DNA of 64,000 nucleotides from Spirochaetales bacterium (GCA_028722305.1 JAQYHB010000002.1:62001-126000); one strand, 5' to 3'. Positions 1-64,000 are shown, counted from the stretch's first letter. Notes: generated by a model not told the origin, from the sequence alone. Made by a program: numbers and translations.

Positions 1-215
1 GGCAGAAAGCAGATTCTCAGCACCCACTCCAGCACGGTAAGCTTCCACAGCATGCAGATGCCGTAAAGCACCACGTATCCGACGATCATACGGATGATCT
101 GCTGGGCCTTGGTCTGGGACACTCCCTGGTAAAAGCGGTAGAACACCCAGGCAAGGAAAATGACCTGGACGGCCATTTTCACATAGTCGAGCGTCGATTC
201 CATGGTCAAACTCAT
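1..215 (-). CDS. cdaA: Diadenylate cyclase CdaA, N-terminal part (cut by window start)
   Basis: Only the first 71 codons are in the window; the gene runs off the left edge. The visible part holds two hydrophobic stretches separated by a short basic segment (SQTKAQQIIRMIVGYVVLYG) and then a TVLEWVL motif. This is the layout of the transmembrane N-terminus of CdaA/YbbP, which precedes the DisA_N cyclase domain that makes c-di-AMP at the membrane. The catalytic DGA and RHR motifs lie outside the window, so the call rests on the membrane region alone. The start ATG follows AAGGAG with good spacing, and that site overlaps the stop of glpK 12 bases upstream, so the two are probably cotranscribed. 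Confidence 0.65.
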   Translation of the reverse strand, partial: MSLTMESTLDYVKMAVQVIFLAWVFYRFYQGVSQTKAQQIIRMIVGYVVLYGICMLWKLTVLEWVLRICFL

Positions 216-227
216 GCGAGTTTCTCC

Positions 228-1736
228 TTATTCCTCATCCACGTTGATCCAGTTCAGGGTACGGCTGACCGCCTTGCGCCATTTCCGGATCTTCTTGTCC
301 CGCGTCTGGGCATCCATGTCAGGCTCCCACCTGCGCTCTTCCTGCCACTGGGCCCGGAGCTGGTCGAGATCCTTGAACACGCCGCCGGTCAGTCCTGCCG
401 CATAAGCGGCACCCAACGCGGTGGTTTCCACTATCTTAGGACGAATAACCGGGATTGCCAACAGGTCGGACTGGAACTCCATCAGCGGGATGCTGTTGGT
501 GAGCCCCCCGTCCACCTTCAGTTCCTTCATGTGGATGCCGCTGTCGCTCTCCATCGCCTCGAAGATATCGTTGGCCTGAAAGGCGGTCGCCTCAAGGATC
601 GCCCTGCAGAGATGGGCACGGGTCGCGTAGCCGGTCAGGCCGGCGATGACGCCACGCGCCTCGGACCTCCAGTATGGGGCGAAGAGCCCGCTGAACGCGG
701 GTACGATATAGACGCCGCCGCAGTCGGGGACGCTTTCCGCAAGCTGGTCGAGCTCGGGAGCGGAAGAGACGATCTTCAGATTGTCGCGGGCCCACTGCAC
801 CAGGCTCCCCGCCACCGCGACCGATCCCTCCAGGGCGTAGGCAGGCTTCTGCCCGTCGAACTGGTAGGCGACCGTGGAAACCAACCCCATCTTCGAGTAG
901 ACGAGGCGGCTGCCTGTGTTGGAAAGCAGGAAGCAACCGGTACCATAGGTGCATTTGCCCAGCCCCTCGGAGAAGCAAGCCTGCCCGAACAAGGCCGCCT
1001 GCTGGTCGCCCAGGATACCGCAGACCGGCACCTCGCCAAGGAAGGGACCGTCGAGAACCGTCGTTCCGTAGACGCGCCCTACCGAGGGAACGATTGCCGG
1101 CAAGCTCTGCCGGGGAATCCCGAAGAGAGCGAGCATGTCGTCATCCCACTGGAGCGTCTTGATGTCCATCAGCATGTACCGGCTGGCGTTGGTGGCATCG
1201 GTGGCGATCACCTTGCCGCCGGTCAGGTTGTAGAGAAGCCAGGAGTCGACCGTACCGAAAGCCACGTCGCCCTTTTCGGCCGCATAGCGCAACCCCGGCA
1301 CATGGTCCAGCAGCCAGGCGATCTTGCTTGCCGCGAAATAGGGGCTCATGCGCAGGCCAGTCTTCTTCTGGACATACTCCAGCGACACCTTTTCAGAAAG
1401 TTGGTTGACCAGCTCCGAGCCTCTCAGGTCCTGCCAGACAATCGCGTTGTAGTAGGCGCGTCCGGTCTTCGGATTCCAGGCGATGACCGTCTCGCGCTGG
1501 TTGGTGATGCCGACACCCTTGATCTGGTCCGCCGTCACATGGGCCTTCTCCAGAGTCTTGGTGATGCAAGTCGACGTGTTGGCCCAGATTTCGTACGGGT
1601 TATGCTCCACCCAGCCAGGCTGTGGATACACCTGCTTGTGCTCCATCTGATAGGAAGCCACGATATTCGCCTTCTCGTCGAACAAGATGAAACGGGTGCT
1701 GGTCGTACCCTGGTCAATCGATCCAATATACTGCAT
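228..1736 (-). CDS. glpK: Glycerol kinase
   Basis: This FGGY-family kinase of 502 residues phosphorylates glycerol with ATP to sn-glycerol 3-phosphate in the cytoplasm. The N-terminal phosphate loop DQGTTSTRFILFD is present, as are the family segments TNQRET, WQDLRG, the GILGDQQAALFGQ region and the C-terminal DGG motif (KVDGGLTNS). Length is normal for GlpK. The start ATG is preceded by GGAGGAAC. The gene is directly upstream of the cdaA-like gene on the same strand; no glycerol facilitator or glycerol 3-phosphate dehydrogenase gene is visible next to it. Confidence 0.97.
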   Translation of the reverse strand: MQYIGSIDQGTTSTRFILFDEKANIVASYQMEHKQVYPQPGWVEHNPYEIWANTSTCITKTLEKAHVTADQIKGVGITNQRETVIAWNPKTGRAYYNAIVWQDLRGSELVNQLSEKVSLEYVQKKTGLRMSPYFAASKIAWLLDHVPGLRYAAEKGDVAFGTVDSWLLYNLTGGKVIATDATNASRYMLMDIKTLQWDDDMLALFGIPRQSLPAIVPSVGRVYGTTVLDGPFLGEVPVCGILGDQQAALFGQACFSEGLGKCTYGTGCFLLSNTGSRLVYSKMGLVSTVAYQFDGQKPAYALEGSVAVAGSLVQWARDNLKIVSSAPELDQLAESVPDCGGVYIVPAFSGLFAPYWRSEARGVIAGLTGYATRAHLCRAILEATAFQANDIFEAMESDSGIHMKELKVDGGLTNSIPLMEFQSDLLAIPVIRPKIVETTALGAAYAAGLTGGVFKDLDQLRAQWQEERRWEPDMDAQTRDKKIRKWRKAVSRTLNWINVDEE

Positions 1737-1798
1737 GGGACAAGTTCCTCCCTTTTCCGTAAGTATACGTCATCCCGCTCTTTCCATGGGGAGAGTTT

Positions 1799-2329
1799 TT
1801 ACGGGAGGAAACGCATTTCCCTGATTTCTTTCGGGCTAAAGCCACGGTTGGCCCACATGCGGCTATGGTTGTAGAAGGGAATGTAGAACGAAAGCATTGT
1901 TTGCATTTCAATCTGTGAAATGGTCGGGAACTCCAACGAATCGAAAATCTCCTCAAGGTCGTCTACTCCCTTCGCCCGGCGGATATATCCGCTGAAGACA
2001 CCGAGACAGTAACGGCTTCTGGATCTAGTCAAGGAAAAGCGGCCTCGCAGATACTGCTGGAACCCCTTGGACTCCGGAGTCTCGTCGTAGTATAGCGGGT
2101 CGGCATACAAGGCAAGCCGCTCAAGCCCCGGCCGGTACCACGGATGCTGTTCCTGTTGCTTTTCCAGCACCGCAATCTCGTCATGAGGAATTTGGGGATT
2201 CACCACCAGATTCCGATAGCGCATGGCATCCGGACAGTCATCGACCCCGGTCCTGAACAATTCCCTCACCTTTTCCACAGGGATAATCCCATACAGATTC
2301 CCCAGCGCCTGATACAACGACCGTTTCAT
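1799..2329 (-). CDS. Conserved-looking hypothetical protein
   Basis: 176 residues, probably cytoplasmic, with no signal peptide or membrane segment. The start chosen is the ATG at 2329, which follows AGGAGCGGATC; a longer frame to 2389 lacks a good ribosome site. The N-terminal half has a helical segment ALGNLYGIIPVEKVRELF and the middle carries many acidic residues. I do not recognise the family. It stands alone between glpK and the patatin gene, and a 26-bp perfect palindrome lies about 70 bases upstream of its start, which may be its operator. Confidence 0.7.
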   Translation of the reverse strand: MKRSLYQALGNLYGIIPVEKVRELFRTGVDDCPDAMRYRNLVVNPQIPHDEIAVLEKQQEQHPWYRPGLERLALYADPLYYDETPESKGFQQYLRGRFSLTRSRSRYCLGVFSGYIRRAKGVDDLEEIFDSLEFPTISQIEMQTMLSFYIPFYNHSRMWANRGFSPKEIREMRFLP

Positions 2330-2398
2330 GATCCGCTCCTCATCGCATTGTACACCATAGCTCCTACAACGCATACCGAACACAATCAAACAACCATT

Positions 2399-2424
2399 TA
2401 TCTATTCCTAATTAGGAATAGATA
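2399..2424. promoter_or_regulatory. 26-bp perfect palindrome, candidate operator
   Basis: Every base from 2399 to 2424 pairs with its mirror position; the core reads TTCCTAATTAGGAA. There is no loop, no GC-rich stem and no run of T after it, so a protein-binding operator fits better than a terminator. It lies between the end of the patatin gene and the start of the 176-residue hypothetical gene, 70 bases before that start codon. Confidence 0.5.
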
Positions 2425-2482
2425 TTTGCCAAGAATAAAGCAACAAAAGGAAAAGGACCTTGCAAAAAAGAGCATCAGTCCA

Positions 2483-3328
2483 CTATGCGAGAAACTCCAA
2501 CATGGGCTCTATGTTCCTAGCGGCAACCTTGCGTCCTTCCAGATAGGCCCGCATCAACGCCTCCGCGTCATGGCAAACGGCGCCGACACCCAGGGGCGCG
2601 TCCGGCCTGATGACGAAGACATCGCCTTTTTGCTCCTCTTCCCTGACATAGGCGGTCTGAGCGTTGTAGGTCTCGTGGCGGACCACCAGGTCATGCAGAG
2701 CGTGGGGATACTTTCGCAGGCTCCATTTGAGCAGAGCCATTTTGTCCTGGGGCTGTTTCACGTAGCCTAGCGGCTGGGTCAGGATCACTACATCCTTTCC
2801 GTAACCCATTTCCTGGAATTTCCGCAAGGGTATCGAATCTGCGATGCCCCCGTCCAGGTACCGTCTGCCATCAATGACCGAAGGGGTTGAGACAATCGGC
2901 ATGCTGGCAGAGGCCTGCATCCACCTCAAATCGGCGCCGGTCCCTTTGTCGCACAGATGGTAGACAGGTTGCCCGCTCTCGCAGTCGGTGGCCACCACAT
3001 AGAAGTGCATCGGGTTCTTCTGATAGGTCTCGACATCGAAAGGATCCAGGCGGAACGGTATCTCATGATAACAGAAATGTCCTCCATACAGGTCGCCGGT
3101 GACCAGCAACGAGCGCAGACTGCAGTAACGCCAGTCGTGGCAGAATCGGACGTTATACCGGATCACCCGTCCAATCTGGCGGGACTTGTAGTTGCATCCG
3201 AACGATGCCCCGGCCGAGACGCCGATAGCTCCGTCAAAGGTAATACCCCTTTCCATCATCACATCCATGACCCCTGCGGTGAACATGCCCCGCATGGCGC
3301 CCCCTTCCATTACCAGTCCTGTGCTCAT
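2483..3328 (-). CDS. Patatin-like phospholipase family protein
   Basis: 281 residues, probable serine acyl hydrolase of the YjjU type. The glycine-rich oxyanion loop is at the N-terminus (LVMEGGAMRGMFTAGV), the nucleophile elbow GVSAGASFG carries the catalytic Ser, and DGGIAD holds the Asp of the Ser-Asp dyad. No signal peptide is seen, so it should act in the cytoplasm or at the inner membrane face. The start at 3328 is chosen because the glycine-rich loop begins right after it and GAGGT precedes it; upstream codons in the frame do not look like part of the family. It is divergent from the cyclase-family gene. Confidence 0.9.
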   Translation of the reverse strand: MSTGLVMEGGAMRGMFTAGVMDVMMERGITFDGAIGVSAGASFGCNYKSRQIGRVIRYNVRFCHDWRYCSLRSLLVTGDLYGGHFCYHEIPFRLDPFDVETYQKNPMHFYVVATDCESGQPVYHLCDKGTGADLRWMQASASMPIVSTPSVIDGRRYLDGGIADSIPLRKFQEMGYGKDVVILTQPLGYVKQPQDKMALLKWSLRKYPHALHDLVVRHETYNAQTAYVREEEQKGDVFVIRPDAPLGVGAVCHDAEALMRAYLEGRKVAARNIEPMLEFLA

Positions 3329-3441
3329 GGCGACCTCGTGGAAAAATTGTAGCCGACTCGTCCCGAATCCGACAAGCCAAGTAGTTGACGTACGGCCCGG
3401 CACCGTCCATTATCCTTGTTGGACGAAAAGGAGCAAAGCGC

Positions 3442-3990
3442 ATGCTTATTGATTTGACATACCCCCTGAAGGCATCGATGATATCCGCCAACACCGCCGG
3501 AGGACCAGGCCACCTTGGCACCCATTTCGACATCATGGACAAACAGTTCCCGCTGGACTACTCGGAGACCGAGGGACTGCTCTTCAACGTGCAGGGAAAA
3601 GAGGAAATCGGCATTGGCGATGTAGACCTTTCCAGGATCCACCAGGGAGACTTCGTCCTGCTGCGCACCGCATGGATCGAGGAACATCCCTACGACAGCC
3701 CTGAGTACCACCACGGACATCCGCAGGTGAGCCAAGAGCTGATCCACGCCCTGGTAGGCAAGCACATCCGCTTGATCGGCGTCGACAACTCGGGCCTAAG
3801 ACGGGGCCAGGAGCACACCCCTACCGACCAGTACTGCGCCGACCACAGCGTCTTCGTCATCGAGAACCTCTGCAACCTGGACGTGCTGTTGATGAAGGCG
3901 GGAAGCAGCCGCTTCCACATGCACACCTATCCGCTCAACATCGCGGGCCTTTCCGGAGAGCCTGCCCGTGTCGTCGCCGACGTGCGATAA
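3442..3990 (+). CDS. Cyclase family protein (kynurenine formamidase-like metal hydrolase)
   Basis: 182 residues of the PF04199 family. The metal-binding signature is clear: HLGTHFD near residue 25, with further His residues in YHHGHPQVS and a C-terminal HMHTYPLN. Family members hydrolyse N-formylkynurenine or related amides and cyclic substrates; no other tryptophan catabolic genes are nearby, so the substrate is unknown. The start ATG follows AAAGGAG with good spacing. The protein is slightly shorter than typical KynB enzymes (about 200-210 residues). It converges on the ROK-like gene with only 17 bases between the stops. Confidence 0.85.
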   Translation: MLIDLTYPLKASMISANTAGGPGHLGTHFDIMDKQFPLDYSETEGLLFNVQGKEEIGIGDVDLSRIHQGDFVLLRTAWIEEHPYDSPEYHHGHPQVSQELIHALVGKHIRLIGVDNSGLRRGQEHTPTDQYCADHSVFVIENLCNLDVLLMKAGSSRFHMHTYPLNIAGLSGEPARVVADVR

Positions 3991-4007
3991 AGGGAAATCC
4001 TCTCCTG

Positions 4008-4892
4008 CTATTCCTGCCGGCCCTCGACCGTCCAGACCAGCTCTTCACGGTCGTGGGTCAGATAGGCTCCAATTCCACGCAGGATTGCATCGTCGACGTG
4101 CTGCGCCTGCACCACCTCGATACCAAGCAGGTTGGAAATCGGGGGAGCCAGGAAACGGCTGGCATAGGCGATTTTTCCACCAAGGACCAGGAAATCACCG
4201 TAGAGACGGCGAGGAATATTGGTCCTCAGGACCGTGGCAATCCTCGTTCCCACGTCGTTGAACACCCTTCTGGCCCAGAAATCCCCCTGGACGGCCCTGC
4301 GATTGATTTCGTCGACGTCGACCAAATCGGGGAAGCCGGAGAGCTGATGATACTCGCGGCGGATCGCCTTGCGGGAGACATAATCGTCCACCAGCCCGTC
4401 GTGGTAGGGCTTTTTCTCCAGCTGGATGGCAGGCTCATCCTGGTCGTTGACCAGGATTTTCCCTTTGTAGGAGATGGCATAGCCGAGGCTGGTGCCCAGC
4501 ATCAACCCGCTGCAGGAGGGATGTTGGCGGGCAACCCCGTACAAGGTCTCTCCAAGCAGGAACGCGGTGGAGTCGTTCAGATAGGTTGGCTGCATGCCAA
4601 GCCCAAGGAAAATGCGAGAGATGCTCTGCCCGTTCATCGCGCTGAACTTGCGTGTCATATGGAAGACGCCGCGGGCATAATCGAAGGGGCAGGAAACACT
4701 GATCCCGACCCGGCTGACTTGCCCTTGAAAAGGATCAAGCACCTGGCCGAGCGCGTTGATCAGGTCGTATGCGGAACCATCACTGTGGGAGGGTACCGCT
4801 TGGCGGCTTCCCTCGACGAACGAGCCGTCCTCTTCGCAGAGGCCATAGGTGATAAAGGAGTCACCGATGTTTATCGCCAGCATCCGTCCCAT
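4008..4892 (-). CDS. ROK-like sugar kinase / ATPase-fold protein
   Basis: 294 residues with an actin-like ATPase fold: an N-terminal LAINIGDSFITYGL stretch in place of the usual DxGGT loop, and a central GLMLGTSLGYAISYKGKIL segment that resembles the ROK GTGxGxG motif. The usual ROK zinc-binding cysteines are not apparent, so it may be a divergent glucokinase-like enzyme or a non-catalytic relative. The ATG at 4892 is preceded by AAGGAAAG. It converges on the cyclase gene and is divergent from the FAD oxidoreductase. Function beyond the fold is not assignable. Confidence 0.65.
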   Translation of the reverse strand: MGRMLAINIGDSFITYGLCEEDGSFVEGSRQAVPSHSDGSAYDLINALGQVLDPFQGQVSRVGISVSCPFDYARGVFHMTRKFSAMNGQSISRIFLGLGMQPTYLNDSTAFLLGETLYGVARQHPSCSGLMLGTSLGYAISYKGKILVNDQDEPAIQLEKKPYHDGLVDDYVSRKAIRREYHQLSGFPDLVDVDEINRRAVQGDFWARRVFNDVGTRIATVLRTNIPRRLYGDFLVLGGKIAYASRFLAPPISNLLGIEVVQAQHVDDAILRGIGAYLTHDREELVWTVEGRQE

Positions 4893-4996
4893 ACAACGAT
4901 CTTTCCTTCCCGTCCTTTCCTTATACGACAACACACCTAAAAACACAAGATGACCACCGGTTGCTTAGCGCACCAACATTCAGGTACAACCAAGGT

Positions 4997-6169
4997 ATGG
5001 AAATCACGGAAACGCGAGCCACCCCTCTCGCGGGAAACTATGACTTGATTGTCGCGGGCGCGGGAGTCGCCGGCATCTGTGCCGCGGTCAGCGCAAAACG
5101 ACTGGGCGTCCGACGGGTGCTTCTTTTGGAACGCCGAGTCCTATTCGGCGGCCTGGCCACCAGCGGGCTGGTCGGATACTACGAGCCTCTGGACGACGGA
5201 AAAGGCAACAGAATCATGGCCGGCATGAGCCAGGAGCTGGCGGAGCTCGCGATGAAATGGGGCTATCAGGCCCTAGATGAGCGATGGCGTGGGTTCCCCC
5301 TTCACGGGCCTGAGGGAATCCGGACCAAGTTCCATTTCTCTCCCAACATCTTCGCCCTCGCGCTGAACGACCTGCTGGACAAAGCGGGGGTCGAGACGCT
5401 GATGGAGGCGCTCGTCGTCGATGCGAGAAAAAGCAAAGACGGAACGACGGTGATGGTCGAGACAAGGGACGGAAGGAGAGCCTACCTCGGCGCCGTTGCC
5501 ATCGACACCACCGGTGATGGCATCCTCCTGGACCGGCTGGGAATCCCTACCAAGACCGGACAGAACTGGTTCACCTACATGTCCTATCTGAGTTCCCTAG
5601 ACTACGCCAGGCAAGCAGTAGCAGAGGGAAGCGTCGGACATCTGAACCAGTGGATCAATGTCGGCAGCAACCTCTTCGGGACCAACCAGCCTGCAGGGCT
5701 TTCCCAAAGCACCGGGACCACCTGTGAGGAGGTCACCTTTCTGATCCGCGAAGGGCAGCGCAGGCTTCTCCAGAAGCTGGCGGAAACGGAAGGGAATGAC
5801 AGGGATATCACCGCACTTCCCACCATGCCCCAGTTCCGGGAAACCCGGAGGATCGATGGGAAACGGACATTGACCGGCAAAGACGCCTGCAAACACCAGG
5901 AAGACACAATCGGACTCTGTCCTGATTTCATCCACCCCGGCCCTTGGTATGAGATACCTTTCGGCACGCTGTACAACCAAGCCGACGACCGTGTCCTGAC
6001 CGCCGGACGCTCCATCAGCGCGAACGGCTGGGCATGGGAGGTGACCAGGGAAATACCGGTCGCCGCCCTGACCGGACAGGCGGCAGCCACTGCGGCGAAA
6101 CTGATGCTCGAGGGAGCATGCGGAGCAGCGGCCATCAACCTCCATGCGTTGCAGGAATCGCTACAATAG
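4997..6169 (+). CDS. FAD-dependent oxidoreductase (PF12831 type)
   Basis: 390 residues. The N-terminal dinucleotide-binding motif IVAGAGVAGICAAVSAKRLG binds FAD, followed by LLERRVLFGGLATSGLVG, the typical second conserved block of this family, and a C-terminal RSISANGWAWEVTREIPVAA segment that closes the FAD site. Substrate is unknown; family members occur with carbohydrate-degradation genes, but none are beside it here. The ATG at 4997 is chosen because the upstream frame shows no family similarity; only a weak AAGG precedes it, and a possible -35 (TTGCTT) with a poor -10 ends a few bases upstream, so a very short leader is possible. Confidence 0.85.
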   Translation: MEITETRATPLAGNYDLIVAGAGVAGICAAVSAKRLGVRRVLLLERRVLFGGLATSGLVGYYEPLDDGKGNRIMAGMSQELAELAMKWGYQALDERWRGFPLHGPEGIRTKFHFSPNIFALALNDLLDKAGVETLMEALVVDARKSKDGTTVMVETRDGRRAYLGAVAIDTTGDGILLDRLGIPTKTGQNWFTYMSYLSSLDYARQAVAEGSVGHLNQWINVGSNLFGTNQPAGLSQSTGTTCEEVTFLIREGQRRLLQKLAETEGNDRDITALPTMPQFRETRRIDGKRTLTGKDACKHQEDTIGLCPDFIHPGPWYEIPFGTLYNQADDRVLTAGRSISANGWAWEVTREIPVAALTGQAAATAAKLMLEGACGAAAINLHALQESLQ

Positions 6170-6186
6170 CAGGGAGTTCCGCTCCA

Positions 6187-6780
6187 TTACCCGAACTGAG
6201 AAGGATCCTTAATGGGACAATGGGACTTTCGCCCATCGGCCATGTCATAGCGCATAATCTGGCAGTTACGTATGTGGATGTCCTGGAACTCCTGGAAGGT
6301 ATAGCTACCAAAATACGTAGCCGTCAACCTGCTCATCATCCCATGGCAGACCCACAGGACATTCTCCCCATGGAAGCGTTCCGGCAAGGTGTCGATGACC
6401 TGGTAGAGCCTGGCGGCGACGTCCACCAACGATTCCCCGCCGGGAAAGCGGTTGAAAGGATCCGACCTGCGCTCCTGGTAGCGCGGGTCGTCATACCCGA
6501 CTCCCTCCAAGTCACCGAAAGCAATCTCGTGGATCATCGGCTCCGGGACCGCAGTCAAGGAAAGCGCCTCCTCGATGCAGCTGGCCGTCTGACGCGCCCT
6601 CAGCATCGGCGATACCAGGATATGCTTGATCTGGTTCTCCGGCTGGCGCTCCTTCAGTATCCTTGCCGCCTCGCGTGCCTGCTCCCACCCCTTCTCGGTG
6701 AGGGAGACATCCACCATCCCGCAAATCTTCCGCCGGACATTCCATTCGCTCTCTCCATGACGTACGGTAAACAGGTACAT
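6187..6780 (-). CDS. Histidine phosphatase family protein (phosphoglycerate mutase-like)
   Basis: 197 residues, cytoplasmic. The catalytic signature RHGESEWN is at residues 7-14, and the second catalytic His lies in WVCHGMMSRL near residue 145. Length and pattern fit the GpmB/CobC/PhoE group of small phosphatases rather than a true glycolytic mutase, but the substrate cannot be told from sequence. The start follows AAAGGAG and lies 10 bases after the stop of the M16C peptidase gene on the same strand, so the two are very likely one transcript. It converges on the FAD oxidoreductase gene. Confidence 0.92.
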   Translation of the reverse strand: MYLFTVRHGESEWNVRRKICGMVDVSLTEKGWEQAREAARILKERQPENQIKHILVSPMLRARQTASCIEEALSLTAVPEPMIHEIAFGDLEGVGYDDPRYQERRSDPFNRFPGGESLVDVAARLYQVIDTLPERFHGENVLWVCHGMMSRLTATYFGSYTFQEFQDIHIRNCQIMRYDMADGRKSHCPIKDPSQFG

Positions 6781-6790
6781 GCTTTCTCCT

Positions 6791-9685
6791 TTAGAGCGGA
6801 AGCCGCTCCACCGCGCACCCAGGGAATTCCTGGCGCAGTCTGGCCGTCGAGGCGAAAACCACCGTCACCTCGCGCTTGGCGAGGGACTCAGCAAGCGCGC
6901 GGGCTCCCTCTTGGATTTCCTCCGGGGTGATTGAGACCAAGGCGGAACGACGCTCTGCCCGGAGGACCTCGTCATATCCATACAGCTTGCGGCGAAAGAA
7001 GGCGCCCAAGTCCTGATTCGGCCCCTTCGGACGCAACTCAATGCCGACATACGAAATCTTCGCCTTCTCCAGCTCGGAGGGGTCTGCCGGACGCGAAGCC
7101 TGCGCCTCCAGGCTCTTGCGGTAATCCTCCAACGTGGCAGTGATCCGCGGATCTCGGTAGGAGGAGAAGACAAAAAGCCGCTCCATCAAATCCGGTCTGG
7201 AGTCAACTCCATAGGCCCCCCCTCGCATGCGCACCAGATTCCACAGCGATCCGGTCGCCAACATCTGGCTGAGCAGGGTCTGAGCCACCTGCAGGCGGTC
7301 GGTTGTCCCCGGAGTCCCGCAAACCTGGCTGATATAGGCGACGTTGCTCGGAAGGGCGAAGGTCCGTTTCAGGTGCTCGTCCGGCCGGAGAAGCGTGTAC
7401 GGGCGGCCTGCCTCGTGGCTACGGCCAGAGGGGAAACGCTCAAGGAAACGAGAAAGGGCGTCCAGCAAGGCCTCATCGCCACTGGTGGCCCCGACCACCA
7501 GCCTGCCACGCTGGCAGAGCAGTTTCCTGATTCCGAGCATCCTTTTCCCGAGAGCGGCGTAATCCGGTTCCTTGATGCCGATAAGCCAATTCCACTGGAC
7601 GATGCCACCAAGCCGCTCGGCATCCTGGGCGGCTTCGGTAAAGAACGACGATGCGCACTGGCTGGCGAAGAGGGTCGCGTTGTAGTTGATGCTGTCAGCG
7701 AAGTCTCCTTTCAGGTCTCCCAGCGCCACTTTGATTCGCGCGGGATCCGCAAGGTCGGCGTCCTGAAGAAGACGGGCGGCGAAGTCCAGAGCCTCGTTAC
7801 GATCCTGGCTGAGAAAGCCCATCTGGACGAAGAACCAGCCGTGATTGGTCCGCTCGCGCATGTCGCTCGCGCTATCCGTGACAACGTTGAAGCCACCGAA
7901 GAGCCGCTTGATGGCAAGGCTCACCGCCCTGCTGTCCAAATCCCCGCAACCGGTCATGGTCAGCAACCGGCTGTAGAGCGTCAGAGGAAGGTACTCCTCC
8001 TCGGTAAAGTCGGAGACATCGACAGCCAGCGTCACGTAGTCGATGCCACAGGTGAACTGCTTCCGCCACCAGAGCGGCACTGACGCCACGCTTCGCTCCT
8101 CATAGGCGTCGGGAACAATTCCCAGCGGCAGGTCGGACAAAGAAAGATGGGGCAGAGCCGCCAGCGTCTGGGGATCGTCTGCCATGTCCTCAAAGGCCTG
8201 AAAGCGGAGGTTCTCCTCCTTCGTATCCTCACGCAAGGCGGCGCGCGCCTTCTCCGCCAGCGTGTGCTTCTGCCCGGCAAGATAACGCTCGTCAGGCACG
8301 ACACTGACCAGTACCCGGTGATGGTTCTCGAGCAGGTGCTTCTCGATCCAGTGCTCAAAGTAGCGGCCGTCCCGCGCGATTTCCTGTTCCAGCTGGTCGA
8401 GGACCGGGGAGGTCTCCATCGTGGCGAACGGTCCCTTGCCGTCCATCCACCCATGGATCGAACGGCTGAGAATCCGTAGTCCCATCGGCACGCTGCCGGT
8501 AATCTCCTGTTGCTTGAAACGGGCGCGCTTCAGGCTGCTTTCAATCGCCTCACGACCGATTCCCTCCTGGCAAATCCGCTCAAGGCTGGAAAGAATCACC
8601 TGCTCCGCCTCATCGGCGCGGGCAGGGTCGATTCCCTTGAAACCGACCAGGAAGGCCATATCGCGCAAATCGGCAATCATGCCGCTCTCCGGCGAGATAT
8701 CTTCGGCAAGGCCGCTGTCCAGCAAGGCTTTGTACAAAGGACAGCTCGGGTCATCCAGCAACAGGTCGACAATCGTGTTCAAAGTCAGGATCGACAGGCT
8801 GTCATCGGCTGGCTCGGTCGCCCATCCAAGGACCACCGATGCGTCATCACGCTTGCCACCCTCTTCCTTCGGAGCCAGGAAGCGGGCCCTGGCATCCGGT
8901 TTCCAGGTGGTGCTGCGCCGGGGAACGGGAAGAGCCTCCGTATGGGGGGCGTCATGCAGGTACCGCTCATCCAGCATCCGAAGAATCTTCCCCATGTCGT
9001 TGTTCCCGTAGACCAGCAGCCGACAGTTGCCGCTGGTATAGTGGTTCCGGTAGAACTCCTTGTACCGTTCCCAGGAAAGGTCGACAATCGAGGTGGGATT
9101 TCCTCCCGACTCATAGGCATAGCAGGTATCAGGGAAGAGGCTCCGGCTGACACCTCTGGCGACGATGGAGTCATGGTCGTTTGCTGATCCGAGCATCTCG
9201 TTGAACACCACCCCCTCCCAGTGTCCGCCCTTTCCGTCGTCAACCAGGCGCACACCCTCCTGCTCGAAGGTCTCCTTGCGGAGCAATGGGGCGAAAACGG
9301 CGTCGGCATAGACGTCCAGCAGATTGTCGAAATCCTTGGCAAGCGGACTGGACGCCAGGTAGATGGTCTTGTCCGGATAGGTCATGGCGTTCATGTAGGT
9401 GTTGACGCTCGATTTGTCCAAGGCGATGAAGGGGTCGTGGACCGGATAGCGGCGCGAACCGCTCAACGTGCTGTGTTCGAGAATATGGGCGGCACCGGTA
9501 TCGTCCTCAGGAAGGGTGCGGAAGACAAAGCTGAAGAACTGCTCGGTGTCCTCGTTCTCCACAAAACAGACTTCCATGCCGCTGGCATGGACGAAACGGT
9601 ATCCGACAGCCTGATATTCCGCGAGAGGCCGCACCTCCCGCAGCGTGAAGCGGGCGATACAATCGCCAACAACTGGTTGATTCAT
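6791..9685 (-). CDS. M16C family zinc metallopeptidase (presequence protease/falcilysin type)
   Basis: 964 residues, close to the usual length of the PreP/M16C group. The inverted zinc motif HILEH is at about residue 70, followed by the hallmark LSGSRRYPVHDPF and VNTYMNAMTYPDKTIYLASS, and the distal Glu in EGVVFNEML. Members degrade short unfolded peptides in a closed chamber; there is no signal peptide, so it should act in the cytoplasm. The start at 9685 is chosen because the conserved N-terminal strand (GYRFVHASGMEVCFVENEDT) follows shortly after; no strong ribosome site is seen. The frame stays open upstream to 9964, but that part is antisense to the endonuclease IV gene and is not believed. 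Confidence 0.93.
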   Translation of the reverse strand: MNQPVVGDCIARFTLREVRPLAEYQAVGYRFVHASGMEVCFVENEDTEQFFSFVFRTLPEDDTGAAHILEHSTLSGSRRYPVHDPFIALDKSSVNTYMNAMTYPDKTIYLASSPLAKDFDNLLDVYADAVFAPLLRKETFEQEGVRLVDDGKGGHWEGVVFNEMLGSANDHDSIVARGVSRSLFPDTCYAYESGGNPTSIVDLSWERYKEFYRNHYTSGNCRLLVYGNNDMGKILRMLDERYLHDAPHTEALPVPRRSTTWKPDARARFLAPKEEGGKRDDASVVLGWATEPADDSLSILTLNTIVDLLLDDPSCPLYKALLDSGLAEDISPESGMIADLRDMAFLVGFKGIDPARADEAEQVILSSLERICQEGIGREAIESSLKRARFKQQEITGSVPMGLRILSRSIHGWMDGKGPFATMETSPVLDQLEQEIARDGRYFEHWIEKHLLENHHRVLVSVVPDERYLAGQKHTLAEKARAALREDTKEENLRFQAFEDMADDPQTLAALPHLSLSDLPLGIVPDAYEERSVASVPLWWRKQFTCGIDYVTLAVDVSDFTEEEYLPLTLYSRLLTMTGCGDLDSRAVSLAIKRLFGGFNVVTDSASDMRERTNHGWFFVQMGFLSQDRNEALDFAARLLQDADLADPARIKVALGDLKGDFADSINYNATLFASQCASSFFTEAAQDAERLGGIVQWNWLIGIKEPDYAALGKRMLGIRKLLCQRGRLVVGATSGDEALLDALSRFLERFPSGRSHEAGRPYTLLRPDEHLKRTFALPSNVAYISQVCGTPGTTDRLQVAQTLLSQMLATGSLWNLVRMRGGAYGVDSRPDLMERLFVFSSYRDPRITATLEDYRKSLEAQASRPADPSELEKAKISYVGIELRPKGPNQDLGAFFRRKLYGYDEVLRAERRSALVSITPEEIQEGARALAESLAKREVTVVFASTARLRQEFPGCAVERLPL

Positions 9686-9757
9686 ATAGCGTAACCGTAT
9701 CCGAAAGTCGGCTATTTGGCAACTTGCGGAAATCGGCCGGATGGGCCATGCTAGGCT

Positions 9758-10645
9758 ATGCATCATTTCGGAGCACATACCAGCGTGGCGAAAGGTCTGT
9801 ACAACGCGGCGGTGAACGCCCATGCCATAGGAGCGGACGCCTTCGCCCTTTTCACCAAAAGCCAACGGCAGTGGACCGCCCCGCCCCTCAAGGAAGAGGA
9901 CATCCAACTCTTCAAAAGCACCGTCTTTCGGCTTGGGTTCGACCCCCGACAGATCCTTCCCCATGCCAGCTACCTCATCAACCTAGGCAATCCCGACCAT
10001 GGAAAACGCCAGAAAAGCGTAGACTCCTTCATCTTGGAGCTGGAACGAGTCAGGCTTCTGGGACTCTGCAAGCTGAACATCCACCCCGGCAGCCATCTGG
10101 GACACCTTTGCGAGCGGGATGAGCTGCGCTTGATCGCAGACAGCCTTGACCGGGCGATGGAGCGGGTTCCCGAAGTCCATCCCGTTCTGGAAACCACTGC
10201 GGGACAGGGCGGTTGCGCCGGAAGAAGTTTCGAAGAGATCCGTGACATCATCGCCCTTTCCTTGTACCCCCAGCGGATTGGAGTCTGCATCGACACCTGC
10301 CATTGCTTTGCCGCGGGGTACGACCTCCGTACCCGGCAGGGATACGAACAGATGATGGAGGAATTCGGCACGGTCATCGGGTTCGGGAGACTGGAGGGAA
10401 TGCACCTGAACGACTCGCGGGGAAAACTTGCCAGCCATGTCGACCGCCATGCCCCATTGGGCAAAGGGGAAATCGGGCTGGTCCCTTTCGCGCTGATTGC
10501 CAAGGATCCGCGTACCAGCGGTATCCCGCTGATCCTCGAGACACCGGTGGAGGAGAAGAGTCCCGCCCCCAGACAATGGAAGGAGGAAATCGCCTGGCTG
10601 CGCGCGGAAGAAGCCGCTACAGGTACTCCGAGAAGCGATCGGTAA
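9758..10645 (+). CDS. nfo: Endonuclease IV (AP endonuclease)
   Basis: 295 residues; zinc-dependent class II apurinic/apyrimidinic endonuclease of base excision repair. It starts with the family pattern FGAHTSVAKG and keeps the metal ligands in NIHPGSHLG, VLETTAGQG, IGVCIDTCHCFAAGYD, MHLNDSRG, HVDRHAPLGKGEIG and LILETP. Length is typical. A -35/-10 pair (TTGCGG, 17 bases, CATGCT) ends only five bases before the ATG and no ribosome site is visible, so the mRNA could be nearly leaderless. The 3' end overlaps the convergent lipoprotein gene by 29 bases. Confidence 0.97.
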   Translation: MHHFGAHTSVAKGLYNAAVNAHAIGADAFALFTKSQRQWTAPPLKEEDIQLFKSTVFRLGFDPRQILPHASYLINLGNPDHGKRQKSVDSFILELERVRLLGLCKLNIHPGSHLGHLCERDELRLIADSLDRAMERVPEVHPVLETTAGQGGCAGRSFEEIRDIIALSLYPQRIGVCIDTCHCFAAGYDLRTRQGYEQMMEEFGTVIGFGRLEGMHLNDSRGKLASHVDRHAPLGKGEIGLVPFALIAKDPRTSGIPLILETPVEEKSPAPRQWKEEIAWLRAEEAATGTPRSDR

Positions 10646-11966
10646 CCACTTGGAGAACCTGCTGGTAGGCGTCCTCCAAGGATTCCTCCACCAGCGTCAT
10701 CTCCCCGCTCTGGTCGACTAGACTCTGGCTTTGCAGATTCCAAAGCTGGATGTTCCCGGTGACAATCCAGAGAGGGATATCCGCGATATCGGTCCTTCCC
10801 TCCTCGCGGATTTCCATGGCAAGCAGATAGGTCGCCCCTGGGTTCTTCTGATGTATCAGCCGGAGCGCCTCCTCGTCCATCTCCCCACCAAGCTCGACAA
10901 CCGTGGAGCCAACCCCCTTGCCAAGCAGCCAGCTGGAAAGCGACGCTTCGACCCGATCCTTGTCGAAGGGACCGGCATTGACGACCCCCACCAGCATGGC
11001 CGAGCCGCTGTACTTGCTGACCCGGTCGTACGGGAAAGAAACCTGGCTGGATTGATAGGCGGCCTCCAAGGAGGCATAGAGACCGGCATCCAGCACCTGT
11101 CGCAACCGTTCCAACTTGTCGGCGACATCCAGCGAGAAGACAATCGAGCCCTTGTCACTGATCGCCACGCTGTAGGGAACGAACTGGAACTGCCCCCGCT
11201 CTCCCGATCCAAAAAGCAACGAGTCGGTGCGGGGATTCCCCCAGACATCGGTAGCATCGAAGGTGGCTCTGATTGAGGTGTCAACCACTTTCGGATTGAA
11301 CATGATCTGGCGGCGGCGCACCTTGACCACGACCCTCGGCCCGCGCGGATCCCGTTTGGAAAGAGAGATCCGGATGGCGTTCATGTAGGAAACCGCAAGC
11401 CTCACCAAACTCTGCGTGTCGTACGAGGATGGCTGGGTGGCGCAGGCGTAAATCGCGTCGAGCAATGTGGAAATCGCGACTCCGTCCCGGTTATCACGAT
11501 AGGCGGCGTCCACATCCTCCATCATCTCTTTGACCAGCGCGTCCTGCTGAAGCTTCACCTTCTGCAAATTGGTCCTGCGAGACTCGATGGCGCTGGTGCT
11601 AGCCTCCGCCATCAACCAGATGTCCGAACCGCTTTCGAACTCCCTGACCACGCTCAGGTCATAGTCGGGCAATTTGTCGGTGGTAGAGAAGGTACGCCAC
11701 CCACTGGCACTGACATCTTCCCCCAAAGACTCAGAGAGCTGGGAAAGGATATCGGAAAGCGCTTCGAGACGGGCGTTGAAGCTGTTGGAATCGCTTCCAT
11801 GGCCGACAAAGGCGGTCACTCCCTGCCGGGAAATCGGATGGCTGACCCACGAAGGATGGATTGCCGTGCCGTCAAGCACCTTGCAACCGACGGCAAGAAA
11901 AGCAAGACAAAGGAGGACTACCAGTGGTAGCCAACGCCGCACAAAAGCTGATACCCGTCCTGCCAT
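10617..11966 (-). CDS. LPP20-like lipoprotein of unknown function
   Basis: 449 residues with a lipoprotein signal peptide: basic N-terminus, a leucine-rich core, and a lipobox LAVGC with the lipidated Cys near residue 28. The following region (SWVSHPISRQGVTAFVGHG, then a helix and a WLMAEAS strand) resembles the LPP20 family domain seen in many spirochaete lipoproteins. The C-terminal half (about 300-449) looks like a second alpha/beta unit. The start lies inside the 3' end of the next upstream gene (49-base overlap), so the two envelope proteins are probably made together. Exact function unknown. Confidence 0.75.
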   Translation of the reverse strand: MAGRVSAFVRRWLPLVVLLCLAFLAVGCKVLDGTAIHPSWVSHPISRQGVTAFVGHGSDSNSFNARLEALSDILSQLSESLGEDVSASGWRTFSTTDKLPDYDLSVVREFESGSDIWLMAEASTSAIESRRTNLQKVKLQQDALVKEMMEDVDAAYRDNRDGVAISTLLDAIYACATQPSSYDTQSLVRLAVSYMNAIRISLSKRDPRGPRVVVKVRRRQIMFNPKVVDTSIRATFDATDVWGNPRTDSLLFGSGERGQFQFVPYSVAISDKGSIVFSLDVADKLERLRQVLDAGLYASLEAAYQSSQVSFPYDRVSKYSGSAMLVGVVNAGPFDKDRVEASLSSWLLGKGVGSTVVELGGEMDEEALRLIHQKNPGATYLLAMEIREEGRTDIADIPLWIVTGNIQLWNLQSQSLVDQSGEMTLVEESLEDAYQQVLQVVTDRFSEYL

Positions 11967-12853
11967 GCCCGCTTCTCCTCTTGGTTCCCATAGTATAGCA
12001 ATCTCCCGCTGACCGCGAAAGAAACCGAGGTCGTCACCATCGTCCGCCAGGTGACCGACGCGCTCGCCCCGAGGGCGAAGGGGGAAGCGATTCCCATCCT
12101 TACCGCCGCTCCGATCGAGCTGTTGCGAAGGAACCAGGAATGGCTGACGCTGGAAAGAGGCCAGAGCTTCTCAAGCCCCGCCTCGAAAAGCAGGTGTCCG
12201 TCCATGCCAGCCAACGCGAGGGAAAGCTGGAAGGGATAGGGCCAGGAAAGACTCCACGAGAGCTCCCCCCCAAGGGGGAAGATGCTGAACCAGCCCTCCA
12301 CACCCTGCCCGCTGGCGGGAACAAGTTCCTGACCGAGCCGGATCCCGTGGTCGCTGAGGGCATCAAGGCGGACAACTTCCCCATAGACATCACGGGCTAC
12401 CAATAATCCTGTCCGTCCTTCCGCACTCCTGCTCTGGCAGACCAGTCCCGGCTTGAAGGAGAACCCCTCGGCGGGACGGGCAAGATAGAGCTCCTCCAAC
12501 ACCACTGCGTCCGAAGCGGGAGGATACAGCAACAGCAAATCATAGGAAAGCTGGCTCTCCAGCAACCTGCCTAGCCGCCCTTCCCAGCCGCTGGTGGCGA
12601 CAAGAGGCCGCTCGACAATCGAGTTTCCACCCGCGCTGAGCGTCACCTCAAGGCTGGTGACCGAATCATCCTGACTGAACGAGGAGAGCGTCACCAACAA
12701 ATCCGCCCCCTCCAGTCCCTCGGCCGCGTGGCGCACTGCCAGAGCGACAACCCGCTCCGCCTGGGGCGCGCCAGAGGCATCGACCCGCACGGAAACCGCT
12801 CCCACAGGCGAGAGCAGGCACAGCATCAAGGCAAAGGCCGGAAGCGGCCGCAT
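11918..12853 (-). CDS. Secreted, beta-rich envelope protein (possible outer-membrane barrel)
   Basis: 311 residues with a Sec signal peptide (MRPLPAFALMLCLLSPVGAVS). The body is rich in alternating hydrophobic and polar residues, and the C-terminal third (SLSWPYPFQLSLALAGMDG onward) looks like amphipathic beta hairpins; it ends in YHW, an aromatic end typical of outer-membrane proteins. The start ATG shares one base with the stop of pepT (TGATG), preceded by GGAG, and the 3' end overlaps the lipoprotein gene. No known family was recognised; the pairing with a lipoprotein suggests an envelope complex. Confidence 0.65.
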   Translation of the reverse strand: MRPLPAFALMLCLLSPVGAVSVRVDASGAPQAERVVALAVRHAAEGLEGADLLVTLSSFSQDDSVTSLEVTLSAGGNSIVERPLVATSGWEGRLGRLLESQLSYDLLLLYPPASDAVVLEELYLARPAEGFSFKPGLVCQSRSAEGRTGLLVARDVYGEVVRLDALSDHGIRLGQELVPASGQGVEGWFSIFPLGGELSWSLSWPYPFQLSLALAGMDGHLLFEAGLEKLWPLSSVSHSWFLRNSSIGAAVRMGIASPFALGASASVTWRTMVTTSVSFAVSGRLLYYGNQEEKRAWQDGYQLLCGVGYHW

Positions 12854-14103
12854 CACCGCGCTCCAATCTCCAGGATACGGCAAATCAGACGGGCGCTGTC
12901 CCGCATGGCAGGAAGCGCCGCCCATTCATAGACCGAATGGAGATTATGCCCGCCGGTGAAAAGGTTCGGACAGGGGATATGACGGTCATGGGCCATTCGG
13001 GCGCCATCGGTGCCGCCGCGGATCAGCGACTCGTACAGAGGCATGCCAAGCTCCTTGCCTGCCTGCCAGATGCAGTCGAGCACCAAGGGCTTCTTCCTAG
13101 CCTCCTCGACCATGTTGTAGTACTGATGCTTCACCTCGACATCGATCTTGCAACCGGGATAGGCCGCCTCCATCGCCTGGCTCAGGCTTCGCATGACGCT
13201 GATGCGGCGCTCGATCTCCTCGTTCTTGAAATCGCGAAGCAGGAAGCCCAGCGTGCACTCGTTCAGCGCTCCCTCGATCTTCATCGGAGCGTAGAAGCCG
13301 TACCTTCCGTCGGTCGCCTCGGGACTCTCGGCCTGGGGAAGGCTGGAGAGGATGCGGCTGGCGACGGTAATCGCATTGACGATCCGCCCCCGGCCGCTAC
13401 CGGTATGGTAGCTGACGCCGTGGATGTGGAGCCGCACGCCGGCGGCGCTGAAGCATTCCTGCTCAATCGAGTAGCGGGAACCCCCGTCAACGGTATAGCA
13501 GAAGTCGCAGCGGACCTTGTCGTATGGGAAACAGTCCATACCCATGCCGGTCTCCTCGTCGGAGGTGAAATAGACCTCGACGGGACCATGCTGGACTGTG
13601 GCGTCGGAAAGGATCCATTTGACCACGCCCATGATCTCGGCGACACCCGCCTTGTCATCGGAACCGAGCAACGTCGTGCCGTCGCTGGTGACCAAGGTCT
13701 GTCCCTGGTATTGCGCCAGCTCCGGGTTCTCGCTGGCCGCGATCACCAAGCCGTTGGGAAGGGTGATATCCCCTCCTTGATAGCGGTCGATGACCTGAGG
13801 CTTGACTCCGTTGCCCTGCACATCGCTTGCGGTATCCACATGTGCCATTAGCCCGATGGTCGGCTTGTGTTCCTTGCCCTTGCTGGCCGGTATGCGGCCG
13901 ATCAGCACGCCATGCTCGTCCAGTTCCGTATCCTTGACCCCGAGCTCCCGCAGCTCATCCTGCAACATCCTGAGCAAATCCCATTCGATATCGGTCGAGG
14001 GATGTTTGCCCCGCTCTGCGGCGGCCTCGCTGCTCTGGGTGTCCACCTTCGCATAGCGGACAAACCGCTCCAATATATCCTGTGCCAACGCGTCACGTTC
14101 CAT
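12853..14103 (-). CDS. pepT: Peptidase T (tripeptide aminopeptidase)
   Basis: 416 residues, M20B metallopeptidase that removes the N-terminal residue of tripeptides in the cytoplasm. Family patterns are complete: LMAHVDTASD (first zinc ligand and following Asp), LLGSDDKAGVAEIM (bridging Asp), TSDEETGMG (catalytic Glu pair), YTVDGGSRYSIEQECF and the C-terminal RGGTDGARMA and NLFTGGHNLHSVYEW with the last His ligand. Length is normal. The start is preceded by GAGGAG. Its stop overlaps the start of the next gene by one base, so translation of the envelope pair downstream may be coupled. Confidence 0.97.
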   Translation of the reverse strand: MERDALAQDILERFVRYAKVDTQSSEAAAERGKHPSTDIEWDLLRMLQDELRELGVKDTELDEHGVLIGRIPASKGKEHKPTIGLMAHVDTASDVQGNGVKPQVIDRYQGGDITLPNGLVIAASENPELAQYQGQTLVTSDGTTLLGSDDKAGVAEIMGVVKWILSDATVQHGPVEVYFTSDEETGMGMDCFPYDKVRCDFCYTVDGGSRYSIEQECFSAAGVRLHIHGVSYHTGSGRGRIVNAITVASRILSSLPQAESPEATDGRYGFYAPMKIEGALNECTLGFLLRDFKNEEIERRISVMRSLSQAMEAAYPGCKIDVEVKHQYYNMVEEARKKPLVLDCIWQAGKELGMPLYESLIRGGTDGARMAHDRHIPCPNLFTGGHNLHSVYEWAALPAMRDSARLICRILEIGAR

Positions 14104-14171
14104 CAGTAAGCTCCTCTGGCCTATTTAAGCACAAGGGGCTGGAATTGTACACGCGTAACCGGTGCTGGCTT

Positions 14172-15434
14172 TCAGCTCTGCTTCCAATGGGAAAGCAGAT
14201 ACCGTTCGGCCTCGGCGCTCCACAACCCGTTGTGGGCATCGATGATATCGGCGATAGCGGCGCATCGCTCGTCCTTTGATCCCAGACTCCGGAACTCCTC
14301 CAAGGCGGTCAGGGGCATGTCGATATGGGTATAGATCAGCTTTTTGCCACCAGGCAGCTGGGGCTGGTGCAGCGTCACCTCGGCCGCGCAGTTCAGGCCG
14401 CCGACATGGGTCACCATCACCGCCGGGTCGAGAATTCCCTGCTCGGTCATCCGTAGCGACTCCTTCATGTCCTCGGTGTTGCCGCCAGTGGTGCCGATGA
14501 CATGGGTCGCATTGTAGTGGATGTCATAGAAGTTCAACGGCGCATGCAGGGTCTTGTCGGTCGGGCCGGCAAAGAAGTTCAGGCACCCGTCCCGACCAAG
14601 CAGGTCGCCTGCCGTCTCGATCACGCTGGCAATCGGGGCGAAACAGAAGACGTCGTCAAAGCCCTCGGGGGCGTAGGCGGCCCGGATCTCCTTCGCCATA
14701 TCACCCATCGCGGAGGTGTCGACAATCTCGATACGGACACCAAGCTTCTGCTGCATTTCCCGAGGGAAAAGCTTCCTCGCCCGGGCAAGGCGTTCCTTGT
14801 TGATGTCGGTCAGGACAATCAGCGAGGGACGGTTGTCGATATGGATCGCGTAGGTCAGGGCGCCCAAGCCCATCGGACCGGCCGCGGCGACCAATGCCAT
14901 CTTTCCTCCCCGCTTCACGCCCATCGAATGGACGTAGGAGCCCATCTTGGTATGGAAACAGGCATGGAAGGCGCCGATACAGCAGGACATCGGCTCGGCA
15001 AGCGAGGCCTCGAAGTATCCATCCCCGTCGTAGCGCAAGAGACAGCCCAGATCCATCACCTCGTGGGGCAGGATGCAGTAGGTGGCGTCCCCGCCACAGT
15101 ACTCGTAGGAATAGCCCGGCGAGAACATCGTCCCTTTGTAGTTCAGGGCCGGCTGGCTGGTGAACTTCATGCCGGGCTCGAACTGGTCCTTCCACTTCGC
15201 ACCCACTTGGACGATGTCGCCGGCAAACTCGTGGCCGATGATGGCGGGATGCTCGGCAACGTCCGGATGGACCCTCTTGTGTCTGGTGCCCAGGATGGCG
15301 CACTTGTAGGTCGACATGCAGATCGTATCGGAAACGACCTTCACCAGTATCTCGTCGTCCTTGATGGGCGGCAGTTCGAATGTGTCAAGTCGCAGGTCAT
15401 TCGCACCATGCAGACGGACAGCTGTAGCTTTCAT
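14172..15434 (-). CDS. Zinc-type alcohol dehydrogenase (L-sorbose 1-phosphate reductase-like)
   Basis: 420 residues, medium-chain dehydrogenase/reductase. The GroES-like part has PAIIGHEFAGDIVQVG and the first metal-site region around CMSTYKCAILGT; the Rossmann part carries LVAAAGPMGLGALTYAI. The long form with SLAEPMSCCIGAF and a C-terminal helical tail resembles SorE, which reduces L-sorbose 1-phosphate, but sugar-phosphate specificity is inferred only from overall similarity. The start follows GAGGT. A promoter with a perfect TTGACA box and an inverted repeat TTGTTT-N3-AAACAA lies upstream, suggesting single-gene control by a repressor. Confidence 0.8.
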   Translation of the reverse strand: MKATAVRLHGANDLRLDTFELPPIKDDEILVKVVSDTICMSTYKCAILGTRHKRVHPDVAEHPAIIGHEFAGDIVQVGAKWKDQFEPGMKFTSQPALNYKGTMFSPGYSYEYCGGDATYCILPHEVMDLGCLLRYDGDGYFEASLAEPMSCCIGAFHACFHTKMGSYVHSMGVKRGGKMALVAAAGPMGLGALTYAIHIDNRPSLIVLTDINKERLARARKLFPREMQQKLGVRIEIVDTSAMGDMAKEIRAAYAPEGFDDVFCFAPIASVIETAGDLLGRDGCLNFFAGPTDKTLHAPLNFYDIHYNATHVIGTTGGNTEDMKESLRMTEQGILDPAVMVTHVGGLNCAAEVTLHQPQLPGGKKLIYTHIDMPLTALEEFRSLGSKDERCAAIADIIDAHNGLWSAEAERYLLSHWKQS

Positions 15435-15467
15435 CGTATACCTCGATCCGGGAGAATTCCCAATTTC

Positions 15468-15495
15468 ATGGTATGGCCAGGAAAAGCTATTGTCA
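15468..15495 (-). promoter_or_regulatory. Promoter of the alcohol dehydrogenase gene
   Basis: On the minus strand a perfect -35 TTGACA (15495-15490) is followed after 16 bases by TACCAT (15473-15468). The start codon lies about 34 bases further on, leaving room for the GAGGT ribosome site. Confidence 0.55.
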
Positions 15496-15506
15496 ATGCA
15501 AATATT

Positions 15507-15521
15507 TTTGTTTCAAAAACA
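15507..15521. promoter_or_regulatory. Inverted repeat upstream of the alcohol dehydrogenase promoter
   Basis: TTGTTT CAA AAACAA, six-base arms with a three-base spacer, lies 11 bases upstream of the -35 box in an AT-rich gap of about 200 bases that holds no gene. Plausible binding site for an activator or repressor. Confidence 0.35.
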
Positions 15522-15638
15522 ATTTATTTTCATTTTAAAGAACAATCATGCGAGTTTACAAAAAATACCCGTATTTATATCGATTTTTCTGTATATATTG
15601 TATCATTGCAAAAGCAGAAGGCAAACCGACAAGACTTC

Positions 15639-16481
15639 CTACAGAAGCCTCTTCAAGTTCTCCATATCGCTCAGCATCTGGTATTTGATCAGGAACGCCG
15701 CGTTGTAGCAGTTCGCCTCGTAATGCCGTTTCAGCACATCCAGCAAGGGCATGATGTAGGTTTCCGTCTCGGCGATGTATTGCGCCATCTTCCGCCTGGA
15801 AAATCCCCCCGCCATCAGGGAGATGTTGTTGCAACGGTCCAGCACCTTCACGATGGTCGCGATCCGGTTTTCCGAAATGGCGCCATAGTATTCCTCTTCC
15901 CAACCATCATGCTTCTCTTCCGGTTTCGTCACCAACCGCACAGCCTGTCGCGTCACCGGCCCGACAGGAAGCTGTTCCGGCTGGATCCGTTTCCCGTCCG
16001 CGTTCCTGCAGTCCTCGCACACATCATGCAAAAGCAGGGCCGCAATCAAGTCATCCTCATGCAACTGGAGCGCCAGCGCATGGCAGGACATGAGTAACGG
16101 ATGGTAGATGTACGGGACCTTCCCGTTCCCTTTCCGGAACTGGCCCTCATGCATCTTTCTGGCATAGGGGAGAGCTGCCGCCGTCTGCCTCGCTCCTGAA
16201 CCTTGGGCGAAACTCCGGATGAACGCATACATGTGGTCCACCGAGAACATCTGGTCCTTCAGCTCCCAAGAAAAGGAATCAGCGGGGGTTGTGGAGCACA
16301 GCTCGGCAAGCGCTGTGTCCAGAATCTCGGCGAGGTTCGCGAGCTTGTCCAGCTGGGGCAGGTACTCATCATGTTCCCAGGCGCTTACCGTCTGGAAAGA
16401 GACTCCAACCAGATCCGCGACTTGTCCCTGAGACAACCCTTTCCGTTTCCGGTAATACAGAAGATTCTTTCCAATCCGCAC
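15639..16481 (-). CDS. XRE-type HTH fused to a SpoT-like HD hydrolase domain
   Basis: 280 residues. Residues 1-60 form a Cro/C1-type helix-turn-helix (YYRKRKGLSQGQVADLVGVS, then FQTVSAWEHDEYLP). The rest is an HD domain of the RelA/SpoT hydrolase kind: YHPLLMSCHALALQL, AALLLHDVCED with the HD pair, and VKVLDRCNNI with the distal Asp. No synthetase domain is present. The start is taken as the GTG at 16481 after a GGGGGG stretch, because the HTH begins at once; the frame is open further up but codes nothing recognisable. A possible role is alarmone hydrolysis or sensing tied to DNA binding; this is inference. Confidence 0.75.
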   Translation of the reverse strand: MRIGKNLLYYRKRKGLSQGQVADLVGVSFQTVSAWEHDEYLPQLDKLANLAEILDTALAELCSTTPADSFSWELKDQMFSVDHMYAFIRSFAQGSGARQTAAALPYARKMHEGQFRKGNGKVPYIYHPLLMSCHALALQLHEDDLIAALLLHDVCEDCRNADGKRIQPEQLPVGPVTRQAVRLVTKPEEKHDGWEEEYYGAISENRIATIVKVLDRCNNISLMAGGFSRRKMAQYIAETETYIMPLLDVLKRHYEANCYNAAFLIKYQMLSDMENLKRLL

Positions 16482-16583
16482 TTCATCCCCCCGACACGCA
16501 GTGTACACGAAACGACACAACAACGACAGCAAGCCACACATGAGCCATGGGCCACCAAAGCTCGTGCCCAGCTTGAATGAAGA

Positions 16584-16605
16584 CGCCCTCTCGGAAAAGA
16601 GGGCG
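16584..16605 (-). terminator. Hairpin at the end of the Hdr-fumarate reductase operon
   Basis: Arms CGCCCTC and GAGGGCG with an eight-base loop, 25 bases after the stop of the ferredoxin gene. The stretch after it on the minus strand is only partly T-rich (GTCTTCATT), so termination strength is uncertain. Confidence 0.55.
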
Positions 16606-16629
16606 CGGGACACAGCGGGAGAAAATCGC

Positions 16630-16881
16630 TCAGCCGAGCAGAGGCTTCTTCACGTGTTCGTTGAAGAAGGCGTCGAAATTGTCGGCGGTCAATCCGGTAA
16701 AGACATTGCCGTCGACCATCAGATTCGCACCGGGCTCCTTGCAGTGGCCCATGCAGAGCGTACCGCCAAGGGTCACCTTGTCCTCCAAGTGGTTCTTCTT
16801 GATTTCCTCCTGCAGCATCTGGTAGATCTGCGGAGATCCCTTCACATGGCAGGAACTGCCAAAGCACACTTCGATTTTCAT
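16630..16881 (-). CDS. Small thioredoxin-like [2Fe-2S] ferredoxin
   Basis: 83 residues, the size of a stand-alone NuoE-type ferredoxin domain. Four cysteines fit a [2Fe-2S] site: CFGSSCHVKG near the N-terminus and LCMGHCKEPG in the middle. It is the last gene of a 13-gene operon, overlapping the membrane protein gene before it by four bases. It likely passes electrons within or out of the Hdr-Flox-fumarate reductase system, but its partner is not defined by sequence. Such domains also occur as hydrogenase subunits, and the hydrogenase operon of this window has related folds. Confidence 0.88.
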   Translation of the reverse strand: MKIEVCFGSSCHVKGSPQIYQMLQEEIKKNHLEDKVTLGGTLCMGHCKEPGANLMVDGNVFTGLTADNFDAFFNEHVKKPLLG

Positions 16882-17186
16882 ACCTTCTCTCCTTTTTCAC
16901 GTCTCTGGTCCAGGCGCGTGTTGCGGAACCACAGGCAGATATCAATGCTGACCATACAGGTGTTCAAATAGTAGAACCAATAGGCCAGGTTGTAGGAATG
17001 CAAAATGGTCTTGGCGATGATGCCACAAAGGTAACCGACGACGATGAAGACCTCGAAGAACAGGCTCTTCCCCTTGGCCGTGCGGCTCTTCAGCGAGCGT
17101 CTGATCGAGAGCGGCCAGGAAAGCCCGAAGCAGATGACCATGACTGTCTCCAGAATACTGGCGACCATGTTTCCATTAGAGTTCAT
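16878..17186 (-). CDS. Small membrane protein (PQ-loop-like)
   Basis: 102 residues with about three hydrophobic segments: VASILETVMVICFGLSWPLS, then FFEVFIVVGYLCGIIAKTIL and YWFYYLNTCMVSIDICLWF. The SWPLSIRRSLKSRTAKGKS loop resembles the PQ-loop/SemiSWEET pattern. The start at 17186 follows AAGGAGG. It overlaps the end of the fumarate reductase flavoprotein gene by 11 bases and the start of the ferredoxin gene by four, so it belongs to the operon. It is the only membrane protein among otherwise soluble redox subunits and could dock them at the membrane; that role is inference. Confidence 0.75.
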   Translation of the reverse strand: MNSNGNMVASILETVMVICFGLSWPLSIRRSLKSRTAKGKSLFFEVFIVVGYLCGIIAKTILHSYNLAYWFYYLNTCMVSIDICLWFRNTRLDQRREKGEKV

Positions 17187-18804
17187 ACGTTGCCTCCTTG
17201 TGCATATCCGGCCGGCGATAGTCCGGCAACAACTTCGGGGAGTAGGTCTCGCTGGTGATACCGGCATCCGCCCTCTCCTTGCTGAACGCGTCGACGTGGC
17301 AAAGCGTCAGCTTGCCAACCTTCACCTCCTTGCTGCGCGCAGCGGCGACCTTTCCAGCATCGCGTCCAAAGACAATCACGTCCAGCAGGCTGTTGCCCAT
17401 CAGACGGTTGCGTCCATGGATACCCCCCGAAGCCTCGCCAGCGACAAACAGGTTCCTCACGTTGCTCTCGCAGTTGGTATCGATCTCCACGCCACCGTTC
17501 TGGTAGTGAAGGGTCGGATAGACGAGAATCGGTTCCTTGCGGATATCGATGCCATACTTCGCGAACATGCGCAGCATGGCGGGAATCCGTCTCTCGATCG
17601 TCCCCTCTCCATTCTTCATCTCGATCATCGGAGTATCCAGCCAGACGCCCACTCCGCCAGTCGGCGTGGTCACGCCCTTGTGCTCGCCCTTGCACTCACG
17701 GATGATCGCCGCGGCCTCGACGTCACGGGTCTCCAACGGATGGACGAAGACGTCGCCGTCGCGGTTGACCACCTTGGCTCCCAGGGAGCGGACCTTTTCG
17801 GTAACCAGAGCGCCAAAGATCTGCTCGGGAAAGGCCGCGCCGGTGGGATGGTACTGCAGGGTGTCGGCGTACAGCAGATGGGCACCCGCGCGGTAAGCCA
17901 GGACCAAGCCGTCGGCTGTGGCGCCGTAGTGGTTGCTGGTCGGGAATCCCTGATAGTGGAGACGGCCGGCTCCACCGGTGGCGATGATCACGGTCTTCGC
18001 CCGGGCGATCCTGACCTCTTTGGTCTCCATGTTGAGCAACACCGCTCCCGCACAATCGCCGTTCTCATCCTTCAGGAGCTCGATCGCACTGGTGAAATCG
18101 ACCACAGGCACACCGAGGTTCAACACCTCGTCCCGCAGGGTGCGCATGATTTCGGCACCACTATAGTCCTTGGCGGCGTGCATCCGCTTGCGGCTGGTTC
18201 CGCCACCATGGGTGGTAATCATCACCCCGTTCTTGTCCTTGTCGAACTCCACTCCAAGGGAGTCCAGCCACTGGATCGCCTCGGGAGCCTCGTTGACAAG
18301 CTTGTATACCAGCTCCTTCTTGGCGGCGAAATGACCGCCGCCATAGACGTCCAGGAAGTGGATGGCGGGAGAGTCTCCCGGCTTGTCAGCGGCCTGGATG
18401 CCACCCTCGGCCATCATGGTGTTGGCGTCACCCATACGGAGCTTGGTCACCACCATCACCTTGGCGCCAGCGTTGTGCGCCTCAATGGCGGCAGAGGCGC
18501 CTGCCCCGCCACCACCGATGACCAGGACATCGACGTCATAGTCCACATGGGAAAGATCGACTTCCTCCGGGTTGATCCTGCTGCGCCCCTGCAGCAGGTC
18601 GGCAAGCTCGAGAGGGACCTTGTCCCCTTTGTTCGGACCAATCTGGAGCGTGGCGAACTGACTCTTGATATAGTCGGGGTGATAGGTGGAAAGGACCTGG
18701 TCCTTCTCGTCAGCCGTCATGCGGCGTGGCTCCAAAGCGGCGTTCGCGGCGCGCTTGGCCTCGACGTTCTTGATGGATGCCAGCAATGTCTCGTCAGTAT
18801 ACAT
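17176..18804 (-). CDS. Fumarate reductase/succinate dehydrogenase-type flavoprotein subunit
   Basis: 542 residues. After an unusual 90-residue N-terminal extension comes the FAD-binding VLVIGGGGAGASAAIEAHNA (residues 94-113). Fumarate reductase marks follow: MMAEGGIQAA, LQYHPTGAAFPEQ, VTEKVRSLGAKVVN with the substrate-side Arg, TLHYQNGGVEID and GRNRLMGNSLLD. The usual FGGHS motif is replaced by HGGGTSRKR. No signal peptide, so it is cytoplasmic, unlike periplasmic flavocytochromes. It likely reduces fumarate to succinate using electrons from the Fe-S partner encoded just upstream. An L-aspartate oxidase or adenylylsulfate reductase is less likely given the fumarase and malate dehydrogenase genes in the same operon. 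Confidence 0.85.
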   Translation of the reverse strand: MYTDETLLASIKNVEAKRAANAALEPRRMTADEKDQVLSTYHPDYIKSQFATLQIGPNKGDKVPLELADLLQGRSRINPEEVDLSHVDYDVDVLVIGGGGAGASAAIEAHNAGAKVMVVTKLRMGDANTMMAEGGIQAADKPGDSPAIHFLDVYGGGHFAAKKELVYKLVNEAPEAIQWLDSLGVEFDKDKNGVMITTHGGGTSRKRMHAAKDYSGAEIMRTLRDEVLNLGVPVVDFTSAIELLKDENGDCAGAVLLNMETKEVRIARAKTVIIATGGAGRLHYQGFPTSNHYGATADGLVLAYRAGAHLLYADTLQYHPTGAAFPEQIFGALVTEKVRSLGAKVVNRDGDVFVHPLETRDVEAAAIIRECKGEHKGVTTPTGGVGVWLDTPMIEMKNGEGTIERRIPAMLRMFAKYGIDIRKEPILVYPTLHYQNGGVEIDTNCESNVRNLFVAGEASGGIHGRNRLMGNSLLDVIVFGRDAGKVAAARSKEVKVGKLTLCHVDAFSKERADAGITSETYSPKLLPDYRRPDMHKEATYEL

Positions 18805-18813
18805 GGCTCTTCC

Positions 18814-19491
18814 TCACTTCTCGATATCCCTGTGCTCGTACAGGTCTTTCAACTGGTCGTCGCTCTTGGCCATCAGATCCTCGAGGGCCTGCTCGAACTT
18901 GCCCTCCTTGATTTCCTTCACCCGCTCATCCACGTGGTCCGAATGAGGCGCCAGATAGCGGCCGTTCAGACGGCGGGCGAGCAGGGCGACCTGCGGATGG
19001 CTGATTTCAGCCGGGCACCGGACAGAGCAGATACCGCACATGACGCAGTCGAAGGAGAGCTCCGCCACCTTGGCGAAATCACCCCGCTGGGCGTAGGCGA
19101 TGTACTGCATGACCTTCAGTCCCTGGGGGCAGGCACGGGTACAGGCGTTGCAACCGACGCAACTATAAATCTCCGGGTAGAGCTGCATCATCACCTGCTG
19201 CTCCGGCTTGATCTTCTTGATGTCGTAGACCTGCTTGACGAGCGGGAAGAAGGGAAGCGTCGCGACATACATTCCCTCCTCGACCTTCGTCTGGCAGGCA
19301 AGGGCGGTTTTCAACTGCTGCTGCCCCTTGATGCGGTAGATTGTCGCGCAGGCACCGCAGAATCCATTGCGGCACCCGCACCCGCGCACGAGCTGGTAAC
19401 CGGCATACTCCATGGCCTTCATGATGGTCAGGTTGTCGGGAACCAGATACTGTTTTCCAAAGAAATAGACATGCACCATTTGCACACTCAT
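18814..19491 (-). CDS. Fumarate reductase-type iron-sulfur subunit
   Basis: 225 residues. The N-terminal plant-type [2Fe-2S] domain has CGCRNGFCGACATIY and a later LACQ; the C-terminal half is a helical ferredoxin with CVGCNACTRACPQG and CVMCGICSVRCPAE. This is the SdhB/FrdB/TfrB layout, but the C-terminal CCG domains of thiol:fumarate reductase TfrB are absent; the separate HdrB of the operon carries CCG domains instead. The start at 19491 follows GAGGAG; the longer open frame reads into the previous gene. No cytochrome b anchor subunit is encoded nearby, which suggests that electrons come from soluble partners. Confidence 0.88.
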   Translation of the reverse strand: MSVQMVHVYFFGKQYLVPDNLTIMKAMEYAGYQLVRGCGCRNGFCGACATIYRIKGQQQLKTALACQTKVEEGMYVATLPFFPLVKQVYDIKKIKPEQQVMMQLYPEIYSCVGCNACTRACPQGLKVMQYIAYAQRGDFAKVAELSFDCVMCGICSVRCPAEISHPQVALLARRLNGRYLAPHSDHVDERVKEIKEGKFEQALEDLMAKSDDQLKDLYEHRDIEK

Positions 19492-19507
19492 ATCCACATG
19501 CTCCTCA

Positions 19508-20335
19508 TCAATACTCGTTCGGCAATTCATCCAGCTCGTCAAACCGGAATACCGGACCATCCTTGCAGACATACTTGCTGCCGATGTTGCATCGCCCGCA
19601 CTTGCCGATACCGCATTTCATGCGCATCTCCATGGTCGTATAGACCTGGTCCAGCGCGAAACCCATCTCCTTCAACCCCGCAAGGGTAAACTTGATCATG
19701 ACCGGAGGTCCACAAATCAGCACCTTGCTGGAAAGAGCCGGCTGCAGTTCCTTCACATAGTTGGGAACGAAGCCGACATGGCCGTCCCACCCTTCCTCCT
19801 CTCGGTCGATGGTAAGGCGGACATCGATCGAGCCGTCCTTGCCCCACTCGTCAAGCATCTCCCGGTAATCCACCAGATCCTCCTTGGAGCGGGAGCCGTA
19901 AATCACCGTCACCTTGCCGTAGTCCTGTCGCTTGGCACGGACGTAGTTGATGACGCAGTGCAGCGGCGCCAAACCGATACCGCCAGCCACGAAGACCAGG
20001 TCGTGCCCTTTCAGCTCGGTATCCACAGGGAAGGGCCTGCCATAGGGACCGCGCACCAGAATCTGGCTGCCCGGCTCCAAATCGTGCAGGTACCCGGTCA
20101 CCCGGCCTACCTTCTTGACGCTGAACTCGATGAAATCCTTCTCGGTCGGGCTCGAGGTGATCGAGATCATCGACTCGCCTTGGCCGGGAATGGAGAGCAT
20201 GGCGCACTGTCCGGGCTTGTGCTCGAACGGCTTGCCTCCCTCGGGGGCGGAGACATAGAAGGACTTCACGTCCGGCGTCTCCTTGACGATTCTCGTCACG
20301 ACCGCAACATGCGGAATCAATGCTTCCTTGTCCAT
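19508..20335 (-). CDS. FAD/NAD(P)-binding oxidoreductase subunit, FloxA-like
   Basis: 275 residues of the ferredoxin-NADP reductase/dihydroorotate dehydrogenase electron-transfer fold. The flavin pocket is PGQCAMLSIPGQGESMISIT, the nucleotide domain contains LVFVAGGIGLAPLHCVI, and a C-terminal [2Fe-2S] loop has MKCGIGKCGRCNIGSKYVC. It resembles FloxA of the Desulfovibrio HdrABC-FloxABCD complex and AsrB, and should be the NADH-oxidising entry point. The start shares one base with the stop of the preceding gene (TGATG). Confidence 0.85.
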   Translation of the reverse strand: MDKEALIPHVAVVTRIVKETPDVKSFYVSAPEGGKPFEHKPGQCAMLSIPGQGESMISITSSPTEKDFIEFSVKKVGRVTGYLHDLEPGSQILVRGPYGRPFPVDTELKGHDLVFVAGGIGLAPLHCVINYVRAKRQDYGKVTVIYGSRSKEDLVDYREMLDEWGKDGSIDVRLTIDREEEGWDGHVGFVPNYVKELQPALSSKVLICGPPVMIKFTLAGLKEMGFALDQVYTTMEMRMKCGIGKCGRCNIGSKYVCKDGPVFRFDELDELPNEY

Positions 20336-21357
20336 CACGCGTCCTCCCCGAGCGTCTTGATCACCTTGACGATATGCATATGGATCGGACACCGCTCAAG
20401 GCAACGGCCGCAACCCACACATCCATAGACCCCTTGGTGTTCCTCGGGGTAGTAGACCAGCTTGTGCATGAAGCGCTGGCGGAACCGCTCCTTCTGGGTA
20501 CGTCTGGGGTTGGCAGCAGCCATCTGGGTGAAATCCGAGTACATGCAGCTGTCCCAGCAACGATACCGCTGGACCCCGTGACCCGTGTCGAAGTCACGGA
20601 TGTCGAAGCACTGGCAGGTGGGGCAGACGAACGTGCAGGTGCCGCAGCCAAGGCAGGACTGGGAAAGCTCGTCCCACTCTGGCGAATTGAACAGCTCCAG
20701 CATCTTGGCGTCCTTGCCGAACTTGCGCATGTCCAACTTCCCGAAGGGGAGCTTCTCCAGCACGTTCCGGACCGCTTCTCTCTGACTCTCGACCACCGTA
20801 TCGTCACCATCGGTGAACAGGGAATCGAGGCTTTCCAACAGGGTCCTGCCCTTCTCGGTGTTGGCCTCGAAGTAGTAGCCGTCGTCGCACTTGTAGCTGT
20901 CGATGTCGGCACCGCCCTTGGTGGCGTCGATGCCGTACAGCGTGCAGAAGCAGGTGCTTCTCGGCTTGGTGCAGGAAAGGCTGATGATGGTCGAATGGCG
21001 GCGACGGTTCTGGTAATAGGTATCCACCGGGTCGGCGAGAAAGACGGAATCCAGGATCTTGAAAGAGGCGACGTCGCACGGGCGCACACCGAACACCACG
21101 AAATCCTCGCTTTCCCTGCGCGGGTCCACCACCTCGATCTTGTTCTGCTGGAAACGGAAAGCCGCCAGTGTCTCGCTCTGCGGGAAGAAGAAGTCCTTGG
21201 CGCTGCGAAGGGTGTTGGGAGCCTCGAAGTAGACCGTCCCTTCCTCGTAGCGCTCGAAAGCCGCGCTCATGTTTTCCCGCACCGGCAGATAGAGCGTCTC
21301 GTTTTTCGCAATCGCCTTGAAGAAGGCGTCCAGTTTGTCCAAAGCAAGCTTACGCAT
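20335..21357 (-). CDS. 4Fe-4S dicluster subunit, FloxB/AsrA-like
   Basis: 340 residues. The C-terminal part has two cluster motifs, CLGCGTCTFVCPTCQC and GCVGCGRCLERCP, and the middle contains the CTKPRSTCFC segment typical of AsrA-like hydrogenase/sulfite reductase subunits. The N-terminus FKAIAKNETLYLPV is the usual start of that family. It should carry electrons between the flavin subunit and the Hdr core. It overlaps the upstream FloxC-like gene by eight bases and is coupled to the FloxA-like gene downstream. Confidence 0.83.
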   Translation of the reverse strand: MRKLALDKLDAFFKAIAKNETLYLPVRENMSAAFERYEEGTVYFEAPNTLRSAKDFFFPQSETLAAFRFQQNKIEVVDPRRESEDFVVFGVRPCDVASFKILDSVFLADPVDTYYQNRRRHSTIISLSCTKPRSTCFCTLYGIDATKGGADIDSYKCDDGYYFEANTEKGRTLLESLDSLFTDGDDTVVESQREAVRNVLEKLPFGKLDMRKFGKDAKMLELFNSPEWDELSQSCLGCGTCTFVCPTCQCFDIRDFDTGHGVQRYRCWDSCMYSDFTQMAAANPRRTQKERFRQRFMHKLVYYPEEHQGVYGCVGCGRCLERCPIHMHIVKVIKTLGEDA

Positions 21358-22333
21358 TGTCCGAGCCTCCTTTCTTCAGCACGATTGAGGGATCAGGGTC
21401 CGACTCCTTGTAGGTGAAGAGAGGGCTGACCCCCTCGCTGCTCTCTCCCGCCTGGTAGCTGCCGTACAACTCGTCATAGTCCTTGATGAACTTGCGGTTG
21501 ATCAAGTGCAGTGGAATCCGCTCCGGGCAGACCCGGGAGCATTCTCCGCAGTCGGTACAGCGCCCGGCGACGTGAAAGGCGCGGATGATGTGGTACATGT
21601 TCTCCTCGAAGGAGTTGACCGGAGCCTTGGTCGCCGCCCCAGAGGCATCGTTGTTGAAGACACAAAGCTCGCAGGTGCAGGCCGGGCAGACATCGCGACA
21701 GGCGTTGCAGCGGATGCAGCGGGAAAGCTCGCCCCGCCAGAAGGCGAAACGCTCCTCCGGGCTCTTCTTCTCCACCATCTTCACGCCACGAAACCGATTG
21801 GAGTCCGGGTTCAGTGTTCCCTCTTCCCCAATCAGTTCGTCGTAGACCATGTGCTTGCCGCCCTTGCAGCAAAGGCAACGCTCCTCGATGACATCATTCT
21901 TGGGATAGCTCATCTCCCCCGTCAGAGTCTTAACCTTGACCGTCGTCCCATCCGAGCTCATCGCGAGCACGTCCCCACCACTCTTGCGCAGGGCCTTGTA
22001 GCAGTCGATCATCCCGCCACAGGGGATGCCGACGATATAGACCTGGTCCCTCTTGATGCGGTGCTCGTCCAGCAGCTGGTTGAAGCTGTAGGTATCGCAA
22101 GGCTTGAGGAAAACCAGGCTCTTGCCTTCCATGCGGCTGACCTTGACCATGTACTTGGAAAGGTTCGGTCCGCAGAAGTCATTGTACACAAAGTGGGCCT
22201 GCAGGTCCTCGACGCTCTCGAAGAAGGCAGGAGTGACGTCATAATCGAAGTCTCCCTTCCTCCATCCGACCACGCGCCTAACAGCCCCGCTGGAAAGCAT
22301 CTCGATCGCTTTCGCCTTCATTTCGTCTTGCAT
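21350..22333 (-). CDS. Iron-sulfur subunit, FloxC-like
   Basis: 327 residues. The N-terminal region (GWRKGDFDYDVTPAFF, later VFLKPCDTYSFNQLL) resembles the beta-subunit family of F420-reducing hydrogenase, and the C-terminal half has two ferredoxin motifs, CIRCNACRDVCPACTCELC and CTDCGECSRVCPERIP, plus a CLCCKGG site. The ATG at 22333 follows TGGAGG; the longer open frame is antisense-like noise over the MvhD gene. It overlaps that gene by 16 bases. Its position between MvhD-like and FloxB-like genes matches the Flox cluster known from Desulfovibrio, though the exact order differs. Confidence 0.8.
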   Translation of the reverse strand: MQDEMKAKAIEMLSSGAVRRVVGWRKGDFDYDVTPAFFESVEDLQAHFVYNDFCGPNLSKYMVKVSRMEGKSLVFLKPCDTYSFNQLLDEHRIKRDQVYIVGIPCGGMIDCYKALRKSGGDVLAMSSDGTTVKVKTLTGEMSYPKNDVIEERCLCCKGGKHMVYDELIGEEGTLNPDSNRFRGVKMVEKKSPEERFAFWRGELSRCIRCNACRDVCPACTCELCVFNNDASGAATKAPVNSFEENMYHIIRAFHVAGRCTDCGECSRVCPERIPLHLINRKFIKDYDELYGSYQAGESSEGVSPLFTYKESDPDPSIVLKKGGSDNA

Positions 22334-22758
22334 CTCAGATCCTCCAGGCGCTTGTTCGGTCCCAGTTTGCTGACCGTCGAAACGAAATCCTGCATCACAT
22401 GGGCGAAACGGTTGCCCTCGGCAGCCGACACCCACTCGACGCGGGTACGCTCCTTCTCGATGCCGAGATAATCCAGCATGGAGAAGAGCAGGGTCATGCG
22501 CCTGCGGGTGAAATAATTCCCCTTGGTGTAGTGGCAGTCGCCGGGATGGCAACCGCAAAGAATCACGCCGTCGGCTCCGCGCTGATAGGCGCGAAGGATG
22601 AAGATCGGATTGACACGGCACGAACAGGGCACGCGCACGATCTTCACCTCGGCAGGGTACTGCAGGCGGTTGGTGCCGGCAAGGTCTGCGCCCGCATAGG
22701 AACACCAGTTGCAGCAAAACGCCACAATCTTAGGCCGGTACGTATCATTCACTGGCAT
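22318..22758 (-). CDS. MvhD-type hydrogenase iron-sulfur subunit (FloxD-like)
   Basis: 146 residues. The MvhD pattern is complete: FCCNWCSYAGAD near residue 14, VPCSCRVNPIF, GADGVILCGCHPGDCHYTKG. These cysteines bind a [2Fe-2S] cluster that hands electrons to HdrA in known Hdr complexes. No Ni-Fe hydrogenase subunits (MvhA/MvhG) are nearby, so the electron donor here should be the Flox-like flavin module rather than hydrogen. Overlaps the end of hdrA by 10 bases. Confidence 0.92.
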   Translation of the reverse strand: MPVNDTYRPKIVAFCCNWCSYAGADLAGTNRLQYPAEVKIVRVPCSCRVNPIFILRAYQRGADGVILCGCHPGDCHYTKGNYFTRRRMTLLFSMLDYLGIEKERTRVEWVSAAEGNRFAHVMQDFVSTVSKLGPNKRLEDLRCKTK

Positions 22759-24740
22759 ATCGCGTCAACCTCCGAGAGAATCTGGCTCGTAGCGAAACCT
22801 TTCAGGTCCATGGCCCCCGACGGGCAGGCGACGGTACAACCGCCACAGCCCTGGCAGAGCGCCGCGTTGACCTGGGCGACACGGCGGGTCACGACCACGC
22901 GGCCAGGCATCTTGAATTCCTTGTCCACATAGGTAATCGCGCCGTAAGGGCAGACATTGGCGCAGGAGGAGCAGCCGTTGCAACGCAGCTCGTTGCACTC
23001 GGCGATACAAGGGTTGCCCGTCAGATGGTCCTTGGACAATAGGCCGATCACCTTGCTCGCCGCCGCTCCCGCCTGCGTGACCGTATCGGGAATATCCTTC
23101 GGTCCCTGGCAGGCGCCGGCAAGGAAGATGCCGGCAGTCGGGCTCTCGACCGGACGAAGCTTCGGGTGCGCCTCGGTGAACCAGTCGTTGGTATCCATCG
23201 AGGCGGTCAGCATCGTCGCCAAGTGCCGGGCGCTCTTGTCCGGCTCCATGGCGGCGGCAAGCACCACCATGTCGGCCTTGATGTGCAACTGCTCACGGGC
23301 CAGCAGGTCGGAAGCCTGCACGTCCAGCGAACCGTCAGCCTGGGGAACGACCTTTCCGACCATGCCCTTGATGTAGTGGACACCGAACTGCTCCACCGCG
23401 CGGCGATAGAACTCGTCGAAGTTCTTACCCGGGGTACGGACATCGATATAGAAGACATAGACCTCGGTGTCGGGGTAGTGCTCCTTGACCAGCATGGCGT
23501 GCTTGGCGGTGTACATGCAGCAGATCTTGGAGCAATACTCCTTGTCCCTGCAGGAGGTGCCACGGGAGCCGACACACTGGACGAAGACCAAGGTCTTGGG
23601 AGGCTTGCCATCCGAAGGGCGCAGGAGCACGCCGTTGTTCGGACCTGCCGCGTTCATCAGACGCTCGAATTCCAAGGAGCTGACCACGTCCTTGCTCTGC
23701 GAATAGGCGTACTCGTCGAACTTGTCCAACTGAATCGGGTTGAATCCGGTAGCAACCACGATGGCGCCGTAGTCCTGCTCGACGAAGCTGTCCTTCTGCT
23801 TGTAGTCGATGGCACCCACGCCACAGACCTTCGCGCAGAGACCACACTTGCCCTCCCTCAGCATCCTGCAATAGCGGGGATCGATTGTCGCCACTTTGGG
23901 AACTGCCTGGGCGAAGGGAATATAGATCGCGTGACGGGAATCCAGACCGAGGTTGAACTCGTTGGGCACCTTCTTCATCGGGCACTTCTGGGTGCACAGG
24001 CCACAACCGGTACACTTGTCCTCGTCCACGTAGCGGGCCTTGCGGCGGATCTGCACGTGGAAGTTTCCGATATAGCCCTCCACCTTCTCGACCTCGCTGT
24101 AGGAGTAGATGTGGATCTTCTCGTTCTGCGCCACATCGACCATCTTCGGAGTCAAGATGCAGCTGGCGCAGTCCAGCGTCGGGAAGGTCTTGTCCAACTG
24201 GGTCATCTTTCCTCCGACAGTCGGCTGCTTCTCGACGATGTCGACATCATAGCCAGCGTCGGCGATATCCAAGGCGGCCTGGATTCCGGCGATGCCGCCA
24301 CCGATGACCAGGGCGCGCTTGACAACCGGGTTCTGGCTCGGAGTCAGCGGCTGGTCGTTGCGAACCTTGGCGATTGCCGCACGGCCGATGGAAATGGCTT
24401 TGGCGGTCGCCTCGGCAACATCCTTGTGGATCCACGAGCACTGCTCGCGGATGTTGGCAATCTCCAGCATGAAGGAATTGAGCCCCGCCTGCTGGGCCGC
24501 CTTGCGGAAGGTTCCCTCGTGCATGCGTGGGGAGCAGGAACAGATCACCACGCCGGTGAGCTGCTTCTCCTTGATGGCATCCTTGACCAGATCCTGTCCG
24601 GCGAGGGAGCACATGTAGGGATAATTGGTCGCGACGACCACTCCCGGCTCCTTGCCCAGGGTCTCGGCGACCTGCTTCACGTCGACAGTCGCCGCGATAT
24701 TGGTGCCGCAATGGCACACGAACACTCCTATTCTCTGCAT
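22749..24740 (-). CDS. hdrA: Heterodisulfide reductase subunit A (FAD, electron bifurcation)
   Basis: 663 residues. The order of parts matches HdrA: an N-terminal VCHCGTN segment with conserved cysteines, CSCSPRMHEGTFRKA, the FAD loop VIGGGIAGIQAALDIADAGY (from residue 145), TLDCASCILTPKM, a ferredoxin insert (CTGCGLCTQKCPMKK), and two C-terminal 4Fe-4S motifs (CNGCSSCANVCPYGA and CQGCGGCTVACPSGA). HdrA flavin is the bifurcation site in methanogen complexes, splitting electrons to ferredoxin and to the HdrBC branch. The gene sits between hdrC and the MvhD-like gene with very short gaps. Confidence 0.95.
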   Translation of the reverse strand: MQRIGVFVCHCGTNIAATVDVKQVAETLGKEPGVVVATNYPYMCSLAGQDLVKDAIKEKQLTGVVICSCSPRMHEGTFRKAAQQAGLNSFMLEIANIREQCSWIHKDVAEATAKAISIGRAAIAKVRNDQPLTPSQNPVVKRALVIGGGIAGIQAALDIADAGYDVDIVEKQPTVGGKMTQLDKTFPTLDCASCILTPKMVDVAQNEKIHIYSYSEVEKVEGYIGNFHVQIRRKARYVDEDKCTGCGLCTQKCPMKKVPNEFNLGLDSRHAIYIPFAQAVPKVATIDPRYCRMLREGKCGLCAKVCGVGAIDYKQKDSFVEQDYGAIVVATGFNPIQLDKFDEYAYSQSKDVVSSLEFERLMNAAGPNNGVLLRPSDGKPPKTLVFVQCVGSRGTSCRDKEYCSKICCMYTAKHAMLVKEHYPDTEVYVFYIDVRTPGKNFDEFYRRAVEQFGVHYIKGMVGKVVPQADGSLDVQASDLLAREQLHIKADMVVLAAAMEPDKSARHLATMLTASMDTNDWFTEAHPKLRPVESPTAGIFLAGACQGPKDIPDTVTQAGAAASKVIGLLSKDHLTGNPCIAECNELRCNGCSSCANVCPYGAITYVDKEFKMPGRVVVTRRVAQVNAALCQGCGGCTVACPSGAMDLKGFATSQILSEVDAICQ

Positions 24741-24748
24741 CGCTTCAC

Positions 24749-25138
24749 CTATTTGTTGAACTTTCGCATCGCGCTGACCAGAATCTGCTGAGGCATCTGG
24801 TCCTCAAGCCTGCCCACCATGTCCTGCGGGGTCATGTGGCTGCCCTCCTTGGCGCGTTCGACGTAGAGCCGGACCGCCTCGATCAGCTTGGCAGGCTCCA
24901 CCTGCCGCGGACACCGCTCGATGCAGGCCATGCAGGAAAGACACCGGTACAGGCTCTTCGAAGAGAGAAGCGGCCCAATCTCGCCACGTTCGACCATGAA
25001 GACGAACTCGTTGGGATGGTACTCCATCTCATCATAGCAGGGGCAGGTCGCTGCGCATTTGCCGCAACGCATGCATTTCAGCGGATCCACCCCGCTGATG
25101 CGCAGGATTTCCTGCTTCATCGACTCAGCACTTTCCAT
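24749..25138 (-). CDS. hdrC: Heterodisulfide reductase subunit C
   Basis: 129 residues, a small two-cluster ferredoxin. Motifs CMRCGKCAATCPCYDEM and CLSCMACIERCPRQV each supply a 4Fe-4S site. HdrC links HdrA to the HdrB catalytic subunit. The start ATG is preceded by CAGGAGGTGG and overlaps the end of hdrB by 14 bases. It is shorter than methanogen HdrC (about 180 residues) but within the range of bacterial forms. Confidence 0.92.
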   Translation of the reverse strand: MESAESMKQEILRISGVDPLKCMRCGKCAATCPCYDEMEYHPNEFVFMVERGEIGPLLSSKSLYRCLSCMACIERCPRQVEPAKLIEAVRLYVERAKEGSHMTPQDMVGRLEDQMPQQILVSAMRKFNK

Positions 25139-25934
25139 GTTCCACCTCCTGCATCTCCTTCAAGCCCAAGGCGTAAGCCAAGAGCTGGGTGAAATAGAAG
25201 ACCGGCATGTCGTAGTCGGTATTGCTCGTCAGGTTGTACTGGCAGAGCGGGCAGGCGGTCACCAGCAGGTCGGCCCGCATGTCCTTGGCGTTGGACAGGA
25301 TCTTGCCGCTCTTGTCCCAGGCGATCTTCGGCTCATCCAGACGGACATATCCGCCACAGCACTCGTTGCGCATCGCCCAGACGACCGGCTCCGCGCCCAG
25401 AGCGCGGATGAAATCCTCCATGATCTTCGGATTCTCCGGATCGTCGAACTGCATCACCTTGCCCGGACGCAGCAACAGGCAACCGTAATAGGCGCTGACC
25501 CTCATCCCCGTCAAGGGACGCTTGACCATCGAGGCCAGCTTGTCGAAACCAATCTTGTCGCGCAGCACCTCGAGGTAGTGGTAGACGTGGGTCTCGCCAT
25601 GATACGGCCGGTCCAGCTTCAGGTAGTTGTTGACCTTGAAGTCGAAATCCTTGTCCCGCATTTCGGCGTTGGCCCGTTTGATCACGTTGTGGCAGGCAGA
25701 GCAGATCGTCACCAAGTCCTGTCCGGCATCCCTGGCGGCCGCCAAGGCGCGGATGGCGCTCAGCTTGGTCACAATCTCGTCCTTCGCCGCCGTATAGACA
25801 CCACCGCAGCACTGCCATTCAGGCAGCTCCTCCAGCGTGAATCCGAGCGCTTCGGCGCTGAGCCGGGCGCATTCGTCCAGCTCCTGGGCCTTGTTCTTCA
25901 GTGTACACCCGGGGAAATAACTATAGATACTCAC
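25125..25934 (-). CDS. hdrB: Heterodisulfide reductase subunit B (CCG domains)
   Basis: 269 residues. Two cysteine-rich CCG domains are visible: first YFPGCTLKN, WQCCGGVY and ICSACHNVI; second YYGCLLLRPG, ECCGGYVR and TACPLCQYNL. In methanogens these bind the noncubane 4Fe-4S clusters that reduce CoM-S-S-CoB; this bacterium should lack those coenzymes, so another disulfide or an electron-relay role towards the fumarate reductase pair is more likely (inference). The gene is 20 bases after fumarase in the same operon. Confidence 0.93.
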   Translation of the reverse strand: MSIYSYFPGCTLKNKAQELDECARLSAEALGFTLEELPEWQCCGGVYTAAKDEIVTKLSAIRALAAARDAGQDLVTICSACHNVIKRANAEMRDKDFDFKVNNYLKLDRPYHGETHVYHYLEVLRDKIGFDKLASMVKRPLTGMRVSAYYGCLLLRPGKVMQFDDPENPKIMEDFIRALGAEPVVWAMRNECCGGYVRLDEPKIAWDKSGKILSNAKDMRADLLVTACPLCQYNLTSNTDYDMPVFYFTQLLAYALGLKEMQEVEHGKC

Positions 25935-25954
25935 GGCACACTCCTCATCACCAA

Positions 25955-27331
25955 TCAGACCATCTGTTCGGGATGGAACACCTTGTCGAACTCCTCCGCC
26001 GAGAGGAATCCGAGAGCCACGCAGGCCTCCTTCAGGGAGATGTTCTCCTCGAACGCCTTATGGCTCACCTTTGCCGCGCGCTCGTACCCGATATAGGGGT
26101 TGAGCGCCGTGACCAGCATCAGCGAACGATGCAGGTTCTCATGCATCTTCTCCTTGTTGGGCACGATGCCGACCGCGCATTTGGCATTGAACGACAGGAT
26201 GGACTCGCCCATCAGACGGGCGGACTGCAGGAAGTTGTAGGCGATCACCGGCATGAAGACGTTCAGCTCGAAGTTGCCCTGGCTGGCCGCCATACCGACG
26301 GCCACGTCGTTGCCGATGACCTGGACGGCGACCATCGTCACCTGCTCGCACTGGGTCGGATTGACCTTGCCCGGCATGATCGAGGAACCTGGCTCATTGG
26401 CAGGAATGGTGATCTCCCCGAGACCGTCGCGGGGCCCACTGGCAAGCCAGCGCACATCATTGGCGATCTTCATCATGTCGCAGGCCAGCGCCTTCAGGGC
26501 GCCATGGGCGAAGACGATCTCGTCCTTGCTGGTCAACGCGTGGAACTTGTTTGGCGCGGTGACAAAGGGCTTACCCGTCAATTTGGAAACGTACTCGGCG
26601 ACCTTGACGTCAAAACCCTTGGGCGCGTTCAGGCCGGTACCGACGGCAGTGCCGCCAAGAGCCAGCTGCCTCAAAACAGGAAGCGTCTTCTCAAGCAGTT
26701 CCTTGTCCCTTTCGAGCGAGGACCTCCAGCCGCTGATCTCCTGGCTGAAAGCGATGGGAACGGCGTCCTGCAGATGGGTGCGTCCCGTCTTCACGATGCC
26801 CTCGTATTCCTTCTCCAGCCGCTTGAAGGTGCCCACCAGCGTGTCGATAGCGGGAATCACCCGGTCCTCGATGACCGTCGATGTGCTGATGGAAAGCGCG
26901 GTCGGGAAGGTGTCATTGGACGACTGGCTCATGTTGACGTCGTCGTTGGGATGCAAAAGCTTCTCTCCTGCAATCTGGTTGCCGCGGTTGGCGACCACCT
27001 CGTTGACGTTCATGTTGCTCTGCGTACCGCTTCCCGTCTGCCAGACAACCAGCGGGAACTGCTCGTCCAGCTTCCCGCTGATAATCTCGTCGCAGGCCTG
27101 GCTGATGGCGGCAAGCTTCGCGTCAGTCATCTTCTGCGGCTTCAGGTCATGGTTGGCCAGAGCGGCCGCTTTCTTCAAATAGCCGAAGGCATGGATGATT
27201 TCCCTCGGCATGGTCTCGATTCCGACCCCGATGTCGAAGTTCTCATGGCTGCGTTCGGTCTGGGCGCCCCAGAGCTTATCGGCGGGGACTTTTACCTCGC
27301 CCATCGAATCATGTTCAATGCGGTATTCCAT
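25955..27331 (-). CDS. fumC: Class II fumarate hydratase
   Basis: 458 residues, iron-independent fumarase interconverting malate and fumarate. The superfamily signature GSSIMPGKVNPTQCEQ is intact; other family blocks are QTGSGTQSNMNVNEVVANR, KTGRTHLQDAVPI and LALGGTAVGTGLN. TGSGTQSNMN separates it from aspartase-type relatives. The ATG at 27331 follows GGGGAAG. It lies 11 bases after the malate/lactate dehydrogenase gene and ahead of hdrB, placing it between malate formation and fumarate reduction in one operon. Confidence 0.96.
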   Translation of the reverse strand: MEYRIEHDSMGEVKVPADKLWGAQTERSHENFDIGVGIETMPREIIHAFGYLKKAAALANHDLKPQKMTDAKLAAISQACDEIISGKLDEQFPLVVWQTGSGTQSNMNVNEVVANRGNQIAGEKLLHPNDDVNMSQSSNDTFPTALSISTSTVIEDRVIPAIDTLVGTFKRLEKEYEGIVKTGRTHLQDAVPIAFSQEISGWRSSLERDKELLEKTLPVLRQLALGGTAVGTGLNAPKGFDVKVAEYVSKLTGKPFVTAPNKFHALTSKDEIVFAHGALKALACDMMKIANDVRWLASGPRDGLGEITIPANEPGSSIMPGKVNPTQCEQVTMVAVQVIGNDVAVGMAASQGNFELNVFMPVIAYNFLQSARLMGESILSFNAKCAVGIVPNKEKMHENLHRSLMLVTALNPYIGYERAAKVSHKAFEENISLKEACVALGFLSAEEFDKVFHPEQMV

Positions 27332-27342
27332 CTTTCTTCCCC

Positions 27343-28290
27343 TCAGAACTGCAACTGGCTGATCACGCCCTTCAGGCAATCGGCGCTGTGGCGCATCAAC
27401 GCCAACTCCTCGTTGCTCAGCGGCGCGGGGAGTCTTCCCTTCACGCCGCTGCGGCCGACGATGGTAATCATGCTCAGACAGACATCGCTGATTCCATACT
27501 CTCCGTTCAGCATCGACGAAACACAGAGTGCGGAATCGGCGCCGCTGAGGATCGCCTTGGAAAGGCTGGTCACCGCGGCGCTTACAGCATAGAATGTCGC
27601 GCCCTTGCGGGCAATCACCTTGCCGCCAGACTTGCGGATATAGTCCTCGACCTCGCTGTGGACCAAGACCGGCATCATCGGATCCTTATGTTCCAGACAT
27701 GCGGCGTACTCGTCGACCGGAATGTTGCTGATGTTGGCCATCGACCAGGGAACGAAGGAACTGTCGCCGTGCTCGCCGAAGACATAGGCGTGCACGTCCT
27801 GCTGGTTGATCCTGTAGTACTCGGCAATACGGGCGCACAGGCGGCTGGTATCCAGCAGGGTCCCGCTTCCGACGATATGGTTCGCGGGAATGCCGGAGTA
27901 CTTGATGAACTGGTAGGTAAGGATGTCGACCGGATTTGCTACGACGATGTAGATCGCGTCCGGAGCATGCTTGGTGATCTCGGGAATGACCGACTTGGTG
28001 ATGTTGACGTTGGTCTGCGCCAAATCCAGACGGGTCTGCCCAGGCTTGCGGGCCACACCGCTGGTCAGGATGACCAGATCCGAGCCGTCCGCGTCATCAT
28101 ACGTTCCCGCGTAGACAGATACCGGTCCGCAGAACGGCGTGGCCTGCCGGATGTCGAGCGCCTCGCCCAAAGACTTCTGGGTGTTCACGTCAATCAAGAC
28201 AATCTCTGAAGCGACACCCGTGACCGCCAACGTGTAGGCTATCGTAGATCCGACGCTGCCAGAACCAATGATGGTAATTTTGTTGCCCAT
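27343..28290 (-). CDS. NAD-dependent malate or L-lactate dehydrogenase
   Basis: 315 residues of the LDH/MDH family. NAD binding: GSGSVGS at 9-15 and Asp34 (VLIDVN). Catalytic His is in VFGEHGDSS, substrate Arg87 in RKPGQTR, and the Arg of LLDTSRL is present. The specificity position just before KPGQTR is Arg81, as in malate dehydrogenases, where classical lactate dehydrogenases have Gln. Many clostridial relatives with this loop are nevertheless labelled lactate dehydrogenases. The operon (fumarase, fumarate reductase) favours malate. First gene of the operon; the ATG follows AAGGAG. Confidence 0.88.
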   Translation of the reverse strand: MGNKITIIGSGSVGSTIAYTLAVTGVASEIVLIDVNTQKSLGEALDIRQATPFCGPVSVYAGTYDDADGSDLVILTSGVARKPGQTRLDLAQTNVNITKSVIPEITKHAPDAIYIVVANPVDILTYQFIKYSGIPANHIVGSGTLLDTSRLCARIAEYYRINQQDVHAYVFGEHGDSSFVPWSMANISNIPVDEYAACLEHKDPMMPVLVHSEVEDYIRKSGGKVIARKGATFYAVSAAVTSLSKAILSGADSALCVSSMLNGEYGISDVCLSMITIVGRSGVKGRLPAPLSNEELALMRHSADCLKGVISQLQF

Positions 28291-28368
28291 AGCATACTCC
28301 TTATTGATCGAACCATCCATCTGAACAATCCACCCGATTAATTAATGTTACTTTATTCACATATTTAA

Positions 28369-28383
28369 TTGTTTATTTCACAA
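28369..28383. promoter_or_regulatory. Candidate Rex-type operator at the malate dehydrogenase promoter
   Basis: TTGTTTATTTCACAA, an imperfect palindrome with one arm (TTCACAA) matching the Rex half site TTGTGAA. It begins just downstream of the predicted transcription start of the 13-gene operon. The overall length is shorter than the usual 18-20 bp Rex box, so this is tentative. Confidence 0.35.
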
Positions 28384-28392
28384 TTTACTTCT

Positions 28393-28421
28393 ATTATAGC
28401 AACGATTTAGAATAATGTTAA
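28393..28421 (-). promoter_or_regulatory. Promoter of the mdh-fumC-hdr-flox-frd operon
   Basis: Minus-strand -35 TTAACA (28421-28416), 17-base spacer, perfect -10 TATAAT (28398-28393). The predicted start leaves an untranslated leader of about 95 bases before the dehydrogenase ATG. Confidence 0.6.
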
Positions 28422-28423
28422 GA

Positions 28424-28452
28424 CCAGTCTGGAAGTTGTTGTTCCAAACTGG
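28424..28452 (-). terminator. Hairpin after the envelope protein pair
   Basis: Arms CCAGTCTGGAA and TTCCAAACTGG (one mismatch), loop of seven bases, followed on the minus strand by TCTTAACATTATT. It would separate the upstream lipoprotein gene from the redox operon promoter, whose -35 box begins directly after it. Confidence 0.5.
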
Positions 28453-28483
28453 CCAATAGTATGCGTTAATGGGGAAAAAGTGT

Positions 28484-29341
28484 CTACTGCTTGTAATACT
28501 TGGTCAAAAGCGGCTTCACGTCGTCGACGATTCCGTAGATGCCAAACACACAGATGATGATTCCCGTCAGGACAGGGGAGCGTTTGAGGGTACTGCCGAT
28601 GCTGATCATGCTGGAGGCGACCAGGTAGGCGCTCTTCGGCTCGGTGGTGACACTGGACAGCCATTCGTTGAAGGCCTGCCCCTTCGTACCCCCGAAACGG
28701 TAGTAACGGTAGAGGGACATGATCGAGGCGGCAACCACCCCGGCGGCGACAGCGACAGCGGCGGCCGCGGCAATCTTACCCCACCAGACCGCATGGGGGA
28801 TGCAGGCATAGACAGCCCCTGCGGTCAGCAACACCACCGACTTGACCACCACTGTCTGCAAGTCCTTGTAAAAAGCCTTCTGCATCGATGGAGCCAGATC
28901 CTTGGCTACCGCCTCCCCCTCCATCACCAACGCCTTCGTCTTCTCGGCGATCCGGCCCTCCAGTTCCTGATAAGCCTCGTCCGACAGCAACTGGCGGGAC
29001 TGTCGGAGAAGATTCTCCCCATCCTCCACGCTCTCGCTGGTCTGCACCCCGTAGCTGAACTCGATGTAGGCCCTGCCGTTTTGCTCGAGGAGCGTCTGCT
29101 CCACCACCTCGGCTCCCGTGACCGTCTCCAGACTCCTTTCCGCGTCCAGCTCGTCTCCGACGTAGTCACGGATGACCGGAAGTTCGGCGTCGATCATCGC
29201 CGCCACCTTGGGAAGCAATTCCTCGTCGCTCACCCGGCTTTGGACAGCCTCGCTGACAGCGCTGTCGCAACCCGAAAGCGGGATGGCCAACAGGACGGCG
29301 AGAACGGCATTGCCCCAGCTCCTCCATCTCCTTCGTCGCAT
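28484..29341 (-). CDS. Putative lipoprotein with C-terminal membrane segments
   Basis: 285 residues. The N-terminus is very basic (MRRRRWRSWG) and followed by a hydrophobic core and lipobox PLSGC, indicating a lipoprotein. The middle (about 45-165) is acidic and helical, and the C-terminal half has hydrophobic stretches around VVVKSVVLLTAGAVYA, IAAAAAVAVAAGVVAASIM and VLTGIIICVFGIYGIV. The mixture of a lipid anchor with membrane helices is unusual, so the anchor may be a simple signal anchor instead. The start follows GGAGGAATC. Family not recognised; probably cotranscribed with the upstream barrel-like gene (20-base gap). Confidence 0.65.
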   Translation of the reverse strand: MRRRRWRSWGNAVLAVLLAIPLSGCDSAVSEAVQSRVSDEELLPKVAAMIDAELPVIRDYVGDELDAERSLETVTGAEVVEQTLLEQNGRAYIEFSYGVQTSESVEDGENLLRQSRQLLSDEAYQELEGRIAEKTKALVMEGEAVAKDLAPSMQKAFYKDLQTVVVKSVVLLTAGAVYACIPHAVWWGKIAAAAAVAVAAGVVAASIMSLYRYYRFGGTKGQAFNEWLSSVTTEPKSAYLVASSMISIGSTLKRSPVLTGIIICVFGIYGIVDDVKPLLTKYYKQ

Positions 29342-29361
29342 GATTCCTCCTTTCCCGCCAT

Positions 29362-29919
29362 CTATTCCCAATTCCGCTCCTCCCATACCGGCCAGGGGGC
29401 GGGAAGCTCAAGGCCGACCAACAGGGAGAGGCGGACATCCGGACGATCTCCCACCGCCTGGCGCCAGAGGGCGCTTTCGCTGGCGAACACCCCGGTGGGA
29501 TCGAAAATCACAATCTTCGGCTCCACAAGGCAGAAGGGAGCGACACGCAGTGTCCATCCGACGGCGATCTCATGCAGATAAAGATGGTCCTCCTGTGGTT
29601 TGTCGGGACCGAAAAGATAGGCGCTCTGGAACATGCCGAGACTCAGGAAGAAACCGGAAGGAAACGGATGGTAGTCGACCATCAGCCCCCACTCCAATGC
29701 GGAGACCTCAGCCCCTGTGAGCCGATAACTGAAGGAAAGGGGAAAACGGAAAGCAAAGCGTTCGCCGCAGCCCGCGACCGCCTCCAGGCGAAGAGACAGT
29801 TCTTCTGACCAAAGCGCCCTGACCGCCATCGCGTCGAGCCCCAAGGCGATGGTAGCCCCGCTCGCGCCGATCGGGACGAGCGGAAGGACCAAAGCACAGA
29901 AAAACAACGCGACACGCAA
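29362..29919 (-). CDS. Secreted beta-rich envelope protein, TTG start
   Basis: 185 residues with a signal peptide (LFFCALVLPLVPIGASGAT). The rest alternates in a way typical of small outer-membrane barrels or secreted beta proteins (FRFPLSFSYRL, WGLMVDYHPF, FFLSLGMFQSAYLF). The start codon appears to be TTG at 29919, six bases after a strong GAGGAGGT site; no ATG fits. No known family recognised. Confidence 0.6.
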   Translation of the reverse strand: MRVALFFCALVLPLVPIGASGATIALGLDAMAVRALWSEELSLRLEAVAGCGERFAFRFPLSFSYRLTGAEVSALEWGLMVDYHPFPSGFFLSLGMFQSAYLFGPDKPQEDHLYLHEIAVGWTLRVAPFCLVEPKIVIFDPTGVFASESALWRQAVGDRPDVRLSLLVGLELPAPWPVWEERNWE

Positions 29920-29986
29920 GGAAAGACCTCCTCACGTGTCACGCTATCAGATGGCGCCGCAGACGACTATCGTACCAAGGTACTCG

Positions 29987-30574
29987 TCATATATCCTGAG
30001 ATCGCTTGTTCCCGGCTTGTCTCACGGCCTCGTCGAAGGAGGGAGCGTCAGCCGCTTCGCCACTGACGGAGACCGGCCCATAGCCGGGCACCTGGTCCCA
30101 TCCCAGCGCCTTCATCAACACCTCTTTGCCGTCCTCCATCTTCCTCAAACCAAAGGTGACCTCACCGTCGTCCGTCATGAATGTCAAGGCATAACGGCCC
30201 ATGTCACCCTTTTCCAAAGCGAAGGAACGAAGCCTGCTCACCGGGATGGTCCAGGCAAGCTCACAGGGAACATGGCGGTGTTTGCTACGCACGTAAAAAT
30301 CTACAGTATTAGGAGTTACAATCAATCTCCCGTACTCGGTCTGTCCCTGTAGGCGGTTTGTCCGAGTGGCCATGAAGGAACAATCGAAGGGCTCCTTGCG
30401 CACCTTGCGCACCCGTTCGGGGGTGATGCGGTAGCCACCAGCGTAGAACATCCAGACCCACAGCGGCATCAAGGCGAAGAGGCCGAAATACAGGGGAAGT
30501 CCGATGTAGGAACGGTTGACGAACGAAACCACGAACACCGACACCAACAGCATGAGCGAGGCGAATGTTTTCAT
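29987..30574 (-). CDS. Membrane protein with a PH-like cytoplasmic domain
   Basis: 195 residues. Two N-terminal hydrophobic helices (ASLMLLVSVFVVSFV and GLPLYFGLFALMPLWVWMF) precede a soluble part of about 140 residues whose strands (YGRLIVTPNTVDFYV, YALTFMTDDGEVTFGL) look like a bacterial PH domain. The C-terminal 35 residues are polar. It is divergent from the 704-residue lipoprotein gene 80 bases away. Function unknown. Confidence 0.6.
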   Translation of the reverse strand: MKTFASLMLLVSVFVVSFVNRSYIGLPLYFGLFALMPLWVWMFYAGGYRITPERVRKVRKEPFDCSFMATRTNRLQGQTEYGRLIVTPNTVDFYVRSKHRHVPCELAWTIPVSRLRSFALEKGDMGRYALTFMTDDGEVTFGLRKMEDGKEVLMKALGWDQVPGYGPVSVSGEAADAPSFDEAVRQAGNKRSQDI

Positions 30575-30654
30575 ACCCTCCTTGTATCATGACCAGAACA
30601 AAGTCTCAAGCGATTCGGGCAGGAAGCCGGTTTATTAGGTCAGGAGGTTGTACC

Positions 30655-32769
30655 ATGCGCGTACACACAAAAATCGCTCTGTTCCTCCTGGCGGCACTTG
30701 CCTGCGCCGCCATGGGGTGCAAATCGGAATCCACGCCACGCTCCACTCTGGAACTGACGATGGAGACTCGCAATGACCAGGAAAAGCTGATTGTGCCAGA
30801 AGGCTCATCCTTGGAAATCAGCAAGTACCTGGTCAACGGGAGAGGTCCGGATGACGACACCTTCTCGGTTGTCTCTACCAAGCAGACCGTCTCGATCAGC
30901 GGGCTGCGTATCGGCTCGTGGGAAGTGGCGGTCGACGGACTGAACGCCGCGGGCAGCAGGCTGGCAAGCGGAAGCGCCACCATCCAGCTCCAGCCCGAAC
31001 CAACGCCTCAGACCATCTACCTGGACACGCTGGAGGGCAGCGGAGCGGCGCGAATCACCATCCAATGGGACAGTGCGCTGATTGCCGACCCTTCCCTGAC
31101 CCTCGACCTGGCGAAACAAGGTGAGGCCACCTTCCAGAGGCAGGTGCTCGACACCTCCACACTGGAGAGCGGCTACGCCAGCTGGAGCAGCAACAGCCTA
31201 GAGGCCGGTTCCTACATGCTGATCGGCAAACTCTTCGCCGGTGGCGTCCAGATTTCCGGTTTCGTCGAAGCGCTTCGTGTCGTCGATGGACTGACCGTCG
31301 AGGCGACAGTGACGCTGGATCTGGGAAAAACCACCTCGATCCCAGCCACGATCAACTTGGTCAACACCATCGGGGAACCGATCTTGTGCGCGATCACAGG
31401 AATCTCGGAACAGATGGATGCTTCGACCGAGGTGCAGGCAGCAATCGAACCCGAACCGGGCAACGAGGTAAGCCTGACCTGGTACCAGGACGGGACCCAG
31501 GTGGGCAGCGGGCTGACCTACAGCTTCACTCCCAGTCTGGGCAGCCATCGTCTGGATGTCCTGGCTTCAGGGAGCGGCAAGGCAAGTCTCGGCTCTGCCT
31601 CCTTCACCTACGAGGGAACCCTCTCGGGGACCAAGGGTGTCCCGGTCAACATGGGAAAAATGGTCGACACGAACGGCCAGCTCAAGGTTCCTGGCGGAAG
31701 CCAGCTCGCCTTTCTGCCTGACGGGAACCTCCTGGTCGCGGGGGGCGGATCCATCCAGATCTGCAAACTGGTCAGGGGAAAGCCGGTCGTAATCCAGAAT
31801 TATAGTTCCGCGAACGCCTCAAGCTGGCCTCTTTCCCAGATCAGCGATGTCGCGGTCGACCTGGACAAGGCATTGGTCTTCATCGCCGACAACGCGGGCA
31901 AATGCCTCTGGGCTTTCTCCTACGACATGGAGACCAAGAAACTGACGTTCCTGCGCAAATCGGACAACCTGACCTACGCGGCTTCCAGCGGGGACTACAC
32001 GATCAAGGGAACCGGCAGATTGAAGATCGACAGCACCAGGGGACTCGTCTATCTCAGCCTGATTGATGACACCAACCGGGTATTCTCGTTGAGCTATCGC
32101 GAGGAACCAGCAAACGGACAAGCCTTCCGAATTTCGCTGCCGCTGCATTTCTCCACCAGTTCGATCACCACCACGGACGGTGAGCAGTTCGCCCCGCTCT
32201 TCTGGAAGACCGCCATCAGCGATGACGGGAACTATATCGTCGCGCTGGACGAGCACAACCTGCTGGTCTGGTCAAACGCGATCAACCGGAGCTCACTTGG
32301 CCTGAACCCGCTGCCGGTCACCCTGTTGTGCGCGACCGACAGCTATCGCGCCGTAAAGGTACGCGACATCGCGATCCTCGGCACCAACAGCGTGATCGCC
32401 GCCTCCGACGGCGGAGTCTACCTGCTCGGCGGAGATCTTTCCGCACAGAATTCCTCTGCGATCGGCAACTGGAAAATCCGGCAGGCGAACGCAAAGGGGA
32501 AGATCAAGTTGACTGACGGAACCACCGCAACCTTCGACGGAATGGAGACGCTGTTCATGAGCGAACAGAACGCGATGTGCTACGGTCTCTGTACGGGAAG
32601 CGGCAACATCCTTTCCATGGCGAAGGGGGATGACGGATCGCTACTCTTCAGGGGGGCAACCGACCTGGGCGGCTTCACCCCAGGCGAGCTTGCCATCTCC
32701 CCCGACGGGAAGACGATGGTGGTATCCTCGGCCACGGAAAGCGGTATGGTCCTTCTAGGACTCCCTTGA
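30655..32769 (+). CDS. Large lipoprotein with Ig-like and beta-propeller-like regions
   Basis: 704 residues. Signal peptide ends in lipobox ACAAMGC (Cys at about 22). The N-terminal 330 residues are repeated beta-sandwich-like units (TISGLRIGSWEVAVDGLNAAG, WYQDGTQVGSGLTYSFTPSLG), and the C-terminal half repeats pattern units such as LAFLPDGNLLVAGGG, VAVDLDKALVFIAD and LAISPDGKTMVVSS that suggest a six- or seven-bladed propeller. Large lipoproteins of this build are common in spirochaetes; ligand unknown. The ATG follows TCAGGAGG. Confidence 0.75.
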   Translation: MRVHTKIALFLLAALACAAMGCKSESTPRSTLELTMETRNDQEKLIVPEGSSLEISKYLVNGRGPDDDTFSVVSTKQTVSISGLRIGSWEVAVDGLNAAGSRLASGSATIQLQPEPTPQTIYLDTLEGSGAARITIQWDSALIADPSLTLDLAKQGEATFQRQVLDTSTLESGYASWSSNSLEAGSYMLIGKLFAGGVQISGFVEALRVVDGLTVEATVTLDLGKTTSIPATINLVNTIGEPILCAITGISEQMDASTEVQAAIEPEPGNEVSLTWYQDGTQVGSGLTYSFTPSLGSHRLDVLASGSGKASLGSASFTYEGTLSGTKGVPVNMGKMVDTNGQLKVPGGSQLAFLPDGNLLVAGGGSIQICKLVRGKPVVIQNYSSANASSWPLSQISDVAVDLDKALVFIADNAGKCLWAFSYDMETKKLTFLRKSDNLTYAASSGDYTIKGTGRLKIDSTRGLVYLSLIDDTNRVFSLSYREEPANGQAFRISLPLHFSTSSITTTDGEQFAPLFWKTAISDDGNYIVALDEHNLLVWSNAINRSSLGLNPLPVTLLCATDSYRAVKVRDIAILGTNSVIAASDGGVYLLGGDLSAQNSSAIGNWKIRQANAKGKIKLTDGTTATFDGMETLFMSEQNAMCYGLCTGSGNILSMAKGDDGSLLFRGATDLGGFTPGELAISPDGKTMVVSSATESGMVLLGLP

Positions 32770-32808
32770 CCCACGCGGATAACGAAGAGACCCGAGGAAC
32801 AACAAAGA

Positions 32809-32830
32809 GGGGTTGCCGGTCGGCAACCCC
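32809..32830. terminator. Bidirectional terminator
   Basis: Perfect nine-base arms GGGGTTGCC and GGCAACCCC around a four-base loop, between the convergent lipoprotein gene and the last hydrogenase gene. T-rich tails are weak on both sides. Confidence 0.7.
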
Positions 32831-32855
32831 TCCATCACAACGCATGGTCCCGCAA

Positions 32856-34607
32856 TCAGGCTTTGTACAGCGGAATCTGCTTGTAGCTGGTGTGCAGGTA
32901 CTTCTCGCTCACCTCGGAAAGCGGCTCGCCCAGGAACTCCTTGTAGATCTTCTTGATCGAGGGGTTCTCGTGGGAGCGGCGGATCTTGCAGTGCTCGTCA
33001 TCGCTGTACAATCCCGCGGCTCGCTCCGCCCTGATCTCGTCATCAGCGCCGTAGGGCTGGCCGCCACCAGCGACACAGCCACCACGGCAGGCCATGACCT
33101 CGACGAAGTCGTAGGGTGCCGGCTTCCCGGCCTTCTTGCACTCACGTACCTCGTCAAGCAGCTCCTTGGCATTGACCATACCATGGACGACGGCGACACG
33201 GACCTTGCGTCCACCCATGTCGACCTCACCGACCTTCACTTCCTTCAAGCCACGGACAGCATTGACCTCGACGTCCTCCAGCTCCTTGCCGGTGACCGCA
33301 TGGTAGGCGGTACGGATGGCAGCCTCCATGACTCCACCGGTGGCCCCGAAAATCGTACCGGCGCCGCTGTACTCGCCAAGCGGGTCGTCAGCCTCGCTCT
33401 CCGGCAGGTTGGCGAAGTCGATGCCGGCCTGACGGATCAGCCTGGCCAGCTCACGGGTGGTCAGGACCAGATCGGTATCCTGGTAGCCGGAGCTCTTCAT
33501 TGTGTCGTCCTTGATGATCTCGTACTTCTTGGCGGTACAAGGCATGATGGCGACAAGGAAGATTTTCGACGGATCCAGCTTCTGGTTCTTTGCGAAGTAG
33601 GTCTTCGTCATCGGTCCCTGCATCTGCATCGGGCTCTTGGCGCTGGAGAGGTTGTCCAGAAGATCCGGATAGTATTCCTCGGCGTAGTTGACCCAACCGG
33701 GGCAGCAGGAGGTGAACTGCGGCAGCACTCCACCCTTGGTAATGCGGTGCACCAGCTCGTAGCCCTCTTCCATGATGGTAAGGTCAGCCCCGAAGTTGGT
33801 GTCATGCACATACTTCGCGCCAAGGCGGCGAAGAGCTGTGTAGATCTTCTTCGTGGTGACCGTACCGGCGGGAAGACCGAACTCCTCGGAAAGGCCGACA
33901 CGGATGGAAGGAGCAATCTCAGCGACGACCACCTTGTCGGGGTCGGCGACCGCCTCTTCAAAACGTCCGGTATCGTCCTTCTCGTAGATGGCTCCGACCG
34001 GGCAGTGGGCGGCGCACTGGCCGCACTTGATGCAGGGGCTGTCGTTCAGCTTCAGCATCGCGGCGGGGGCCATGGCGACATTGCCGCCACGACCGATGAA
34101 CTCCAATGCGAAGACGCCCTGCAGATCCTGGCAAACCTGCACGCAACGACCGCACTTGACGCACTTCACCGGGTCAAGCACGATCGACGGGCTGGAGGTG
34201 TCCTTCTTCGCGCTGAAGTTGACTCTCGGCTGGAACGGCTGCTCCCGGATACCGAACTCGGTAGCCAGGCTCTGCAACTCGCACTTGCCGCTACGGACAC
34301 AGGTCAGGCAGGAGGCCGGATGGGTGGACAGCGTCAGCTGGAGCACTTCCTTGCGCACCTTCCTCAGCTCAGGGTCATCGGTGATATACGCACGACCCTC
34401 ATCGCACGGAGAGGCGCAGGCCCTCATGATCTTCGGGCTTCCCTCCTGTTTCACGATGCACATGCCGCAGCTTCCGAACGGCTTGAGGTCCGGATGATAG
34501 CAGAGCGTCGGGATTCTGACGCCGGCCTTCTTGGCTGCCAGCAGAATACTGGTTCCCGCTTCCACTTCCACGGGAATGCCATTGATTTTTACATGTACAG
34601 TACTCAT
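32856..34607 (-). CDS. hydA: [FeFe]-hydrogenase catalytic subunit (HndD/HydA type)
   Basis: 583 residues. Order of sites: N-terminal [2Fe-2S] (CYHPDLKPFGSCGMC), His-Cys cluster HPASCLTCVRSGKCELQ, two ferredoxin motifs (CVKCGRCVQVCQD, CIKCGQCAAHCPVGA), then the H-cluster domain with all three signatures: TSCCPGWVNYAE, MPCTAKKYE and MACRGGCVAGGGQP, and a short small-subunit-like tail. This is the catalytic subunit of the NAD- and ferredoxin-dependent bifurcating hydrogenase. It is the last gene of a five-gene operon ending at the terminator at 32.8 kb. Maturases (HydEFG) are not in the window. Confidence 0.97.
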   Translation of the reverse strand: MSTVHVKINGIPVEVEAGTSILLAAKKAGVRIPTLCYHPDLKPFGSCGMCIVKQEGSPKIMRACASPCDEGRAYITDDPELRKVRKEVLQLTLSTHPASCLTCVRSGKCELQSLATEFGIREQPFQPRVNFSAKKDTSSPSIVLDPVKCVKCGRCVQVCQDLQGVFALEFIGRGGNVAMAPAAMLKLNDSPCIKCGQCAAHCPVGAIYEKDDTGRFEEAVADPDKVVVAEIAPSIRVGLSEEFGLPAGTVTTKKIYTALRRLGAKYVHDTNFGADLTIMEEGYELVHRITKGGVLPQFTSCCPGWVNYAEEYYPDLLDNLSSAKSPMQMQGPMTKTYFAKNQKLDPSKIFLVAIMPCTAKKYEIIKDDTMKSSGYQDTDLVLTTRELARLIRQAGIDFANLPESEADDPLGEYSGAGTIFGATGGVMEAAIRTAYHAVTGKELEDVEVNAVRGLKEVKVGEVDMGGRKVRVAVVHGMVNAKELLDEVRECKKAGKPAPYDFVEVMACRGGCVAGGGQPYGADDEIRAERAAGLYSDDEHCKIRRSHENPSIKKIYKEFLGEPLSEVSEKYLHTSYKQIPLYKA

Positions 34608-34623
34608 TGTCTTCCTCCCTGGC

Positions 34624-36408
34624 TCATTTCACGATGATCGCGCCGAATTTGCAGCTCTGGCGGCATGCGCCACAGCGAATACAGACGGCCGGATTGATGA
34701 CGTGCTTCTCACGGACGCCGCCAGTGATGGCGCCCACCGGGCAATGGCGCGAACAGGCATTGCAGCCGATGCACTTCTCGGAAATGATCTCGTAGGTGAT
34801 CAGCTTCTTGCACTTGCCAGCCCGGCACTTCTTGTCGACGATGTGCTCCTTGTACTCATCTGCGAAGGTCGCCATCGTGGAAAGGACCGGGTTCGGCGTC
34901 GTCTGGCCGAGAGCGCAGAGGGATCCGCGGCGCATGGCCTCGCCAATCTGTTTGATCGTATCCAAATCCTCCATCGTGCCGGCTCCGTTGGTGATCTTCT
35001 CCATCAAATTGTAGAGGGACCTGCCACCGATACGGCACGGCGCGCACTTGCCGCAGGACTCGTCGATCGAGAAGTTCAGGTAGAACTTGGCGACGTCAAC
35101 CATGCAGTCGTCCTCGTTCATGACGATCATGCCGCCCGAACCCATGATGGAGCCCAGCTTCTGCAATGTGCCGAAATCGATGCCGGCATCGAGATGCTCG
35201 GCAGTGATGACACCGCCCGAGGGACCGCCAGTCTGGACACCCTTGAACTTCTTGCCGTCGGGAATTCCGCCGCCGATATCAAAGATGATGTCGCGCAGCG
35301 TGGTACCCATCGGGACCTCGACCAGTCCACTGTTGGCAATCTTGCCGGTCAGGGCGAAGACCTTCGTGCCATGGCTATCCTCGGTACCGATCTTGCTGAA
35401 CCACTCGCCACCCTTGGTGATGATGACCGGAACGTTGGCCCAGGTCTCGACGTTGTTGATGACGGTCGGTTTGCCCCAGAGGCCTTTGGTGGCCGGAAAT
35501 GGCGGACGAGGCTGCGGCATTCCGCGCTTGCCCATGATGGACTGCAACAGGGCGGTCTCCTCGCCACAGACGAAGGCCCCGGCGCCGAGACGGATCTCGA
35601 TATCGAAATCGAAGCCGCTGCCAAGGATGTCCTTGCCAAGCAGTCCGTACTTATGGCTCTGCTCCATGGCCACTTCCAGGCGATGGACGGCGAGCGGGTA
35701 CTCGGCCCTGATGTAAATATAGCCCTGATGCGCTCCAATCGTATGGCCGCAGATCGTCATGGCTTCCAGGACGCTGTGCGGGTCGCCCTCAATCGTGGAA
35801 CGGTCCATGTAGGCGCCCGGGTCTCCTTCATCGGCGTTGCAGACGACGTACTTCACGTCACCGACAGCAGCCTTGGAGAAGTTCCATTTCATCCAGGTGG
35901 GGAATCCGGCACCGCCACGTCCGCGCAGACCGGAAATCTTCATCTCGTTGATGACATCTTCCGGGGTCATGTCGAACAGCACCTTCTCCAGCGCCTTATA
36001 CCCGTCACGGGCGATATATTCCTCGATGTTCTCAGGATCGATGAAACCGCAGTTGCGAAGGACGATGCGGAACTGTTTCTGGTAGAATTGGATGTCCTCG
36101 CTGCCGACATGGGAGCTCTGGCTCTTATCGTACAGCAGGCGCTTGACCTCGCGGCCCTTCACCAGATGCTCGCTGACCAGTTCTTTCGCGTCGCTTGGCT
36201 TGACGTTCACGTAGAACGCGTCTTCCGGCAGGATCTTGACAATCGGTCCCTGCGCGCAGAATCCGAAACAACCGGTCTTGATGACCTGCACGCTGTCGGA
36301 GATTCCCTGCGCCTTGCACTCTTCCACCAGCGCCTGGTAAATCTGGTCGGAGTGGCTGGACTCGCATCCGCTACCACCACAGACCAGCACGTAGTTTCTT
36401 AATGCCAT
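34624..36408 (-). CDS. hydB: Bifurcating hydrogenase NuoF-like subunit (HndC/HydB type)
   Basis: 594 residues. N-terminal NuoE-like [2Fe-2S] domain (VCGGSGCESSHSDQIY and TGCFGFCAQGP), NADH/FMN domain (GLRGRGGAGFPTWMKW, NADEGDPGAYMDR, GAGAFVCGEETALLQSI), the 4Fe-4S site ESCGKCAPCRIGGRS, and a C-terminal two-cluster ferredoxin (CIGCNACSRHCPVGA, CIRCGACRQSCKFGA). This layout defines the NADH-binding, FMN-bearing subunit of electron-bifurcating hydrogenases. Sixteen bases separate it from the catalytic subunit gene. Confidence 0.96.
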   Translation of the reverse strand: MALRNYVLVCGGSGCESSHSDQIYQALVEECKAQGISDSVQVIKTGCFGFCAQGPIVKILPEDAFYVNVKPSDAKELVSEHLVKGREVKRLLYDKSQSSHVGSEDIQFYQKQFRIVLRNCGFIDPENIEEYIARDGYKALEKVLFDMTPEDVINEMKISGLRGRGGAGFPTWMKWNFSKAAVGDVKYVVCNADEGDPGAYMDRSTIEGDPHSVLEAMTICGHTIGAHQGYIYIRAEYPLAVHRLEVAMEQSHKYGLLGKDILGSGFDFDIEIRLGAGAFVCGEETALLQSIMGKRGMPQPRPPFPATKGLWGKPTVINNVETWANVPVIITKGGEWFSKIGTEDSHGTKVFALTGKIANSGLVEVPMGTTLRDIIFDIGGGIPDGKKFKGVQTGGPSGGVITAEHLDAGIDFGTLQKLGSIMGSGGMIVMNEDDCMVDVAKFYLNFSIDESCGKCAPCRIGGRSLYNLMEKITNGAGTMEDLDTIKQIGEAMRRGSLCALGQTTPNPVLSTMATFADEYKEHIVDKKCRAGKCKKLITYEIISEKCIGCNACSRHCPVGAITGGVREKHVINPAVCIRCGACRQSCKFGAIIVK

Positions 36409-36420
36409 TGTCTTCCCCCG

Positions 36421-36786
36421 TTACTTCTCGGCAGGACGGACGACGTGGTCGCTTACCTGCTTCTTTCCGATGATATGCTGGTCGATGATTGCCTCGACAA
36501 CAGCCTTGTCAACCTTCTCGTAGACCGTAGCCGGCATGCCGGGGGCGGTTACCTCGACGGTCGGCTCCACGCCGAGCCCCATGGCGCCGGTCTGCGAGAC
36601 CAGGACGTTATGGATCCCCTTCTGGTCCAGCAAGTCCAGGAAGCAATCAACCACCTGCTTGGCTCCGGCGGCGATGCCGCTGGTGCCCATACCTACGATG
36701 ACCTGAATGTCCTTGCCGGCATTCTCACGTTTGGCCATCGCCTTCTCGCCTTTTTCACGAAGCGAACGCAATTCCTCAAGTGTCAT
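36421..36786 (-). CDS. HndB-like subunit lacking cysteine ligands
   Basis: 121 residues, thioredoxin-like ferredoxin fold as in HndB. A helical N-terminus (MTLEELRSLREKGEKAM) leads to VIVGMGTSGIAAGAKQVVD and SQTGAMGLGVEPTVEV. In cluster-bearing relatives the first motif has Cys where Ser stands here (GTCGI) and the second has two Cys (GCIGLC); all are replaced. The only Cys (VVDCFLD) cannot make a [2Fe-2S] site. It may be a structural subunit. The ATG at 36786 follows AAAAGGAG and lies inside the end of the ATPase gene. Confidence 0.85.
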   Translation of the reverse strand: MTLEELRSLREKGEKAMAKRENAGKDIQVIVGMGTSGIAAGAKQVVDCFLDLLDQKGIHNVLVSQTGAMGLGVEPTVEVTAPGMPATVYEKVDKAVVEAIIDQHIIGKKQVSDHVVRPAEK

Positions 36787-37381
36787 ACTTTTCTCCTTTT
36801 GACAAAACCAGCCGCCGTTCCACCTTCCACCGCTCGAGCCCTCCCTCTTGCGAGCGGAGATAGGCTCGTGCCAGAAGTAGCGCGTCACCCTTTCGCAAAT
36901 CGCCCAATTCCTGAATCAGTCCGCCTTTCGTCACCCGGTAAGAACCTTTTCCCTTGGGAGTGTCCAGGCTCCGGAACACCGAAACCTCACCGGATCTCGC
37001 GTCGCTGAACATCAGAAGTATCGTCCCCGGGATATCGCCTGTCGGCGGGGTGTCCACATGGTGCAGGTCGCACACAAAGCGGACTGTGGTTCCTTGGCCC
37101 GGTAGCGAGGAAAGGTGGAACTGCCCACCGGTCCTTCTCATCGTCTCGGCCAGAAACGGAATCCCAAGGCTGACTGGACGACCTGGGTGCTTTGAACCTC
37201 CTCCATGGAAAGGATCCAGCACCTGGCCCCGCATCGTTTCATCCATTCCTTTGCCCGTGTCGGTCACCGTGCAGGCGAGCCTTCCGGCATCTTCCTCGAT
37301 TCTGACCTGTACCGAAGGGGCACCGGCCTCGAACGAGTTCTGCGCGATATCCAAGAGAAAGTCACAGATGAATCGGTGCAT
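36776..37381 (-). CDS. GHKL (histidine-kinase-like) ATPase in the hydrogenase operon
   Basis: 201 residues. The N box is FLLDIAQNSFEAGAPSV, the G1 box TDTGKGMD, and a further glycine box near GQGTTVRF; this is the ATP-binding fold of histidine kinases and anti-sigma factors. There is no dimerisation/phosphoacceptor domain, sensor or membrane segment. It sits between the HndA-like and HndB-like genes, four bases after the former, with no clear ribosome site of its own, so translation may be coupled. A regulatory or assembly role in hydrogenase expression is inference. Confidence 0.85.
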   Translation of the reverse strand: MHRFICDFLLDIAQNSFEAGAPSVQVRIEEDAGRLACTVTDTGKGMDETMRGQVLDPFHGGGSKHPGRPVSLGIPFLAETMRRTGGQFHLSSLPGQGTTVRFVCDLHHVDTPPTGDIPGTILLMFSDARSGEVSVFRSLDTPKGKGSYRVTKGGLIQELGDLRKGDALLLARAYLRSQEGGLERWKVERRLVLSKGEKYDT

Positions 37382-37385
37382 CCGT

Positions 37386-37859
37386 TCAGTTGTACTTTTC
37401 CAAGATTCCCGCCACCTGCGCCTTCGTCACCTTGCCATAGACCTCACCACCGACCGTCATGACCGGAGCGAGACCGCAGCAACCAAGGCAGCGGACGGCA
37501 TCGAGGGAGAAACGACCATCCTCGGTCAGCCCTCCGACATCCAGATTGATGGAACTCTTCAGCTCATCGACCAACGCCTGACCACCCTTGAGATAGCAAG
37601 CGGTACCCAGACAAACCTGGATGTTGTACTTGCCAGGCTTGTTCAGCTTGAAGAAGTGATAGAACGTGATGACTCCCCAGATCTTGGCGAGCGGGACATC
37701 CAGCATCTCGGCAACCTCGTCGGCAGCCTCGCGGGAAATATAACCCTGCTCTTCCTGGACCTTGTGGAGCACCATGACCAGATTGCCTGGTTTTGTCTTC
37801 CATTCCTCGATGAACGTAATCAGTTCAGGGGAAAAGTTCGCGATATTCTTTTCTGACAT
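37386..37859 (-). CDS. hydC: Bifurcating hydrogenase NuoE-like subunit (HndA/HydC type)
   Basis: 157 residues. A helical N-terminal region typical of NuoE precedes the [2Fe-2S] site made by VCLGTACYLKG and RCLGCCGLAPVM. First gene of the hydrogenase operon; the ATG at 37859 follows GGAGGG. It should pair with the NuoF-like subunit in the NADH-linked half of the complex. The promoter and palindromic sites upstream point to control by Rex, encoded divergently. Confidence 0.95.
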   Translation of the reverse strand: MSEKNIANFSPELITFIEEWKTKPGNLVMVLHKVQEEQGYISREAADEVAEMLDVPLAKIWGVITFYHFFKLNKPGKYNIQVCLGTACYLKGGQALVDELKSSINLDVGGLTEDGRFSLDAVRCLGCCGLAPVMTVGGEVYGKVTKAQVAGILEKYN

Positions 37860-37890
37860 GGACCCTCCAACCCATTGGATAAGAATGATA

Positions 37891-37992
37891 GTTGCAACCA
37901 TTATACCCGAGAGGGGGATGATTTGCACGTGCAATATGCAAATTTTTCAACGGAAGAGAATTTCAATATCTTTTTATTGCAAAGAATTGCAA
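37891..37992. promoter_or_regulatory. hydC-rex intergenic control region with repeated TTGCA palindromes
   Basis: A perfect -10 TATAAT for hydC is at 37905-37900 on the minus strand. Around it lie GTTGCAAC (37891-37898), TTGCACGTGCAA (37923-37934, over the expected -35) and TTGCAAAGAATTGCAA (37977-37992, near the rex promoter). These share a TTGCA half site and could be operators for Rex, whose known boxes have the form TTGTGAA-N-TTCACAA. Confidence 0.45.
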
Positions 37993-38031
37993 GTTAATAT
38001 TATAGTAATCACATAAATCAGAGAGGAAATT

Positions 38032-38676
38032 ATGAATAACGAACAACTCGTGAGAATCACTCGCTACTACCGGGCTCTTAATCGTCTCCGAACAATCGGC
38101 CTTGAGAAAGTTTTCGCACACAACCTCGCGGACGCGGCAGGCGTCAGTCCCGCAATTGTCCGCAAAGATTTCTCCCAACTCGCCATCCATGGACAGAAAC
38201 GTGGCGGCTACGAGATCATCGACCTGATCGGGATACTCGGTTCCCTGCTTGGAAAAGGCGACCCCCAGAACTGTATTATCGTAGGGTGCGGGCGAATCGG
38301 CAAGGCTTTAATCCATTATACCGGTTTCGAGCCTGACGGCATCCGTATCGTCGCAGGTTTCGACAACGACCCGAACGTCTACACCGACTCCTCCAGCCCG
38401 ATTCCGCTCTACTCGCTGAACCGGCTGGACGAAATTGTCAGCGCGCTGAAAGTCAAGGTCGCGATCATCACCGTTCCCGAAGCGGCGGCGCAGGAAAGCT
38501 ATGACCGGCTGTTGAAGGCGGGGGTGCGGGGCATCCTGAACTTCAGCCCGGTCACTCTGAAGCCGATCCCCCAGGAGGACGGATCGATTGTCGTCGTCCA
38601 CAACATCAACATCGCCCTGGAGCTTGAGCAGATCTTCTACGAGCTGAAGTTTCCCGCGATGAGTCATAGGGAGTAA
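38032..38676 (+). CDS. rex: Redox-sensing transcriptional repressor Rex
   Basis: 214 residues. N-terminal winged helix (RITRYYRALNRLRTIGLEKV, then ADAAGVSPAIVRKDFS) and a Rossmann NAD(H)-binding core with IVGCGRIGKALIHY and AGFDNDPN; C-terminal swapped helix. Rex leaves DNA when NADH is high, so fermentative and hydrogen-producing genes are turned on. Divergent from the hydrogenase operon; the ATG follows GAGAGGAAAT. Its stop is directly adjacent to the convergent EEP-family gene (no gap). Confidence 0.97.
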   Translation: MNNEQLVRITRYYRALNRLRTIGLEKVFAHNLADAAGVSPAIVRKDFSQLAIHGQKRGGYEIIDLIGILGSLLGKGDPQNCIIVGCGRIGKALIHYTGFEPDGIRIVAGFDNDPNVYTDSSSPIPLYSLNRLDEIVSALKVKVAIITVPEAAAQESYDRLLKAGVRGILNFSPVTLKPIPQEDGSIVVVHNINIALELEQIFYELKFPAMSHRE

Positions 38677-39678
38677 CTACCGAAGTCCCGGAAGCTCGTA
38701 GAGCTCCATGCTGACCGGCAGATGGTCGCTGAAGCCGGTAAGCAACTTCCGGTCCCAGGCCAGCGGCGAGCCGTCGCTGGCCACAAGCGGGCTTTCCCCT
38801 TGGACGGAAAAGGAGGAGAACTCCCACCCCTGACCGTCAAACAGGCGCCACGAACCAAGAACCTGGTCATACTGGTGCCAGGAGCCTGAATAGACGTAGC
38901 TCCCCGGCTTGTCCCGCGCCACAGTGTCGTCCATCCACGGGTTGTACCAGATACCAGGGCCGACATGCCTACTCCCGCTGACCACCAGCGATCCCTGCCG
39001 GGACCAAAGCGCGGTTTGCCCCAGCCCCGAGGGGACCAAGGCAGTCTGGGTGGCGCTGCGATAGCCATCGGAGGGATCCTCGTTGAAATCCCCTAAAGCG
39101 ACCACCAAGGAAGAGGGATATTCATCACAGACCCGGGTAATCACCCGCGCGAGGGCGATGCGGGTTTCCTCGCTTTCTTGCCCATCCAGCCGGCTGCGGG
39201 CATGACACCCCAACAGGACAAGCCGGCCTTCGTCGAACGCGGCTTCCAGCACCGGGCGGCTTCCTTCGACACTATGGCAACGCACCCAGTCAGGGCGGCT
39301 CCTGCTCACCATCCCGATTCCCGTAGCGTCTCCTTCCCGCTTCGCGAAAGCGTAACAGCCAAGTCCATGGGAAGCTAGCTTTCGTTTCACCAAAGTCTCG
39401 ACCACCCCGAGGTTCTCCACCTCCTGAAGGAAGAAGACCGATGAGGAGGAAAGCGGGGCGGAAAGCAGCAGGGAACCCAGCCGGTCGACCCGGGCAAGAT
39501 ACATTGCCTCGCTCCAGCCCGAATCGGGGCGGTATTCCCGATACTCGGTGCCATCAAGACTGGAATCGAACAAGTTCTGTACGTTGTAGGTGGTGACACG
39601 AAATGCCGCTCCACCCCCGTCCTCATGTCTGCATGAGGCAAGAAGAACCACGAAGAAAAGAATTGCCAGCGACTTCAT
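38677..39678 (-). CDS. Endonuclease/exonuclease/phosphatase family lipoprotein
   Basis: 333 residues. Signal peptide with lipobox LLASC (Cys16) suggests an exported lipoprotein. The EEP fold is shown by TYNVQNLF, FLQEVENLG, ALGDFNEDP and the C-terminal SDHLPVS, i.e. the metal-binding Asn, Glu, Asp/Asn and His of the family. Substrates of exported members may be extracellular DNA or phosphoesters. The gene abuts the end of rex and is transcribed towards it. Confidence 0.88.
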   Translation of the reverse strand: MKSLAILFFVVLLASCRHEDGGGAAFRVTTYNVQNLFDSSLDGTEYREYRPDSGWSEAMYLARVDRLGSLLLSAPLSSSSVFFLQEVENLGVVETLVKRKLASHGLGCYAFAKREGDATGIGMVSRSRPDWVRCHSVEGSRPVLEAAFDEGRLVLLGCHARSRLDGQESEETRIALARVITRVCDEYPSSLVVALGDFNEDPSDGYRSATQTALVPSGLGQTALWSRQGSLVVSGSRHVGPGIWYNPWMDDTVARDKPGSYVYSGSWHQYDQVLGSWRLFDGQGWEFSSFSVQGESPLVASDGSPLAWDRKLLTGFSDHLPVSMELYELPGLR

Positions 39679-39727
39679 ATCCTATAGTACGGAACAACTG
39701 AAGGAACTGATTCACAAGAAAGGACAT

Positions 39728-41929
39728 TCAGCTGCGAGAATTCTTGGCGAGGGAGTAGCAGAAATAGAGCTCTGCCAAGGCGTCCTGGACATCAAACAGG
39801 CCGATATCCATCGTCTTCGCCTCGAGCAGGCCTTTCTTCAAATGGTCGAACTGATGGTTCCAGCTGACATCGGCCTCGTCGAGCATGCCCATGCAGAAGC
39901 TTCTGACCCCCTCCCAGTCCTGGTAGGTGAACATCCTGATCACCTCGTCGTAGTGGGAATCGATGGCAGGCAGGTCGCGGGCGTCCGAGAGGAATCCGGA
40001 GAGGAAATCGTCCACGTCTCCGTTGTTCATCATCTCATACAGATGGGCGAGCCGCGGGGACCCGAAAAGCAGGAAACTGGCCAAGACGGCATAGCGGGTC
40101 TGGCGGAACGTGGCACTCCGATGCTGCTTGACAGGAAGGAAGAAGTCCTCGTAGAACAGACCCTCCTGGTCCATCGTCCGCTTGGCGATCAGGTAATCAA
40201 TCTCCTCGTCGGTATGCTGGGCGCCACGGCTCAGCTTGTTGACCAGCGGAAGGTACCGGGAATCACCCCGGGTGATGCGGGCAAGGGAACGGCATGCCAT
40301 CGACCGCACGGAGGAGCCTGCATCGTTGGTCAACGAGAGCAAGGTGTCCACCGCCCTCCAACTGTCCACATAGGAACCGAGGGCGCCGATAGCGTCCAGC
40401 TGGACGTAGGAATCGTCATCCTTGGCGATGCGGATCAGGTCATCCAGCAGTTCCGGGCGGGGCTTCTCGCCGAGGGTGCGGATTGCCTCCTCCGTATCGG
40501 GCGCGAAAGGATTGGCAAGAATTTCCCTCAGCTCGCTGGTAGCCATACCGTTCATGTTCGAGCCAAGGTCCAGCAGCAACGCCCTGCGTTTGATCGGGTC
40601 CCGCTCCTTGGACAAGTGGTCCATCGTGCTGACCGCGCGGATGCCGCGGAGCGAGAAGACGACGCTAGCGGCATCGTGCATGCTTGCCGATCCGCCCTCG
40701 CGGAGCATGAAGCTCAGACCCAGCACGAACAGGATCAAAACCAGCGCGAAGGCAAATACCAGGGAATACCCGTTGCCGACAAACCAGGGATTGACCTTGT
40801 CGGCGAGGAACCCGCTGACCATGCCGGCCGCCAGGGCAAAGAGGGCGATGACGAAGTTGACCATGGCGTTGAAGCTGATGCTGTCATCGTCAGGCATGAC
40901 CTGGGTGACCAGACGGATGCAGAGCATGTTTGCGGAGGAAAGGAAGAAATTGGTCAGGAAACCGAGAGCCATGAACCATGCGAAGGGAGCGCTGGCGGGA
41001 ATCGTCGCCCAGACGACCAGCGTGATGGCTGCGAAAAGACTGGAGAAGATGACCAGCGGTTTGGACCCCAAGCGGTCGGCAGTTGACCTGGTCACCATAC
41101 CCGCGCAGACATAGGCCAGGCCAAGCGAGACACTGTAGAACATGACCAGGCTTTGGGAGAAATGGGACTCGACGCGCATGAAGGGCACCGACATGTTGAA
41201 TACCACCATCGTCATGGTGATGATCCAGCGCAACACCAGGCGCCGGCGCAACATCTCGTCCCGCATGCCGATTTTCAGCTGGTAGAGCACCCCATGTCCG
41301 CGGGTGTATTGGACGGTAGTGCGGCAAGGAATCTTCCCGACAAAAGCGGCACTGACCATGTTGGCGGCAACTCCCACCATCTGCAGGGCAATCAACCCAC
41401 CGACCGTCGCGAAATAGGAAAGCCGCATGACCAAGCCAGTGATGAAACGGAAGAACATCGAGGATCCCTGGTAGGCGATATTGACCTCCGCCACCACCCT
41501 GCCCCGGTTCGAGGCGGAAGAGATGCTCTTGATGGTGAAGTCATTGAAGGCGATACCAATCATGCGGAAGACGCAGAAAAGCGTGAACGTGGCCAGCAGG
41601 ATCAACCGCGCCTGCCATTCAGCCACATGCAGCAAGGACAGATAGGCAAGACAGAAGAATGCCCTGATGTACCAGCAGAACATCTGGCTCTTGACCTGGT
41701 TCCTGCCACGGAAGAGCAACGGCACCAAGGGCAGGACGATGCCCGCGATATACGAAGCCGACGAGATATAGCCCAAGGCCATGTTGCCGGCGTGGAACTG
41801 CACGGCGAGCAGGTAGACGATCGTATCTCCGAGAAGCGGATAGGCGATGCCGTTGATGCATTCCTCGATGACCATGGCCCTACGGCCAATCTGCTTTTCC
41901 GATTCCCGGAGATATTTGGTTCCGTTCAT
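39728..41929 (-). CDS. MFS transporter fused to HEAT-like repeats
   Basis: 733 residues. About residues 1-420 contain some 10-12 hydrophobic helices in a major-facilitator arrangement (for example IVYLLAVQFHAGNMALGYIS, YIAGIVLPLVPLLF and the SLVFAFALVLILFVLGLSF helix). The remaining 310 residues are soluble and made of paired helices such as LLDDLIRIAKDDDSYVQLDA and SVRSMACRSLARITRGD, typical of HEAT repeats. Substrate is unknown; the soluble arm may dock a partner. Its stop-to-start distance and strand relation to clpP (12 bases) suggest cotranscription after clpP. Confidence 0.8.
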   Translation of the reverse strand: MNGTKYLRESEKQIGRRAMVIEECINGIAYPLLGDTIVYLLAVQFHAGNMALGYISSASYIAGIVLPLVPLLFRGRNQVKSQMFCWYIRAFFCLAYLSLLHVAEWQARLILLATFTLFCVFRMIGIAFNDFTIKSISSASNRGRVVAEVNIAYQGSSMFFRFITGLVMRLSYFATVGGLIALQMVGVAANMVSAAFVGKIPCRTTVQYTRGHGVLYQLKIGMRDEMLRRRLVLRWIITMTMVVFNMSVPFMRVESHFSQSLVMFYSVSLGLAYVCAGMVTRSTADRLGSKPLVIFSSLFAAITLVVWATIPASAPFAWFMALGFLTNFFLSSANMLCIRLVTQVMPDDDSISFNAMVNFVIALFALAAGMVSGFLADKVNPWFVGNGYSLVFAFALVLILFVLGLSFMLREGGSASMHDAASVVFSLRGIRAVSTMDHLSKERDPIKRRALLLDLGSNMNGMATSELREILANPFAPDTEEAIRTLGEKPRPELLDDLIRIAKDDDSYVQLDAIGALGSYVDSWRAVDTLLSLTNDAGSSVRSMACRSLARITRGDSRYLPLVNKLSRGAQHTDEEIDYLIAKRTMDQEGLFYEDFFLPVKQHRSATFRQTRYAVLASFLLFGSPRLAHLYEMMNNGDVDDFLSGFLSDARDLPAIDSHYDEVIRMFTYQDWEGVRSFCMGMLDEADVSWNHQFDHLKKGLLEAKTMDIGLFDVQDALAELYFCYSLAKNSRS

Positions 41930-41940
41930 ACAGACGGCTG

Positions 41941-42516
41941 TTACTGGAGGTCAGTCTTGCGGGTAACGATTTTTCCAACGATTCCGTAGGCCTGGGCCTC
42001 GGAACTGTCCAGCCAATGGTCACGCTCGGTATCCTGGGAAACCGCTTCGACGCTCTTGCCTGTCTGCTCGGCAATCACACCATCCAGTTTAGCACGCAGC
42101 TTAATCATCTGCCTGGCATGGATCTGGATATCGGTGGCTACCCCCTTCATCCCGCTCATCGGCTGGTGGATCAGGTAACTCGAGTTAGGAAGCGCGTAGC
42201 GGCGATCCTTGTCGACAGCCAAGTACAGCAGAGCCGCGGCGCTGGCGACCAGACCGCAACCAACCATCACGACCGGACTGGAGACGAAACGAACCATATC
42301 GAACATGGCGTAACCGGCATCCACATCGCCACCCGGGCTGTTGATGTAGACGGTGATCTTCTCATTGCCCTCGCTGTCGAGCACGAGCAGCTGCTTGATG
42401 AAGGCGTCGGCGCTATCCTTGTTGATCTCGCCGCTGACCATGATCGAGCGGGTTTTCAGAAGCTTATCCTGCAATGCGGGATCCGGCGCTTGTTCTTTCT
42501 TCTGTTCTTCAGGCAT
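41941..42516 (-). CDS. clpP: ClpP-family serine protease
   Basis: 191 residues. ClpP features: YINSPGGDVDAGYAMFD, catalytic Ser in CGLVASAAALLYLA (in place of the common GQAASMGA), catalytic His in LIHQP, and the Asp in TERDHWLDSSEAQAYG. The altered Ser loop suggests a secondary ClpP paralogue rather than the main housekeeping copy; whether clpX is elsewhere cannot be seen. The start ATG follows AAAGGA. It lies at the left edge of the AT-rich island. Confidence 0.9.
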   Translation of the reverse strand: MPEEQKKEQAPDPALQDKLLKTRSIMVSGEINKDSADAFIKQLLVLDSEGNEKITVYINSPGGDVDAGYAMFDMVRFVSSPVVMVGCGLVASAAALLYLAVDKDRRYALPNSSYLIHQPMSGMKGVATDIQIHARQMIKLRAKLDGVIAEQTGKSVEAVSQDTERDHWLDSSEAQAYGIVGKIVTRKTDLQ

Positions 42517-42544
42517 GAATACTGTCCTTTCGCAGGGCTACAGG

Positions 42545-42977
42545 CCCTTTGCTAAATAGAACACAAACTTCACCTATTGGCAAGGGGAATAAGAATGCTA
42601 AGTTAAATTCCACTACACGCAAATGGTATGGAAAGTGAATGGACGTGACAAGGATTCCTCACGCTCAAATCCTCTCTTCCAATGGATGTAAGTATAAACT
42701 CAAAAGGAAACCCGAGATTGGAGTTCCTCAAATTTACCGCTTGTTGCGACAGATGATCACATATCAAGCAAATAAGAAGGTTCATGCGGCAATTTGCATG
42801 TGATAGAGATATCGCGTGGATTGACATAGCATCCCCACAACCGAATATGCGATAGAATCATGAAGCAAGCGGATACAAAGCATTCGTCTCCGTCCAATCA
42901 ATACCCACCCAAGAAAGATGTCTTTACTGTTGGTTGGGCAATTGCCTCGTTCTGTGGATTGGTGCCGATAGCCCAGC
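42545..42977. other. Intergenic stretch with no supported gene
   Basis: About 430 bases at the left boundary of the AT-rich island. Short open frames exist on both strands but none has family similarity. A 44-codon plus-strand frame (42860-42994) ends exactly at a strong hairpin with a T-run, and is listed separately as a possible small gene. No insertion sequence ends or direct repeats were recognised. Confidence 0.5.
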
Positions 42978-42994
42978 TCAAGTGTTGTCGCTAA
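42860..42994 (+). CDS. Possible small membrane peptide (44 residues)
   Basis: Starts MKQADTKHSSPS, continues with a polar, proline-rich part, then a hydrophobic stretch VFTVGWAIASFCGLVPIAQL and a basic end KCCR. The stop TAA touches a perfect 12-bp hairpin followed by TTTTT, as expected for a real short transcript. No convincing ribosome site precedes the ATG, and a TTGACA box at 42821 has only a poor -10 partner. Low confidence. Confidence 0.2.
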   Translation: MKQADTKHSSPSNQYPPKKDVFTVGWAIASFCGLVPIAQLKCCR

Positions 42995-43646
42995 GCATTT
43001 CTGCAAAACGAAGGTGCAGAAATGCTTTTTGGATATCGGTCATCGGGTCATATTTCGTTTGGTTTGCTTCGAGTTGATAGATACATACCTCGGCACAGCG
43101 TATGGATCCTTTGCTGATGACCAACACAAAGGGGATCAAAAGCCTTTTCTCGCCCGTATAAATGTTTTTTCCCGATTCACTCGTCAAAGAGTATGGAAGC
43201 AGATATGCATTCAAAGCATCCAGTATCTGATAATATCCCTTTGTCCCCGCGGTCTCCTTGATTGCTTTCTCCCCTTGAAGGCAGAATGTATCCCGCTCAT
43301 TGGTGACGTCCACATAGAACAATGATTCAACACATGCCTTTTTTGTTTCCTCCAGGAGAATCGGGATGATATTTCGACACCACGGACACCAGTTGGCGCC
43401 GAAATAGATTACTGCGGATTCTGCCGCAAGCAAATCGTATGCCCCGGAAGCATCTATGTAATGTACCTGATTCTCTATAGGAATATAGGTCGTATGATAC
43501 AAAGCAAAAGATGTGTCGCTACGGGGCAAACCATTCAAGGATTCATATTCCTTTTTGAACCGCAGGGCATCTGATACGGTTGTCTGGGCAAAGACCGGCC
43601 CTAGGATGCCCAACAGGACCACCAGAAACAAATTGAGCCTCTTCAT
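42978..43646 (-). CDS. Secreted thioredoxin-fold protein (CPWC motif)
   Basis: 222 residues with a signal peptide (MKRLNLFLVVLLGILGPVFA). The redox motif is in VIYFGANWCPWCRNIIPIL, preceded by a strand and followed by LFYVDVTNERDTF, and a cis-Pro-like LLIPFVLVISKG. It should be an exported disulfide oxidoreductase or reductase. The ATG at 43646 follows AGGTG. A second, frameshifted thioredoxin-fold gene lies 14 bases upstream on the same strand. GC content is clearly lower than in the flanking kilobases. Confidence 0.8.
   Translation of the reverse strand: MKRLNLFLVVLLGILGPVFAQTTVSDALRFKKEYESLNGLPRSDTSFALYHTTYIPIENQVHYIDASGAYDLLAAESAVIYFGANWCPWCRNIIPILLEETKKACVESLFYVDVTNERDTFCLQGEKAIKETAGTKGYYQILDALNAYLLPYSLTSESGKNIYTGEKRLLIPFVLVISKGSIRCAEVCIYQLEANQTKYDPMTDIQKAFLHLRFAEMLSDNT
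42994..43030 (+). terminator. Strong plus-strand intrinsic terminator
   Basis: Arms AGCATTTCTGCA and TGCAGAAATGCT are perfectly complementary (12 bp) around a nine-base loop and run into TTTTT. It lies inside the 3' end of the minus-strand thioredoxin-fold gene, so in that direction it is coding sequence. Confidence 0.6.
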
Positions 43647-43659
43647 GGATTTCACCTAC

Positions 43660-44132
43660 CTAACAGCCACAACCCTCATCTTTTTGGAAAGGGAGCATTT
43701 GGACTGATGCCTCTGGTTCTATCTCTGAAATCGAAGTATCAAAGTACGTTCCCAAAGCAAGGACAATTTGATTCTGGTAGCCGATGTATCCATGGTAGGC
43801 GTCTATGTATCTGAGGTCTCCCTTATAATCGAACCAACCTGCAAATATTTTCTCCCCTATGAATATTCTGGGAACTCCCCAGACCGGTATTCCACGACTT
43901 TCACAGGCACTTTTCCAGATTTGCGGTTCTTCATCGATATCATGGGATTCAATCTCGATTTCTTTGTGGTTCAAGAGAATCCGGTCTATGGCTTGTTTCA
44001 TCTGGTGGCATTGTACGCAGTTTTGGAATAGAAAAACAGAACAGGGGCATTCTCACCTAGATTCTTGGCCGATAATGGGAAGACTGCCATCGATACGAGG
44101 AAGAGAAGAAAACTTACTATCCGAATCTTCAT
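43660..44132 (-). pseudogene. Frameshifted secreted thioredoxin/glutaredoxin-like protein
   Basis: Two frames make one protein. The first, from ATG at 44132, codes a signal peptide (MKIRIVSFLLFLVSMAVFP) and the first strand APVLFFYSK, then stops. The other frame codes NCVQCHQMKQAID with a CxxC site, and RGIPVWGVPRIFIG with the cis-Pro region, down to 43660. They join if one A is added in the four-A run at 44021-44024 (minus strand). Either a broken gene, a sequencing error in a homopolymer, or a frameshifting site. A C-terminal GCGC end is notable. Confidence 0.75.
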
Positions 44133-44208
44133 TGTATGAAATGAGGTAGGCGAATCCCTGCAAAGGTTGAACAGATGCAGGGATTCACTATTTCGATCCA
44201 AACCTACC

Positions 44209-46233
44209 TTAGCGAGGAAGAACAGTTAGTCTGACGGTCAAGGAGGCAACAGACCCGACAGCGTTCAAAACTTCCGCTTGGTACATACCGGCGTCTTCCA
44301 TGAAGACTTTACCTAAACGCAGAGCTTCCGATGCAGACTCGTTTCTCGTGCCAACTTCGACACCATGTGGCAGAACGATTTCCCCATCTTTATACCACTG
44401 GTAGCCAACACCAATTCCATCTGCCTGTACAAGGAACCCCACAGTGGTTCCTTCTTTGACAGTAACGCTTACTGGTTGCCGCGTGATGACTGGAGCGGAA
44501 GTGGCTCTGTCCGAGGTGCGCAAATACATCTTTTGTCCCTCATATTCCGTAATCTTGCCATCTTCAACGTGCGCATATACATCGCTTTCAGCACCTATTC
44601 CTAAAGCCACGCCATACCCTCCATTTGTAGCAGTTGTACTGAGGGTAAGGGCAAGTTTTCCACCTTCGGTGTAAGGTTCTGGAAGATTCAGGGCTATCTG
44701 TCTTGGTCCCCAGGCGATGGTCCTTGCATCAACAGTCCATGAATAGGACACACCATTTGGAAGTTCCAAGGTTGCAACCAGAGGTGCGTTTACGAGGGCA
44801 TCTTGAGCAACCCACTTATTGCTCGACGGGGATTCGTCTGGAGTCTGTTGGAAGATGGAAGGAAGGACACATGCAACGACGGTGCCTGGCTCGACGGTCC
44901 ATTCCTGTCTGGCAGAACGTTCCGCAGTGACACATAGGTCAGCCTGATAGGCGTTGACATGTTCACTGGCGATAGGATGCGCAAGAGGTATTTCATATAC
45001 AGCCTTAGGCTCCAACATACGAATCTTTCCATCTTCGGCAAAGTCTAGAGTAAACCACCACTGGCCAGAAAGAGCCAAGTTGTTGTCTCCGGAGTTGTTG
45101 AAAGCCAATGTGCTCAATGGTGCACCGGTTGCACTGGAGCGATAGTGGGTACCATACATCATTGGAATCCATCCCCCGTTTCCATCAGGAAACATCGAAG
45201 CGCCATGAGTCTGGGCCAAAATTCCATCGGAAGAAATCAGGGAAGCCACAAGAGGCTCCTCGCTGGACATGGTGTCCGGGCTGAGCCATGGACCTTCAGG
45301 CCTTCTCGCCATGACAAAGCTTAACGATGCGCCAACACAGTTGCCGCAACGTCCTGTCCCTGTGATGTACCACCAGCCGTCATGATAAAAGAAGCCCATT
45401 CCGCCTGCGATAGTGTTGGTGCCGAAGTTGCCTGCACCACTCATGGTAAAGGAACGATCCTCCACAACACCGGTCAGTTCAGGGGTCATCCTGTAAAGTT
45501 TTGTGTTTGTACCTGCCTGGGTGAACCACCCGATTCCAGTGGCGGGGTCGACCTTGATCTGATAATCATGAGTGAGATCGCTTACCTTGACGCCTTCCGA
45601 GACTGTCGGGCTCTGCGGTTTGCTCCATGGCCCCTCTGGAGAATCTGCTGTCATGACCATAATCGGATCTTCCCCTTCAGTCCTTGCGCTGTTCAGGAAC
45701 CACATAACATACTTTCCTGTAGCCTTGGAAAAGGCGATACGCGGTTTCTTGATGACAAGGTGGCGTCCGGTTTCTTCATCTTGTGGAAACCATCTGCTGA
45801 CAAGGGTCCAGTTTTCCAAATCTTCCGAACGATAGGTGACAAGCCCACTCCAGCGATAAAATGTGGGAATGGTGGTATCCAGTGTCTCTGTATATGGAAC
45901 ACCTGGCGCATAGTTGAAGGCACCTTCTGCAAATGACTGCCCAATCAGATAGTAATACCCGTCGGCATAGAAGAAATCCTGTTCGTCTACGGCTCCAATG
46001 GCATTACCTTCAACATCAAAGGCAATATTAATCGGACCGTAAACCAATGGTGCAGCAGGGGAAGTTTCCATGCCATTGTCTCCATTGAGTGGATCATCCG
46101 CAATGAATGTGTTCAAATATGCGACAGAATGAGGCGCAACCTCTTTACTACCTGCCGGAGATTCCATAACCGCCTGCGCAAAACAAGCAAAACCAAACAC
46201 CTACAAAATGATGGCAAGGAATGCTTTTTTCAT
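44209..46233 (-). CDS. Secreted propeller glycosidase-like protein with Ig domain; amber codon in signal peptide
   Basis: The true start seems to be ATG at 46233 after a strong AAGGAGG: MKKAFLAIIL, then TAG at 46201-46203, then VFGFACFAQAVMESP in the same frame, which together make one perfect signal peptide. The 663 codons after the amber are intact. About residues 30-420 resemble a five-bladed propeller of the GH43 kind (DFFYADGYYYLIGQS, YVMWFLNSAR, GFFYHDGWWYITG); a beta-sandwich follows; the end is an Ig-like domain (APVITRQPVSVTVKEGT, YQWYKDG, DAGMYQAEV). Without readthrough the protein would not be exported. Confidence 0.65.
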
Positions 46234-46426
46234 TTTTCCTCCTTGTAATGCAAAAGGTATCCTGCTTTGGGTACAATTATCCCTATCGATAATCGAACCC
46301 TCGGTTTCTCACTGGAAGACTGGACCCTGAGGATCCCTTGCGTATTGGGCTGCACAATGGGCCTCACATGCATGTTGTGGGAATGTATGTTTCCCTCTCC
46401 AGTATCGATTGCCACCAGAAACGAAG

Positions 46427-47860
46427 CTAAAACCCAAGATTGAATCTCTTGAAATTGTCACCCATTGGTACTTCGCCAGGTCCGACAGGAAGCAGACGAT
46501 GCATGCAGTACTGTGCGTCCTGCATGGACCAATCGCCGCTCTCGACGATTTTCTTCCAAAGTAAAGAAACAAGGGTTTTCTTTTGTTCCTCAAACGCAGG
46601 ATCATCAATCAGGTTGTACTTCTCTTCCGGATCATTGCACAAATCATACAGGCAATCCCGATCAAAAGCGTTGAACACATACTTCAACTGCTTATGCCAG
46701 ATTATACGTTGCGTGTACGAATAGCGCTGTCCGTGGAACTCTGCTATGGAATAAGAATCATCACACATTTCCGGGTTATCAACGAAAGGAACCAACGACA
46801 TCCCATCGAGCTTGCCTCCACGCCACCCCAACCCTTCCACATCCAAGATAGTCGGCAGGATGTCGCATGAAGAAGCGTATGCTTTGCACTCCAGGCCTTT
46901 TCCCTTTCCCTCTGGGAACTTAACAACCAAGGGAATGGAATATCCCTCTTCATACGAAGGAACTCCTTTGCAAAAAAGCCCATGGCTCCCCACCAAATCT
47001 CCGTGGTCGGCAAGGAACAGTATAAGCGTATCGTCATATAAATCGTTCTGCTTCAAACAATCGATCAAACGCCCCATCTCTTCATCGACCAAGGAGCAGT
47101 AACTATAATAACAACGAATCGCTTTGAGGATATCAGAAGGCGATAGACTCTTCCAAACCTCATGGAGACGATCATAAATCACAGGGCGCTGCCCATCTTT
47201 CTCCCAAGTGCCCGGTATGGTGATATCATGATTGTCATAAAGGTCATAGATGCATCTGGGAACCATGTACGGGTCATGTGGTGCATACGCAGACACAACA
47301 AGGCAAAATGGATTGTCTCCCTCTTTCTGAGCTTCTACAAAATCAATGGCCTTGGAAACCATGTAATGTTCCTCAGAAGATTCTGGCCCTTCCTGATATA
47401 TCCCGCAAAGGGTATAATCCCGATAGCCTTCGTTGTGAATCGTAACTTTGTCCAGATAATGCACCTGCTTCTTAGGAATCTGGCGTTCCGTCTCATATGC
47501 ACTAAATCCAAACTTATGTAGATCATAACTGCGTTCAATATGCCATTTCCCGTAATGAGCAAGCACATATCCGGCATCATGCAACTCGTTCGTCAATGTA
47601 TGCAAAGAATAATCGTATTCGCTCCGATAAGCAGGAACTGTATGCGTACAATCCACCATTCCATGATTATGTGGCAACAAGCCTGTAAGCATTGAAGCCC
47701 TGCTTGGTGAACAAATTGCATTGACCGAATGGGCGTTGCAAAAAGTCACAGCATTCTTTTGAAGGTTTCTCAGATTCGGCATGATGGCTTTGGATTCGTC
47801 CATCACCGTTTTCTGTTGCATTTGATCACTAAGAATAATAACGATATTCTTCTTTTTCAT
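46427..47860 (-). CDS. Sulfatase (formylglycine type)
   Basis: 477 residues. The active-site motif CSPSRASMLTG (Cys50) needs conversion to formylglycine. Metal and substrate residues are seen in IVIILSDQMQQ, YGKWHIERS, AYAPHDPY and FLADHGDLVGSHGLF. There is no signal peptide, so the enzyme is cytoplasmic and acts on an imported sulfated substrate. It follows tctA by 10 bases, linking it to the transporter. No anaerobic sulfatase-maturing radical SAM gene is visible in the window. Confidence 0.92.
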   Translation of the reverse strand: MKKKNIVIILSDQMQQKTVMDESKAIMPNLRNLQKNAVTFCNAHSVNAICSPSRASMLTGLLPHNHGMVDCTHTVPAYRSEYDYSLHTLTNELHDAGYVLAHYGKWHIERSYDLHKFGFSAYETERQIPKKQVHYLDKVTIHNEGYRDYTLCGIYQEGPESSEEHYMVSKAIDFVEAQKEGDNPFCLVVSAYAPHDPYMVPRCIYDLYDNHDITIPGTWEKDGQRPVIYDRLHEVWKSLSPSDILKAIRCYYSYCSLVDEEMGRLIDCLKQNDLYDDTLILFLADHGDLVGSHGLFCKGVPSYEEGYSIPLVVKFPEGKGKGLECKAYASSCDILPTILDVEGLGWRGGKLDGMSLVPFVDNPEMCDDSYSIAEFHGQRYSYTQRIIWHKQLKYVFNAFDRDCLYDLCNDPEEKYNLIDDPAFEEQKKTLVSLLWKKIVESGDWSMQDAQYCMHRLLPVGPGEVPMGDNFKRFNLGF

Positions 47861-47870
47861 GAATCTTTCC

Positions 47871-49403
47871 TTACTTTCCTACTTCAGCTTTGACCTTGTT
47901 CTGTTTCTTGATGGAATAGACATTTAAAACCAACATGATGATGCCAACAACAATAATCAACAAGCACACCTTACTTTGGAAAATAAAGGTCAAGAGACTC
48001 ATCTCCTTCGCTCCTGCAATCGTGCCAGCCATTCGCATATTCTTCTCAATCAGCGGTTCCAAAATAAACCCAAGAAATACTGGTGCAGGAGGAATGGAGA
48101 GCTTGTGAAAGATATAACCAATAACGGTAAATGCCAGCATGACATATACATCAAACATGTTGTTGCGGAGGCTGAAAGAACCAATCAGCAAACAACAAAC
48201 CACAGGAGGAATGATGTATTTCATGTCCAATCGGGTAATACGAGCAAATGTCGGAGCAAATGTAATGGCAACGACAGCCATGACAACAGCACTCACCAAT
48301 AAGCCGTACATGAATCCATAGCTCACATCAGCATGGTCGGAAAACAACGTCGGCCCAACGACTATCCCATGAATGGTCAATGCACCAGCAATCAACGCAG
48401 CCGCATTGGAACCAGGAATACCAAGAGCAAGGAGCGGGACAAACGCACCGCCGACAGCCGCATTGTTTGCGGTTTCTGCCGCGACAACACCGGAAGGTAC
48501 TCCGGTACCGAACTTTTCCTTGGAATTGCGTTTCGCTTCACCATACGCCACGAAAGCGGCGATATCACATCCCGCACCGGGCATAATACCAATGGCAGTA
48601 CCGAGGACAGCGGATTTGATTACATTGAGCTTCTCATTATGAAACATGTATGAAAGAACTTTGCGCGGAGAAGTTTGCTCAAGGGCAATCTGCGCAGTCT
48701 CATCAGGCAACCCCTGCCGTTTCCGGTCTCCTTTGCGATAAGCCTTCAATATCTCAATGACCATCTGCCTGCCGGCAATGATACCCATGGCCAAAGCGAC
48801 CTGCTTGAATCCCATTGTCAGGTTGGTGAATCCGAAAGTAAACCGAGACTGTCCAAGGATCTGATCAATACCAACCATTGCAAACAGCATGCCGAAGCAA
48901 GACCCCAAAATGCCTTTGAACATGTTGTCACTTGACAGCGACGCAATAATAATGAAGCCAAGAATAGAAACAACAGCAATTTCCGCCGGACCGAACTTCA
49001 ATGCCACGCGAGCCAAGGATGGAGCAAAAAGGATCATGGCGAAACACCCAAAGACTCCACCGATTGAACTTGAAATGCTTGCCAAGAATAGCGCTTCTTT
49101 TGCCCTACCTTTCTGAGCAAGAGGATATCCTTCGATGGTTGTGCAGATCGATTCTGCTGTACCTGGAATGTTCAACAATACACCAGAAAAAGAGCCTCCT
49201 ACGGCACATCCCATATAGATACCCCCCAGCAGGCACAATGCGCTGAGCGGAGTCATGGAATAGGTAAATGGCAACATGACAATGATAGCAATATTGTTGC
49301 CCAAGCCAGGGATTGCCCCAACAATGATACCGAAAACGGTTCCAAGCAGAATCATGACAATAGCACTGCTGGAAAAAATATCTGCGAGTATCGAGATGTT
49401 CAT
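47871..49403 (-). CDS. tctA: Tripartite tricarboxylate transporter large membrane subunit
   Basis: 510 residues with about 12 hydrophobic helices. TctA marks are GAIPGLGNNIAIIVMLPFTY, the GGSFSGVLLNIPGTAES signature loop and a repeat of it in the second half (TAIGIMPGAGCDIAAF, ALGIPGSNAAALIAGAL). The ATG at 49403 follows AAAGGA. With TctB and TctC it forms a secondary uptake system for carboxylic or other acidic compounds. Confidence 0.95.
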   Translation of the reverse strand: MNISILADIFSSSAIVMILLGTVFGIIVGAIPGLGNNIAIIVMLPFTYSMTPLSALCLLGGIYMGCAVGGSFSGVLLNIPGTAESICTTIEGYPLAQKGRAKEALFLASISSSIGGVFGCFAMILFAPSLARVALKFGPAEIAVVSILGFIIIASLSSDNMFKGILGSCFGMLFAMVGIDQILGQSRFTFGFTNLTMGFKQVALAMGIIAGRQMVIEILKAYRKGDRKRQGLPDETAQIALEQTSPRKVLSYMFHNEKLNVIKSAVLGTAIGIMPGAGCDIAAFVAYGEAKRNSKEKFGTGVPSGVVAAETANNAAVGGAFVPLLALGIPGSNAAALIAGALTIHGIVVGPTLFSDHADVSYGFMYGLLVSAVVMAVVAITFAPTFARITRLDMKYIIPPVVCCLLIGSFSLRNNMFDVYVMLAFTVIGYIFHKLSIPPAPVFLGFILEPLIEKNMRMAGTIAGAKEMSLLTFIFQSKVCLLIIVVGIIMLVLNVYSIKKQNKVKAEVGK

Positions 49404-49427
49404 GGATTTTTTCCTTTCGATGAATCC

Positions 49428-49456
49428 ACCTGGGGCGCCAAGCAAGCGTCCCAGGT
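49428..49456 (-). promoter_or_regulatory. Intercistronic hairpin between tctC and tctA
   Basis: Eleven-base arms ACCTGGGGCGC and GCGTCCCAGGT (one G-U pair in RNA) with a seven-base loop, just after the tctC stop. No T-run follows in the minus direction. Such hairpins often protect the binding-protein mRNA so that it is made in excess over the membrane subunit. Confidence 0.5.
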
Positions 49457-49466
49457 CACGAGATTC

Positions 49467-50447
49467 TTATTTCTTTTTTTCTGCGTTGATTTTCTGATAC
49501 AGTTGCATCATTTTATCGACATATGCGAAGTACACATCTTTGAATTGTTCGGCAGGGGTGTAAAGGGCTTTTTGTCCCGTTTGGGCAATCGCATCAGCCA
49601 AACCATGCTTCTCATACAACTCCCCGACCATATCGGATACAGCTTTCACATACTCATCCGGAGTTCCTTTTGGCGCAAGAATATAGTTGAATGTTGTATC
49701 AACAATATCGATTCCCTTGGATTTGAACGTATCTGCCGCATCTGCTACATGCTCGGTGCGATCATCGGTATCTCCGAGAACCGTCATATTTTCACTCACG
49801 CAGTTGGCGTAATACTGAGGATCCAATTCAGCACAGTCGACATGTCCACCCAACACCATAGTGAAAGCATTATTACCGCTTCCCGCATTCACGATGGTCA
49901 AATCAATACCCAATGCCTCCTCAATCAGAACGGCACCATAAATGGTGTTGCCTCCCGAAATAGCAATCGTCAACTTGCCGGGATTCGCTTTTGCATATGA
50001 GACGAAACTATTCAAATCAGAGAACGGGCTACCAGGTTTCAAAGCCAGAAAGCGGGATTTACTGGTAACTTGGCAAACTGGAATAAGATCATTCCGGGTA
50101 AATTTTGCCTCAGGGAAATTCACAATAAGGTTGGGAATTTCAGTAGATCCAACAATCATAAAGGTATAGCCATCAGGTTTCGCCGTTAATGCTTCATTGG
50201 CACCAATCAGACCATCACCACCTTCGAGGTTGTTGACAACAGTAGTATACCCAAGGTCTTTCTGAATTGCCGTCGCTACAGCACGAGCACACACATCAGT
50301 GCCCCCTCCAGCAGCGCGATTGACGATGAATGTAATAGGCTTGTTCGGATACTTCTTTGCAGCTCCACCATTCTCTGCCGCACCATTTGCGAACAGCATT
50401 CCGAGGCTTAGGCTCATTCCCATAAGCAGACACAAACTCTTTTTCAT
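49467..50447 (-). CDS. tctC: Tripartite tricarboxylate transporter substrate-binding protein
   Basis: 326 residues, Bug/TctC family, exported by a signal peptide or lipoprotein-like leader (LCLLMGMSLSLGMLFANGAA). The mature part starts YPNKPITFIVNRAAGGGTDV, a Bug family hallmark, followed by NNLEGGDGLIGANEAL. The binding pocket ligand cannot be told from sequence. The start follows AAAGGAG. Confidence 0.93.
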   Translation of the reverse strand: MKKSLCLLMGMSLSLGMLFANGAAENGGAAKKYPNKPITFIVNRAAGGGTDVCARAVATAIQKDLGYTTVVNNLEGGDGLIGANEALTAKPDGYTFMIVGSTEIPNLIVNFPEAKFTRNDLIPVCQVTSKSRFLALKPGSPFSDLNSFVSYAKANPGKLTIAISGGNTIYGAVLIEEALGIDLTIVNAGSGNNAFTMVLGGHVDCAELDPQYYANCVSENMTVLGDTDDRTEHVADAADTFKSKGIDIVDTTFNYILAPKGTPDEYVKAVSDMVGELYEKHGLADAIAQTGQKALYTPAEQFKDVYFAYVDKMMQLYQKINAEKKK

Positions 50448-50473
50448 GATTACTTGCTCCTTTCAAACGAAAT

Positions 50474-50944
50474 TCAGAATAAAAATCCCTTTGGCGTATT
50501 CACCTTAAGGACCACCCCAAACAACAGATAGGTAACTCCCAAGACAACCAAGTCAAACAGAGCGACTTTCAGCATTTGCTTTCCATTCCAACCGTGCTCG
50601 AAATAGCTGATGGTCAGCGAAATGGTCAGGATTGAGAGATAGGTACAGACATACATGCCGATGACCGTTGCAAACCGCATGAGTAACGTGATAATCAAAA
50701 ATGACAAGATGCCGATTACGGCCTGTCGCACGTTTGTTTTCTTTTGGGTTTCCGCAACAGTCTTGTTACACAAGGCTTTGACAATAACGCCAACAGCACA
50801 TAGGCAACCAAGCAGAATAACGATGTGAGGCATTATTTGCGCCTCTTCAGCCAGGCCTCCAACTTGAATCCAGCAAATGGAAAAAAAGACAATCGAGAAA
50901 ACACCAAGGTAAAGATCTGAAATAGCTAAAGAAGGTTTCTTCAT
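50474..50944 (-). CDS. tctB: Tripartite tricarboxylate transporter small membrane subunit
   Basis: 156 residues with four hydrophobic helices (DLYLGVFSIVFFSICWIQVG, IMPHIVILLGCLCAVGVIV, AVIGILSFLIITLLM and VALFDLVVLGVTYLLFGVVL). Size and layout are those of TctB. It is the first of the three transporter genes. Its ribosome site AGGTGG lies in the arm of a small hairpin. Confidence 0.85.
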   Translation of the reverse strand: MKKPSLAISDLYLGVFSIVFFSICWIQVGGLAEEAQIMPHIVILLGCLCAVGVIVKALCNKTVAETQKKTNVRQAVIGILSFLIITLLMRFATVIGMYVCTYLSILTISLTISYFEHGWNGKQMLKVALFDLVVLGVTYLLFGVVLKVNTPKGFLF

Positions 50945-50951
50945 TGATTCA

Positions 50952-50974
50952 CCACCTATGCCTATCTTAGGTGG
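50952..50974 (-). promoter_or_regulatory. Hairpin covering the tctB ribosome-binding site
   Basis: Arms CCACCTA and TAGGTGG with a nine-base loop; the minus-strand 3' arm contains the AGGTGG that would bind the ribosome seven bases before the tctB ATG. Could lower tctBCA translation unless opened. Confidence 0.35.
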
Positions 50975-51033
50975 CAGAAGAAGATACTGTAAACTTTGAA
51001 AAACCGGCTAAATTCTCTAAAATTCAGCAGTCA

Positions 51034-52056
51034 TCAGAGTGCGCTCTGTTGTTCGGCCTTGATGGAGTCAATCAAATCTTGCCAACGGCTCGCATACTTG
51101 TCGTAGACCTTCCCCGCGGCAAGAACCCACTTTTCCCGATCCTTGAGAGAGGAAAAGATGACTCCTGCCTCCTCAAGAGCATGGATCTGCTCCTCCTGAC
51201 GGGCTACAGTCAATTCCTGAAAACGAGAAGTCACTTGCTTCGCCGCTATCTGAAACAGTTCTTGATCAGCGACCGAAAGGCGCCTCCACGTTTGCTCAGA
51301 GATAATGATTGCCGAAGGTTGGATGAGATAGTCGCTCCAAGTATAATACCGTGCGACTTCAAAATACTTGTTATTGTAGTAACTTTTGACAGGATTTTCC
51401 GCCCCATCGACAACACCTGTCTGCAAAGCAGAATATAGCTCTGTAGTAGGAGTATGAGCCGCGACACCTCCAAACGCCTCGATGGTATCGGTATAAATTG
51501 CCCCATCCTGCACGCGAATCACCAACGAACGAAAATCTTCCAAGCTTTCGCATGGACGTTTTGTGAAGAAATTACGCGGTCCTGCGACAAAATACCCGAG
51601 AATAACAAGCCCGCTACCCGCATTTGCAATATCGCTAGCGACTTTCTTACCAAACGCTCCTTGCATGGTTTTTACCGCATGCTCTCTATTCTGGAACAAA
51701 AAAGGCAACGACAAAATAGGTAAATACGGCACATTTACCCCCCACCCATACAGGTTGGTTGGAGGTTCATTGCACAAATCAATGGCACCGACCATCAGTG
51801 ATTGCACCACACTTTTGTTGTCTCCAAGAGTTCCTGATGGATATACCTGAATATCGATGCGTCCCTGGGTAGACGTACGAATGTATTCAGCAAATTCTTG
51901 GGTAGCGATAGTTCGCTCATCCTGCGGAGAATTTACTTCCGCATAGCGCAACACCATTCTGTCTAACGGCAATGGAAATAATTCCTCATGTACGCCGCGC
52001 GCGAAGAGTACGCCCACTGCGGAGAGTATCAGACCTAAAAAAAGTACTCGCTTCAT
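51034..52056 (-). CDS. DctP-type periplasmic binding protein (TRAP family)
   Basis: 340 residues. Signal peptide MKRVLFLGLILSAVGVLFA. DctP features: VLRYAEVNSPQDERT, FAEYIRTSTQGRIDIQVYPS, and the SLVIRVQDGAIYTDTIEAFG loop with the conserved Arg that binds the substrate carboxylate, then ALQTGVVDGAENP. The TRAP membrane subunits DctQ/DctM are absent; instead the neighbours are TctBCA and a two-component system, divergent by 42 bases. It may present ligand to the sensor kinase. The start at 52056 follows AAGGAG. Confidence 0.9.
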   Translation of the reverse strand: MKRVLFLGLILSAVGVLFARGVHEELFPLPLDRMVLRYAEVNSPQDERTIATQEFAEYIRTSTQGRIDIQVYPSGTLGDNKSVVQSLMVGAIDLCNEPPTNLYGWGVNVPYLPILSLPFLFQNREHAVKTMQGAFGKKVASDIANAGSGLVILGYFVAGPRNFFTKRPCESLEDFRSLVIRVQDGAIYTDTIEAFGGVAAHTPTTELYSALQTGVVDGAENPVKSYYNNKYFEVARYYTWSDYLIQPSAIIISEQTWRRLSVADQELFQIAAKQVTSRFQELTVARQEEQIHALEEAGVIFSSLKDREKWVLAAGKVYDKYASRWQDLIDSIKAEQQSAL

Positions 52057-52080
52057 TCCATCGCTCCTTGTCCGCTGGTT

Positions 52081-52095
52081 ATTGTATAATACAAT
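52081..52095. promoter_or_regulatory. Inverted repeat over the -10 region of the sensor kinase gene
   Basis: ATTGTAT A ATACAAT, perfect seven-base arms around one base, contains TATAAT and lies four bases before the kinase ATG in the 42-base gap between the divergent dctP-like and kinase genes. Confidence 0.4.
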
Positions 52096-52098
52096 GCT

Positions 52099-53541
52099 AT
52101 GGAATATCGTCACTCCATCAAGAAGTTGTTGCTAAGCAATCTAATCCTACTCATAGCGTTGGTGTCCGGCATTCTCGTCTCTGGATTCATCTCAAACCAA
52201 GCACGTACTCGCAAAATGGAAACCATCAGACGCGACGACAAAGCAATCCAGGAATTGGCAAACAACTTAACTCTCTATGAAGAAAGTTATCAGCAATGGC
52301 TGAAAGATGGAACTGTCGCATCGCTCATGCATTTCCAAGATTGTTCAGCGACTATTGTGAATGCTACCGATGCATCCAAAAAACTATTTATATTGACCAA
52401 CGATATGTTATTGTATTCTCGAACAATCAGCCAAATTTCCCAAGCATTGGAAAAACTGGTTTCTGAACAACTAGTCGGACATCGTAATGAAAAAGAATCT
52501 TTCGATGTGCTACAACTGGTTGATTTCGGATTCTCCCAACTTCTCTCCCAAGGGAACGCCTTGGTTGGTGCCTACATTCAATATTCCGGAAACAGATTCA
52601 GCAACATTAGCCTCGATTTTCAGCGTTATAGTCATATCCAAGCGATCCTGCAAGTAATCCTCACTCTCATCATCTTGATTCCATTGGCATGTCTTTCCAT
52701 TGATTTTATCCGGCGACTCGAGAAAATCGATAGAGCCTCGGAAGCCTTGGCGAAAGGTGTTTGGGACACAGAAGATTTACAATTGAGCCGTTACGAAGAA
52801 TTTGGCAATGTGGCCAACGCCTTCAACCATATGAAAAAGGAAATCAAGAAGAATATCAATGCTATGGAAAAAACGTTGGAGGCGCAAAAAGAGCTTGCAG
52901 AACAAAAACAACTTGTACAGGAAACCAGATTCCGAATGTTGCAAGCGCAAATCAATCCACATTTTCTGTTCAACACGCTGAACATGATTGTCCATTCCAT
53001 TCAAGCAGACCAGAAAGAGAAGGCAACCAAATTAGTCCTTTCCACCAGCAGCCTGCTTCGTCAAGCGATAGACTTGCAAGATGGGGAAATCAGTCTTCAT
53101 CAAGAATTACAGTTACTAGACAACTATATCACCATTCAAAAAGAACGCACTGAAGGCAGGATAGCTTTCCACCTCGATGTGTTCGATTGTCCAAATGTAA
53201 CTATACCCCCTTTCACGCTCCAACCTTTGATAGAAAATGCCCTGAAACACGGCCTACACGACCAAACGCAAGGAGGCTTGGTTGAAGTTCACGTATTTGA
53301 AGACGAGGATTGTGGTGCGTTCATCATAATACATGATAATGGCATCGGTTTTGATATACAAATTTTGAATCATCTTTCTCACAGTCAAAAAACTTTTCAT
53401 GGCATCCTCGATACTGTTGAACGCCTCAAAGCTCACCATCACAACTCGGACATAATCTCCTTCTCCTCAAGTGCTCAAGGCACTACCGTTAAAATTCATC
53501 TATTAGGAGCCACACATGATGTATCATATACTTGTAGCTGA
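52099..53541 (+). CDS. Sensor histidine kinase (YesM/LytS type)
   Basis: 480 residues. Transmembrane helix near residues 10-32 (LLLSNLILLIALVSGILVSG), an extracytoplasmic part of about 155 residues, a second helix (AILQVILTLIILIPLACLSI), a HAMP linker, and the His_kinase domain with the phosphoacceptor in QINPHFLFNTLNM, followed by the ATP site (LIENALKHGL, DNGIGFD). It should sense a ligand outside, perhaps through the DctP-like protein, and phosphorylate the regulator encoded next. No ribosome site is seen; a -10-like TATAAT is nine bases upstream. Confidence 0.93.
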   Translation: MEYRHSIKKLLLSNLILLIALVSGILVSGFISNQARTRKMETIRRDDKAIQELANNLTLYEESYQQWLKDGTVASLMHFQDCSATIVNATDASKKLFILTNDMLLYSRTISQISQALEKLVSEQLVGHRNEKESFDVLQLVDFGFSQLLSQGNALVGAYIQYSGNRFSNISLDFQRYSHIQAILQVILTLIILIPLACLSIDFIRRLEKIDRASEALAKGVWDTEDLQLSRYEEFGNVANAFNHMKKEIKKNINAMEKTLEAQKELAEQKQLVQETRFRMLQAQINPHFLFNTLNMIVHSIQADQKEKATKLVLSTSSLLRQAIDLQDGEISLHQELQLLDNYITIQKERTEGRIAFHLDVFDCPNVTIPPFTLQPLIENALKHGLHDQTQGGLVEVHVFEDEDCGAFIIIHDNGIGFDIQILNHLSHSQKTFHGILDTVERLKAHHHNSDIISFSSSAQGTTVKIHLLGATHDVSYTCS

Positions 53542-54313
53542 AGACGAATTAATGGAACAACACTTTCTTACAAAGAGTATTTCCGACCATTACGATTCTC
53601 AGGTTCTTCAAATCATCGCTATTTGTGGAAATGGAGAAGAAGCAATCAAGCAAGGTCTTGCATTGAAACCAGACATAGCCCTGCTGGACATTGAAATGCC
53701 GAAGATCAACGGACTAGAAGTAGCACGAAGACTCAAGCAAGACAATCCTGGCATACAGATTGTCATGATCACTGCCTATGGTACATTCACATATGCGAGG
53801 GAAGCAATAAAAATTGGCGTGACTGACTACCTGGTAAAACCCTATGTGAGCGCACAACTCTTCTCCATCCTTGATGAACTAATTGAGAAACTCAAAGGAA
53901 TAAAGAAAACAGCAATCTCCCGTATCGTTACATTGCTCAACACCACCAGCCCGGATGTTGAGACGCACCCCATTGTTCGCATGGCCATCTCGTATATCAA
54001 CCAGCACTACTCTGAAAAGATTTCGTTGGAAATCATGTCCAATGACCTTAAATTCTCGTCAAGTTATGTCTCAAAATGCATCAAGAAATACATGCACACC
54101 AGTTTTACTCAGTTGCTCATGGAAAAACGGTGTACAGAAGCCGCCAAACTTTTATTGAAGCAAAATATTACAGTCAATGAAGTTGCATATGCTGTCGGGT
54201 TTTCAGATCCAAATTATTTCTATACATGCTTCAAAGACCAGTTTGGCATTCAACCCAAGAAATATGCACAAGCTGTTTTTGCGCGTAACGAAAACATTTT
54301 TTCTTCCAATTAG
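53516..54313 (+). CDS. Response regulator with AraC-type DNA-binding domain (YesN type)
   Basis: 265 residues. Receiver domain with acidic pocket (LVAEDE), phospho-Asp in IALLDIEMPKINGLEV and Lys in DYLVKPY; C-terminal AraC helix-turn-helix pair (SLEIMSNDLKFSSSYVSKCI; EVAYAVGFSDPNYFYTCFKD). Overlaps the kinase gene by 26 bases and has AGGAG before the ATG. It likely activates the transporter-sulfatase genes of the island. Confidence 0.95.
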   Translation: MMYHILVAEDELMEQHFLTKSISDHYDSQVLQIIAICGNGEEAIKQGLALKPDIALLDIEMPKINGLEVARRLKQDNPGIQIVMITAYGTFTYAREAIKIGVTDYLVKPYVSAQLFSILDELIEKLKGIKKTAISRIVTLLNTTSPDVETHPIVRMAISYINQHYSEKISLEIMSNDLKFSSSYVSKCIKKYMHTSFTQLLMEKRCTEAAKLLLKQNITVNEVAYAVGFSDPNYFYTCFKDQFGIQPKKYAQAVFARNENIFSSN

Positions 54314-54335
54314 CAAATGCTCGATTGTCGCGCGA

Positions 54336-54365
54336 TTGCATTCACGCCCCGATGGCAGGTATAGT
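54336..54365 (+). promoter_or_regulatory. Promoter of era
   Basis: TTGCAT at 54336-54341, 18-base spacer, TATAGT at 54360-54365; a CAAGGAG ribosome site and the era ATG follow 20 bases later. Base composition turns GC-rich again here. Confidence 0.5.
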
Positions 54366-54385
54366 TCAGTGGCAAGGAGCAAACC

Positions 54386-55282
54386 ATGAAATGCGCAAGC
54401 GTGGCCATCATTGGCCGTCCATCGTCAGGCAAGAGCACCCTGGTCAACACCATCTGCGAGATGAAGGTCTCCATCACCGCGGCGACACCCCAGACGACCC
54501 GCAACGCCATCCGCGGCATCTACACCGACAGCAGGGGACAGCTGATCTTCACCGACACTCCGGGCTACCACATCAGCGGCCAAAAGCTCAATCTGAAACT
54601 GCAGGAGACGGCAGTCGAAAGCCTGTCCGACAGCGACATGGTGCTCTACATCCTCGACCCGACCCGCAAAGGGGGTAGCGAGGAAGAGGCAATTTGCGCG
54701 CTTCTCGCGAAAATCAAGAGCCCGATTATCGCAGTAATCAACAAAAGCGACATCGCCACCGAAGCCCAGCAAGACGAAGCCGCCGCGTTTCTGAAGGAAC
54801 ATCTTCCTCAGGCGGAAATCCTGAAGGCGACCGGCTTGAAGGACGAAGGGGTCGATGAAATCCTGATCGCCCTGTTCGGCCACGCTCCCGAGGGCCCCCT
54901 GCTCTACCCGGAAAGCGAGCGGACCGACCAGAGCCTCGAGTTCCGTGTCAGCGAAATCATCCGGGAGAAAGCAATCGCCACCGTGACCGACGAGCTTCCC
55001 CACGCCATCTACATCGAACTCTCCGACATGGAGAACCAGGTGGACACCAACACCATCTGGGTCAGGGCCTTCATCGTCGTCGAGACCGAAAGTCAGAAAG
55101 GCATCGTCATCGGCAAAGGAGGCGCCAACATCAAGCGCATCCGTGTCGCCGCTTTCAAGGAAATCAAGAAGATCTTCCCGGGGCGGAAGCTCCAGCTCGA
55201 CTTGAGGGTCAAAGCCCAGAGCAAGTGGCGCAAGAACGACCAGGTCCTCGCCAGGATCATCGACAAGGTGGGAGAGCAATAG
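54386..55282 (+). CDS. era: GTPase Era
   Basis: 298 residues; ribosome assembly GTPase that binds the 3' end of 16S rRNA. G motifs: GRPSSGKST (P-loop), TPQTTRNAI (switch I), DTPGYH, NKSD. The C-terminal KH domain has IVIGKGGANIKRIR. Length is typical. The start follows CAAGGAG. First host-like, GC-rich gene to the right of the island. Confidence 0.97.
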   Translation: MKCASVAIIGRPSSGKSTLVNTICEMKVSITAATPQTTRNAIRGIYTDSRGQLIFTDTPGYHISGQKLNLKLQETAVESLSDSDMVLYILDPTRKGGSEEEAICALLAKIKSPIIAVINKSDIATEAQQDEAAAFLKEHLPQAEILKATGLKDEGVDEILIALFGHAPEGPLLYPESERTDQSLEFRVSEIIREKAIATVTDELPHAIYIELSDMENQVDTNTIWVRAFIVVETESQKGIVIGKGGANIKRIRVAAFKEIKKIFPGRKLQLDLRVKAQSKWRKNDQVLARIIDKVGEQ

Positions 55283-55360
55283 GACCCACCATTTGAAGAA
55301 AATTGCATGGACTTGCAAAAATCTTCATTAGCAAGCGCATGCTTCGACCCCGAAAACGGA

Positions 55361-55393
55361 AAAGGGATGTCGTCTCGGACGACACCCCCCTTT
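55361..55393. terminator. Bidirectional terminator between era and lysS
   Basis: AAAGGG and GTCGTC on the left arm pair with GACGAC and CCCTTT on the right, with a three-base loop and one mismatch region. Lies between the two convergent genes. Confidence 0.6.
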
Positions 55394-55412
55394 CGGATAA
55401 AGGCTTCTTGCA

Positions 55413-56996
55413 TCAAAGATATCTCTCTAGAATCGGAAGCACTTTGTCCTTGCCGCAGGTGCGGATGAAGTCGGCCAGTTTCGGCCCTTTCTCCTTGCCG
55501 ATCAGGACCTTGTAGACGACGGTGAAGAAGGCGCCGGTTTCCAGTCCTGCGTCAGTGGCGCAGGCGTACATGGCCTCGGTGAACGCCTTGCGGTCCAGAC
55601 CGTCCATCTTCCCGACCAGAGCGGCCAGGTTGCCGATGGCCTGCTTCTCGCCCTCGCCGACACCCACCTTCTCGTCCTTGTCGGTCTGCAGGTGGAACTT
55701 GAAGTCCTCTGGAGCGTACTTCTCGATCCAGTTGCGCGCGCAGGTTGCCTTTGCCACCAGACGGTCAAGCTGCTCCGGCTTCACGTCCGAAAGGCTCTTG
55801 ACCACGGCGTCGACATCCATGCCGTGGATCTGGAGCAGGTTGCAGAGGTGGCGGAACGGAATCTGGTAGCTGATCGTTTCCGGGACCTTGTCAACCTGGG
55901 AGAGCTGGTAGATACGGGTCTCGTATGCCTTTCTCTCCTCCTTGACCGGCAACAGACCGAAGGTGATGCGCTCGCAGTTGTCGTAGTCCTCGTAGAGCTT
56001 CAGGACGTCCAAGTCGAAGCTGATGGAGAACTCGGAGTTCGGCTTGGTGCCGACGAACATGTACCTGGTCACCTCGGGAGTGTAGATCTCCAGGACATCA
56101 GGAAGCGAGACGACGTCTCCGCTGGAAGAGGAAATCTTCCCGCCATGACCCTTGATGGAGATGAAATCGTACTGAAAGGAGACCGGAGCGTGTCCGCCGA
56201 AGAGTTCGACGACTTCCTTGGAGGTGTCGAACGAACCGCCCTCGGAGTGGTGGTCCTTGCCGGCAGGCTCGAAATCGACCTGCTCGCGCTTCCAGCGCAT
56301 CGGCCAATCCACACGCCAAGGCAGCTTGGCCAAACTGGTCTTGCGGAGGTCGATCGTCTCGGTCTGGCCGGTAGAATCGTCGCGGTAGGTGATTCCCCAT
56401 TCGCCATCCCAGGAAAGCACCGTCGTGGTGTCCTTGTGGGTGAAGGAGGAAAAGACGGAAATGGGAAGCCAGCTATCGGGAAGCGGTTCGGTACGATATT
56501 TGTCCAGAATCGCCTTGATCGCATCGCGCTTCTCCAAGGCCATGCGGATGCCGTCGGCATACTCGCTGGCGCGGTAGCGAGCGGCCTGGTAGATGTACTC
56601 GGGATGGATGCCGACTTTCGGCAGCTCCCTTTCGACGTCAATTTCGTTGCCACGGGCGTAGTTGTCGGCACGGCCGGTGGTATCGGGAACCAGCACGATC
56701 GGGTAGCGCAGATACTTGGCCAGCAGCTCGGGTTCCGGCATGTTCTTCGGAACCTTGCGGAAGACATCATAGTCATCCCAGCTATAGATGAAGCGGACCT
56801 TTTTGCCCCTCTCGCGGAGAGCACGGACGACCAGGTCGACGGAAATGATTTCGCGGAAGTTCCCGATATGGACGGTTCCGGACGGAGTAATGCCGCTGGC
56901 GCAGGTGTACAACGGCTTGTCACCTTTCTCGCGGATCACCTTTTCAGCATAGACATCGGCCCAATGCTTCGGGGCCTGCTCATTCTTCTTAGCCAT
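55413..56996 (-). CDS. lysS: Class I lysyl-tRNA synthetase
   Basis: 527 residues of the archaeal/spirochaetal class I family (LysRS1). The HIGH motif is SGTVHIGNF (His43-Asn46) and the KMSKS equivalent is GKISSSSGD. The C-terminal helical anticodon-binding part is complete. This class is typical of spirochaetes, alphaproteobacteria and archaea, and is the best taxonomic hint here. The ATG at 56996 is chosen because the family N-terminus begins there; a promoter ends ten bases upstream, so the mRNA should be nearly leaderless. Confidence 0.96.
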   Translation of the reverse strand: MAKKNEQAPKHWADVYAEKVIREKGDKPLYTCASGITPSGTVHIGNFREIISVDLVVRALRERGKKVRFIYSWDDYDVFRKVPKNMPEPELLAKYLRYPIVLVPDTTGRADNYARGNEIDVERELPKVGIHPEYIYQAARYRASEYADGIRMALEKRDAIKAILDKYRTEPLPDSWLPISVFSSFTHKDTTTVLSWDGEWGITYRDDSTGQTETIDLRKTSLAKLPWRVDWPMRWKREQVDFEPAGKDHHSEGGSFDTSKEVVELFGGHAPVSFQYDFISIKGHGGKISSSSGDVVSLPDVLEIYTPEVTRYMFVGTKPNSEFSISFDLDVLKLYEDYDNCERITFGLLPVKEERKAYETRIYQLSQVDKVPETISYQIPFRHLCNLLQIHGMDVDAVVKSLSDVKPEQLDRLVAKATCARNWIEKYAPEDFKFHLQTDKDEKVGVGEGEKQAIGNLAALVGKMDGLDRKAFTEAMYACATDAGLETGAFFTVVYKVLIGKEKGPKLADFIRTCGKDKVLPILERYL

Positions 56997-57006
56997 AGTG
57001 CAAGCT

Positions 57007-57035
57007 AGTATAATCGAACGATTTAAAACAAACAA
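57007..57035 (-). promoter_or_regulatory. lysS promoter with almost no leader
   Basis: Minus-strand TTGTTT (57035-57030), 17-base spacer, TATACT (57012-57007). A start seven bases later gives a leader of about three to six bases before ATG; no ribosome site is present. Confidence 0.55.
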
Positions 57036-57038
57036 CCG

Positions 57039-57067
57039 TTGCCACCTCAAAACCGAACGGCTATACT
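57039..57067 (+). promoter_or_regulatory. rlpA promoter with almost no leader
   Basis: TTGCCA (57039-57044), 17-base spacer, TATACT (57062-57067), then eight bases CTTGGAGT before ATG. The GGAG would be too close to the ATG and largely upstream of the RNA start. Divergent, nearly touching the lysS promoter. Confidence 0.55.
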
Positions 57068-57075
57068 CTTGGAGT

Positions 57076-57720
57076 ATGAAACGTTTCGCACTTCTTCTCC
57101 TGATGGCTAGCCTCTGCGCGCTCAACTTGTGCGCCGCCGAGGCTGTCGAGGCTGGCTATGCCTCGTGGTACACCAGCGACACCCCGGGCGCCCTTACCGC
57201 GAACGGGGATGTGTTCGACCCCAATTCGATGAGCGCGGCCCACAAGACGATGAAATTCGGCACCCGCGTACAGGTGACCAATCGTCTGACAGGAAAGAGC
57301 ATCGAAGTCCGGATCAATGACCGCGGGCCCTATGTGGACGGCCGTATCATCGACCTAACCCCGCGCGCTGCCACCGAGCTCGGCATGAAGGAAGAGGGCA
57401 TCGCTCCGGTCACCCTGACCGTGCTCTACGAGCCTCAGGTGCCGGAGAGCAAGTACAACAGGCCCGGCGACACCGGCTGGTACAAGTACCAGATCCTCTC
57501 CACCAACAACGTGGACAACGCGATGAGCCTGTACGCCCAACTGGCGCAGGCGGGACTCCGCCCCTATGCGGAGATGACCGATGGCGGACTTGTCCGGATT
57601 ACCGTGCGCTGGGTTCCAAAGGTCCGCAGAAGCCAGACCAAGCAGACGCTTGGCTCGCTGGGCATCGACACCAGCAAGATCCTCGAGCTCAGCGAGGAAA
57701 ACCCCTTGCTGTTCAAGTAA
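57076..57720 (+). CDS. rlpA: RlpA-like double-psi beta-barrel protein
   Basis: 214 residues. Signal peptide MKRFALLLLMASLCALNLCA, then an RlpA domain: GYASWYTSD, ALTANGDVFDPNSMSAAHKT, FGTRVQVTN and INDRGPYVDGRIIDLT, with the Asp and His of the lytic transglycosylase site. The C-terminal part (GWYKYQILSTNNVDNAMSLY, then GLRPYAEMTDGGLVRITVRW) resembles a SPOR-like peptidoglycan-binding fold. Probably acts on cell-wall glycan strands at the septum. Confidence 0.9.
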   Translation: MKRFALLLLMASLCALNLCAAEAVEAGYASWYTSDTPGALTANGDVFDPNSMSAAHKTMKFGTRVQVTNRLTGKSIEVRINDRGPYVDGRIIDLTPRAATELGMKEEGIAPVTLTVLYEPQVPESKYNRPGDTGWYKYQILSTNNVDNAMSLYAQLAQAGLRPYAEMTDGGLVRITVRWVPKVRRSQTKQTLGSLGIDTSKILELSEENPLLFK

Positions 57721-57732
57721 CCTGAAGGAATA

Positions 57733-57760
57733 CCCATGGCTCGCGTTCGCATGCCATGGG
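57733..57760. terminator. Hairpin between convergent rlpA and barrel gene
   Basis: CCCATGGC and GCCATGGG, perfect eight-base arms with a 12-base loop. No T-run on either side, so terminator activity is uncertain. Confidence 0.4.
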
Positions 57761-57789
57761 CATCATCCTGGACGCTCTATTCCTTATCC

Positions 57790-58989
57790 TCAGAAATCAA
57801 GGAAGAAGGTGACCCGCATGGTGACTGAATCATCATAGTGGGTATAGTCATGTCCGTGGAACAGGTAGGCGTACTGCAATCCCAAGTCAAAGAAGTCGAA
57901 GATGGTGACTGTCGCCTGCACGCCTGTCGAGGAAAGGAAATTGGTGTCGCTGACGTTGGTGTTGTAGTAATTTCCGCATCCAAAGCCCACGTCATAGAAG
58001 AAATTGAAGCGAGGCATGACACCCTTGAGCAAGGCCTCCGGCCCACATAGGCGGATTTCCACATTGTTGACAAGCGAGAACTCGGTGTCGTAAGTCCAAT
58101 AGCTGTAGCCACGCACCTTGCGGCCAAGGGCAGTCGATTCCTGCAGACTGAGGGGGATGATCTCGCCACTGGTCCAGTTGACGTTGAAACGGTCAAGAGC
58201 AACGGCCGAAAAGAGGTTCCTCCCCTTCACGTCCTTCACCGAACACAGCGTCCTGGCAAAGACCGTATTACTGGTGACACTGTAACAATCTGCCCTTCCG
58301 TCCATACTGTCGTTCAGCGGTCCGGGCATGTAACGCACGTTGACTTCGGTTGAGAACCCATCCTGGGTGCTGATAGTGTCGCGCATGGCGTCCAGCTTGA
58401 CGCCACCGTACAGGGTAGTCGCCAATGTGTCACCCATATCAGGATAGTAGGGGTTATGCTTGGGCGAGGCGCCACTATACAGGCTTTGTGCAAACCAGTC
58501 GTCAATGCTGAGCACTTCTTGCTTCGAGGAAGACGAGCCGTTCTCCCTCCTCTCCCCCTCCACCATCGAGTCATGAGTACGGGAGAACATCCCGTCATAG
58601 CCCACATACAAGGTGACAAGGTCCTTGCCGGGAACCCAGGAAGCCCAGAACCCTTGGGAAAGCTGGGCTCTCCAGTCGTACTCCTCGACATCAAACACCA
58701 ACGGGTTCCGGTCCTCATCATCCAGCATCAACCCGGTATTGGGGTCGTACCAGACCTTGCGCTGGGTATAACCGCCGCCGATTAAGAGCCTCAGCTCGGT
58801 TTTCCGGTCCTCGATGAGGGAAACAGGAGTGAAACTGAGACCCATTCCCGTCCACGTGGGAATGAAGCCTCCTACGACCTCGGGATGCTGTCTGAGTGTC
58901 CAGAAACTGTACTTCACTGGCGCGGCGAATGCCGAAACCGAACAACCCGCAAACAAACCAACAAGCACCAGCGTTTTCTTCAGACGCAT
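57790..58989 (-). CDS. Probable outer-membrane beta-barrel protein
   Basis: 399 residues. Signal peptide MRLKKTLVLVGLFAGCSVSA ending before FAAPVKY. The body has many alternating amphipathic strands (TELRLLIGGGYTQRKVWY, KDLVTLYVGYDGMFSR, FDLGLQYAYLFHGHD) and ends VTMRVTFFLDF, a C-terminal Phe as in outer-membrane barrels. Start follows AAGGAG. No named family assigned; may be a spirochaete-specific porin or lipid-handling barrel. Confidence 0.7.
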   Translation of the reverse strand: MRLKKTLVLVGLFAGCSVSAFAAPVKYSFWTLRQHPEVVGGFIPTWTGMGLSFTPVSLIEDRKTELRLLIGGGYTQRKVWYDPNTGLMLDDEDRNPLVFDVEEYDWRAQLSQGFWASWVPGKDLVTLYVGYDGMFSRTHDSMVEGERRENGSSSSKQEVLSIDDWFAQSLYSGASPKHNPYYPDMGDTLATTLYGGVKLDAMRDTISTQDGFSTEVNVRYMPGPLNDSMDGRADCYSVTSNTVFARTLCSVKDVKGRNLFSAVALDRFNVNWTSGEIIPLSLQESTALGRKVRGYSYWTYDTEFSLVNNVEIRLCGPEALLKGVMPRFNFFYDVGFGCGNYYNTNVSDTNFLSSTGVQATVTIFDFFDLGLQYAYLFHGHDYTHYDDSVTMRVTFFLDF

Positions 58990-59034
58990 CTTTTCCAACT
59001 CCTTGTCGGGAATTGTAGCATACCACAACGTCTC

Positions 59035-59064
59035 TTGACCATGTCTTTCCCCACCCCTATACTT
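59035..59064 (+). promoter_or_regulatory. tRNA promoter
   Basis: TTGACC (59035-59040), 18-base spacer, TATACT (59059-59064), 16 bases before the tRNA 5' end. Confidence 0.6.
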
Positions 59065-59080
59065 TTGTCATTCACGAAAG

Positions 59081-59153
<73 letters not shown>

Positions 59154-59166
59154 ATATCCCAGCCTG

Positions 59167-62100
59167 CTAGAAGGCCCGAACGGGCAGGACCCGGAGAAAT
59201 TCGTTTCTCGGGACACTCTGCCATTTCCCACCAACCAGCGCCCAAGCCTTGGTTTTCGAGGCTTCGGACGAACTCCACAGTCTGGCATCCTGCAAGATCG
59301 GCTTCAATGCGTCTACGCCGTTCATGTGTTCCAATTCCACGATTGAAGGAAGGAACCAATCGGCAAAGGAACCAGTCGTATCTTCCTTTGCCACTTTGGC
59401 AGCATAGCTGTTTGTCATCCGCAACCCGACAGCTCCGATGTAGGTGGCATCCCCCATCTCGTCCACCAGGTTGTTGGTGTTTTCCGCGCCGCTTCCCATA
59501 TACGTAGAGGAGACAAGCGCGGTGTCGGCCGAACGGCAGTATCCGAATGGAGCGAAAAGGACGGGACCTTCGGTGTTGACCTCCAGATACCTCCACTTCC
59601 CCTCATAGGATCCAGCATCATAGAAAACCACCCCGCCCGAAGGGCCTGGTTCTCCCAGATCGTATCGTGGCAGACCGGCGTCAAAGCTTTGCGTGACATA
59701 CGAGACCTCCACATCATTCCTATCTTTGTAGAGGATTCCGCAATCCCACGACGTCCCTATTTTCTGAAACCCAATCGGCTGGCTGGCAGTTCCGACCGCA
59801 TGGAGGCGAGCCCCCCGTTCCAAGGAGATTCTTCCCCTATCCACAAAAAACACCTGCACCCCGGGGTCGATGACAAGCGTCGAACCGGATTGTATCCAAA
59901 TGTTTCCTGAAACATAATAAGGTCCGTGGGACACCGTCCAATGAAGATCCTTCCCCATCGTCAGGGTTCCACCTATTTCATAGCGCTCTTTCAGATCTCG
60001 CGCCACCAGGGAACCTTTGCCCGCGCCATCACTCATGGCGGTATAGGCCGCGACGTAATCCACCGCGGTTCCTTTTCCTGTCAGATAGCATTGGGCCAGC
60101 TTCGCCAAGGCAAGGCCACTCGCGTCGGTTTTTGACCTGGAGACACACAACTGGTAATATTGCTCGTCCGACAAAGCGGACTCAGCATCTTCGAACGACA
60201 CCGAATACCTGCAGACGGTACACTCCATTTTTTTGTTGAACTCATGAGGATAGTAGTAGAAAGAGAAAGGATGCCAATGCCCCCGGAGGGCTTTGCACCA
60301 GATAGAGAAGTTGAAAATAGCTCCTATGATAATGGCGAGAGGCAACAGAGCAAGTCCTTTCAACAGGATGCCCAATACTTTGCCCCGCTTGCAGGCGACG
60401 ATGCGCTCGCGGGAATCCTTCCAGTCGGGAATTGAGGCATATTGATATATCGCATAGTCATACCTATGGGCCTCTTGAGACTGGAGCGCGCTTTGATAGA
60501 CTTTTTCGTTTTCCGCGTCAATGCAATCCTGGACACGTTTGGGAGCATCCTTGTATTGCCCCAAAGAGAGGAATTTCTCCCGTGCGGAAGCGTATTGCTT
60601 CTTCCGATACAAGGTATCGGCTTTTGCATATGCCTCGGCATGCTGGAACTCCTTCTTCCGCTCCTCACACGCCTGGATCAAGGATGAGACGTCATAGCCC
60701 TCCGGGAACCAGGAAACGTACTGTTGGATGTCGCGGATCATCTGGGCGCATTGCTCGATGGTGGTCATTTTGCCGACAGCCCCTTCAAAATATCCCACCA
60801 AGGTGGAGGCAAGCGTTGCCTTGGGTCCGTCTGCCTCGGGGAACTCCTGCGCCAGGTTCCACCACTGCTGTACAAGATCTTCGGTAGGACCATCAGTCCT
60901 GCCGATGATGTCCAGACGTTTTTCCTTTACCTTCAGAATGAGGGAAGGGAGGGGATATCCATCAGGAAATCTGTCGGAAGGTGTATGCGCGAGCTTCTCT
61001 GCCAAGTCCTGTAGGGCCTCAGGATCCTCGGTTCCTTCGAACTTCGCGATAGTATCGTCAAGGTATTGGTCCTTCTTGATCTTCTGCATGGGAGCACGCT
61101 TGTCCAAGAACTTGGTTTTGAAATCCGCATCGGCAAGGCTGACGGCGCTCTTGAAATACCCCTGGCTGTCATTGTCCGCAATCTCACTATCGGGCAGGCC
61201 GCACAAGTCGTCCAGCGTGGTGACTTGATCCCGCAAAGCCCCCTGTTGCTTGTATGTCACAAAGAACGCGCCGAGATACGCCCAAGGATTGTCGACCTCC
61301 TCGTTCATGGAACGCTTGAAAAGCTGCATGGCGAAATCCAGTCTGCCGATTTTGAGCGCTTTTATGCCCCGTTCCACGTAGTTGGCGCTCTGCGGGTACT
61401 TCACAGCAGATGAAACGGTCTTGCCGGTGGAAGAGTCTCCTGCGTTTGCCGTACTGGTTCCAAGAATCTTTCTGATGCCGACAATGATGTCCTGCAGGAA
61501 ACCAAGCCGGGACATATCCAATGCCTGCAGATAGGAGAACTCCTCCGGCAGGTCATATGGGTCCATGTCACGGTATGCGGGAATCAGATGCTTCTGGGAA
61601 TCCTTCTTCATCAGAGCAAGGAACCGGCTCCACTCGTTCCGCACCCATGCGGCTTTGAAATATTCGGGTTTGGTACCAAGTACCACCATCACCTTCGCCG
61701 AGTGAATGGCGGCAAAGATGTATGGCTCGTACGCGGTACCTGCCTTTGTTTCCAGGGTAATGCGCGAGAAAAAGACCTTGTAGCCCGCCTTCTGCAGTCC
61801 ATAGTACAAATCTTGGGCGATTACCGAATCCCGCGTCCGTCTGCCATCAGCGTCAGCCTCCTTGTAACAGATGAAGACGTCAAAGGGCTTCTCGTTGCGG
61901 GAGATGGCGAGAATACCTTGCTGGATTCGGTCGATCTCCTTCGCCTCGGCCTCATACACCTCTCTCTGCAACACGTCGGCAAGGCTTACCGCCTTTTGGT
62001 AATTCAAGTCCTCAAAGACGGAGACAAACTGGGTACGGTTCACCGTAGGGACACGTTTGTGGCTTGCGGGATCCTCGACATATTCAATGCCATAGGTACA

Positions 62101-62349
62101 CAGCACCAGGTCCCAATAGGCCTCTGCGTCATCGGGGTCCTCGATGGTTATCTGCTCGTACAGGGAGTAGGCTTTATCGAAGTCATTGGCGCTACGGAAA
62201 TGCTCCGCACGGTCATACAGCATCTGCTTCTTGTCGGTGGAGATGCGTGGAAGTGTCTGCCTGGTATGGCAATACTCACATACGACAACCGTGGCGTTGG
62301 CGTCGACCTCCATCGTCCCGCCGCACATCTTGCATTTGAAGACCGCCAT
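59167..62349 (-). CDS. TIR-domain protein with zinc ribbon, helical repeats, membrane helix and Lcl-like C-terminus
   Basis: 1060 residues. Zinc ribbon: Cys6, 9, 24, 27 (CKMC, CEYC). TPR-like helices about 40-90. TIR domain about 156-290: FDVFICYKEADADGRR, YKVFFSRITLETKAGTAYEP, AKVMVVLGTKPEYFKAAWVR, with a Glu in the VRNEW helix at the position of the NADase Glu (Glu239). Then helical repeats to about 690, one membrane helix (LALLPLAIIIGAIFNF), a Sel1-like stretch, a beta-rich stretch with right-handed-helix character, and a DUF1566/Lcl-like C-terminus (GGVVFYDAG, WFLPSIVELEHM, LWSSSEASKTKAWAL). Last gene of a unit with an SPFH protein. A defence or stress role is inference. Confidence 0.85.
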   Translation of the reverse strand: MAVFKCKMCGGTMEVDANATVVVCEYCHTRQTLPRISTDKKQMLYDRAEHFRSANDFDKAYSLYEQITIEDPDDAEAYWDLVLCTYGIEYVEDPASHKRVPTVNRTQFVSVFEDLNYQKAVSLADVLQREVYEAEAKEIDRIQQGILAISRNEKPFDVFICYKEADADGRRTRDSVIAQDLYYGLQKAGYKVFFSRITLETKAGTAYEPYIFAAIHSAKVMVVLGTKPEYFKAAWVRNEWSRFLALMKKDSQKHLIPAYRDMDPYDLPEEFSYLQALDMSRLGFLQDIIVGIRKILGTSTANAGDSSTGKTVSSAVKYPQSANYVERGIKALKIGRLDFAMQLFKRSMNEEVDNPWAYLGAFFVTYKQQGALRDQVTTLDDLCGLPDSEIADNDSQGYFKSAVSLADADFKTKFLDKRAPMQKIKKDQYLDDTIAKFEGTEDPEALQDLAEKLAHTPSDRFPDGYPLPSLILKVKEKRLDIIGRTDGPTEDLVQQWWNLAQEFPEADGPKATLASTLVGYFEGAVGKMTTIEQCAQMIRDIQQYVSWFPEGYDVSSLIQACEERKKEFQHAEAYAKADTLYRKKQYASAREKFLSLGQYKDAPKRVQDCIDAENEKVYQSALQSQEAHRYDYAIYQYASIPDWKDSRERIVACKRGKVLGILLKGLALLPLAIIIGAIFNFSIWCKALRGHWHPFSFYYYPHEFNKKMECTVCRYSVSFEDAESALSDEQYYQLCVSRSKTDASGLALAKLAQCYLTGKGTAVDYVAAYTAMSDGAGKGSLVARDLKERYEIGGTLTMGKDLHWTVSHGPYYVSGNIWIQSGSTLVIDPGVQVFFVDRGRISLERGARLHAVGTASQPIGFQKIGTSWDCGILYKDRNDVEVSYVTQSFDAGLPRYDLGEPGPSGGVVFYDAGSYEGKWRYLEVNTEGPVLFAPFGYCRSADTALVSSTYMGSGAENTNNLVDEMGDATYIGAVGLRMTNSYAAKVAKEDTTGSFADWFLPSIVELEHMNGVDALKPILQDARLWSSSEASKTKAWALVGGKWQSVPRNEFLRVLPVRAF

Positions 62350-63035
62350 CAGTTAGCGCCTTTGGATTGCCTTGCAAGTTCGTTCCGTTCCTTCATGAGA
62401 CGGACAACCCTTGCCCCTGTCTCCTTCCCGCAAGAGGCTTGGTATGACTCGAATGCCTCCTCGACCGCCTGCTCGATCGCCTTGGTATGCTCGGATGAGA
62501 CCGGGTCGGAATAGCGGAAGGTATCATACACCTCCTGGGCAACCTGTTTTTTCTCGTCATCCTGGGCATCTTGCAGGATGGCGAAGGCCTTCTCCGTCAT
62601 GGTCCTCACGAAAGCTGTCGACTGCCGGACGCCATCTGCTTTCGTCTCCATCAAGGCCGCTGCCGCCAAGGCCTTGAGAACGGTCCTCACCTCAAGGACG
62701 AGGATGACCAGCGCGATGACAGAGGCCACCCATGGCTTCAAGCTTGGAATCGCCATGGCGAAGGTGCCGACAACGATGGACAAACAGAGGTTCAGGAAAC
62801 TTTCACGCATCAGCGGCAATCTGGCAAACAATTCCTCGTTCCCTTTCTGGAATGCGAACCAGACACATACAAGCTGGCCGATAAAGGACAGGTCGACCAA
62901 AGCAAAGGCAATCCAGAAGCCAGCTGGAAGCAGCGACAGTCCAATTGTATTGCCCCACACCAACAGGACGACTGCGTTGCACAAGAGACAAAGGACGACC
63001 CAACTTGCTACGTAATACCGAAAAAGCTTTTTCAT
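62349..63035 (-). CDS. Membrane protein between the SPFH and TIR genes
   Basis: 228 residues. Four hydrophobic helices in the first 125 residues (ASWVVLCLLCNAVVLLVW, LLPAGFWIAFALVDLSFIG, CLSIVVGTFAMAIPSL, VASVIALVILVLEVRTVL) followed by a charged helical tail of about 100 residues. The start shares ATGA with the SPFH gene stop and its own stop shares TGATG with the TIR gene start, so the three are translationally coupled. No family recognised. Confidence 0.75.
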   Translation of the reverse strand: MKKLFRYYVASWVVLCLLCNAVVLLVWGNTIGLSLLPAGFWIAFALVDLSFIGQLVCVWFAFQKGNEELFARLPLMRESFLNLCLSIVVGTFAMAIPSLKPWVASVIALVILVLEVRTVLKALAAAALMETKADGVRQSTAFVRTMTEKAFAILQDAQDDEKKQVAQEVYDTFRYSDPVSSEHTKAIEQAVEEAFESYQASCGKETGARVVRLMKERNELARQSKGAN

Positions 63036-64000
63036 TTCTCTTTTCCCCCGGTCAATTTCTTTCCGCAATTCTGGCAGAAATTGGAACCAGGAGCCACCGG
63101 AGCCCCGCACACGGGGCAAACCAGGAGGACTTGCGCCCCGCAGACTGGACAGAATTTCGCTCCGGAGGAGATGATCGCGCCACAATGGCTGCAACGCGCC
63201 TGTGCCGGTTTCTCCGCCGAGTCCATCACCTGCTTGACCATGCCACTGACACCCCCGCCGATGGCGCCCCCCACTCCTGCCATGGTGCCAAGCCCTATTC
63301 CAAGATTGGAGTATTGTCCAATACCCTGGTTCCTGGCAACTTCTTCGGAGACGTCGAAACCTCGTTCCTGCTGGTAGGTATATCCTTCCTGAGCGCGTTT
63401 TCTGGCAAGCGCCTCGCTGGTGATCACCGTCTTCTGCGCCTGCGTCTGGGCGCCGATGATGTCGGTCTGCTGGCGAAGTCTTGCCTCTGCCACCGCCGCG
63501 TATTGGCGGAAATGGAGGTCCTTGAACTGCTCGTACTGGCGTTCCCCTTCTGGTCGCGCGATGTTGGTGACAAAAAACTGTTCGAGGGCGACTCCGTAGC
63601 CCGCGAACTTTGGCTGGAGCAAGGCCTTCAACGTATCAGAGAACTCGACCAGATGCTCGTCAATCTCGAAGATGTCGATCTTCTCCTCCTTCATCACCTT
63701 GGCGATGGCAGTCTTGAGGTGCGTCAGCAAGAAGGCGCGGAAGAAACCGGCGAGTTTCTGTTGGTCCAGACAGCTCTCCGTTCCGACGAGCTTCACCAAT
63801 AGCTTCCTCGAATCCTCAACGCGGAGACTCATTTCCCCGCTCGCTCCGATGGACAGGGGAAACCCATAGCGCGGTTCCAGATATTGAATCCTGCTGTCGG
63901 TCCCCCACTTGATTCCCATCTGCTCCACTTTGTTGACGAAATACACTTCGGCATGGAGCGGGCTGGTATCACCAGCCACGCGTCCTAGGTATTTCGCCGT
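63032..64000 (-). CDS. SPFH-domain protein with C-terminal zinc ribbons (cut by window end)
   Basis: At least 322 residues; the 5' end lies beyond 64000, since the frame stays open to the edge. The SPFH/YdjL-like ('virion core protein') part has AEVYFVNKVEQMGIKWGTDS, RYGFPLSIGASGEMSLRVED and a long helical stalk (RQYAAVAEARLRQQTDIIGA). The end has two zinc ribbons: CSHCG with CPVCG, and CPVCG with CQNCG. Glycine-rich linker GLGTMAGVGGAIGGG. First visible gene of a coupled unit with the membrane and TIR proteins. Confidence 0.85.
   Translation of the reverse strand, partial: TAKYLGRVAGDTSPLHAEVYFVNKVEQMGIKWGTDSRIQYLEPRYGFPLSIGASGEMSLRVEDSRKLLVKLVGTESCLDQQKLAGFFRAFLLTHLKTAIAKVMKEEKIDIFEIDEHLVEFSDTLKALLQPKFAGYGVALEQFFVTNIARPEGERQYEQFKDLHFRQYAAVAEARLRQQTDIIGAQTQAQKTVITSEALARKRAQEGYTYQQERGFDVSEEVARNQGIGQYSNLGIGLGTMAGVGGAIGGGVSGMVKQVMDSAEKPAQARCSHCGAIISSGAKFCPVCGAQVLLVCPVCGAPVAPGSNFCQNCGKKLTGGKEK

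What the first reader, a model, noticed from the sequence alone, without database searches (positions are those of the whole stretch)
59167..64000. Coupled SPFH - membrane protein - TIR unit, possible uncharacterised defence or stress system
Three genes overlap by 4 and 1 bases. The TIR protein has a zinc ribbon, a putative catalytic Glu, long helical repeats, one membrane helix and an Lcl-like C-terminus; the SPFH protein has double zinc ribbons. SPFH scaffolds form membrane platforms, and TIR enzymes often cleave NAD on infection. The shared zinc ribbons and membrane parts suggest one membrane-bound complex. I cannot match it to a named defence system.
Basis: partly seen in the sequence, partly recalled or inferred. 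Interest (0 to 1): 0.7.

Follow-up and report, generated by a model that had tools for sequence, protein, structure and literature searches.

The report
Membrane-spanning TIR receptor with SPFH scaffold
A three-gene unit in a rumen spirochaete belongs to a large undescribed family, mostly in gut Clostridia, in which an immune-type TIR enzyme inside the cell is joined through the membrane to a rapidly varying, predicted outside-facing sensor, in some cases mutated on purpose by a retroelement; it looks like a bacterial counterpart of a Toll-like receptor, which has not yet been tested.

Summary
On the minus strand, an SPFH gene (double zinc ribbon), a 4-TM gene and a zinc ribbon-TPR-TIR-TPR-TM gene overlap by 4 and 1 bases. 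The unit is an accessory segment beside tRNA-Met, absent from a congener. Relatives (>520 hits) sit mainly in gut Clostridia. In an even draw of 391 class genomes about 21 carry the TIR core; 15 of 20 loci with enough room have SPFH+4TM just upstream. (1) Of 83 relatives with one TM helix, 82 are charge-oriented TIR-inside, with a variable C-terminal ectodomain: C-lectin-type DUF6273, RCC1 or LRR. (2) In L015 a complete diversity-generating retroelement follows the gene and rewrites its lectin tail: 21 of 21 differences fall on template adenines. Its signature persists in 40 other tails. (3) The slot between 4TM and TIR often holds defence-type effectors (HEPN, SIR2, FRG, TIR, DUF2971, DUF4365). 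Best reading: an SPFH-scaffolded, outward-sensing TIR immune receptor. NADase activity, topology and antiphage function are untested. The window's own copy has only a weak Lcl_C match and no linked retroelement, so its ectodomain is inferred. No prior description was found in the libraries searched.

The parts
63032..64000 (-). SPFH (Band_7_1) protein with C-terminal double zinc ribbon; 389 aa in full, start codon 201 bases beyond the window (L004:4133-5302)
   Evidence: Pfam Band_7_1 3.7e-41, DZR 1.3e-12
62349..63035 (-). Four-TM protein, 228 aa, with C-terminal helical domain (motif YSDPxS); undescribed family
   Evidence: No Pfam match; AlphaFold pLDDT 92.9, all-helical; no PDB fold match at E<=0.001; 53 homologues at the same place in relatives
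59167..62349 (-). Zinc ribbon-TPR-TIR-TPR-TM-ectodomain protein, 1060 aa
62248..62349 (-). N-terminal Cys4 zinc ribbon (residues 1-34)
   Evidence: C9, C24, C27 in 106/106 and C6 in 105/106 family members
61480..61884 (-). TIR domain (residues 156-290), including W235-V-R-N-E239 with the putative catalytic Glu (codon 61633-61635)
   Evidence: TIR_2 7.3e-13; W235, N238, E239 invariant in 106/106
60400..61392 (-). TPR-like helical repeats (residues about 320-650)
   Evidence: AlphaFold model helical and Foldseek top hits are TPR superhelices
60313..60369 (-). Single transmembrane helix (residues 661-679), N-side KRGK; predicted N-in, C-out
   Evidence: Hydropathy and flanking charge
59170..60312 (-). 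Predicted extracytoplasmic part (residues 680-1060): Sel1-like, beta-rich, Lcl_C/C-lectin-like end
   Evidence: Lcl_C 0.0061, 17.3 bits, below cut-off; model low confidence here
59080..59152 (+). tRNA-Met(CAT) at the 3' edge of the accessory segment that holds the unit
   Evidence: congener without the unit keeps the flanks

Best explanation
A membrane-anchored TIR immune-type receptor. The SPFH protein and the 4-TM protein form a membrane scaffold that gathers the TIR receptor. The receptor's ectodomain, variable between strains and in some genomes rewritten by a diversity-generating retroelement (DGR), binds something outside the cytoplasm, most likely a phage or a rival's surface protein. 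Clustering brings the cytoplasmic TIR domains together, which cleave NAD+. This either starves the cell of NAD+ or makes a nucleotide signal for the effector in the variable slot, and growth stops. SHOWN by sequence: unit, architecture, conservation, DGR rewriting in L015, effector-type slot genes. INFERRED: outward topology, ligand, clustering, NADase, abortive outcome. The window copy has no slot gene and no linked DGR, so its TIR domain would itself be the effector.
For: Synteny: even draw from the class, 16/20 loci with SPFH and 15/20 with SPFH+4TM upstream and co-directional; similarity-ranked set 56/72 and 48/72. Tight spacing: median gap SPFH-4TM 7 bases. Catalytic site: E239 and W235 in 106/106. 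Topology: 83 proteins with one TM, 82 with more positive charge on the TIR side, median 303 residues beyond. Ectodomains: DUF6273 8.9e-34, LRR_5 1.2e-117 and RCC1 3.2e-28. The 4TM protein is itself fused to DUF6273 in L174 (1.1e-16) and, by sequence, in L175-L176, tying both proteins to one receptor function. DGR: L015 has bAvd, TR and RT after the gene; 21/21 TR/VR differences at TR adenines, chance 2e-15. Signature in 40 other tails: entropy 3.29 vs 0.86 bits at A codons, p=3e-8; 5.7% vs 22.7% AAY-inaccessible residues; third base pyrimidine 87% vs 62%, p=7e-28. Decayed DGR beside the gene in L026 and L029. A sister DGR rewrites a YobI-ATPase-DUF6273 protein, 14/15 at A. Slot genes: HEPN x6, DUF4365 x2, TIR, FRG, DUF2971, SIR2-like. 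Selection in window vs RUG023: dN/dS 0.04 in TIR, 0.26-0.46 across repeats, TM, beta and lectin parts, 0.16 in Sel1. Patchy: 5/139 in the order, about 21/391 in a class; accessory segment at a tRNA.
Against: No activity, ligand or phenotype is known. 23 of 106 family C-termini lack a confident single TM, and the spirochaete relatives L011 and L012 end in a TM tail with no ectodomain. Only one intact DGR is linked to the TIR gene among about 100 loci. The window's Lcl_C match is below cut-off, its fold there is low confidence, and no template repeat exists in its genome. Flanking control genes also include some defence-type hits (AbiEii, PDC-S04, RT), and that listing was truncated, so slot enrichment is descriptive. 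Many slot genes have no assigned family. No matches in phage or plasmid collections.
Confidence: 0.55

Rival explanations
1. Envelope-stress module of the B. subtilis PspA-YdjGHI kind: the SPFH protein and the 4TM protein monitor the membrane and the TIR protein is an adaptor or stress regulator rather than an immune receptor.
For: The SPFH protein is the YdjI family type (Band_7_1 plus C-terminal zinc ribbon, no TM). YdjI needs two membrane proteins for anchoring and recruits PspA (PMC8581546); PMC11237479 groups such operons with envelope stress.
Against: No PspA, TPM or YdjG-like partner was seen in the unit. Invariant TIR active site, patchy distribution, hypervariable and DGR-rewritten ectodomains and effector-type slot genes do not fit housekeeping stress repair.
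Confidence: 0.15
2. Same receptor, but for kin or neighbour recognition, adhesion or interbacterial competition rather than phage defence.
For: Cellular DGR targets are often membrane-anchored binding proteins (PMC8144416); LRR_5, RCC1 and DUF6273 domains are common surface modules; a sister DGR target carries a YobI-type NTPase.
Against: TIR plus HEPN/SIR2/FRG/AbiH-type slot genes are typical of suicidal antiviral systems.
Confidence: 0.2
3. Thoeris-like system: the TIR protein makes a cyclic ADP-ribose-type signal for a separate SIR2 or other effector, with sensing inside the cell; the C-terminal part is only an anchor.
For: A SIR2 protein matching ThsA models (2e-15) lies directly upstream of SPFH in L056 with relatives in L059, L089, L092; weak ThcB4 match to the TIR (6.6e-6, 25 bits vs cut-off 220).
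Against: Most loci, the window included, have no ThsA; ThcB4 and PADLOC TIR matches are far below family level; the DGR-rewritten part is beyond the TM helix.
Confidence: 0.1

Closest known systems
Thoeris (ThsB TIR, ThsA SIR2) and NCBIfam Thoeris type III ThcB4
   Same: TIR domain with conserved Glu; ThsA-like SIR2 beside some relatives
   Different: No obligatory ThsA; extra zinc ribbon, TPR, TM helix and ectodomain; SPFH and 4TM partners; family scores far below cut-off
DGR-diversified conflict sensors of multicellular bacteria (PMC10907252; PMC7159879)
   Same: C-lectin domains hypermutated by a DGR on proteins with immune-type domains, TIR included in some
   Different: Those are STAND NTPase or MoxR-vWA systems, many predicted cytoplasmic; here a TIR single-pass receptor with SPFH and 4TM in gut Clostridia and spirochaetes
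B. subtilis PspA-YdjGHI (PMC8581546, PMC11237479)
   Same: YdjI-type SPFH with C-terminal zinc ribbon plus membrane proteins in one operon
   Different: No PspA or TPM partner; TIR receptor instead; 4TM protein is an unrelated family by Pfam
Animal Toll-like receptors
   Same: Single TM helix with cytoplasmic TIR; LRR ectodomain in L083, L069 and L041
   Different: Reversed N-to-C order, BspA-type LRR, putative NADase Glu; no homology of the whole architecture claimed

Membership tests
Thoeris | ThsB-type TIR at family score | tested here: not met
   Window TIR: PADLOC best hit PDC-S66 17.7 bits, ThcB4 25 bits vs cut-off 220
Thoeris | ThsA SIR2/macro effector in the operon | tested here: not met
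   Absent from the window unit; ThsA-like SIR2 only beside a few relatives such as L056
TIR NADase enzymes | Conserved catalytic Glu in WxxxE context | tested here: met
   W235 and E239 in 106/106
TIR NADase enzymes | NAD+ cleavage | not testable with these tools
   Needs an enzyme assay
DGR target proteins | VR matched to a TR with adenine-specific differences, RT and Avd nearby | tested here: met
   Relative L015: 21/21 at A, bAvd, RVT_1
DGR target proteins (window copy itself) | TR for the window's own tail in its genome | tested here: not met
   No repeat of 59160-59760 in the genome
PspA-YdjGHI envelope stress operon | YdjI-type SPFH (Band_7_1 plus zinc ribbon, no TM) | tested here: met
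PspA-YdjGHI envelope stress operon | PspA and TPM-domain YdjH in the operon | tested here: not met
   The window unit has three genes only, and the 4TM protein matches no Pfam family, TPM included. PspA/TPM were not searched for across all relatives' neighbours
Transmembrane TIR receptor | TIR inside, ectodomain outside | tested here: inconclusive
   82/83 by charge rule; no topology experiment

The most novel reading that the evidence does not exclude
A new class of bacterial immune system: outward-facing, SPFH-scaffolded TIR receptors whose ectodomain repertoire is created ahead of need by a diversity-generating retroelement and wired to exchangeable effectors, i.e. a Toll-like receptor layout with antibody-like diversification in single-celled gut bacteria.
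Probability: 0.4. Interest if true: 0.95.

Novelty: new variant of a known kind. Interest (0 to 1): 0.8.

Why it matters
It would give bacteria a way to detect attackers at the cell surface with a TIR enzyme, parallel to Toll-like receptors, and would join three themes seen apart so far: TIR immunity, SPFH membrane scaffolds and DGR hypermutation. It is common enough (about 5% of sampled Clostridia genomes) to be tested directly.

Tried and rejected
Chance neighbourhood: rejected. DGR in the window genome acting on this gene: no template repeat; the one RT there lies next to its own target. RTs in other unit-bearing genomes: nine RT loci have their own template/variable repeats, mostly phage-like targets. 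L206 has RT and Avd but its target is off the contig; L208 and L209 are phage-like DGRs. Mobile carriage: no match in phage or plasmid collections; the single viral-contig hit L093 is the same arrangement as L044. 4TM fold search: no match. Full-length TIR model: good to moderate in the TPR parts, poor in the ectodomain. PADLOC comparison of slot and flank genes: flanks also hold some defence genes and the list was truncated, so no statistical claim. Literature: no paper found on an SPFH-TIR unit; the library is open-access only, without preprints.

Full report
THE OBSERVATION. The SPFH gene continues 201 bases past the window to a 389-aa protein; the contig ends soon after. In the near relative L014 (uncultured Spirochaetaceae RUG023, 96% identical over the TIR core) the gene upstream points the other way, so the unit is complete with three genes. 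The unit is an accessory piece: in the congener G082, which lacks it, nucleoside phosphorylase, tRNA-Met(CAT) and a porin-like gene follow each other directly, whereas L014 has about 8 kb (a MATE-like gene, a lipoprotein-like gene and the unit) between phosphorylase and tRNA.

ANATOMY. SPFH: Band_7_1 (3.7e-41) and a double zinc ribbon, no TM helix recognised. Middle protein: four TM helices and a helical cytoplasmic-type domain with near-invariant YSDP.S; confident model (pLDDT 92.9), no Pfam or PDB relative. TIR protein: Cys4 zinc ribbon, TPR, TIR with W235 and E239, TPR superhelix, one TM helix, then 381 residues ending in a weak Lcl_C match. That Lcl_C is a C-lectin-like fold is from general knowledge, not shown here.

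A CONSERVED UNIT. More than 520 relatives exist, the best 79 nearly all from gut and rumen Clostridia at 66-71% identity over the 297-aa core, although the window is from a spirochaete; only 5 of 139 genomes of its own order have it. In 391 genomes drawn evenly from a Clostridia class about 21 have the core. Of 20 of these loci with room upstream, 16 have SPFH and 15 have SPFH plus the 4TM gene, co-directional. Identity falls in steps: TIR core 63%, SPFH 47%, 4TM 27%, TIR C-terminus 25% (medians, 64 loci). Between the window and L014, dN/dS is 0.04-0.05 in the core and 0.26-0.46 in the repeats, TM, beta and lectin parts (0.16 in Sel1).

A TRANSMEMBRANE RECEPTOR. Of 106 C-termini, 83 have one predicted TM helix; in 82 the TIR side carries more positive charge, predicting TIR inside and a median 303 residues outside. 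The outside parts are exchangeable: about half C-lectin-type DUF6273, others RCC1, BspA-type LRR or unknown. In L174 (Pfam-confirmed) and by sequence in L175 and L176 the 4TM protein itself carries a DUF6273 end.

DGR DIVERSIFICATION. In L015 the TIR gene is followed by Avd (bAvd 9e-9, slightly under the curated cut-off), a 126-base template repeat and a YMDD reverse transcriptase (RVT_1 5e-20). Template and gene tail differ at 21 sites, all template adenines (34 of 126 bases are A; chance 2e-15). L026 and L029 keep remnants of the same DGR downstream. In 40 other DUF6273 tails the variable columns coincide with the template's A-containing codons (3.29 vs 0.86 bits, p=3e-8), residues an AAY codon cannot reach by A changes are rare (5.7% vs 22.7%), and third bases are pyrimidine (87% vs 62%, p=7e-28). 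These rows are related by descent, so the p-values overstate independence; alternatively the tails may share an older selected pattern. A sister DGR (RT 55% identical) rewrites a YobI-ATPase-DUF6273 protein in another Clostridia genome, 14 of 15 at adenine.

EFFECTOR SLOT. Between 4TM and TIR there is often one gene that changes from locus to locus: HEPN (6 of 33), DUF4365 (2), TIR, FRG, DUF2971, SIR2-like; RES and FRG genes also occur beside TIR copies in L173, and a ThsA-like SIR2 precedes SPFH in L056. A control set of flank genes also had some defence hits, so this is descriptive.

MECHANISM. Shown: the items above. Inferred, in order: SPFH and 4TM hold the receptor in the membrane (by analogy with YdjI needing YdjG/YdjH, PMC8581546); ligand binding outside clusters the TIR domains; TIR cleaves NAD+ (established for TIR enzymes with this Glu; not tested here); NAD+ loss or a nucleotide signal to the slot effector stops growth. 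For the window copy, without slot gene or linked DGR, the TIR would be the effector.

WHAT IS KNOWN. DGR-diversified sensors in conflict systems are described for multicellular bacteria (PMC10907252) and TIR domains occur among them, in STAND or MoxR systems. YdjI-type SPFH operons are described for envelope stress (PMC11237479). I found no description of this SPFH-4TM-TIR unit in the libraries searched; most subscription papers and all preprints were out of reach, so prior description cannot be excluded.

Noticed in passing
L015:2676-4761: Complete DGR (VR, Avd, TR, RT) in a Eubacterium MAG whose target is the TIR receptor tail; 21/21 differences at template adenines.
   Followed up: yes
L207:5916-10447: Related DGR rewriting a YobI-like P-loop NTPase fused to DUF6273 (14/15 at adenine), a second cellular immune-type DGR target in gut Clostridia.
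   Followed up: partly
L094 (G000:C52:77994-78593): The window's own genome has another reverse transcriptase beside a gene with a DGR-like variable C-terminus (by eye), unrelated to the TIR unit.
   Followed up: partly
L174:5960-7603, L175:6517-8166, L176:4219-5736: 4TM proteins extended by a fifth TM, TPR-like repeats and a DUF6273-type end, so the ectodomain can move from the TIR protein to the 4TM protein.
   Followed up: partly
L158:9234-9971: Slot protein with no Pfam match that looks by eye like a nucleotide-cyclase fold (LYIDLLGYKDIL...); unverified.
   Followed up: no
window 42000-54000: Stretch of low G+C (0.44-0.48 against about 0.58 elsewhere) with a TRAP-type binding protein and a two-component pair at its end; possible island.
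   Followed up: no
L011:873-2357, L012:2018-3757: Spirochaete relatives of the TIR protein end in a TM tail without ectodomain.
   Followed up: no
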